From an uncultured Clostridia bacterium (lineage in GTDB: Bacteria > Bacillota > Clostridia > Christensenellales > DTU072), in the NCBI GenBank assembly GCA_944362765.1, contig CALVTP010000014.1:1-37380 (forward strand): a stretch of DNA of 37,380 nt, in the 5' to 3' direction. The notes beneath the pieces were generated by a model. It searched no databases and was not told the DNA's origin. It was given only the letters and a program-made list of their open reading frames with translations. Both the position numbers and the translations under genes were made by a program. Position 1 is the first letter of the stretch, and each line of letters starts with the position of its first letter. Below are positions 1 through 37,380 of this stretch, one piece after another.

Positions 1-208
1 CGGGAGTTTCGCCCGAAACCGCAGGCAATGATGCCTCCCGAGGCATCATTGCCTGCTTCGCCGCAAACTAACGCAATCCCGACTTCTGTCTGTTCAAACA
101 GCCTTTGTTTCTTTGCTTGCCCCAATCCGCTCCGTATCTCGCTCGATACACGCTCGTCTACATCTCCACGGCTGTATATTATAGTGAGAGTTTAGTCGGT
201 TATAGCCC

Positions 209-318
209 TTCCCGCAAGTTTAAGTAAGAGAACTTTAATTGCTCGCTTGAACAAAACCTTATGGAAAAACTTGTACGCACGTACAGGCTTTTTTCATAAG
301 GAGCTATTGATGCGGGAA
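209..318 (+). repeat. Core palindromic element, copy 1
   Basis: The outer stem is TTCCCGC (209-215) with GCGGGAA (312-318). Inside are a small AAGT/ACTT hairpin and a long hairpin at 257-301, CCTTATG...CATAAGG, whose GC-containing tip CTTGTACG/CGTACAGG is followed by TTTTTT. The tip plus T-run looks like an intrinsic terminator. The right flank is the family-standard AAAATTATACCCGCG; the left flank is the TATAGCC end of the preceding module. Confidence 0.75.
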
Positions 319-764
319 GAAAATTATACCCGCGGCTTGGGGCATATTTCACGGCGCTTTCGGGCAGGGGAGGAGCGAAGCGACTGTCCGTTTTGGAGCA
401 AACTTTTATAATACCGAAGAGAAGAAAGAGATATCGTCTTAGAAAGATAGATTTTGCGGCGGAGTGACGAAATGAGAGAGCGGCATACGACGTATGCCGC
501 GAACGATATTTCTATACTCCGCCACAAAAGATAATTTGTAAGGCGATAGAAATTTCTTCGAAGCGGTATTATTGAAATATAGCCGGGTACTATGAGTATA
601 TTAAATTTGCTATGATAAACGGTAAAGCAGGCTTCACCGGTATGCGCATTTAAACCAATTACATCTCTTTTTTCGCCCCAATCCGCTGCGTATCTCGCTC
701 GATACACGCTCGTCTACATTGTTACGGCTGTATATTATAGTGAGAGTTTAGTCGGTTGTAGCCC

Positions 765-875
765 TTCCCGCAAGTTTAAGTAAGAGAACTTTAATTGCTC
801 GCGAAGACAAAACCTTATTGAAAAGTTCGTACGCACGTACGAGCTTTTTTCATAAGGAGCTATTTATTGCGGGAA
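765..875 (+). repeat. Core palindromic element, copy 2
   Basis: The architecture matches copy 1: outer stem TTCCCGC (765-771) with GCGGGAA (869-875) and terminator-like hairpin at 813-857. The hairpin tip is GTTCGTACG/CGTACGAGC, different from copy 1 on both arms yet still pairing. This supports selection on, or mechanical maintenance of, the fold. Confidence 0.75.
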
Positions 876-1208
876 GAAAATTATACCCGCGTAAAAAGAC
901 AGGAGCGAAGCGACTGTCCGTTTTGGAGGAAAGCCTCTATAATGCCGAAGAGAAGGAAGAGATATCGTCTTAGAAAGATAGATTTTGCAGGTTATTAAAA
1001 AATTTGTATGTCAATTTTGCGGGGTCAATATAAAACAAACTATACGATAAAGTAAAGCGCAATAATGTTGACTATCGTGTAAAGTATGAGATACGGAGCG
1101 GATTGGGGCGAAGGTGAATATAGAAAGCTGTTTGAGCAAGTAGCAGCCGGGAGCACCGGTGCGGAAGTAAAAATTTCAATCGTCCACGGCTGAAAATATT
1201 CAAAAAGG

Positions 1209-1237
1209 TTTACTTTTTCACGCCCGGAGTGTATAAT
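1209..1237 (+). promoter_or_regulatory. Promoter of the padR operon
   Basis: TTTACT (1209-1214) and TATAAT (1232-1237) are separated by 17 nt. The start of transcription would fall near 1244, about 37 nt before the GTG start codon at 1281. Confidence 0.7.
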
Positions 1238-1244
1238 CTGTTTA

Positions 1245-1259
1245 GATAGTTAATCTATC
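1245..1259. promoter_or_regulatory. Imperfect palindrome, candidate autoregulatory operator
   Basis: GATAG (1245-1249) and CTATC (1255-1259) form an inverted repeat directly at the predicted transcription start of the padR operon. A repressor bound here would block initiation, and PadR regulators commonly control their own operon. The motif is not the textbook ATGT/ACAT PadR box, so the assignment is tentative. Confidence 0.35.
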
Positions 1260-1280
1260 GGAATTTGTAAGAGGTACGTT

Positions 1281-1616
1281 GTGGCGCATGGCGGCGACAT
1301 CCTTAGAGGGCACACCGAAACGATAATTTTAAGGATATTATCGGAAGGCGACTCCTACGGATATGAAATTTCCAAATCGATTATAGACTCCGGCGAAGGA
1401 GTTATAGACGTCAAGGACGCCACGATTTATACTGCCTTCAAACGCATGGAAGAGGACGGTCTCCTTGAAACCTATTGGGGAGACGGCGTCGGCGGTGCCA
1501 GGCGGCGCTACTACCGCATTACCGAAAAAGGGCGGCGCTTCTACCGCGAAAAAGCCGACGAGTGGTTGAAGGCGAGCCGAATTTTGGATAAACTTATCCT
1601 CGGAGGGAACAAATGA
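1281..1616 (+). CDS. PadR family winged-helix transcriptional regulator
   Basis: This 111-residue protein is the usual length for a short (subfamily-2) PadR regulator. The winged-helix signature is clear: the LRGHTETIIL helix (about 9-18), YGYEI (27-31), the recognition segment ATIYTAFKRMEEDGLLE (about 47-63) and the wing ending RRRYYRITEKGRRFY (about 74-88), then a short C-terminal dimerisation helix. The start is GTG, preceded by GAGGT (1271-1275) at 5 nt. The stop overlaps the next start (ATGA, 1613-1616), so the two genes should be translationally coupled. PadR proteins with a membrane-protein partner usually respond to envelope stress or small molecules; the ligand cannot be told from sequence. 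Confidence 0.92.
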   Translation: MAHGGDILRGHTETIILRILSEGDSYGYEISKSIIDSGEGVIDVKDATIYTAFKRMEEDGLLETYWGDGVGGARRRYYRITEKGRRFYREKADEWLKASRILDKLILGGNK

Positions 1617-2461
1617 GTTTTCTCGAACGATTCAAAAGCTATTTAAAGAATTTATTTAAGCTTGTACCCCCGTCGAAGGAGGCTGTGGAACTCAGAGAAG
1701 CGATGCTGGGAGACCTTATGAGCCGTGCGATGGACTTAAAGGAAACGGGCTTATACACCGATGACGAGATCTACAATAAATGTATAGAGTCACTAGGGGA
1801 CTATCAGCCCGTTTTAAACGAGTTAAGGTTGAAGCCGCTTGCCGCCGTCAAAAGCCCGGGCTTTCAAAGGGGAGTGCTGACGATATTGTCGGTGACGCTC
1901 TTTTCGGTAGTCTTGTACCTCATTCTTTCGGTAGTCATCGATAACTTCTGGGGAGTGGGCGCCTACACCATCTTTCCGCTGGCCGCAATAGCGCTTATCG
2001 TAATAGGTTCCATAGCTCCGTTGGAGCGCGCCATAAAACTTCGCCGCCCGCTGACGCTTTTTTTGATACTTTCGGTGTACTCCGTCATTTTGGGTACGGC
2101 GATGTTTTTTATATTGTGGCTTGGGGCGGGTATCTCCCCGGGAAAGACGTGGGTAAGCTTTACATATATTCCATTTTTATTGGCGGTTTCGGTAGCTATT
2201 GCTACAAAAGTCGCCAAGAAAAGCTTGCTGCTCCCTGTGCTGCTGGCAGTTCCTGCCTTAGCCGTTCCGGTCTATCTCACCGCTTCCGTAATAACGGGGC
2301 TCTGGCACCCGCTGTGGATAATAATTTTGGTGGGAGTGCTTGTCGACATCGTCATATTGATAGTCTTTCTGAACAGGAAAATTTCCTTGAAGGAGAAGGC
2401 TTTAAAAGAGGGGAATCTTCCCGAGGACGAGGGTGATTTATCGGAGTGGGAAAACCGCTGA
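1613..2461 (+). CDS. PadR-coupled membrane protein (permease-prefix/HAAS-like N-terminus, six TM)
   Basis: This 282-residue protein has a soluble helical N-terminus (about 1-80), including YTDDEIYNKCIESLGDY, which resembles the DUF1700/HAAS or permease-prefix domains commonly found beside PadR regulators. About six hydrophobic segments follow (roughly 87-110, 115-135, 146-172, 180-198, 204-226 and 231-253), then a charged cytoplasmic tail. The ribosome site GGAGGG (1602-1607) lies inside the end of padR and the start overlaps the padR stop. In related pairs the membrane protein acts with, or modulates, an envelope-stress response. The precise role here is unknown. Confidence 0.8.
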   Translation: MSFLERFKSYLKNLFKLVPPSKEAVELREAMLGDLMSRAMDLKETGLYTDDEIYNKCIESLGDYQPVLNELRLKPLAAVKSPGFQRGVLTILSVTLFSVVLYLILSVVIDNFWGVGAYTIFPLAAIALIVIGSIAPLERAIKLRRPLTLFLILSVYSVILGTAMFFILWLGAGISPGKTWVSFTYIPFLLAVSVAIATKVAKKSLLLPVLLAVPALAVPVYLTASVITGLWHPLWIIILVGVLVDIVILIVFLNRKISLKEKALKEGNLPEDEGDLSEWENR

Positions 2462-2943
2462 GAGCGCTATTCCGACTTTTCCGTTTTCCGAGGAAGTATA
2501 TTTTAAGAGGAAGTATATTCGAAAGAGAGGGGGATCCGGGGTGCCGCGGCGACGCCGCCATACTTTAATTTCGTCGGAATAGTTGAATTTCAACCCGACG
2601 CAACAAAAAATTTTCACCTAAATTACACCCACGCGCGTGCGCATTTATGATAAAATTAAGGTGCCGGATATCCGACGGCGTCTTTTTTGACGAATGACGC
2701 TCGGAAGAATTTGTCCCGGCTGTTCGGCAGTAAAATTCCTTCTTCGTTTCGCCCGGTAAGTTCCTTGCGGAGCGAAGGACGAAATTTCGGGCGCATACGC
2801 ATTCGTGAGAGAACCCTTACGGATAACCGTCGGACGCGTCGGGACTACAAAAATCAACCTTCATCGGGTCGGGCGAACAGCATGCAATCGTTGTGACCGA
2901 AATGCCGATCTTACAGAAACGCGGATTCGCCGTAATCGCTGAT
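2462..2943. other. Intergenic region and possible long leader of the surface-protein gene
   Basis: No gene is seen. A 13-bp direct repeat, GAGGAAGTATATT, occurs at 2490-2502 and 2507-2519. A TAAAAT box lies at 2651-2656 but has no well-placed -35. A weak terminator-like structure, the CGGATATCCG palindrome and GACGGCGTC followed by TTTTTT, ends near 2687. If the box is a real -10, the downstream gene would have a leader of roughly 280 nt. I could not find a known riboswitch fold. Confidence 0.4.
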
Positions 2944-5900
2944 ATGATTAAAAAACTTACGCCGATCTTAATATTTTTTTCATTTATACTGACGCTTTCA
3001 CTATGTTCATGTGTGGATTTTTCGGCGGCAGCGTCGGAGGTGACGCCGGAGGAAAGCGCCTCCGTCGTTTACGTCGATTCGGAAGCCGATTTTCTGGAGA
3101 TGCTGAACTATGGCGGCATTTACGGCGGAACATACATTTTAAGAACGGACATCTATCTCGACCGCTATTATGCCGAAAACGACGTGCTCAGATTTTCGTA
3201 TTTTTCGGGAACGCTGGACGGAAGGGGGCACGCGATAGTCGGTTTCAGGGCGACTCCTTCGGTGGTGCGTTATACTTCAGCCGGCGAAGCTCCGGGCGCA
3301 TCAGGCTCCGGGGAAGGCTCAGGCGGGGAACCTTTATACGAAAACGCCTTTGTCTCCTCCTTTCTCGGGTGGAATCAAGGCACGATTAAAAATTTAAAAC
3401 TTGTCGACTTGGAGCTGAAAGCGTCCTCGGATGATGTTAAAGATGAAGATTTGGTTTTCGCGCCTATCGGAATAAATGACGGAACCATTCAGAACGTCGA
3501 AGTACTTTTCAGCGTCAATACGCCGGAAAGTACGACGGCGACGTATTACCCGCTGACATACCTCAACAGGGGTAGCGAGCTCGGATGCGTATCGGTTTCG
3601 GAGCTCCCCAACAGTAAAAAAATCACCGCGGGAGAGGGCGAACCGACGGCGGGCGAAGACACAAACTTTTTCTATGAAATAAACTCAAACGCTTCTTCGG
3701 GCACTCCGCCCCAAGCTGTCGACGACCTCTTTTCGGCGGCTTACGCTCTGTATTCATCCGACCAAGCGGGGAAAAAGCTTGACGGCGACGTGAATTTATA
3801 CAATTCCACCTTTTTTGAAGGGAAGGAAGATGCGCTTAAGAAGCTTAACGAGCTTGCAAAGGGGACGAAGTTCGGCTACTTTAACGCCGGAAGCTACACT
3901 CTGACAGGCATTCCCGTAAGCGGCGGTTCGGAAGTTCTTCTGTCCGGGACAGCGCCGACGAAGGGGGATGGGTCGGAAGAGGCGCCTTATGAAATTTCAA
4001 GCGTTGAAAAACTTGTTTATCTGAACGGCAATTCCGTAGCGGGCAAATATTATATGCTGACCGCGAATATTTCGCTTGCGGGATACAAAATTGATTCCGG
4101 CTCCCTTCTCGGAGATTTTCACGGGGTGCTGGACGGGAACGGAAATGCCGTGACCGGCTTGACCGCGCCTTTGGCGTCGGCGGTAGGAGCAGGCTCCGTT
4201 ATCAGGAACATAACTTTGGATTTTTCGTGTCCGAACACCGCGGCACTTCAAAGCGTTAAAGGAAGGCTGGAAAAGATAACCGCAACGGGTACCGCCAAGG
4301 TGTTTGCGGATTTCGCCGGCGGAAGCGGCAGCGGAATCTCCGTCATGAAAACCGGCGAGCAGGGTTATATCGCTTCGTTTTCGGGCACAATAACCGAGCT
4401 TACCGGGGTGAGAAGCTACGCCGATAAATTTTACCGTACCGGTGATTCGGGCTCCCAAAAAACGCTTAACGGGATAACAAATTGTTATCAAGATAACGCA
4501 GAGTGGGGCGTCACGATTGATACGGACGCAAAAGTTTCCGACTCCTATAAGGCTGACGCCGACGACGTCAACAGGCTTATTGTCTCCACCGAGTCAAACG
4601 CGATAAATCCTCTTTCGTCGGCGGGCTGGGCGTTCGGGAGCGGCTGCGGCTTTGCAATGAAGAAAGGTTCCGACTCGATAGAATTGGTCTTCCCCGAGGA
4701 CAGGGCGGAGTATAAATCCGTTCCCGTCTTCCGGAAGGGGAGTGCCGTCGTAGTGCCATACGCCTCCTCAATCTGGCAATTCAGCGGGAATGAGACGACG
4801 CTCGAAGACGATTTTTACATAACCGACCTGAACAAGTACATCGCCGACAACTATCTCGGAATTGAGGAGCCCGATGCCGAATACACCTGGACGAATTCGT
4901 CCGGCGGCGTTATAGGGGAAAACGAGTTAGTCCCGGCTTCAGGCTATTCGGGCGACGATATGCTGCACCTGAAGTATTACTCCGAATATCATCTTTTCAA
5001 TCTTTCACTGGCGCGCATAAATACGAGCTGGGTGATGTACGGTACGATTATCGAGTTTGCCTATAATGGCAATAAATTTTTCGTCGATTATTCCGATAAA
5101 ATTCAGTTTTTAACGGACTATCTTACCGAAGACTCCGCCGGCGCGTTCGGGTATAAAGAGCTGAAACTGACGGTTTCTTCGGGGGATGATGTGTTTATCG
5201 ACACTTCCGACCCGAATAAGGCGGCAGGCATAATAAGTAAGCCCGGGGTCTACACATTGACTATCTCGGCGGAGGGTACCGCGTCGACCACCCCGACCAA
5301 GGCGCAATACACTTTCGAAATTATCGAAGGTACAATTCCCGGCTCCGCCCTTAGCGGGTGTCTTCTGGAAGAGAGGGCGGGCGAGATTACGTCCGGCGGA
5401 TTTTCGGAGGATACCGCTTACGAATTCGACCCCGGTTTTGAGGATTTAGAAATCGTTTTGAGCGAAGATTTTCCGCTGAACGTAAATGGTTTCCGGCTTG
5501 AAATCGCGTATAAAATAATCAGATACAAGGATCGCTTCGGGACGGAAACGGGCAATATAAGCGGCATGAAAATCGGGGCGGCGGGCACGTATACGCTGAT
5601 TTTAACCTTAAGAGCAACGAATTTCAACGACTATGTCTCCGACGAAGTCAGCTATACCGTACTTCCCGCTCAAAAGACGATAACCGCAGACAACCTTATC
5701 GGTATGGAGTACGGCTCGTCGCTCCCGGAGGAGCTCTATGGGCGTGGGAGCGGACAGGGGGATCTGCAAAATTATCCGCTGGAGATAACCGAAACAAATT
5801 ATAGTCAATTTAGCTTCCCCGGGGATTATTTCCTTCGTTATGTCGTTTCCGGTTACAGCGAAAACGATTATGTATTCAGATATTCCGACGGAAAAGGCGG

Positions 5901-8900
5901 TTTGCACGACGAATACGGCACCTTATATTTCGAAGTTTCTTCGAAGAAGGTTACTTTCAAGGAGCTGAAAGATGAAGGAGTGTTTACCGGTTATGAAACG
6001 GTATACAACCAAAAAGAGCACTCCTTAGCTTTCAACCCCGATAATTTCCCCTATGTCGCGGGCGACCCGTACATAGGCAGATACGTTTTTGAAACGTGTT
6101 ACGCGGAAGTAAAAGACAGCGGAATCGACAACAGTCGTAAGGAGCCATTTTGGTATATCGACGCAGGCGAATACAATGTGAATTTAATTTCCCTTGCTCT
6201 CCTGGAAAATTCCAAGTGGAGCAACAATTATTCTATAGATACCACCGAAGACAATTTTATCAACGCAAAGCTCACGATAAACAAACGCGGGCTTACATTG
6301 ACGGCGGACGACAGACAGCAAGATTACGGCTCTCTGCCGATAGCCCCTTCCGATTACGCGTTTACGCTTTCCGCAACCGACCCCGACTATCCGATAGCCG
6401 ACTATATAGAGGAAATTGAGAATGAAATTTCTTTCGACACGCATTATTCGATAGAGTGTGATTACGAGCAATTCGACCTGCCCGGTAAGTTTGACATCAT
6501 AGTCACGAAAAAATCCGATCTCGGTAACTTCAATCTGGAGGTGGAAAAAGGTTCTCTGACGATAAATAAAATAGACCTTTCCGATACCGAAAATTTCGAT
6601 ATAGTGCGGGAATACGTATATGACTTTGAGACAGTAGACATAAAATTCAAGGGGTCGTACAACCCCGACAACATAGACGAAGAGTTCAAATCGGAGGGCG
6701 AATTTTTTGCGGCGGGTTACCCGAAGTATTATAATAATGGCTCCGAAAACGTGATGAATCAAGCGCCCGAAGATGCCAACCCCGACGGAGAAAGTTACAT
6801 TTTCGAGTTCGCCGCCGCCAACACCGACGTTTTTACGGATGACGTCGTCCGCATCGAATTTACGATAAAGCGCTTTACGCCCGAATTTTACGTCAGACTA
6901 TGGCATGATAACCAGTATTTACCATTGGACGAAGGTGAAAAGTACTTTTTCGACGGCAGCGATTATCGGCTCAGCGTTCGTGCCGATGATCTCGGAACGG
7001 CGTTCGGCGATCTCTTTAATGGCGTCGTAACCTATATCAAAAACGGTGATCGCGAAAACCCGGTTACCACAGAGTACAATAATTTCGTTTTCATGGAACC
7101 GGCGACGTATACCGAGATAATCTTTACGCTGACATCAAAAGTTTCTCGGAATGTTGACGGCGGCAGCGTCGGGTTGGAGTCTTTCACGCTGCATAAGGCG
7201 GAACTCAAACCCGAAAAGACCGATTATACCGCCGTTTATAACGGTAAAAACCGTTATTCGGAGCTTGGGGAAGTACTGAATGTCGCTTGGGGAAATCCCG
7301 AAGGCTATCCCGTCACGATGGAGTACTCCGTCTTCCGCGTTAATCCCTCGGGCGGACAGTCGTCTGTCGGCACGGAAGAGGTGCGTTACCCGGGCGAATA
7401 CTTCATAACTTTCTCGGAAAGTAACTTATATACCTTCGGCGGAGTTTTAAAGCTCAATATCACTCCGTACAGTGTCAAGGCGGACTTTGCCGCTGAAGAA
7501 AAACCATACGCTTATTACGGCGAAGTTTACTGGGAAAGGGGTCGGCTTTATTGTCCCGGCTATTCCTATTCGTCGGGAGGCTTCACGGGCTACACGCGGC
7601 TTATTCTGGCTCTTACGGATGAATACCTCGGGCACTTCGGCGTGACGTCGGATTATGCCCCCGAAAACGGCAATGCCGAACCTTTCATTTATACGATAGA
7701 AGGCGCAGTCCCCGTTACGGCAGAAGACCAAGTCACCGGAGAGCGGGTCAACATTATCGAGTTTGTCGTTTTAAACGGCGAAGACGCTTTTGAGGTAAAG
7801 CACGCAGAGGTTTCTCTCAATTATGAAAGCTTAAAGACTTCGTATGTCTATGGTGACGACATCGCTTCTTCCATAAAAGGCTCTCTTGATACGAAAGGAG
7901 TACGCGTACCCGCTGAAGACGTGAAGATAATCTTTGATTCGGGCGTAGAAGACTCTACGAAGCTGAATGCAGGGGAGCACACCGCTTTAATAACTCTTTC
8001 CGAGGAAAGTACCAAAAATTATATCTGGACGGGCGGCTGCACCTTCACCTTCACGATAGAAAAAAAGAAGCTTTACTATTTCGTCGACGAAAAGAAGGTG
8101 CAGGCAACCGATCCCCTTCCCGAATACGCTTCCGATGACCTTTACATATACACATCCGAATACACATCCGATGACCTTTCGGCAATTAATATTCCCGTTG
8201 GCGTCACCGCTTCATTTATACTTCCCGAAGGTATCGAAGGCGAAGGGGTGTTGAACGAAGGAACATACACGGTCACGGTGGTGTTTTCCGGGGAGAGCGC
8301 AGACAATTACCTTTTCATCGCCCGGAACGGGTCGGGAAAGCTTACGGTAGAGCTCAACACGCTTCCTCAAAATATCGCGCTTTCGGAAACCGAATACACA
8401 TATACGGGTGACCCGATCGCGCTGAAGTGGGAAAATCTTCCCGAACGCGCCAGCGTAGGAAACGTGCCGACGGACGCGGGAGAGTACCGGGGTATAGTCC
8501 TTTATATCGAATGCCCGGGGTATGCTTCGGAAGAGAGAAAATTCGATTTTTCCGTTGCGCCTGCCGTGCCCGAGGTAAATATAGAAAACCTCGAGCTCGA
8601 ATTCGAATCGGGGCGGCGGCTTTCGGACGGAGAGATAAGAGGTTCGGCATATATTACGGGGGCGGACGGAGAACGGAAAGCCGTTTCGGGCAGCTTTTCG
8701 CTCGTCGGTTCCGATCCAACGCTGAAATACGGCTCGGTCAATGCGTTCACGGCGTCGTTCACTCCGGACGACATTGAAAACATCGAGTCGGTAAGCGGCG
8801 TCACATTCCATGTCAACGCGTACATATCGGAGGAAAAGAAGAGGGAGTATTTCAGCGTAACCGTTCTGAAAGGAGACGGCGAGACGGCGGAGAGCGTGAC

Positions 8901-9450
8901 CGCGTCCGGGGAGTACTCCGGAATAAGCTTCACCGTCATTGTCTCCCGCGCGGTTGCAGCCGACACCTCGGTGACTTTTCAGGGGAACGCCTTAAAGCTT
9001 ACCGATTCGGTGGTATCGGGCGTAAAATTGATAACTGTCGCTATTCTTCCCGGGCTTAGCGGAGAATTGGCGTTTTGGGTGCAGGGGCAGAAGGTGTACG
9101 GCTTGGAACTGACATTTATCCTCTCCGTTGACGACACTCCGGACGAGCCCGAAGCGCCGGACGATCCCGAAGCGCCGGACGATCCCGAAGCGCCGGACGA
9201 TCCCGAAGTTCCGGGCGAAGGCGAACTTCAGCCGGGCGGTAACACACAAGGCGGCTCCTCGGGTAACGCCAACGGGGGAGGAAGTTCCGGTAACGGAGGC
9301 GGACAGGGATCCGGTCAGGCGGTCAATGTAAGTCTCAGCGACGAAGGTAAAAAGACGCTGGTCATAGTCGGCTCCTCTGTGGGCGGCGCAGTGGTTCTGG
9401 CAGGGGTAATAATTCTTGTCGTCGTGCTGACCAAAAAGAAGAAAAAGTAG
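2944..9450 (+). CDS. Giant surface protein with GLUG-like and MBG/Ig-like repeats, C-terminal TM anchor
   Basis: From ATG 2944 the product is 2,168 residues. The N-terminus MIKKLTPILIFFSF starts a good signal peptide ending near LCSC or FSAAA, so it could be either a lipoprotein or a signal peptidase I substrate. The frame is open to GTG 2893 (2,185 residues), but neither start has a convincing ribosome site; I prefer 2944 because it puts the basic residues beside the hydrophobic core. The first third carries GLUG-like beta-helix segments (GTLDGRGHAIVGF, GVLDGNGNAVTGL, IRNITL). The rest is a string of MBG/Ig-like sandwiches marked by YVYGDD, Y.G.P and AGEY/AGTY motifs and repeated ...KK or ...PY strand ends. 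A D/P/E repeat and Gly/Ser linker lead to a TM helix and KKKKK. No LPXTG was seen. It is likely an adhesin or cell-surface fibre. Confidence 0.8.
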   Translation: MIKKLTPILIFFSFILTLSLCSCVDFSAAASEVTPEESASVVYVDSEADFLEMLNYGGIYGGTYILRTDIYLDRYYAENDVLRFSYFSGTLDGRGHAIVGFRATPSVVRYTSAGEAPGASGSGEGSGGEPLYENAFVSSFLGWNQGTIKNLKLVDLELKASSDDVKDEDLVFAPIGINDGTIQNVEVLFSVNTPESTTATYYPLTYLNRGSELGCVSVSELPNSKKITAGEGEPTAGEDTNFFYEINSNASSGTPPQAVDDLFSAAYALYSSDQAGKKLDGDVNLYNSTFFEGKEDALKKLNELAKGTKFGYFNAGSYTLTGIPVSGGSEVLLSGTAPTKGDGSEEAPYEISSVEKLVYLNGNSVAGKYYMLTANISLAGYKIDSGSLLGDFHGVLDGNGNAVTGLTAPLASAVGAGSVIRNITLDFSCPNTAALQSVKGRLEKITATGTAKVFADFAGGSGSGISVMKTGEQGYIASFSGTITELTGVRSYADKFYRTGDSGSQKTLNGITNCYQDNAEWGVTIDTDAKVSDSYKADADDVNRLIVSTESNAINPLSSAGWAFGSGCGFAMKKGSDSIELVFPEDRAEYKSVPVFRKGSAVVVPYASSIWQFSGNETTLEDDFYITDLNKYIADNYLGIEEPDAEYTWTNSSGGVIGENELVPASGYSGDDMLHLKYYSEYHLFNLSLARINTSWVMYGTIIEFAYNGNKFFVDYSDKIQFLTDYLTEDSAGAFGYKELKLTVSSGDDVFIDTSDPNKAAGIISKPGVYTLTISAEGTASTTPTKAQYTFEIIEGTIPGSALSGCLLEERAGEITSGGFSEDTAYEFDPGFEDLEIVLSEDFPLNVNGFRLEIAYKIIRYKDRFGTETGNISGMKIGAAGTYTLILTLRATNFNDYVSDEVSYTVLPAQKTITADNLIGMEYGSSLPEELYGRGSGQGDLQNYPLEITETNYSQFSFPGDYFLRYVVSGYSENDYVFRYSDGKGGLHDEYGTLYFEVSSKKVTFKELKDEGVFTGYETVYNQKEHSLAFNPDNFPYVAGDPYIGRYVFETCYAEVKDSGIDNSRKEPFWYIDAGEYNVNLISLALLENSKWSNNYSIDTTEDNFINAKLTINKRGLTLTADDRQQDYGSLPIAPSDYAFTLSATDPDYPIADYIEEIENEISFDTHYSIECDYEQFDLPGKFDIIVTKKSDLGNFNLEVEKGSLTINKIDLSDTENFDIVREYVYDFETVDIKFKGSYNPDNIDEEFKSEGEFFAAGYPKYYNNGSENVMNQAPEDANPDGESYIFEFAAANTDVFTDDVVRIEFTIKRFTPEFYVRLWHDNQYLPLDEGEKYFFDGSDYRLSVRADDLGTAFGDLFNGVVTYIKNGDRENPVTTEYNNFVFMEPATYTEIIFTLTSKVSRNVDGGSVGLESFTLHKAELKPEKTDYTAVYNGKNRYSELGEVLNVAWGNPEGYPVTMEYSVFRVNPSGGQSSVGTEEVRYPGEYFITFSESNLYTFGGVLKLNITPYSVKADFAAEEKPYAYYGEVYWERGRLYCPGYSYSSGGFTGYTRLILALTDEYLGHFGVTSDYAPENGNAEPFIYTIEGAVPVTAEDQVTGERVNIIEFVVLNGEDAFEVKHAEVSLNYESLKTSYVYGDDIASSIKGSLDTKGVRVPAEDVKIIFDSGVEDSTKLNAGEHTALITLSEESTKNYIWTGGCTFTFTIEKKKLYYFVDEKKVQATDPLPEYASDDLYIYTSEYTSDDLSAINIPVGVTASFILPEGIEGEGVLNEGTYTVTVVFSGESADNYLFIARNGSGKLTVELNTLPQNIALSETEYTYTGDPIALKWENLPERASVGNVPTDAGEYRGIVLYIECPGYASEERKFDFSVAPAVPEVNIENLELEFESGRRLSDGEIRGSAYITGADGERKAVSGSFSLVGSDPTLKYGSVNAFTASFTPDDIENIESVSGVTFHVNAYISEEKKREYFSVTVLKGDGETAESVTASGEYSGISFTVIVSRAVAADTSVTFQGNALKLTDSVVSGVKLITVAILPGLSGELAFWVQGQKVYGLELTFILSVDDTPDEPEAPDDPEAPDDPEAPDDPEVPGEGELQPGGNTQGGSSGNANGGGSSGNGGGQGSGQAVNVSLSDEGKKTLVIVGSSVGGAVVLAGVIILVVVLTKKKKK
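8121..8179 (+). repeat. In-frame 36-bp duplication inside the giant surface-protein gene
   Basis: A 23-nt segment starting CGAATAC and ending GATGACCTTT occurs at 8121-8143 and again at 8157-8179 with two differences. The 36-nt period adds 12 codons and duplicates an SDDL/TSE motif. It looks like a recent slippage event inside one Ig-like domain. Confidence 0.6.
9142..9213 (+). repeat. Four 18-bp tandem repeats encoding the Asp-Pro-Glu stalk
   Basis: Four consecutive copies of GACGATCCCGAAGCGCCG (9142, 9160, 9178, 9196) encode a DDPEAP stalk just before the Gly/Ser linker and membrane anchor. The first copy has GAG for GAT and the last ends GTTCCG. Such repeats can change copy number and so stalk length. 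Confidence 0.85.
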
Positions 9451-9536
9451 ATTTAATGACGTAACCCGGGCATTAAAGAAGTCATATATCGCGAAAGGGA
9501 CATGAAAAGTAAAAACGGAGGATCACACGGGAGATT

Positions 9537-12368
9537 ATGGCAAATATGGCAAAGCACAGACGGAAACTTTTAATTGTGGCGCTTGCCGTGCTTTCGGTAC
9601 TTTTAATTGCGGCGGGCGTTGCCTGCGGCGATGTAGGGGACTCGAAAAATCCAAACTCGGGAAAGGACACCGGAAGGGTGGAGCTCGTTGCTTTCAACAT
9701 CATACCGAACGGCTTTGACGCCGCCGCCGAGTACGACGTCGTCTGTCTGGACAAAAACAGAACGGGGGTATTGGATCTGTTCACCATAGAATTGGTATTT
9801 TCGAACATCGCCTCCAACCCCATTTTAAGCTTTACGATGAGCGGCAACACCTTCACCGCCGACGACTTTGCAAAGGATTCCACCCCGTCGCGGATAAGGG
9901 TCAGGAACCAATCGATAAGTGAGACGGAAGAGGGTGAAACGGTGTTGGAAGTTACCGAAGTCGTCTACAACAACTCCAAAGGCACCGTCAGGCTGAAACC
10001 CTCCGCTTACAACACCAGAAAGATATTATTCGACCCCGATTTCAATCTGACGGTGAATTACGGCGAAAGCAGCTACGAAGAGGAGGACGCTTCGCGTACT
10101 ATCAATTACGGCAGCATCATGGGGTTGCCGACGAACGACAAAATGAACAGGGAATACGGCGTAGAGGGAAAAATTTTCGCGGGCTGGTACACCGAGCCCG
10201 ACGGCAAAGGGGACAAGGTGGAAGGAAACGACTCCTATTACTATCCCTTCGATATTTCGCTGTACGCTTACTATGACGTTCCGTACAAGTACACCGTCAA
10301 CGAAAACGCGGGAACGGTTTCGATTACGGGTTTGAAGGATGAGTATAAGAGCACTACTTTACTGATAACGATTCCGGAGTCGATAGAGGGTTATCCGGTC
10401 ACCGAAATTGCCGACCGCGCCTTCTCCTCCGTCGGGAGCGGCAAAAGTTTCATGTTGCCTTATTCGGTAAAAAGGATAGGGGAGTATGCCTTTTATAATA
10501 CGGATAAATTGAAAATTTACATGCCCGGCGTCGAAAGAATAGAAAAAGCGGCGTTCCAATACCCCTCGGGCGGCGGCTCGCTCTCCTTTTCGGTATTGAC
10601 TCCCGAGGGAGTTACGACGGAGTCGATGCTTCCTTCAGGGCTCAAATATATCGGCGATTACGCTTTCAGCGGCAATTCCATGGATTGTAATCCGAATTCC
10701 TACGAGGCGGGCAGTTCGCCTACGATAAATCAGACATTGCGTGACACATTGCTTCTCCCGACGTCGGTGGAGCAAATCGGAAAGGAAGCCTTCCAAGCTT
10801 CCGGGCTTAAAAACGTCTATTTCCCGGAAGGCTCCCTGCTCCGTCCTGCGGGCGACGCGCTTCCCGAGGAAGTAAGCGGCGACGGTTCCGACGTAGGTTT
10901 CGATTTCGAAGACTATTTCATCGGCGAAGGGGTTTTCAGAGACTCCGTCAAATTGGAGACGGTGTATACCTCTTATACGCTCTTAGGCGGCGACGTAGTC
11001 GAGTCAAACGAGCCGGGGCTCGGAGTTATCTCCGATTATATGTTCTATAACTGCAAAGCTTTGAAACAGGTGGAGCTTGCGGAAGGGCTGAGGCTTATCG
11101 GAGCGCTTGCGTTTGCTTCCGACAGCGCCCATAAAATGGTTGACCTCAATGGGGTGAGCTTCCCAAATTCGCTGGAAGTGCTGGGGCAGGAGGCGTTCGC
11201 CAATGCCGGTTTAACAACGGTGACCTTCAAAGAAAACTCCGAATTTAAAACTCTCGGCGATTGGGCTTTCTCTCAAACGAATATAACCTCCGTGACCTTT
11301 TATTCCCTCGGGACATACGGAAAGGCGCCGTTCTGGGGAAATAATAGCATAAGCGAGGTAAAAATACTTTCCGATAACATCGCCGATATCCGCGTTCCGG
11401 ATAAGGTTTCCGACCTCGGCGACACCGCCGGAACGCAGGTGCGATACCGCGTGCCGATAGTCGTGCTTTCCGACTACCGCTCGAAATGGGGAAAAGTTTA
11501 CTCAAATTCCGACAGCACGGGTATATTCGATTCATACAAGCTTCAGATAGAGAAGATCATTCTTGCGGACGAGTATGTCAATAAGGATGCGGGCTATGCC
11601 TTCGAGCCGGTGGACGAAGGGGGAGCATTAAAAGTCGACGGCGACACGGAGTATGCAAAGGTCACCTATCTTTACGGGAAACCCGAGAGCTTCGAGATAG
11701 ACGACACCGTGGAAATAACAATAGGCGGAACCGTCAGTAACTATACCGTCACCGATATCGGAGGATATCTTACTCACGACACGACGGTCACCTCGGCAGC
11801 GATATCGGACACCGTCAAAAAAGTGACGCTTCCTACGACGGTAAAGCGGATAGACGATTACGCCTTTTATAAGATGTCGAAGCTTGAAAAAATTGCCTGG
11901 CGGACTCCCGGCGGCGCTCAGGAAATTTCTGCGGATGATGACGCGATACAATTAGATTCGATAGGAGAGTACGCTTTTCAGGAAACGGCGTTGAAGGAGT
12001 TCACGTCGCCGCCCAAGCTTCAACGTATCGGCGGCGAAGCGTTTACGCGTTCCGAACTTACCCAGGTAAACCTTACCCGGTGCACTTCGCTTACGATAGG
12101 AAAGAGTGCTTTCAGCAATAATAAGATAGAAACTCTCGTTCTCGGCGCCGGAGTGGAGGAGCTCAAAGGGTATTGCTTTGCGTTCCAGACGGGAGAGCCG
12201 ATGACGATTACTTTCCACTGCGATCCGCCCAAGGTGGATACTTCGCTGGATCCCTTTTTCGGCGACGAAATCAATAAAGTTACGGTGCCTCAAGATCATA
12301 TAAATGACTATAACGATAGCGATAAAATCTATATACCTACGCTGAATGGGAAATACGCACCACTTTAG
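9537..12368 (+). CDS. BspA-type leucine-rich-repeat surface lipoprotein
   Basis: The 943-residue product starts with a basic n-region and a hydrophobic core ending GVAC-GD, so Cys30 is a plausible lipidation site although the lipobox is relaxed. Around 165-250 there is a Listeria/Bacteroides-type repeat, recognisable by FAGWYTEPDGKG. The rest contains BspA-like LRR_5 units, such as VTEIADRAFSSV, VKRIGEYAFYN, LKYIGDYAF, VEQIGKEAFQASGL and IDDYAFYKMSKLEKI, in two blocks separated by a linker (about 660-760). BspA-type proteins act outside the cell in adhesion or host and matrix binding. ATG 9537 follows GGGAG (9529-9533) closely; ATG 9546 in the same frame is possible. It lies 86 bp after the giant surface-protein gene and probably shares its operon. 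Confidence 0.85.
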   Translation: MANMAKHRRKLLIVALAVLSVLLIAAGVACGDVGDSKNPNSGKDTGRVELVAFNIIPNGFDAAAEYDVVCLDKNRTGVLDLFTIELVFSNIASNPILSFTMSGNTFTADDFAKDSTPSRIRVRNQSISETEEGETVLEVTEVVYNNSKGTVRLKPSAYNTRKILFDPDFNLTVNYGESSYEEEDASRTINYGSIMGLPTNDKMNREYGVEGKIFAGWYTEPDGKGDKVEGNDSYYYPFDISLYAYYDVPYKYTVNENAGTVSITGLKDEYKSTTLLITIPESIEGYPVTEIADRAFSSVGSGKSFMLPYSVKRIGEYAFYNTDKLKIYMPGVERIEKAAFQYPSGGGSLSFSVLTPEGVTTESMLPSGLKYIGDYAFSGNSMDCNPNSYEAGSSPTINQTLRDTLLLPTSVEQIGKEAFQASGLKNVYFPEGSLLRPAGDALPEEVSGDGSDVGFDFEDYFIGEGVFRDSVKLETVYTSYTLLGGDVVESNEPGLGVISDYMFYNCKALKQVELAEGLRLIGALAFASDSAHKMVDLNGVSFPNSLEVLGQEAFANAGLTTVTFKENSEFKTLGDWAFSQTNITSVTFYSLGTYGKAPFWGNNSISEVKILSDNIADIRVPDKVSDLGDTAGTQVRYRVPIVVLSDYRSKWGKVYSNSDSTGIFDSYKLQIEKIILADEYVNKDAGYAFEPVDEGGALKVDGDTEYAKVTYLYGKPESFEIDDTVEITIGGTVSNYTVTDIGGYLTHDTTVTSAAISDTVKKVTLPTTVKRIDDYAFYKMSKLEKIAWRTPGGAQEISADDDAIQLDSIGEYAFQETALKEFTSPPKLQRIGGEAFTRSELTQVNLTRCTSLTIGKSAFSNNKIETLVLGAGVEELKGYCFAFQTGEPMTITFHCDPPKVDTSLDPFFGDEINKVTVPQDHINDYNDSDKIYIPTLNGKYAPL

Positions 12369-12441
12369 AAGTGTACGATTTAAGCCGGAGCCCTTTAACG
12401 TGACAGATTCCCGGGAGCGTTGCATTTGATATGCGGATTCG

Positions 12442-12471
12442 TTGACAAACCGGAGCAAGCGGGAATATACT
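12442..12471 (+). promoter_or_regulatory. Promoter for leaderless transcription of the CDF gene
   Basis: TTGACA (12442-12447) and TATACT (12466-12471) are 18 nt apart, and the ATG begins at 12478, only 6 nt past the -10. Transcription should therefore start at or within a base or two of the start codon. No Shine-Dalgarno sequence precedes the ATG. Confidence 0.65.
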
Positions 12472-12477
12472 CTCGTT

Positions 12478-13659
12478 ATGAAGATTTTCGAACCGCTGAA
12501 AAAGACATTTATAAAGGATTATAAAAATACCCGTGACGCCACGGTGCGTTTCCGCTACGGAGTGACCGCGGGAATTTTCGGCATCGTCACCAATGTCGTT
12601 TTGTTTATAATGAAAGTGGTGGTGGGGATAATTTCCCGCTCCGTTTCGGTAGTTGCGGACGCCGTCAACAACCTTTCCGACGCCGGCTCGTCGGGGGTGA
12701 CGCTTATCGGTTTCAAGCTCAGCAATCGCCCCGCCGACAAAGAACACCCCTTCGGGCACGCCCGCTACGAATATATAACAGGACTCGTGGTGGCGTTCAT
12801 AATTTTGATAATCGGCGGCTCGCTTCTGAAATCTTCCGTCGAAAAGCTCATCACTCCCACCCCGATAGAAGCTTCCGTCTGGACGGCGGTAATTTTGGGG
12901 ATAAGCATCCTTTTGAAAGGTTTACAAGGGCTGATGTACCGTGATTTCGGAAAAAGTATCTCTTCCACTTCGCTTTTGGCGTCGGCAGCCGATTCGCGAA
13001 ACGACGTCATATCGACCTCGCTTGTCCTTATCTCGACCGTAGGAGCCATCTTCTCCCCCGACATCTTCACCATTGTCGACGCCGCAGTAGGTCTTGCCGT
13101 TTCGCTGTTTATATTAGTTTCCGGGATAAAGCTCGTAAAAGAGACGATAGATCCGTTGCTTGGCGGCAAACCCGACAAGGAACTTGTCGATTATATCCTG
13201 AAAAAAGTGTCATCTTACCCCGGGATTCTGGGAGTTCACGATCTCATGGTGCATAACTACGGACCCGAGAAGAGCTTTGCCTCCCTTCACGCCGAAGTGG
13301 ACGCCGCCGAAGACGTCATGAAGTCGCACGACCTTATCGACAACATCGAGCGCGACTTCCGTTCCGAAGGCATCTTCATGGTAATACATATGGATCCCGT
13401 CGTCACCGACGACCCCGAATTGAACGACATGAAAAACGAAGTCGCTTCGCTTATAGACGAAAAGTACTCCGGGAAACTCACCCTCCACGATTTCAGATTG
13501 GTAAAAGGGGTGACTCACACCAATGTCCTTTTCGACGCCGTCGCTCCTTATGACATCCGCGTCACCGCCAAGGAGCTTTCCGATTACCTTTCCGAACATA
13601 TCCGAAGGGAAGGAAAAATATACTATTACGTCATAAATATCGACCGCGAGTTCAATTGA
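12478..13659 (+). CDS. Cation diffusion facilitator (CDF) family metal exporter
   Basis: This 393-residue protein has the normal CDF layout: six TM helices in the first ~220 residues, then a cytoplasmic dimerisation domain. Key motifs are VVADAVNNLSDAGSS in TM2, HPFGHARYEY after it and AADSRNDVIST in TM5. The inferred transport-site set is Asn64, Asp68, Asp172 and Asp176. An Asn-Asp-Asp-Asp set resembles manganese-exporting CDFs such as MntE rather than the His-containing zinc type, so Mn2+ is my best guess. The frame is open upstream to TTG 12442, but that region is the promoter; family members begin near MKIF, so ATG 12478 is chosen. It is an inner-membrane antiporter that probably protects against metal excess. 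Confidence 0.9.
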   Translation: MKIFEPLKKTFIKDYKNTRDATVRFRYGVTAGIFGIVTNVVLFIMKVVVGIISRSVSVVADAVNNLSDAGSSGVTLIGFKLSNRPADKEHPFGHARYEYITGLVVAFIILIIGGSLLKSSVEKLITPTPIEASVWTAVILGISILLKGLQGLMYRDFGKSISSTSLLASAADSRNDVISTSLVLISTVGAIFSPDIFTIVDAAVGLAVSLFILVSGIKLVKETIDPLLGGKPDKELVDYILKKVSSYPGILGVHDLMVHNYGPEKSFASLHAEVDAAEDVMKSHDLIDNIERDFRSEGIFMVIHMDPVVTDDPELNDMKNEVASLIDEKYSGKLTLHDFRLVKGVTHTNVLFDAVAPYDIRVTAKELSDYLSEHIRREGKIYYYVINIDREFN

Positions 13660-13701
13660 CGGTGCGGGATGAAAAATTTATAAAAATTTTGTCTCCGACA
13701 C

Positions 13702-13730
13702 TTGCATTTAGAAAATCTACATGCTATAAT
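13702..13730 (+). promoter_or_regulatory. groESL promoter
   Basis: TTGCAT (13702-13707) and TATAAT (13725-13730) are separated by exactly 17 nt. Transcription would start near 13737, immediately before the CIRCE operator. Confidence 0.85.
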
Positions 13731-13738
13731 TCACATTG

Positions 13739-13765
13739 TTAGCAATCTACATGGTTGACTGCTAA
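13739..13765. promoter_or_regulatory. CIRCE operator (HrcA binding site)
   Basis: TTAGCAATC (13739-13747), a 9-nt spacer and GACTGCTAA (13757-13765) match the CIRCE consensus TTAGCACTC-N9-GAGTGCTAA with one change in each arm. The site covers the predicted groESL transcription start, which is how HrcA represses heat-shock chaperone operons. hrcA itself is not in the window. Confidence 0.9.
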
Positions 13766-13795
13766 TAATTCAGATCCATTCGGGAGGTAGTTTAC

Positions 13796-14083
13796 ATGAA
13801 ACTTATTCCTTTGTTCGATAGAGTAGTCGTACAGCACATCGAAGCCCACGACACCACCGCTTCCGGCATAATTCTGCCCGGTTCCGCTCAGGAGAAGCCG
13901 CAGATGGCGACCGTCGTTTCGGTCGGCGAAGGCGGAGTCATTGACGGAAAAGAGGTCAAAATGATAGTCCACCCCGGCGACGTCGTTTTGTATTCAAAGT
14001 ACGCCGGCTCCGAGTTCAAAATCGACGGAGAAGAGTTCATCGTCATACGTCAAAGCGATATTTTGGCGAAAGTCGAGAAATAA
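13796..14083 (+). CDS. groES: Co-chaperonin GroES (Hsp10)
   Basis: The 95-residue product is full length for GroES. It opens MKLIPLFDRVVVQ, has the mobile loop (about 17-34) with the GIILP segment that contacts GroEL, and continues through the characteristic VVSVGEG and PGDVVLYSKYAG strands. It forms the heptameric lid that closes the GroEL folding chamber in the cytoplasm. GGGAGGT (13782-13788) lies 7 nt before the ATG. It is the first gene of the CIRCE-controlled operon, with groEL 43 bp downstream. Confidence 0.98.
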   Translation: MKLIPLFDRVVVQHIEAHDTTASGIILPGSAQEKPQMATVVSVGEGGVIDGKEVKMIVHPGDVVLYSKYAGSEFKIDGEEFIVIRQSDILAKVEK

Positions 14084-14096
14084 TTTGCGGATATAG

Positions 14097-15878
<1,782 letters not shown>

Positions 15879-16124
15879 ACCCGCGTCTAGGGGCGCTCTC
15901 GGGGGTGCCTTTGCGTGAAATGGCTCTAGTCATGTACATCCTTGTACACTCCTGCCGCCATTTAACGCAAAATCACCCCCGACACCGGCGAACCCGTCTT
16001 CTATTTGTTCAAACAGCATTAATTTTTCGCCTTCACCCCAATCCGCTCCGTATCTCGTACTTTACACGCTCGTCTACATTGTTACGGCTGTATTTTATGG
16101 TTAGGGGTTTATTTGTTATAGCCC

Positions 16125-16237
16125 TTCCCGCAAGATTTAAGTAAGAGTACTTATATTGCTCGCGAGAACTAAAACCTTATAAAAAAGCTTGTACGCACGT
16201 ACAGGCTTTTTTCATAAGGTAAGACCTGATGCGGGAA
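16125..16237 (+). repeat. Core palindromic element, copy 4
   Basis: The outer stem is 16125-16131 with 16231-16237. The terminator-like hairpin is at 16175-16219 with tip GCTTGTACG/CGTACAGGC and a T-run. The flanks are the standard module joints (TATAGCCC on the left, AAAATTATACCCGCG on the right), with no mirrored gene sequence. Confidence 0.75.
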
Positions 16238-16523
16238 GAAAATTATACCCGCGTCTAGGGGCGCTCTCGGGGGTGCCTTTCCGCGAAGTGTATAAGATTT
16301 TAAGGTCTACACCCTTTGGGCGTCTTCGGTCATGTACCCCCATGTACACTCCCTTCGACGCTTCGCGCAAAATCACCCCCGACACCGGCGCTCCCGGCTA
16401 CTACTTGCTTAAACAGCATAATATTATCGCCTTCGCCCCAATCCGCTGCGTATCCCGTTCGATACACGCTCGTCAACATTGTTACGGCTGTAATTTATAG
16501 TGGGGGGTGGTCGGTTGTAGCCT

Positions 16524-16636
16524 TTCCCGCATAGTTAAAGAAAGAGAACTTTAATTGTTCGCGAGAACTAAAACCTTATAAAAAAGCTTGTACGCACGTA
16601 CAGGATTTTTTCATAAGGTAAGACCTGATGCGGGAA
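16524..16636 (+). repeat. Core palindromic element, copy 5
   Basis: The outer stem is 16524-16530 with 16630-16636, and the hairpin lies at 16574-16618. It is nearly identical to copy 4, including the GGTAAGACCTGATGCGGGAA right end, so one probably arose by duplication of the other. Confidence 0.75.
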
Positions 16637-16932
16637 GAAAATTATACCCGCGTAAAAGGACAGGAGCGAAGCGACTGTCCGTTTTGGAGGAAAGCCTCTA
16701 TAATGCCGAAGAGAAGGAAGAGGTATCGTCTTAGAAAGATAGATTTTGCGGGTTATTAAAATATTCTTAGGTCAATTATGCGGGATTATTATAAAACAGC
16801 TCACACTATAAAGTAAAGCGTAACAATGTAGACTACTGCGTAAACCGTGAGATACGGAGCGGATTGGGGCAAGCAAAGGAATATAAGACGTTTGAACAAG
16901 TAGGAGCCTTGTTTGCGTTAGTTTGCGGCGAA

Positions 16933-16968
16933 GCAACCGGCGGAGGCGATAAAGCCTCTACCGGTTGC
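16933..16968. repeat. Hypervariable hairpin in conserved flanks
   Basis: GCAACCGGCGGAGGC (16933-16947) and GCCTCTACCGGTTGC (16954-16968) pair at 13 of 15 positions around a 6-nt loop. The flanks GTTAGTTTGCGGCGAA and GCGGTTTCGGGCGAAA are also found, inverted, around the unrelated hairpin at 21-56. Confidence 0.75.
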
Positions 16969-17094
16969 GGTTTCGGGCGAAATTGGCGAAGGGCTGTATA
17001 GACATACGCTCCGAGACAACTCCTAATGGAGGAAACTTGTTTCTTTTGCCCGAAAGCGCCGTAAAATATGCCCCAAGCCGCAGGTATAATTTTC

Positions 17095-17204
17095 TTCCCG
17101 TCTCTATCCCTTCCTTATGAGAAAAACCTGTACGTGCGTACAAGCTTTTTTATGAGTGTCTGTTTTAGCGAGCTAAAAAGTTTTCTTACTTTAAATCGCG
17201 GGAA
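17095..17204 (-). repeat. Core palindromic element, copy 6 (inverted)
   Basis: Read on the minus strand this starts TTCCCGCGATTTAAAGTAAG, the same opening as the copy after pheA, and has the same CTTGTACG/CGTACAGG hairpin. Its inner joint (17085-17094) is the standard TATAATTTTC joint, and its outer flank carries the mirror of the groEL end. It closes the array in opposite orientation to copy 3. Confidence 0.75.
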
Positions 17205-17225
17205 GAAAATTAATACATAATAAAT

Positions 17226-17620
17226 TTAAGCGTATCAATGTAGACTGCTTCCGCGGATTAAAATATGATACGATAAGCAAGCCGTTGCCTGTGTATTTTG
17301 AGTTATCATATCTTAAGGTAAGTCGCAGCGCGGATTAAGAATAGGAGGGTAAGTAAGCCGTTGTCCGTAAGCTTGTAGCGGTATTCTTTCTCAGTGATGC
17401 CGCAGGGCGGATAGGAAAAACGGATAGGCGAGCCGCTGATTTAAAAACTTTGCGATTAGTTAAATGTTAAAGCGATGGCTGAAGTGTCGGTGAAATTAAT
17501 GTTCCGGGCTGTCACGCTCTAAGCGCATAGTAGGAGTTGATAGATGAGAATTATAGTCGCGAGTCAACCCCGAGAATGGAGATTTTAGTAATAAACGAGG
17601 GAAAGCCGGAAATATAAATT
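17226..17620. repeat. Array remnant and degenerate ~77-bp tandem repeats upstream of the SPOR-like gene
   Basis: 17226-17250 resembles the inverted array segment near 16820 (AATGTAGACTGC against AATGTAGACTAC). Units then begin with GCGGAT at 17253, 17330 and 17407, spaced exactly 77 bp. The first two share GCGGATTAA and AAGCCGTTG; the third is more diverged (AGCCGCTG). No gene, clear promoter or known RNA was recognised between here and 17620. Confidence 0.5.
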
Positions 17621-18379
17621 ATGGTGGACTACTCCCCGTATTATCTGAAAAACTTTTTAAGGAAGGTGCCCGAACGAACGGGAGAAGGGAGGACTCCGCC
17701 AAAAAAGAATAAAAGATTTTTAAAGACGCTTTTAATAGTCTTGGTTGTAGCTTCAGTATTGCTTCTGACAGATTATTTCAACGGCTTTTTAATCGTCAAT
17801 AAAATTAAAGGAGCATTTACGGGCGGGGACAATAAATATTATGTATTGATTGCTTCCGAGCATGAATCGGAGACAGAAGCTGTAGCTTCGGCTACTGTTG
17901 TAAGGGCAAACGGGGGTGCGGGATACATAATATATGAAAAAGAACATTATTACGTAGCCTTAGCTACATATTTAAGCCGTGAAGACGCCGAAACAGTAGA
18001 AAGAAAGAACGACGGTACTTTCATTTACGAGATCGAAGCCCGGTTTTCGCTTTTCCCGGATATGGCGCTCGGCGAGAAAGCGCGAACTATTTTGACGGAG
18101 AGTGCGGAGAAACTTAATTCTGTTTCGGAAAGGTATTGCGAAAAGACTCTTTCCGCATCTTCGGCTCTTCAGGAGACAAGCGATATACGAAACGATTTGC
18201 TGAATCTGAAGGCAGAGATCGTTGACGCCGAACTCGGGGAGGAGGGAGACAGTCTTCTTTCGGTGGTCGACGACGCATTTTCCGCTGCGGAAGCATTGTT
18301 GTCCGGCGGTTATTCAACAACAGAACTCGAATCGGTATTCCGATATGTAGTCACTCTTTTTGCTTATTCGATGAGATAA
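17621..18379 (+). CDS. Membrane-anchored protein with SPOR-like extracytoplasmic domain
   Basis: This 252-residue protein has a short basic cytoplasmic N-terminus, one TM helix (about 33-51) and an outside part. Residues about 72-128 (KYYVLIASEHESETEAV...GYIIYEKEHYYVALATYLSREDAE) have the size and strand-helix-strand pattern of a SPOR domain, which binds denuded glycan strands in septal peptidoglycan. The C-terminal ~110 residues are predicted helical with unknown role. This suggests a job in division, sporulation or wall remodelling, but the SPOR call rests on pattern alone. The ribosome site is weak (CCGGA at 17607 or CGAGG farther upstream). It stands alone, convergent with the deaminase gene. 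Confidence 0.65.
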   Translation: MVDYSPYYLKNFLRKVPERTGEGRTPPKKNKRFLKTLLIVLVVASVLLLTDYFNGFLIVNKIKGAFTGGDNKYYVLIASEHESETEAVASATVVRANGGAGYIIYEKEHYYVALATYLSREDAETVERKNDGTFIYEIEARFSLFPDMALGEKARTILTESAEKLNSVSERYCEKTLSASSALQETSDIRNDLLNLKAEIVDAELGEEGDSLLSVVDDAFSAAEALLSGGYSTTELESVFRYVVTLFAYSMR

Positions 18380-18561
18380 GTTTGCGTTACGATTTTATTG
18401 TAAAACTCTAAAACACACTCCGAGATGTATAATTGTATCTTTATTCAGCCCCCGCAAAACAGACTTTATCCCGATCCCCGACAGACATATGCCGGGACCG
18501 AAAATCGTCCGATAATGCGGCAATCGGTTAGAACAAAGCCTCAAATTTAGCGGATTTTTTG
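18380..18561. other. Convergent intergenic region
   Basis: This 182-bp gap lies between the 3' ends of the SPOR-like gene and the deaminase gene. I see no convincing terminator hairpin with a T-run on either strand and no gene. Confidence 0.5.
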
Positions 18562-19017
18562 TTATTTTAATTCAGAAAATTTAATTATCTCGACGCCTGC
18601 CAAGCCGAAAAGTTTCAGGCTGAATTCGTCGGGGTATCCCTCGTCGTAAACGACGCGTTTTATGCCGGAATTGATTATAAGACGGGTGCAGATGGAGCAG
18701 GGCTGATGAGTGCAATAAAGGGTGGCGCCCTCCAGCGAAAGTCCGAGTTTTGCCGCCTGAACTATGGCGTTTTGCTCGGCGTGGACGGCGTAGCACATCT
18801 CCTGTCTGGTGCCGGAGGGAATGCCCATTATTTCGCGTACGCACTCCGCTCTTTCCTTACAGGAAGGAATGCCTTGCGGGGCGCCGTTATAACCGGTAGT
18901 CAGAATGCGCTTGTCTCTTACGATAATGGCGCCGACTTGGCGGTTTGGTTTGAAGCAGCTGCTCCAGCCGGAGACCAGCTTTGCCATATCCATGAATCTT
19001 AAGTCCCATTTATTCAT
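18562..19017 (-). CDS. comEB: dCMP deaminase (ComEB family)
   Basis: The 151-residue product matches the length and layout of zinc-dependent dCMP deaminases, which convert dCMP to dUMP for thymidylate synthesis. The catalytic HAE motif is at 79-81, where Glu81 would be the proton shuttle, and the second zinc motif PCSIC at 106-110 supplies Cys107 and Cys110. TTGYNGAPQGIPSC (about 40-53) is typical of the ComEB type. The frame is open 15 codons farther upstream (to 19062), but the ATG at 19017 has AGAGGTG on the minus strand just before it and begins MNKWDLRFMDMA as relatives do. Despite the com name, the established role is nucleotide metabolism. Confidence 0.92.
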   Translation of the reverse strand: MNKWDLRFMDMAKLVSGWSSCFKPNRQVGAIIVRDKRILTTGYNGAPQGIPSCKERAECVREIMGIPSGTRQEMCYAVHAEQNAIVQAAKLGLSLEGATLYCTHQPCSICTRLIINSGIKRVVYDEGYPDEFSLKLFGLAGVEIIKFSELK

Positions 19018-19419
19018 TTTACACCTCTGAAAAATTTTACCATGCGGAGAGCGATTTTTCAACGGTTATTCGGAAAATTTAATATTTGTGAAGGAAGGCG
19101 TCGCATATTATAGAGATTATTTACGGAGACGAGGCGTCCGTTCCGGCGCGCGGGAGGGCGGAGGAAGAGGCGTTTCGGACATGCTGGAGACGGTGCGGTG
19201 ACTGCGTGCCGCAAGTGTACCGACGGCATTGGGAAATGATTTCAGACGGATTTTGCGGCGTAAAGCAGGTTTTCGATGAAAATTTAAGAAAAAAACATTC
19301 GCGGCAGACGGGGGAAATTTTAAGTAAAAGGACGACGCGGATATTGACTATCTTCCGAAACTATTTTATTATATATATAGCGCGAGCGCGCATAATTTTT
19401 TAGTACCGAGGTAAATTCG
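19018..19419. other. Divergent intergenic region
   Basis: About 400 bp separate the divergent deaminase and giant surface-protein genes. A promoter for the latter lies near its right end. The short GCGCGAGCGCGC palindrome (about 19380-19392) falls at the predicted transcription start. The rest has no supported gene. Confidence 0.5.
19344..19372 (+). promoter_or_regulatory. Promoter of the giant surface-protein operon
   Basis: TTGACT (19344-19349) and TATTAT (19367-19372) are spaced by 17 nt. Transcription would start near 19379, giving a leader of about 40 nt before ATG 19420. Confidence 0.65.
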
Positions 19420-22400
19420 ATGTCCGTTAAAATGTCGAAGAAGAATATTGTTAAAATTTCACTGGCGGCGCTGTCCGTTTTTATAATGTTTTCGATTGCA
19501 ATGACGGCTTGGGCGCTGACAAAGGGGGAAGCGGATACGTCGATAACGGCGACAGCCGCGGAAACGGGGTCTACAAAATTATTGACAGCTCCGAAATTCG
19601 GTACAAACAATATAGAAAACGCCGGGACGTACGCAATTCCCACAACGACAACGAATAATATTGCCGATCATATAGCTTTTACAATCGATTTTCCCGTCAA
19701 CGACAATTATGACGAAACGGGCGGCAACGGTTATTACACAAACCTTAACCCCGATTACGCTGTGGCTTATGCGCTGATAGACGAAAACGTCGATGTCACC
19801 ATACGACTCACATTCGAGACCGACGGTATCGTCGGGATAAGAGCAAAATGGGGGGACGAACCGGCGGGAGAACTGCAAAGAATAAACGGAAACTCCACGG
19901 TCAGCACAACTCATAGCGGCGGTTCAAATCCCGGGACTCTTTCTTTTGAGGTATTGGCACCGAGGTCGGAAGGCTATACCGCTACCGGAATTAAACCGCA
20001 AAGCATATCCGTTACCGCCAAGACGGACACCAACGCAGTCAACGTTTACGACGGCACCTGGCAGGTCACCGTAAGCGGTAACGACAGGGCGACGGAATCT
20101 TACGACGCGGGAACGCCGGACGCCGATATTCCTTACATAAAAATCGGCGACAAAGTCAATATCAAATATGTTTTTGCAGCCAACAAGCCCGAATTCAGTC
20201 AGCTTTTCACGACGATATTCCGTCCGGACGGCACACCGGGAAGCTGTATTGATTGGACGGAAAATTCCGGAAGGAGCGCTCTTGTCAGGTCGGATACCGA
20301 CGTTAGTTCATATGTGTATTATAAATACGGCGGCACGCAGAGTGTCTCAAACGATATATATTACGGCATCGAAACGACATTTATCGCGCAGGCGCAGCTT
20401 TCCAGTCTCACCGGTGATTCCGTGGAGATTCAGGCGCGCATCCCTTCTTCAAGATACAACAATGTAGAATATTTGGATCAGGGAAGTGCGATAACGGTGA
20501 AGGTGGACTGCACTCCCCCGTCGATACCGCGGCTGACAACTTCTCCGGAGGCAGGTTATGTATTGGGTAACAGCATCCGCGAAGGGCTGTGGTATACATC
20601 CCGGCTTGCTCAGCCGCAATACGAGTCCGTGACGGCGAGCGCCTCGGTAGGCGCGGCGGAAAGGGTCTATGCCTTCGTGGTCAACGCCGGTCTCGGCATT
20701 ACCACCGTAGAAGGCATTATCGCTCAGCTGAATTTACGTCCGGACGTTCCGCTGGACGAAACAGGTTTTACTTATACCGTGGGTTCCGAATATACGGCGA
20801 CCAGGCAGGATCTCGGGGAGTTTTCCAATGCCCCGAACGCCGACAAGGAAGAAATCGATTTCGGGGCGGAAACAGGGAAATTCAATCCCGTCAATCCGGG
20901 GGAGATGGGTTTATTGCTGGTTGCCGTCGACGGGGCGGGGAATTACAGTTATTGGCTCTATTCCGCGTCCGGCAGCAGCGGTGACGGCGTCCAGAGCGCG
21001 TCGCTGAGGGTGGACTGGACCGAACGGACGATAGTGCCGTCCTTCACCGTGCCGGGCTCCGAAGATCCCGTGCAGGGTACGGAGGCAGGCACTTATGCGT
21101 CGGTATACGTGTTGGCGGGCGACTCCTACCACGACGAAAACGGTAACTTCACCGGCGGAGTTTTCCTTCCCGGAGGCAACCTGAATGCGGCGGCAATAAC
21201 TTACTCCGTCAAACGCGTCCGATACATAACGCTTAGGGTGGTGATGAGCCCCGCCCAATACAACGCTTTCACGATAGTCAGCTATAACGCCGAAAGCACC
21301 GGACGCGGGGGCGAGCCGGTATTTTCGGAGATGGAGGCGAACGGCGTCGTTTACCGCTACTTCGATATCACCTTCCCGACGGATTCCGGCGAGGCGAACT
21401 CGTGGTGGGGAAGCTATGCGGGGGAAGGGGAAGACAGTTATTATGCCTATAACAGGTTTTTAAGTGCCCGTGTCAACGCAAGGGTGATACCGACTCTTGC
21501 CGAAGGCGCCGACCAACTCGAATTTTATAACGGCATACCGCGGGAGATTTCGACCGGCGGCGTGACGATGACAATGTACGACGGCAGCGAGCTCGGGGGC
21601 ATTCAGCCCGAAGTAGCCATCGAATATTTCAAAAGGCTGACGATGGTGTTTTACAGTAACGTTAACGCCAACGGTACCAATATTTCGCCGGGCGGCTCCA
21701 TCGAGGTCGACGGCGTCGAAATTTTTTCCGACTCCGCGAGGGACATGAATACGTTTATGCGCCCCGGGATGCGGTTTGATTTCGAAGTTTCCGACGGCAA
21801 AGGCGGTACGATAACAAGAACGTTCTATATTTTCTCTCTGATAGAAAGCAATTGGGAGTGGGAAGTCGACGATTCGGGACAGCCGCTCACACGCGCGACG
21901 CGTACGGCGTACGTGATGGAGCTTACCGCGCCCAACGCCACGGGCGGCTTTATAGATGCAGGCACGTACTATTATAGATTGTTTGTAAACGACGACGCCG
22001 ACTCCAACTTCTATTACGGCGAGACGATAGCGGAGTTCACCATTTCTCCCGCCACGGCAAATCCGAACAATGCGGCGGCTTATAACCGGCTTACTTACGG
22101 GCAGTCGCTGGACGAGCTGAAGTTCAGTACCGTTCTTAACGACAACGTTACCGTTATCTATCCCGAAATACCATCAGGTTACGGAGATGACGACAACCTC
22201 TTCATCACCGGACCGGACAAAACGAAATATCCTTTCGTCACGATAGGCGATGAACCCTACCCGATGTATTACTCCGTGGGCGGCACCACTTATTATTATA
22301 CGGTGGGCGGAGTATACGGCGTTTTCAATATAATAACTCCTTCGTCGGGTTCAGCCGATTATATGTTGCCGGGAACAGTGAACGAGATCCACCTGGTGGT

Positions 22401-25400
22401 AGAGTTCGTGCCGATGACGTTGTCTTTTACGTCGCAGGTGATTGCCGATAATTACAGCCAATTTTTCAAGTTCTTCTATGACGCAAAAACCTCAGGCGGA
22501 GCTACCGAATACATCGTCAAGGAAGGCGCGCCTCATGCGGGGAACTACTCGGCGACACGCTTTGAGGTAAATATTTCGATAGATAAACGCGAAATCGAGC
22601 TTTCGCCCGACGACGAAAACTATCTGGGCTCCGCGGAGGACGGGCGCTTCGAGTATACCTACGACGAAATGCAGCACATTCCCGTATTCAAAGGGGAGTG
22701 GACTTCCGGCGGGGAAGAGATCGTGCCCGGCGAAGAGCTTGACCTGACTATGAAATTTTATCTCTTCGACGACGACGGCGATATTTCGAGCGAAATCAGC
22801 GGATTCCCGCAATATGCAGGTTCTTACAGGGTCGCGGTTTCCGTCAATTCCGGCAATTGCAACTATGTAACCGCCGGGGAAGCCTTCTTTATGCTGACTA
22901 TTCTGAAACAGAAGGTGACGTTGACGCTTACGACGACGGGTTCGAACGAAGACGGCTCCGGATATGTCGGCGGAAGCGGTTCGCTGACGTTCGGAGGAGT
23001 GTCGGGCACCCGTTACGACTACTCTCACGAGCTCCGCTACTACTATAACCACCTCGGCACGCCGGAATTCAAGGTGGTAAACGAAAACGGCTTCGAAGTG
23101 GGGACGGCGTTTACCTATCAATTGACGAGGGTGCGCTACTTTAATGAAACGGGCATCGAAGTCGACCTTGCCTCCGAGGAGATCTTTGACGCAGCCGGTA
23201 CGATATACCCGACCGGTTCATATCCCGCGGGAGTATATATTCTTACGATAGGCGTCGGCTCCGAAAATCACGAAGTCGATCCCGAAAATCCGATGGTATT
23301 GCGATACAATATCGTTCAGGGGAATTATAACAACAATACCGAATACTTCAACCTGATAGAGCCTACGATAAGGCAGACTTACGGCGATATTGCGTTAGGG
23401 GCGGCGCATATGGAGTTCGGTATGAGCCTTATCGACGCCCGCTCGGCGATGGACGGCGGCTCGGTTTATTTCAACTCCTACTCGATCACGGGCGGCATCA
23501 GAGAGCCGGTTGCCGGCTTGTTCTTCTTCGAAAGCGAGGAGGATTACCAAGAAAGGTACCCCGATTACACATATACATATACCGACAAAGACGGCGAAGA
23601 ACTGACTGTTCTGGATGTCAGGTATAACTCCGGCGGCTCGAGGTATGCTTCCCACTTTGTGACGATGTATTGGATGGCGGGCGTCTATAATGACGGCGAG
23701 TTCATACCCGATTATAACTTCATGCGCGTCGAAAGAACGGTGGAGATTATCGTGGCGAAGGGCTCGGTGGATTTAAGCGGCGTTACGGCTACCGAAATTA
23801 TATACGGAGAAAAATTGAATGCTTCGCGGTTCGGCGGCACCGCCCTAACCCGCAGCGGAAACAGGGCGTTTGAGGTGTCGAAGAACGGAGAGGCTTCGGG
23901 CTTAGGAAGTATTTCCTTCACTACCCCCGATTTTATCCCCGCCGGCGGGACATATTCCGCGGTGGTCAACTTTTTCCCGGACGATACTGCAAGATATTAT
24001 TCTTCGGAGTCCGGTTTGGTCAGCGTAAAGGTTTTGGCGCGCGAGACAGTCGTTACCTTTATTCCGACCGGGAACGCGTTGACGCCGGACGACCTTAACG
24101 GCGAGATAACCGATACCCTCGAAAACGCGCTGTATCGTATCTATGGCAGTGCGTTTACGAACCCGTTGTTCGAAATGCGTGCCGAAGCCGTCGACGGGCG
24201 GCTGGAAGCGGCGGAGAATATCCCGACGGGAACCGTCGACCGCGTGTTTACCTACTATATTGAAGGCAGCGAAAGCGATCACGACTTCGAGTACGAAGGA
24301 AAATACTATAAAAGGGCAGATATGTCCGCCACTACCGATGTGGGAAGATATTTTGTCCGCATCGAACTGACAGATGAGAATTATTCCGGCGCGGCTTTTG
24401 CGGAGTTCTACGTCATAAAAGCGACGCTGACGCCGCAATACGGCTATATTCCTAATTATACGGTGGAATATTCCGATGTTATTAACGATCTTCGAATCGG
24501 CGGCTCCGTCGAAAGTTCGGCGGGCGCCGGCGGCGTTCTGACGGTGTTCGAAGGCTTCTTTACGATAACGGGCATACTCGTCAGGGGCGCCGACGGCTCC
24601 GTAACGGTGGCGGAGCTTCCCGATAACTACAATGCGCTTCCCGTCAACTCCGAGGCGCTGCTTGAAAATGTCAGGGTGGCGTTCAGTCCCGACGTAAATG
24701 AGGACGTATATCTTAAAAATTTCCGTCCCTTCGAAAGTAATTATACTTTGACGGTGACTAGAAAAGATATCTCCGAAAATATCGTCATTGACGGTCTGTC
24801 GGAAGGGGTTTCGGAAAAAGTCTTCAATAACGACGATAAATTCCTCTCGCTTGCGACGACGGCGGAAGGTACCTTCGACGCCGATCCGAAGGGCGAAGGC
24901 GTTTCGGTGAGCTTTGTTTACTATGCGGACGGCGCACTTGCCGTCGCAGGCGTCACCAACGCCGGCAGCTACCTCGTGACGGCAAAAGTAGTCGAAGAAG
25001 GCTCCGACTATTGCGGCGAGGTGAGCTTTGAATTGATTGTGGCTCCGCACGAAGTGTGGATAGCAAACGAAGCGGTATCGGACGGCAAAGTCCTTACGCC
25101 GTACACCGGTACGACATATGCTTTCCTCCCCGAGTTTGAGTTTAAAGAGGGGGAAGAGATAGTCGGCGTCGATCCCTCCGCATTGCCGTATACGGTATCC
25201 TATTTATTATATAATTATCCGAACCCCATCCCGGAGCCCTATGAAATAGGGAGCTACCGCATGGATATAGTCATCGGGAATACCAACTATATTGCACGGG
25301 CGGCGGACGGTACGGATACCTCTTCCGGTGTCAGCCTGGGGCTCGATATTCATCCTTGCATTACGGCTCTCGGCAATACCGAACAGACCTATAAGCCCGA

Positions 25401-28400
25401 AGGGAAGCCCGATCCCGTTACGCCGATTTATACGGCAGGGCACCCGGAGCTCAATTATTTGGTTTCTTACTTCGATGCCGACGGCAATGAGGTAAGCGTC
25501 GAAAATGCGGGCGAATATAAAGTCGTCATAAAGTATGTCGGCGTCAACGGGCTGAACTACGAATACGTCGGCACCCTCACCGTAAATCCTCTGGAAGTCA
25601 CCGGTTTCCTGCAAGAAACTTATCGGCATGTCTATGACGGGTCGGAGTACAGAATCGAAAAACAATACGTTTTGCAATATTCCCTTCAGACGATAGCCGA
25701 ATTTTCCTATTATGACGAAGACGGAAACAAAACAGAAAATCCCGTAAATGCCGGCGTCTATACCGTGAAAGCCGTAGTGCCGGAAGGGGAAAACTTCGCG
25801 GGCTCGGACGAATGCCTGCTGAATATCTCCCCCGCGGCTCTTAAAATGACGGGAAGATTGCCGTCGATAACGATGTACTACGGCTCCGACAAGGAAATAT
25901 TCAACGGTATTCTGAAAGAGATGGGCGGCACGTGGTCGTTCGTAAACGGGTATAACGAGGTAATTCCGGGCGCTTTTGTCATCGACGAAAGCGATGATAC
26001 GGCAGTGCTTCTGCCTACCTTCGGAACAGGTACCAGAAGAATAAAAATAGTCTTTAAACCGGGGCTGTATGTCGACTCTGAGGAAGGGAAACTTTACGCC
26101 GTCAATTATTCGGAGTACGCCGCAACCGTTTCTGTCAATATATTACAACGTGACATAAGCGATGCAATCAGGATAGCGGGCGAGCCGGAATATAATCCGG
26201 AGCGCGACGCGTATATCATCGAAAGCTCGTTTACCGGCGCTTCGCAACCACTTTCCTATATCGTTACGGACGGCGTCGAGGATTATTCCGTGCAGGTAAC
26301 TTTGACGTATAACGGTTCGAAAACGGCGCCGAGAGCGGCGGGAGAGTATCGTGTCGGAGGATACGTCAGTGACGCAGCGTACAGCGGAGAATTCAAAGGC
26401 GTCCGACATGAAACGGACGAAGACGGGAATATCGTCTATAAGCCGCTCCTGTTTATAATTGACTCCGCAAAGCCGATAATAGACTACTCGGGCGTCAGAG
26501 TTACGATAGACGGAACGCAATACAGCCGCGTGCCGCTTGATACCGAAATCACCATAGACATGATTTCCGGTTTGAAGGCAGGCATACCCGGCATCGACTC
26601 CATAGAAGGGAAATGGTCTTTGGTGGACGGCAAGGCGACGATTTCGAAAGCCAATGAAAATTACGTCAAAGTACGCTTTGCGCCAAACGACCAGAGTTCT
26701 TACTATACCATAACCGCCGAAATCGTAATAATGGGTGACGGCGTCGATCCGGAGATAATATTTAACAACGTCGATACTACTTTCACATACGGAAAGACGT
26801 TGAAAGAAATACTTAGTGAATACGACTTCTCAGCCAACATCGGAGGGGAATTTACCTTCTATTCCGCAAACGGCGCGATCGACGGGGACTACATTCCTTC
26901 GACAAACGAGACTCTTACCTATACCTTCACCCCGAGTGCGGAAAATATTGAGGTATTCAATGTCATATCCGGAACATTCAAGCCTGTCGGCGGCAAAAAG
27001 GAGCTTACTGTAGGTGAGGACGTAACTTTAAACGCCTTCGGGTATTTCTTCCTGCATGACGGAAATGAATACGCCGAGGGTGACCTGAACTTCGTCTTCG
27101 GGATAACCGGACAAGACGATGCCGACATGACGGAAGGCTTCGGGTATGAAGTATTTAACTTCGCCGCGATATCCTTGGAAAACCCAGTGGCGGCGGGCGG
27201 CACTATCCAAACCCGTATAGAAATCGCGTTTACTCATCCGAACTATGTGCTGGTCGATGAAAACGACGGCGACTATTTATATGTGCTTTCAAGCGTGCAC
27301 GTCTATTTCAAAGTCACGGATATCGATTATAACGAAAGCAAAACCTATGACGGCGAAGCGCCGACGGAGGAGGAGCTTGAAATCCGCGCGGGCGGCACGG
27401 AAACAACCGTCGGCTTTGTCATTGACGAGGTCAGCCGTGACGGAAAAGTCATAGAAGACGGCTTGGCGGGCATAGTCGGAGCAGGGGAGTACATTATAAA
27501 AGTGCACATCGAAGGAAGCTCCGCAGAAGATATGCTGAGCGGGAATGCGGAGCAGAAATACTACGGCGTCTTCGAGCTTCCGTATACGGTGGAGCCAGAG
27601 GATCTTAGCGACTATATTGTCATTTACGGCACCGAAAAAACCTACGGAGAGACGGTAAGGGTGTACGGAGTCCTTAACGGCATAGAGATAGGAGAAGAAT
27701 TCGGCTTCGATATCAGATACTATGATTCGCAAGGTGCTTTGTTGAGCGCGGTTCCCGTCGACGCGGGAAATTACTCCGTGGAAGCTGCCATTTCCGGGAA
27801 TACAAATTACACCGGTTCGGCGCGTGCGGATTACATTATAAATCAAGCCCCGGCTACGATAACCTTTACGGGTTCAGGCGCCGGCGGATACTCTTTCGAC
27901 TACGACGGTCTGAGTAAGAGAGCCACCGTCAGCGTTTCAAACAACCTGACGGAGTCCGGAGTGGCTATTACATATTATAAGGGAACGAGCGTCGTCACTG
28001 CTCCCGTCGACCCCGGCACTTACAGAGTGGTAGCGCAAATAACCGACAAGAACTATTACGGTTCAGCCGAGACGACGCTGACGATAAACAAGGCGCCGCT
28101 TCAATTGACCACCACGCCCGAGGTTTCCGGCATCACGTACGGCACAAAGGTGAGCGCTGCGGTGGTTTCCGACAACTTCGTCGTCCACACCGTCGGCTTC
28201 AACTCGACCGTTGACGGAAAGTTTGTACCCGTCAACCCCGACGAGATACTTCCCGCAGGCACTCACTCCGTCAGATACATATTCAAGCCCGAACTCGACT
28301 TTTACGAGGAGCTGACGGTGACTTTCAACGTCACCGTCGAAAAAGCGGTTATTCAGATTACCGTTCTGAACCCCGACGAAAACAACAGGTTGGTCTACGA

Positions 28401-30507
28401 CGGCACGCCGAAGGAGCCCGTAGTCATTTCGGATCAGGGCATAGGTTACAGGAAGGAGTTCCGTAACGAAGCGGGCACACTGCTTTCATCCGCCCCCTCC
28501 GAAGCGGGGAACTATTCGGTAACCTATACCATAAACGACCCCAACTACACCGGCAGCAACATCGTGGAATTTACCGTTCACAAGGCGGAATTGTCGGTTG
28601 AAGCGTCCGTGCTTCCGGAGTCGGTTCAGGTCAGGTACGGCGCCAAACTTTCAACCGGCATTTTCAGCGGAACAATGGTATATGTTCCGGGCGCGGGCGG
28701 AGTAGCCGGCAGCTTTACCTTCGTCGAGGGCGATATAGTGTTGGGAGATGTGGGGCTTTACGAAGGAAGAGCCTACATTTTCCGTCCGAACAACTCCCAA
28801 AACTATGCCGAGTACAGAGGAACGGTCACCGTCAACGTCATTAAAGCCGACGCCATAGTGACCGGAAAAGATGTCTTCGAATTCGTCTACGGCGACGATT
28901 TGAGAAGCGTTGCGGCGGCGCCTTACCTCAGCTTCACGACTTCGCCTGCCAATCTGACGCTTGTCTCCGAAGAGTACAACGAGTGGCTTAATGGGCTTGC
29001 AAACGGCGTCACGGACGGGCTCGTCTCCGAGACTTTCGAAGCCAGGGTGGAGAATAAAAACTACACCGGTACCAGAAAGTTTACGATAATTATCAATCCC
29101 CGTCCGATAAACCTCATATACAGAATCGCTGCTGCGGGCGGCGCAATGACCGAGGTAAAAGATCAGATAACCGTCAATTTCGGCGCATCCGCCGATTTTA
29201 AGGTCGCAATCGATCCCTCGTCCATTCCCGAAGGACTCCTCACGAATGAGGAACTCGCCGAAATGGAAAACGGACTCATCGTCCGTTACCATGACTACGT
29301 CGAACTCATTTCGGAATTGGGTGAAGGTTCTACCGTCAAGCCGAACTCCGTCGGAGAATACATCGTTTCCGTAAGTACGGGGCTTGCAAAGCTGTTCACG
29401 GTATCGGAAGACACTAAGTATATCAACTATACCGTAAACCGCGGCAAGGTCGAATCGATAACCTTCAATACCTCGCTGCTGACGCAGACCTACGGAAACG
29501 CCATTACGATACCTAGCGTCACCACCGTGCCGTCCGGCGTTTCGGTGGAAGTTCGTTTCGTTGGGCTGGAGTATGTTCCTTCGGCTGCCGGAGAATATCC
29601 CATTTCCGCCGTCGTTACGGACTCCAATTACAACCCCGACACGGTAAACGGCATGTTGAGGATACTCCCGAAAGAGATCCCCATCGTCAACCCCGTAGCT
29701 TACGATAAAGCTTACGACGGTTTGTCGAATATCCGCGTCACGGCAGAGCTCGGCGGCATTATCGTCGGCGACGAAGTGACGCTGTCGCTGACGGCTATGA
29801 CCGAAGGCGGCTCCGCAGAAGTCGGCGTGCACAGGGTGGTGCTGACTTCGTGGACGCTTGGCGGTCTGGACGCAGCAAACTACACCGTCAGGGAACCCAT
29901 CTACAATTTGACCGCAAAGATAACTTCCAACATGGTGGTCGACCCCAATACGGAATCCTATATCACCACGGACGGCGGCTTCTCTTCGAATATTACCGTC
30001 GATTTCACCGAGGTGAAAGAGGTGAGGAACGAAACCAATATCTTCACGAGGCTGTTCGGGCAAAAAGCCACCGTTCAGACGATATCGGTGCGCGAGAACG
30101 GTCTCGATAAGGTGCTGGACAGGCGCGTCAAGTTCTACGTCCGCATTCCGGACGAGTACCTCGGGTGCAAAAATCTCACGGTAGAAGGGCTCGGGAATCT
30201 TTCCGGTATCACCAACTTTACGAGGGAAGGCAATTACATCACCTTCTATGCCGATTCCTCCGGTGAAATAGTCTTCTATACCACCGATTTCCCGTATTGG
30301 GTGATAATAATCATTGCCGTTTTGGCAATAGTGATACTCGGATTGATAGTGATATTGATAGCTGCGCCGCTGAGGAGAAGAAAACGTATCCCCGACGGAG
30401 CGAGAAAGATATACAAGTGGCGCGAAAACGCCGGAAGTGTGGAGGAGGCTTACAGGCGCAAAGTCAAGGCGCAGATCGAGGACAGGAAACGCAAATGGAG
30501 ATATTAA
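19420..30507 (+). CDS. 3,695-residue MBG-repeat surface protein with C-terminal TM anchor
   Basis: This is by far the largest gene in the window. The start is well supported: GAGGT (19408-19412) lies 7 nt before ATG, and the product opens with a signal peptide (MSVKMSKKNIVKISLAAL..., core ending near residue 33). The first ~900 residues contain less regular beta-rich domains, including a CTPPSIPRL segment. After that come many MBG/Ig-like units of roughly 80-170 residues, recognisable by ITYG/QTYG/VEYS starts, AGEY/AGNY/AGTY cores, NYTGS/NYYGS and closing strands ending in K-A or P. Near the C-terminus PYWVIIIIAVLAIVILG forms a TM helix (about 3625-3650), followed by a 44-residue, strongly basic cytoplasmic tail. 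There is no LPXTG, so sortase attachment is unlikely. It could be a fibrous adhesin or intercellular tether. It heads the operon with the next three genes. Confidence 0.85.
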   Translation: MSVKMSKKNIVKISLAALSVFIMFSIAMTAWALTKGEADTSITATAAETGSTKLLTAPKFGTNNIENAGTYAIPTTTTNNIADHIAFTIDFPVNDNYDETGGNGYYTNLNPDYAVAYALIDENVDVTIRLTFETDGIVGIRAKWGDEPAGELQRINGNSTVSTTHSGGSNPGTLSFEVLAPRSEGYTATGIKPQSISVTAKTDTNAVNVYDGTWQVTVSGNDRATESYDAGTPDADIPYIKIGDKVNIKYVFAANKPEFSQLFTTIFRPDGTPGSCIDWTENSGRSALVRSDTDVSSYVYYKYGGTQSVSNDIYYGIETTFIAQAQLSSLTGDSVEIQARIPSSRYNNVEYLDQGSAITVKVDCTPPSIPRLTTSPEAGYVLGNSIREGLWYTSRLAQPQYESVTASASVGAAERVYAFVVNAGLGITTVEGIIAQLNLRPDVPLDETGFTYTVGSEYTATRQDLGEFSNAPNADKEEIDFGAETGKFNPVNPGEMGLLLVAVDGAGNYSYWLYSASGSSGDGVQSASLRVDWTERTIVPSFTVPGSEDPVQGTEAGTYASVYVLAGDSYHDENGNFTGGVFLPGGNLNAAAITYSVKRVRYITLRVVMSPAQYNAFTIVSYNAESTGRGGEPVFSEMEANGVVYRYFDITFPTDSGEANSWWGSYAGEGEDSYYAYNRFLSARVNARVIPTLAEGADQLEFYNGIPREISTGGVTMTMYDGSELGGIQPEVAIEYFKRLTMVFYSNVNANGTNISPGGSIEVDGVEIFSDSARDMNTFMRPGMRFDFEVSDGKGGTITRTFYIFSLIESNWEWEVDDSGQPLTRATRTAYVMELTAPNATGGFIDAGTYYYRLFVNDDADSNFYYGETIAEFTISPATANPNNAAAYNRLTYGQSLDELKFSTVLNDNVTVIYPEIPSGYGDDDNLFITGPDKTKYPFVTIGDEPYPMYYSVGGTTYYYTVGGVYGVFNIITPSSGSADYMLPGTVNEIHLVVEFVPMTLSFTSQVIADNYSQFFKFFYDAKTSGGATEYIVKEGAPHAGNYSATRFEVNISIDKREIELSPDDENYLGSAEDGRFEYTYDEMQHIPVFKGEWTSGGEEIVPGEELDLTMKFYLFDDDGDISSEISGFPQYAGSYRVAVSVNSGNCNYVTAGEAFFMLTILKQKVTLTLTTTGSNEDGSGYVGGSGSLTFGGVSGTRYDYSHELRYYYNHLGTPEFKVVNENGFEVGTAFTYQLTRVRYFNETGIEVDLASEEIFDAAGTIYPTGSYPAGVYILTIGVGSENHEVDPENPMVLRYNIVQGNYNNNTEYFNLIEPTIRQTYGDIALGAAHMEFGMSLIDARSAMDGGSVYFNSYSITGGIREPVAGLFFFESEEDYQERYPDYTYTYTDKDGEELTVLDVRYNSGGSRYASHFVTMYWMAGVYNDGEFIPDYNFMRVERTVEIIVAKGSVDLSGVTATEIIYGEKLNASRFGGTALTRSGNRAFEVSKNGEASGLGSISFTTPDFIPAGGTYSAVVNFFPDDTARYYSSESGLVSVKVLARETVVTFIPTGNALTPDDLNGEITDTLENALYRIYGSAFTNPLFEMRAEAVDGRLEAAENIPTGTVDRVFTYYIEGSESDHDFEYEGKYYKRADMSATTDVGRYFVRIELTDENYSGAAFAEFYVIKATLTPQYGYIPNYTVEYSDVINDLRIGGSVESSAGAGGVLTVFEGFFTITGILVRGADGSVTVAELPDNYNALPVNSEALLENVRVAFSPDVNEDVYLKNFRPFESNYTLTVTRKDISENIVIDGLSEGVSEKVFNNDDKFLSLATTAEGTFDADPKGEGVSVSFVYYADGALAVAGVTNAGSYLVTAKVVEEGSDYCGEVSFELIVAPHEVWIANEAVSDGKVLTPYTGTTYAFLPEFEFKEGEEIVGVDPSALPYTVSYLLYNYPNPIPEPYEIGSYRMDIVIGNTNYIARAADGTDTSSGVSLGLDIHPCITALGNTEQTYKPEGKPDPVTPIYTAGHPELNYLVSYFDADGNEVSVENAGEYKVVIKYVGVNGLNYEYVGTLTVNPLEVTGFLQETYRHVYDGSEYRIEKQYVLQYSLQTIAEFSYYDEDGNKTENPVNAGVYTVKAVVPEGENFAGSDECLLNISPAALKMTGRLPSITMYYGSDKEIFNGILKEMGGTWSFVNGYNEVIPGAFVIDESDDTAVLLPTFGTGTRRIKIVFKPGLYVDSEEGKLYAVNYSEYAATVSVNILQRDISDAIRIAGEPEYNPERDAYIIESSFTGASQPLSYIVTDGVEDYSVQVTLTYNGSKTAPRAAGEYRVGGYVSDAAYSGEFKGVRHETDEDGNIVYKPLLFIIDSAKPIIDYSGVRVTIDGTQYSRVPLDTEITIDMISGLKAGIPGIDSIEGKWSLVDGKATISKANENYVKVRFAPNDQSSYYTITAEIVIMGDGVDPEIIFNNVDTTFTYGKTLKEILSEYDFSANIGGEFTFYSANGAIDGDYIPSTNETLTYTFTPSAENIEVFNVISGTFKPVGGKKELTVGEDVTLNAFGYFFLHDGNEYAEGDLNFVFGITGQDDADMTEGFGYEVFNFAAISLENPVAAGGTIQTRIEIAFTHPNYVLVDENDGDYLYVLSSVHVYFKVTDIDYNESKTYDGEAPTEEELEIRAGGTETTVGFVIDEVSRDGKVIEDGLAGIVGAGEYIIKVHIEGSSAEDMLSGNAEQKYYGVFELPYTVEPEDLSDYIVIYGTEKTYGETVRVYGVLNGIEIGEEFGFDIRYYDSQGALLSAVPVDAGNYSVEAAISGNTNYTGSARADYIINQAPATITFTGSGAGGYSFDYDGLSKRATVSVSNNLTESGVAITYYKGTSVVTAPVDPGTYRVVAQITDKNYYGSAETTLTINKAPLQLTTTPEVSGITYGTKVSAAVVSDNFVVHTVGFNSTVDGKFVPVNPDEILPAGTHSVRYIFKPELDFYEELTVTFNVTVEKAVIQITVLNPDENNRLVYDGTPKEPVVISDQGIGYRKEFRNEAGTLLSSAPSEAGNYSVTYTINDPNYTGSNIVEFTVHKAELSVEASVLPESVQVRYGAKLSTGIFSGTMVYVPGAGGVAGSFTFVEGDIVLGDVGLYEGRAYIFRPNNSQNYAEYRGTVTVNVIKADAIVTGKDVFEFVYGDDLRSVAAAPYLSFTTSPANLTLVSEEYNEWLNGLANGVTDGLVSETFEARVENKNYTGTRKFTIIINPRPINLIYRIAAAGGAMTEVKDQITVNFGASADFKVAIDPSSIPEGLLTNEELAEMENGLIVRYHDYVELISELGEGSTVKPNSVGEYIVSVSTGLAKLFTVSEDTKYINYTVNRGKVESITFNTSLLTQTYGNAITIPSVTTVPSGVSVEVRFVGLEYVPSAAGEYPISAVVTDSNYNPDTVNGMLRILPKEIPIVNPVAYDKAYDGLSNIRVTAELGGIIVGDEVTLSLTAMTEGGSAEVGVHRVVLTSWTLGGLDAANYTVREPIYNLTAKITSNMVVDPNTESYITTDGGFSSNITVDFTEVKEVRNETNIFTRLFGQKATVQTISVRENGLDKVLDRRVKFYVRIPDEYLGCKNLTVEGLGNLSGITNFTREGNYITFYADSSGEIVFYTTDFPYWVIIIIAVLAIVILGLIVILIAAPLRRRKRIPDGARKIYKWRENAGSVEEAYRRKVKAQIEDRKRKWRY

Positions 30508-32519
30508 AGAAAATTCCCGTCACAGCCGCACTCCTTATAATAATTTTTGCTATAGCCGTTTCAGGGAACGCCGCGGCGTTCCCTGCGCACGCTGACAATC
30601 AATCGGACATAGGCGGAGGTTCTCTCCGCATTGACATTGCTCCGATGGCAAGTAACGAGTCGTCGATGACAGCACCTTCCTTCTATTCGGGAGGCGTTTG
30701 GGGTCAGGACGAAAAAACAGGGGAGTACTCGGTTTTAAACGGTGCCGTCATTTCCGTCAAGGTTCCGGCTGACGCCGAAACTTACGTTGCCTACGACCTC
30801 GACGTCAACGCCGATATCTATGCCATAAAAGGGGATAAGACGGTGGGCGGAGTGCCGTATATGAAACTTCCCGACTCCGACTCCGACAAGGGTAAAGTCT
30901 ATACCAACCACGACTACTCCGAGGAGTTTGCGGGCAGTACTGTGGGTAAACTATACCCGATGTCCTGGAAATTTCTCGGATATTCCCAAGACAACAGTCA
31001 AAAACAGTTCGTCTTCAGGCTGGGAGCTGCGGGCGAGATCAATATAAGGATAGAAAAAAACGGCGAATACGAGACAGAAAGTTATCTCGTCGACAACATC
31101 GACTGGATGGGTCCTACACCTGTTTATAACGACGACGTCGGCGGATATATGTTCGGAGTGCAGTCGGGGTCTCACGACGGAATGGCTACCTACGCCGCCA
31201 GAGTGGAGTTCACCGATTACTATCCCGCCTCGGTGCCGCACGCAGCTACTTCGGGGATATTTAAAATATACGTGCTCCGCTTTGACGAAGAGCTGGGAAG
31301 CGGCGAATCCACCGACATTACCGCCGACAATATCGAAGATATTCAAGAGGAACACATCGTTTACCACAAAGCGTATAATGAAAACCTGACGATAAGAAGG
31401 CACGTCGCAAGATTCGATGTCAACAGGGACGGCTGGTACTATTATTTTACGATGGACAGGGAAGGGAATAGTGCCATCGGACCGCTTCTCGACCACGAAT
31501 TGAAGATCTCGGGCGACCCTGACTACGTCATAATACAAAAAATTCAGGGTGGCACCGCCAATGTCGATGTCTCCGGCATCATTCAGCAAGCCGAAGTGCT
31601 TCTCGAAAATCACGCCCCGGGCAGCGAACACCCCGTGAATGAGGAACTTTACAACGATTGTATGGACTCCCTCACGGAACTGACGTTCGCTTTCAGAACT
31701 CTCGGTACAGACGAGGAGTCGAGGCTGAAAAAGGCTGAATTGTACAATATTTGGCTCAATGGTCCGTACGACCGCTTCCGGAAAGCCGTAAGTTCCGGGG
31801 AGGAGTTCGTGACCGAAGAGGTTTTGAACGACTATCTTCTTGAAGATATCGGTTACTTTTCCTACGCGGGGCTCGAGACGGCTATTAACGGTAAAGGCGG
31901 CGACCCCGTTACGTTAAGAATAGTGCTGGATACGATGTCGGACAAAGCGAACGGATATAACGACATTTTGTCGGCTGCGGCATTCCGCGGAAAAGTCATC
32001 CGCGTGGAGTACTCGGTTTTACTTGACGGCGAAATGCTTCCGGAGGAGCTCTTCGACGGTGAGTTCAGCCTCGACATAAACCACGACGGGCTCAGATGCC
32101 TCTTCGTCACGGGCGGCGAGGACGGATATGTCGTTTCCGATATCGAAGGGGTCGATTTCGACAGGATTATGCTTTCCGCGCCGCACGGCGTGATATATCT
32201 TGTGGTAGAAGAAGCCGACAAGTTGACTCCGTTGTGGATTGCCTTGTCGGTAGCAGGCGGCTTAGTTATCGTCGCTGCGGTTATATTGATAGTATTCAGA
32301 AAGCGGATTTTCACAAAATCCGGAAAAAAGGCTTCCAAAAGCGTGAAAACGGGAGCCGATTCCGCAAAATCGGAAAACGACGGCAAAAAAGCGGAGAGCA
32401 CCTCGGAAAAGAGCGTTTCCAAGTCAAAAACCGTCAAACAAACTAAATCCGTCGAAGTGACGAAAACAGATGTTTCGGGTGGAAAAAACAATTCGGGTAA
32501 AGGAGATTACGACGACTGA
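30495..32519 (+). CDS. Surface protein with signal peptide, C-terminal TM helix and Lys/Ser-rich tail
   Basis: The 674-residue product starts at ATG 30495, inside the end of the giant gene (13-bp overlap, different frame), so translation is probably coupled. The frame is open farther upstream, but that part lacks a signal peptide; MEILKKIPVTAALLIIIF followed by AHA-DN is a clear secretion signal. The outside part has beta-rich, Ig-like stretches (PVYNDDVGGYMFGVQSG, RHVARFDVNRDGWYYYF) and a helical segment (about 370-450). A TM helix (LWIALSVAGGLVIVAAVILI, about 578-600) precedes a 68-residue tail rich in Lys, Ser and Thr. I do not recognise the family. Its place suggests a partner or accessory subunit of the giant protein. 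Confidence 0.8.
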   Translation: MEILKKIPVTAALLIIIFAIAVSGNAAAFPAHADNQSDIGGGSLRIDIAPMASNESSMTAPSFYSGGVWGQDEKTGEYSVLNGAVISVKVPADAETYVAYDLDVNADIYAIKGDKTVGGVPYMKLPDSDSDKGKVYTNHDYSEEFAGSTVGKLYPMSWKFLGYSQDNSQKQFVFRLGAAGEINIRIEKNGEYETESYLVDNIDWMGPTPVYNDDVGGYMFGVQSGSHDGMATYAARVEFTDYYPASVPHAATSGIFKIYVLRFDEELGSGESTDITADNIEDIQEEHIVYHKAYNENLTIRRHVARFDVNRDGWYYYFTMDREGNSAIGPLLDHELKISGDPDYVIIQKIQGGTANVDVSGIIQQAEVLLENHAPGSEHPVNEELYNDCMDSLTELTFAFRTLGTDEESRLKKAELYNIWLNGPYDRFRKAVSSGEEFVTEEVLNDYLLEDIGYFSYAGLETAINGKGGDPVTLRIVLDTMSDKANGYNDILSAAAFRGKVIRVEYSVLLDGEMLPEELFDGEFSLDINHDGLRCLFVTGGEDGYVVSDIEGVDFDRIMLSAPHGVIYLVVEEADKLTPLWIALSVAGGLVIVAAVILIVFRKRIFTKSGKKASKSVKTGADSAKSENDGKKAESTSEKSVSKSKTVKQTKSVEVTKTDVSGGKNNSGKGDYDD

Positions 32520-32538
32520 CGTCCTTAACGGGTGAAAG

Positions 32539-33384
32539 ATGAAATATTTTAAAAAGTGTATCGAATATCTGTTTAAGCTGGAACACGGAAAGCGTTTCCT
32601 GATCCTCTTCTTGTTTGCCGTCCCGACAGGGGTGGCGGCATCGGTTGCGATGCCTTTCGGAGTTGTGACGAAGTGGCTTTCTGCATTTAACGAGGCGCCT
32701 TCTTTCGAAGAGGCTTGGAACTTTAACGGCGTTGTCAACGAATTGGTGGCTGGGGTCGCCGTTCCGGTATGCTTTATACTGGCGCTGTTTTTCCTCTCCG
32801 TAATGGCAACGATAATAGCAAGGAGCCTCCGCGTCGGCGTTTTTAAACCGGAAAGCGTCTTCCGCGACTTTAACGAAGGCTTTATTCCCGTACTGCACGG
32901 CGTAGTCGTCTACTTTGTAGAGGCACTGCTCATCAAGGTGCTGATGACCCTCTTATTGGCGCTTGTTTCTACGTCCAAATCCGTCTGGCTCGCCGCCACG
33001 CTCTCCGTGCTGATAATAATTATGGCGTATATCGGCTTTTTCATGCTGGTGACGCTGGGGATATTGTACCTTCCATTCATGAGTTTTAACGGTCTGGGCG
33101 CCTTTGCGGCATTTACGCAGGCGGCGGGGAAACTCTCCGGCGGCACTTACAGAAGAATGTCCTTTGCAGTCCTCGTTCCGGCGGCTATGGTGCTTGTCAT
33201 CTCTCTTTCGGTGGGCGCTGCGGGGAGTGCCGTAGCTTCCGTCATCGTGGAAAGTCTTCTGAATGCGGCGCTCATTACCTACCTTACTGCGCTCGCGTTC
33301 GTGTCGTATTACGAGATTTTGGGGTTGCAAAGGGAAGATTATCCGAGAGACTTTTTCTATTACAAACCCCCGAGGAGGCGCTAG
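32539..33384 (+). CDS. Six-TM membrane protein of the giant surface-protein operon (A)
   Basis: The 281-residue protein has about six TM helices (20-40, 70-94, 118-144, 150-178, 207-230, 236-258) and ends in a basic PPRRR tail. No catalytic motif was recognised. The segment VFRDFNEGFIPVL before TM3 shares F-N-x-G-F-I with the next protein (STGFNAGFINS), and helix number and spacing agree, so the two look like diverged paralogues that may form a heterodimer. The ATG at 32539 follows GGGTGAAAG, 19 bp after the preceding gene. A role in placing or exporting the anchored surface proteins is a guess from gene order. The overall look recalls DUF624/DUF4013-like membrane proteins, but I cannot confirm that. 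Confidence 0.75.
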   Translation: MKYFKKCIEYLFKLEHGKRFLILFLFAVPTGVAASVAMPFGVVTKWLSAFNEAPSFEEAWNFNGVVNELVAGVAVPVCFILALFFLSVMATIIARSLRVGVFKPESVFRDFNEGFIPVLHGVVVYFVEALLIKVLMTLLLALVSTSKSVWLAATLSVLIIIMAYIGFFMLVTLGILYLPFMSFNGLGAFAAFTQAAGKLSGGTYRRMSFAVLVPAAMVLVISLSVGAAGSAVASVIVESLLNAALITYLTALAFVSYYEILGLQREDYPRDFFYYKPPRRR

Positions 33385-33385
33385 C

Positions 33386-34261
33386 ATGAACCTTAGACAT
33401 TCGCTTTCACTGACGGTTTCGTCGGTGACGTTGGTATTGAAGGTGTTGATTTATACAACGGTGCTGTTTTTGATAGCTTTTTCTCTGTTTATGGCTATAA
33501 CAGAACCTATTATAGAGTCGTTCGGCGAAGATTTCGACCTCATTGCCGAGATTGAAGAAGATTTAGGAGCGCTGGCGGGACAAAGCGAAGGCGGACCGCT
33601 GAAAGCCTTTGTCGAATCCAACTCCGACGACATCGTCCGCGCAGCCGTTCTGTACGTGTTGTTGTTTGTGCTGATCCGTTTCGGAGTGGCTTTTTCGCTG
33701 ATTCCAACGGCGTTCGTTCTTTACAATAAGATGAGTACCGGCTTCAACGCAGGCTTTATAAACTCCACCGTCGCGACCGGCGGCAAAGCGGCGCTCTATG
33801 CGCTGACTTATACCGCAATAACGGTGCCCGCAGACATCGTAATTTTGGTTATAGGCTACTTTTTGACGTCTTTCCTCGGAAGCGCAATCGGCGTCGCGGG
33901 ACTTGCCGTAGCCATTTTGCTGACGTTTGCGCTCGGTGCGTTCCGCCTTGCGATGACGGCGAGATGGGCGCCGGAGATGATAGCCGAGAACCTTAAATTC
34001 CGTCGTTCCGCAAGCGGCTTTTTCAATAATTTCGATTGGAGCTACGTCAAGGAAATCTTCCCTTCGATGCTGATGATGCTGATTTTTGTTTCGGGTATCA
34101 TCGTCACTACCGCCGTATCGACTTTCGGTATAATTCCGATAGTGGTGCTGCCGTTGGCGTTCGTGTGGTACACGGCAATTTCTGCCGTCGGATACTTCAA
34201 CTTCAAGAAGAGAAAGTACTACATCGACGAAAGAGTGATAGATCCGCAAAACAGGTTCTAG
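33386..34261 (+). CDS. Six-TM membrane protein of the giant surface-protein operon (B)
   Basis: ATG 33386 is preceded by a strong GAGGAGG (33372-33378) at 7 nt and begins 1 bp after the previous stop. An earlier start in the same frame would overlap that gene by over 100 bp and has no such signal. The 291-residue product has about six TM helices (16-38, 86-114, 134-160, 168-190, 224-245, 249-270) and an acidic loop of ~45 residues between TM1 and TM2 (FGEDFDLIAEIEEDLG). It shares F-N-x-G-F-I and topology with the protein before it. An amphipathic segment rich in Arg and aromatics (about 190-222) lies between TM4 and TM5. Function is unknown. Confidence 0.75.
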   Translation: MNLRHSLSLTVSSVTLVLKVLIYTTVLFLIAFSLFMAITEPIIESFGEDFDLIAEIEEDLGALAGQSEGGPLKAFVESNSDDIVRAAVLYVLLFVLIRFGVAFSLIPTAFVLYNKMSTGFNAGFINSTVATGGKAALYALTYTAITVPADIVILVIGYFLTSFLGSAIGVAGLAVAILLTFALGAFRLAMTARWAPEMIAENLKFRRSASGFFNNFDWSYVKEIFPSMLMMLIFVSGIIVTTAVSTFGIIPIVVLPLAFVWYTAISAVGYFNFKKRKYYIDERVIDPQNRF

Positions 34262-34325
34262 AATAAATCAGATATAGTATATTCCGTCGAAAAAAATAAA
34301 ATTTAGGATACCAAAAAAGATATTA

Positions 34326-35591
34326 ATGGATACCGAAATGAAGATAGGATACGATCACGGAGAATTGGATTTCATTGTTCCGAACGGAAGACTTTTAGGC
34401 GTGTTGGAGCCCAACAAGGTTGAAATCGGCTTGACGGGAGCGGAGGCTGTGGAGTACGCCCTCGATCACCCGATAGGCGATGTAAAAGTCGAAGAGAAAG
34501 TTCGCCCGGGTGATAAGGTCTGCATAATTGCTTCCGACATCACCCGCCCGATGCCGTCGAGAACGGCTTTGCCGCCTCTTGTAAAAAGACTTAACGCCGG
34601 GGGAATACCCGATTCCGATATGGTGATAGTTTTCGGGCTCGGCAGCCACAGGAAGCACACCGAAGAGGAAAAGAAATATCTTATCGGGGAGCTTTACGGA
34701 CGGATAGAGTGTGTCGATTCCGACCCGGACGACGTCGTGAGACTCGGTGTTACGAAGCACGGCACTCCCGTGGATATATTCAGGAGGGTGGCGGAAAGCG
34801 ATTTTATCATCTGCACCGGGAACATAGAATATCATTACTTTGCGGGTTATTCGGGCGGCGCCAAGGCGGTGATGCCCGGCGTTTCCACTCCGGACGCCAT
34901 CCGTGTCAACCACAGCATGATGGTAGGTGCCGAGGCGTATGCCGGCAATATGCTTTCTCCCGTCAGACAGGATATCGAGGAAGCAGGGGATATTTTGGGG
35001 ATAGACTATATTTTAAACGCCGTTTTGGATGAGCACAAACAAATAATTTATTGCGTAGCGGGCGATGTCACGGCGGCTCATCGTCGGGGCGCGGCTTTTT
35101 TGGATAAATTATACAGGATTCCGCTTAAAGAGCAGGCGGACATAGTCGTGGTCTCTCCCGGAGGGTATCCGAAGGATCAGAATATGTACCAGGCGCAAAA
35201 GGCTTTGGACAACTCCAAACACGCCGTCAAAGATGGCGGTACGATAATCTGGGTGGCGGGCTGCAAGGAAGGGCTCGGCAGTGCTCTCTTTGAAAAGTGG
35301 ATGACGAGTTATTCTCCCGAGGAGATGATCGAAAACATCAGAAATGATTTCAAACTCGGCGCTCACAAGGCGGCTGCGATAGCCCTCGTCATGAAAAAAG
35401 CCGAAATCTGTTTGGTTTCCGAGCTTCCGGACGACTTTGTGCGCTCGATGGGGTTTATTCCCTTTTCTTCTCTCGAACAGGCATTCGCACAAGCTACCTT
35501 GAAACAGGGCGAAGATTCCACCGTCTACGTCATGCCGTACGGTGGCTCCACCCTTCCGATTTTCGAAGGCGAACAGCAAAAAATGCGTTGA
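34326..35591 (+). CDS. LarA-like nickel-pincer racemase (lactate racemase family)
   Basis: The 421-residue protein is LarA length and keeps residues that in Lactobacillus plantarum LarA bind the nickel-pincer nucleotide cofactor or substrate: Asp71 and Arg74 (SDITRPMP), His108 (GLGSHRKH), His170 and Lys180 (HYFAGYSGGAKAVMPG; the lysine attaches the cofactor), His196 (NHSMM), and Gln289 and Lys292 (YPKDQNMYQAQKAL). It should racemise or epimerise a 2-hydroxyacid; LarA homologues use several substrates besides lactate, so D/L-lactate is not assured. No larB, larC, larE or transporter gene is beside it, so cofactor synthesis must be encoded elsewhere. The start is uncertain: ATG 34326 or 34338, neither with a good ribosome site. 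Its stop codon overlaps the pheA leader promoter. Confidence 0.88.
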   Translation: MDTEMKIGYDHGELDFIVPNGRLLGVLEPNKVEIGLTGAEAVEYALDHPIGDVKVEEKVRPGDKVCIIASDITRPMPSRTALPPLVKRLNAGGIPDSDMVIVFGLGSHRKHTEEEKKYLIGELYGRIECVDSDPDDVVRLGVTKHGTPVDIFRRVAESDFIICTGNIEYHYFAGYSGGAKAVMPGVSTPDAIRVNHSMMVGAEAYAGNMLSPVRQDIEEAGDILGIDYILNAVLDEHKQIIYCVAGDVTAAHRRGAAFLDKLYRIPLKEQADIVVVSPGGYPKDQNMYQAQKALDNSKHAVKDGGTIIWVAGCKEGLGSALFEKWMTSYSPEEMIENIRNDFKLGAHKAAAIALVMKKAEICLVSELPDDFVRSMGFIPFSSLEQAFAQATLKQGEDSTVYVMPYGGSTLPIFEGEQQKMR

Positions 35592-35616
35592 CAAGCAGCA
35601 AAAAAAGATATATTAT
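35588..35616 (+). promoter_or_regulatory. pheA operon promoter
   Basis: TTGACA (35588-35593) is a perfect -35 that overlaps the racemase stop codon. TATTAT (35611-35616) follows at 17 nt. The leader-peptide ATG begins at 35623, only 6 nt past the -10, so the transcript should be leaderless or nearly so. Confidence 0.8.
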
Positions 35617-35622
35617 TTTAAT

Positions 35623-35697
35623 ATGAAAACAGCAACCTTCTGCTTTAACTTTTTCGGTTTTTTCGGATTTACCGGCAATGAAAACGGTATCGCTTGA
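35623..35697 (+). CDS. pheL: Phe-rich leader peptide of the pheA attenuator
   Basis: A 24-codon frame directly between the promoter and pheA encodes a peptide opening MKTATFCFNFFGFFGF and ending in TGA at 35695-35697. Seven of its 24 residues are Phe, six of them within 35644-35670. This is the design of the enterobacterial PheL leader, where a shortage of charged tRNA-Phe stalls the ribosome. No Shine-Dalgarno sequence precedes it, which fits leaderless initiation. Its stop codon lies just upstream of the antiterminator arm at 35699, so a ribosome that finishes translation would cover that arm. The peptide itself probably has no function once made. Confidence 0.85.
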   Translation: MKTATFCFNFFGFFGFTGNENGIA

Positions 35698-35698
35698 A

Positions 35699-35755
35699 GG
35701 TGCGCAATAAATTTTCAAAAAATTCGAAACCGCACCGAAAAAAGTGCGGTTTTTT
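35699..35755 (+). promoter_or_regulatory. pheA attenuator: competing antiterminator and terminator
   Basis: Terminator: AAACCGCAC (35727-35735) pairs perfectly with GTGCGGTTT (35744-35752) over an 8-nt A-rich loop, with the T-run at 35750-35755. Antiterminator: GGTGCG (35699-35704) is complementary to CGCACC (35731-35736), using the same bases as the terminator's left arm, with TTTC/GAAA as a possible upper stem. The two folds exclude each other. A ribosome stalled on the Phe codons leaves 35699-35704 free and allows pheA expression; one that reaches the stop at 35697 masks it and termination results. Confidence 0.85.
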
Positions 35756-35770
35756 CATAAAGGAGTGATT

Positions 35771-36910
35771 ATGAAAGCAACAGACGCCAAACTCAAAATC
35801 GACGCTATCGACGACGAAATAGCTTCGCTTTACGTTAAGCGCATGCAACTTGCCGCCGAAATTTTTTCCGACGCGAAGCGCGATGTCAGTGTTACCGACG
35901 GCACTTTGGTCGAAAAAGCCACGGTCAACAGAGTGACGAAGTCGATGCCCGACGACATGAAACTCTACGCAAAGCAGCTTTTCGACGCCATTTACAACAC
36001 GGCGCGAGCTTACGGCAGGGAGTCGCGCGGGCTTCCGTCGAAGGTGCGCACCGAAATAGACTTAGCCCTCGAAAAAGGGGAGGAAACTTTTCCGGTCTCC
36101 GCAACGGTAGCCTGTCAGGGAGTGGCGGGTGCTTACGCTCAGATTGCAGCCGATAAAATGTTCCCGATAGCCGACATCCTCTATTTTAAGGATTGGGACG
36201 CCGTCTTCGGCGCCGTCGAGAGGGGACTTTGCGACTTCGGCGTGCTCCCGATTGAAAACAGCTCCGTGGGTTCCGTCAACGCCGTTTACGACCTTATGCG
36301 AAAGCACAGCTTCCATATCGCCAGGGCGATCCGCCTCCGCGTCCAACATTACCTTCTCGCGAAACCCGGCACCGAAGCGAAAGACATAACCGAGATTTAC
36401 TCCCATAAGCAAGCCATCGAGCAATGCTCCGATTTTTTAAAAACAATTCCGGGTGTCAAAGTCACCATCGTCGAAAATACCGCTGTCGCCGCGAGGAAAG
36501 TCAAAGAGTCCGATTCCGCTTCGGTAGCGTGTATAGCTTCTGAATCCTGCGCCGGCATTTACGGGCTCAAAGTTTTGAAACAAAACATTCAGGACAACGA
36601 CTTAAACTATACCCGCTTCATAGCCATTTCAAAGGACATGCACCTCTATGAAGACGCCGATAAAATCTCAATTATGGTAAACCTTCCTAACGAAACCGGG
36701 AGCCTGAACCGCATTTTAAATAAGTTCTCCACATTAGGATTGAACCTCACCAAACTTGAAAGCCGACCGATGGGCAACACCGATTTTGAGTTTGCTTTCT
36801 ACTTTGATTTCGAAGGAAGAGTCGACAGACCGGAAGTCAAGAATCTACTCTCGGAACTCGAGAACGAATGCGTAAGGTTTATGTTCCTCGGTTCTTATAA
36901 ACAATTATAA
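35771..36910 (+). CDS. pheA: Chorismate mutase-like / prephenate dehydratase with ACT domain (PheA)
   Basis: The 379-residue protein makes phenylpyruvate from prephenate in phenylalanine synthesis. Residues 1-90 align with an AroQ chorismate mutase; about 110-285 are prephenate dehydratase, with CQGVAGAYAQ (115-124), GVLPIENSSVGSV (157-169) and the catalytic NYTRF (279-283); about 297-375 form the ACT domain with GSL (310-312) and ESRP (330-333), the Phe-binding motifs for feedback inhibition. The mutase half looks weak: the first catalytic Arg position appears to be Lys7 and the Asp-Arg-Glu segment is not recognisable. ATG 35771 follows AAAGGAG (35759-35765); the earlier in-frame start lies within the terminator and is rejected. 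Expression is set by the Phe-leader attenuator. Confidence 0.93.
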   Translation: MKATDAKLKIDAIDDEIASLYVKRMQLAAEIFSDAKRDVSVTDGTLVEKATVNRVTKSMPDDMKLYAKQLFDAIYNTARAYGRESRGLPSKVRTEIDLALEKGEETFPVSATVACQGVAGAYAQIAADKMFPIADILYFKDWDAVFGAVERGLCDFGVLPIENSSVGSVNAVYDLMRKHSFHIARAIRLRVQHYLLAKPGTEAKDITEIYSHKQAIEQCSDFLKTIPGVKVTIVENTAVAARKVKESDSASVACIASESCAGIYGLKVLKQNIQDNDLNYTRFIAISKDMHLYEDADKISIMVNLPNETGSLNRILNKFSTLGLNLTKLESRPMGNTDFEFAFYFDFEGRVDRPEVKNLLSELENECVRFMFLGSYKQL

Positions 36911-37043
36911 TTTTCTTCCCGCGATTTAAAGTAAGAAACCTTTATTGCTCGCGAAAACAGACCCTTATAAAAAAGTTCGTACCCCGTACGGACTTTTTTT
37001 CATAAGGAGCTATTGATTGCGGGAATAAAATTATAATTGTTTA
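36898..37043 (+). repeat. Core palindromic element, copy 7, with mirrored pheA flank
   Basis: The core is TTCCCGC (36916-36922) to GCGGGAA (37019-37025). Outside it, TAAACAATTATAATTTT (36898-36914) is the perfect reverse complement of 37027-37043, with a single mismatch (36915/37026) before the core stem. Thirteen bases of the left arm are pheA codons and stop. Core sequence and hairpin tip match the copy after groEL, but the mirrored flank is pheA-specific. Confidence 0.87.
36963..37007 (+). terminator. Probable intrinsic terminator of pheA within copy 7
   Basis: CCTTATAAAAAA, GTTCGTAC/GTACGGAC and then CTTTTTTTCATAAGG: the hairpin tip is followed by seven T residues, roughly 55-95 nt after the pheA stop. 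Confidence 0.65.
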
Positions 37044-37380
37044 CCCGCGTATTGAGACGCTCTCGGGGTCGCCTTTCCGCGAAGTGTACAAAATTTATAG
37101 GTCTACACCCTATGGGCGCCTCCGGTCATGTACATCTTAGGCGGAGCGCGAAGCTCGTGGCTTGCCTCGCAACAACGCGTAGATTTGATTTATTATTGAG
37201 ATAGTTACCCGCTTTAACGGTCTCTGTTAAAGAAATAATGTTTCGAGTCAATCTGACGGTTCCGCTCCGCCTTTTTCGAACAAAAACAAAACCTTTATTG
37301 CTAGGTTGTTTTGTTTTTGTTCGAGGTTTCGCCGCAAGCGGCGACAAGGTGGTCGCTCTGCTCCGATTAGACTTAACCCA
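37044..37380. repeat. Palindromic repeat modules after pheA (array 3, right end cut by window)
   Basis: The block beginning CCCGCGTATTGAGACGCTCT is a diverged copy of the module at 15879 and 16253. It keeps CTCGGGG, TTTCCGCGAAGTGTA and GGTCTACACCCT but then departs from the others after about 37140. A 17-bp perfect inverted repeat, TCGAACAAAAACAAAAC (37276-37292) with 37308-37324, lies near the end. The only open frame here (minus strand) simply translates these repeats. No gene is supported. Confidence 0.7.

Follow-up and report, generated by a model that had tools for sequence, protein, structure and literature searches.

The pheA/pheL attenuator of Gammaproteobacteria is ribosome-mediated and operates through alternative 2:3 and 3:4 helices. 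In Firmicutes, T-box leaders (RF00230), located upstream of amino acid genes, sense uncharged tRNA. Leader-peptide attenuators are also on record in this phylum: Bacilli have a His leader (PMC2965389), and the ilv-leu operon of Staphylococcus aureus has a Leu-rich attenuator (PMC5794164). Candidate attenuators have been described in Actinobacteria (PMC1262725). Two types of leaderless leader peptide are presented in other reports: trpL of Sinorhizobium meliloti, whose transcript begins directly with the ATG, forms part of a transcription attenuator (PMC7298713), and the mycobacterial poly-Cys leaders (Canestrari 2020, as described in PMC9031893) regulate translation of downstream genes.

The present study concerns a 37,380-nucleotide stretch of DNA from an uncultured Clostridia bacterium (hereafter, the window), in which the pheA gene is very probably preceded by a ribosome-mediated Phe transcription attenuator, its leader being translated from a leaderless transcript. 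The features of the locus are collected in Table 1. The promoter (TTGACA/TATTAT) agrees with the consensus at 11 of 12 positions. Residues 112-377 of the pheA product match the prephenate dehydratase model NF008865 at its cut-off (219.1 bits against 219), and residues 9-376 match the chorismate mutase-prephenate dehydratase fusion model NF007910 with a score of 166.7, which is below the cut-off of 577. Upstream of the leader is a gene for a LarA-family racemase (34326-35591; NF052593, above cut-off). Elsewhere in the window, two very long frames of 2185 and 3695 aa (2893-9450 and 19420-30507) look repeat-like by eye; towards the C-terminus both have basic residues and a hydrophobic segment, and they perhaps encode large surface proteins. 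An inverted repeat with 16-nt arms (37277-37292 and 37308-37323) was noticed by eye near the contig end.

Table 1. Features of the pheA leader region, in window coordinates, and of the related aro operon, the coordinates of which refer to locus L081.
Feature	Position	Strand	Remarks
-35 box TTGACA	35588..35593	+	Shares bases with the stop codon of the LarA-family gene that precedes it
-10 box TATTAT	35611..35616	+	Spacer of 17 nt to the -35 box
Putative transcription start, first base (A) of the leader start codon ATG	35623	+	6 nt past the -10 box, T at -1
Phe-rich leader peptide MKTATFCFNFFGFFGFTGNENGIA-stop	35623..35697	+	24 codons, 7 Phe
Segment 1 (GC.ACCTTC)	35632..35640	+	Leader codons 4-6; possible protector helix with segment 2
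Segment 2 (GAAGGTGCG)	35696..35704	+	Overlaps the leader stop codon
Segment 3 (GAAACCGCACC)	35726..35736	+	Pairs through CGCACC with segment 2, or through GAAACCGCAC with segment 4
Segment 4 (GTGCGGTTTT) and U-run	35744..35755	+	3' arm of the terminator
Shine-Dalgarno sequence AAGGAG of pheA	35760..35765	+	Read from the sequence
pheA, chorismate mutase-prephenate dehydratase	35771..36910	+	Putative regulated gene; profile matches
aro operon with Tyr/Phe leader, L081	336-6137

An earlier note on this DNA had proposed a promoter, a 24-codon leader containing seven Phe residues, an antiterminator, a terminator and pheA, in that order, and its coordinates are right. It had also correctly recognized that the antiterminator and terminator folds share bases, segment 3 pairing either with segment 2 or with segment 4, and that the leader stop codon (ending at 35697) lies 1 nt before the antiterminator arm GGTGCG (beginning at 35699). 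Folded in isolation, the antiterminator, in which this arm pairs with CGCACC at 35731-35736, has a computed energy of -9.7 kcal/mol, equalled or bettered by 4 of 200 shuffles. The terminator, wherein 35726-35735 pairs with 35744-35753 and the U-run comes next, reaches -14.3 kcal/mol (z -4.7, none of 200 shuffles being equally good), and the 1:2 duplex in the window -11.1 kcal/mol (fraction of shuffles as good, 0.048). The entire leader (35623-35770) is unexceptional as a fold (z -1.67; 11 of 200 shuffles equally good), and the case for the pheA attenuator rests on comparison. A pattern scan flagged the pheA-leader terminator solely on the minus strand; in the window it returned 2 terminator-like sites, with 1.4 expected.

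All 13 genomes of the genus contain pheA, and the anatomy of the locus and its conservation can be followed directly among them. These genomes fall by eye into about three clades, such that a count of 13/13 does not represent 13 independent events. In each genome the gene is preceded by the same kind of promoter (TTGAC(A/T), a spacer of exactly 17 nt, and TATNAT or TATACT) and by a leader of 20-25 codons with 5-7 Phe each, beginning with ATG in 12 cases and GTG in one. Together the leaders contain 82 Phe codons (58 TTT and 24 TTC). The antiterminator core GTGCG/CGCAC and the terminator are likewise found in 13/13. By a fixed criterion, an aromatic leader occurs upstream of pheA in all 13 genus genomes; the pheA upstream regions examined in other families of the order (0 of 60) and in the other genera of this family (0 of 19) have none. 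For the order, pheA was located in 118 of 161 genomes, 9 of these in the family, and 60 of the remaining 109 were examined; for the family outside the genus, 19 of the 22 genomes with a pheA match were examined (G018, G030 and G039 were left out). In most of the 60 from other families, a leader is missing because a long frame ends shortly before pheA. A looser scan of the family outside the genus gave one chance frame, within the gene upstream (L037), and no Phe leader was seen at L009, which is also outside the genus.

The stretch around the leader is T-rich, and this composition would favour the view that a Phe-rich frame happens to stand beside an ordinary terminator by chance. Against this, it is the only Phe-rich frame (at least 5 Phe and at least 25% Phe) among the 433 short frames of 15-40 codons with distinct stops in the window, and the leader is kept throughout the genus and missing from the 60 and 19 pheA upstream regions outside it. 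We consider coincidence exceedingly improbable. Given a Phe frequency of 4.55%, the binomial probability of the leader's Phe content is 7e-5.

The alternative pairings are a property of the genus as well. Duplex computation yielded helices 1:2, 2:3 and 3:4 for all 13 leaders. When own-genome pairs were compared with pairs permuted among genomes, the latter were as good in 0/2000 cases for 1:2, 9/2000 for 2:3 and 0/2000 for 3:4, in a test that ignores kinship, which inflates such values. Relative to shuffles, helix 2:3 scores 0.03 or better in 12 of the 13 genomes (G001, 0.146), and helix 1:2 scores 0.01-0.081 in 11 of 13 (G001, 0.49; G005, 0.20). Helix 1:2, an addition to the two folds of the earlier note, could complete the classical 1:2, 2:3, 3:4 switch, but it is weak in G001 and G005, where it does no better than shuffles. 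In G009, a leader codon has changed from TTC to TTT and the stop codon from TGA to TAA, with preservation of the 1:2 pairing. Across the genus, 94.8% of the terminator cells are paired, and two pairs are altered on both sides. For the pheA 2:3 helix, 77.4% of the cells are paired and covariation is slight (1 pair, 2 cells; most measures no better than for shuffled sequences, in a MAFFT alignment with one row shifted), because its core is nearly invariant. The earlier note had expected related pheA upstream regions to carry conserved Phe-rich short frames with compensatory changes in both stems. The frames are indeed there in 13/13, and the terminator shows clear compensatory changes, the antiterminator slight ones. 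Its reading of the locus as a classical attenuator gains support from all 13 genus genomes.

We infer the start site, translation of the leader, ribosome stalling and the response to Phe as follows. RNA polymerase would take the first base of the leader start codon as +1, and the resulting 5'-terminal AUG would be where a ribosome loads. When Phe-tRNA is scarce, the ribosome would stall within the Phe codons at 35638-35670 and cover segment 1; segments 2 and 3 would then pair, the terminator would be blocked and pheA transcribed. When Phe is plentiful, the ribosome would reach the stop codon that overlaps segment 2, leaving segments 3 and 4 to pair, and transcription would end near 35755. If no ribosome loads, helix 1:2 would form and helix 3:4 would bring about termination.

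In all 13 pheA leaders the start codon follows the -10 box after 6 nt (8 genomes) or 7 nt (5 genomes), and a gap of about 6-7 nt is also seen in all 11 tested leaders of a second operon of the genus, the aro operon (see below). A Shine-Dalgarno 4-mer positioned 4-14 nt before the leader start was found in 0/13 and 0/11 of these leaders, respectively. Transcription usually prefers to start with a purine at +1 preceded by a pyrimidine at -1, and exactly this arrangement occurs at the pheA-leader start in 13/13 genus genomes. Since the start codon is located 6-7 nt past the -10 box, follows a pyrimidine and has no Shine-Dalgarno sequence, we place the transcription start at the leader start codon, which would make this probably a leaderless leader peptide.

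The same geometry recurs throughout the genomes. In the genus, a strict promoter pattern gave 108 matches with an ATG 5-8 nt past the -10 box, versus 41 at the shifted control distance of 9-12 nt, a few places being counted in both sets. Among the first 49 of the 108 matches, the gap is 6 nt in 24, 5 nt in 6, 7 nt in 9 and 8 nt in 10. The shifted distance was chosen as a control because a reversed-pattern control (3 versus 108 matches) was judged too lenient. In the window's own genome (G000), a looser promoter pattern produced 63 matches; 47 were examined, the other 16 having no intact start codon. Of the 47, 26 open frames of at least 100 codons, and all 26 have a pyrimidine at -1, versus 20 of 34 Shine-Dalgarno starts in the same genome (Fisher P 1e-4); the proportion is 21/39 when Shine-Dalgarno starts at loci of other genus genomes are included. 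These 26 leaderless-type genes (among loci L089-L133) include those for RuvC, UvrC, TilS, YggS-family and BirA-like proteins, and the RuvC and YggS matches start at residue 1. Judged from such patterns, leaderless transcription seems to be commonplace in the genus. The window also contains a gene for a CDF transporter (12478-13659) that looks leaderless, its promoter and start codon occupying 12442-12480 (TTGACA, 18 nt, TATACT, 6 nt, ATG).

The Phe attenuator could instead be a conventional one, the main transcript starting upstream of 35623, either at another promoter or as an extension of larA-like transcription, and its leader being initiated in some way other than leaderless. The larA-like gene does end (35591) about 30 nt before the leader on the same strand, and Shine-Dalgarno-like sites accompany some of the related aro leaders of other genera. 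This reading is nevertheless unlikely in our estimation, given a promoter fixed at 6-7 nt from the start codon and the absence of a Shine-Dalgarno sequence, both in 13/13, and the genome-wide excess of leaderless geometry combined with a -1 pyrimidine. Polymerases reading through from larA could in themselves yield some transcripts that are not leaderless.

Besides pheA, the leaderless reading extends to a sister system: one recurrent match to the leaderless pattern led to a second leader, MKKQNLFAYAYYFYFSYEVA-stop. It precedes the aro operon, which codes for DAHP synthase, prephenate dehydrogenase, EPSP synthase and chorismate synthase (aroF-tyrA-aroA-aroC) and ends with a chorismate mutase-shikimate dehydrogenase-shikimate kinase fusion gene; at L081 and L088, aroC is followed by this fusion gene and not by pheA. 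The aro operon is headed by a Tyr/Phe-rich leader in 13/13 genus genomes and in 33 of the 36 family genomes examined, the exceptions being G034, G039 and G014 (in the last of which the aroF match is partial). This set of 36 consists of 34 of the 37 genomes with aroF matches (G013, G025 and G028 were left out) together with G006 (L238) and G008 (L085). All 11 classified aro leaders of the genus are of the leaderless type. The 20 leaders from other genera comprise 8 of the leaderless type (L155 by its first ATG, and G032 by eye), 8 with a Shine-Dalgarno-like site (one of them weak, and L153 judged by eye) and 4 unclassified. Within a single family, therefore, the aro leader seems from these sequence classes to have switched its mode of initiation, and the Shine-Dalgarno-like leaders of other genera imply that a leaderless start would not be required for the mechanism. 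In a set of 28 aro leaders 2:3 covariation is stronger than in the pheA leaders, the native pairing beating all 5000 permutations (ignoring kinship), though a few of the 2:3 energies refer to the wrong stretch owing to misplaced hairpins. For L170 the terminator script returned nothing convincing, and in several further leaders it settled on hairpins that were too long or out of place.

The two leaders differ in composition in step with the content of their operons, being Phe-only for pheA and Tyr-leaning for aro within the genus. The Phe:Tyr counts are 82:3 in the genus pheA leaders, 36:61 in the genus aro leaders and 92:77 in the aro leaders of other genera; the shift between the two aro sets has a P of 0.0009, kinship being ignored. 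In the family outside the genus, aroF and pheA share a contig and a strand, with a few kilobases between them, in 19 of the 22 genomes with a pheA match (including G039 and G018, in which that match is partial), and on separate contigs in G020, G030 and G036; pheA is usually located downstream of aroF. In the genus, the two genes are on separate contigs in 11/11 genomes where both were placed, all these assemblies being drafts. It appears from this distribution that pheA once belonged to an aro operon under Tyr/Phe attenuation, moved out of it and acquired a separate attenuator responding to Phe only. The direction, from one mixed sensor to two, is what we infer from the distribution of the arrangements rather than from a tree. 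We lean towards a view in which joint Tyr and Phe leader attenuators are family-wide and have been split in the genus into a Phe-only and a Tyr-leaning one, both leaderless.

Composition also bears on the proposal that the frame is a gene for a small protein with a function of its own, the hairpin being its terminator and pheA being reached by read-through with no sensing of Phe. The frame is conserved and a terminator does follow it. Its length and flanking residues vary, however, whereas the density of Phe and the overlap with the alternative pairing are kept, and the Tyr content of the sister leader goes in step with the enzymes of its own operon. A small protein is therefore very unlikely, although somewhat less so than coincidence, and we retain the Phe attenuator.

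Other ways of sensing amino acids were considered in the same genomes. A T-box (RF00230) was rejected as an explanation at pheA, there being no match in the window or in G000. A lineage devoid of T-boxes, as G000 alone had suggested, was also rejected, since 31 of 38 family genomes and 8 of 11 sampled genus genomes have matches. Two genus cases were examined: one T-box (L239; G012:C6:99800-101300) is located upstream of a PALP-family gene according to Pfam, and another (L240; G009:C10:32200-33850) precedes a gene that is PALP-like by eye and that we take to be TrpB-like. A search for trpE (PF04715) gave a match in 0/7 genus genomes (control, 14/14), so there is no such gene to attenuate in those seven. 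At the 7 hisG loci (hisG was found in 7/7 genomes searched), no His-rich frame (10-40 codons with four or more His) was detected.

If the proposed attenuators are real, ribosome-mediated Phe/Tyr attenuation would reach a family of Clostridia in which T-boxes occur too, and two modes of sensing amino acid supply would coexist in one lineage. A two-amino-acid attenuator would moreover have divided along with its operon, the composition of the peptide tracking gene content. The sequence evidence for ordinary leaderless starts in this lineage bears on gene prediction, and a leaderless leader bears on attenuation without a Shine-Dalgarno site. To the features listed in the earlier note, the analysis adds the probable leaderless start, a possible 1:2 helix, the Tyr/Phe sister system and the apparent split of operon and sensor.

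No match at the gathering threshold was obtained in the window; RF01859 (Phe_leader) is the top Rfam match of the pheA leader by bits, though not by E-value (18.9 bits, E 0.63, gathering 55), and the leader is not a member by score. Among the listed titles and abstract openings, which came in part from capped lists, took in work on leaderless mRNA and covered few subscription papers, no Phe/Tyr leader of this kind was seen in Clostridia, nor, in a smaller part of these listings, a Tyr-sensing leader peptide. The contrast with T-boxes drawn in the earlier note is not absolute: T-boxes have no match in G000, yet occur in 31/38 family genomes. Its surprise at finding a leader-peptide attenuator in Firmicutes must also be tempered, as His (PMC2965389) and Leu (PMC5794164) attenuators are in print. 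These systems of Bacilli and S. aureus likewise employ leader peptides, but they are not directed at Phe or Tyr, and a leaderless start is unmentioned in the available portions of the two reports (PMC2965389, PMC5794164). The trpL leader of S. meliloti shares the leaderless leader peptide and differs in responding to Trp and in belonging to Alphaproteobacteria (PMC7298713). The mycobacterial poly-Cys leaders, as described in PMC9031893, are leaderless short frames that likewise sense one amino acid, but they concern Cys, translation and mycobacteria. Like Gammaproteobacterial pheA/pheL, the locus has a Phe-rich leader, a stop codon near segment 2, 2:3 and 3:4 helices and a prephenate dehydratase gene downstream; unlike it, the leader is probably leaderless and occurs in Clostridia. 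Firmicutes attenuators and leaderless leader peptides have each been published before, and a Phe attenuator with a leaderless leader would constitute a fresh variant.
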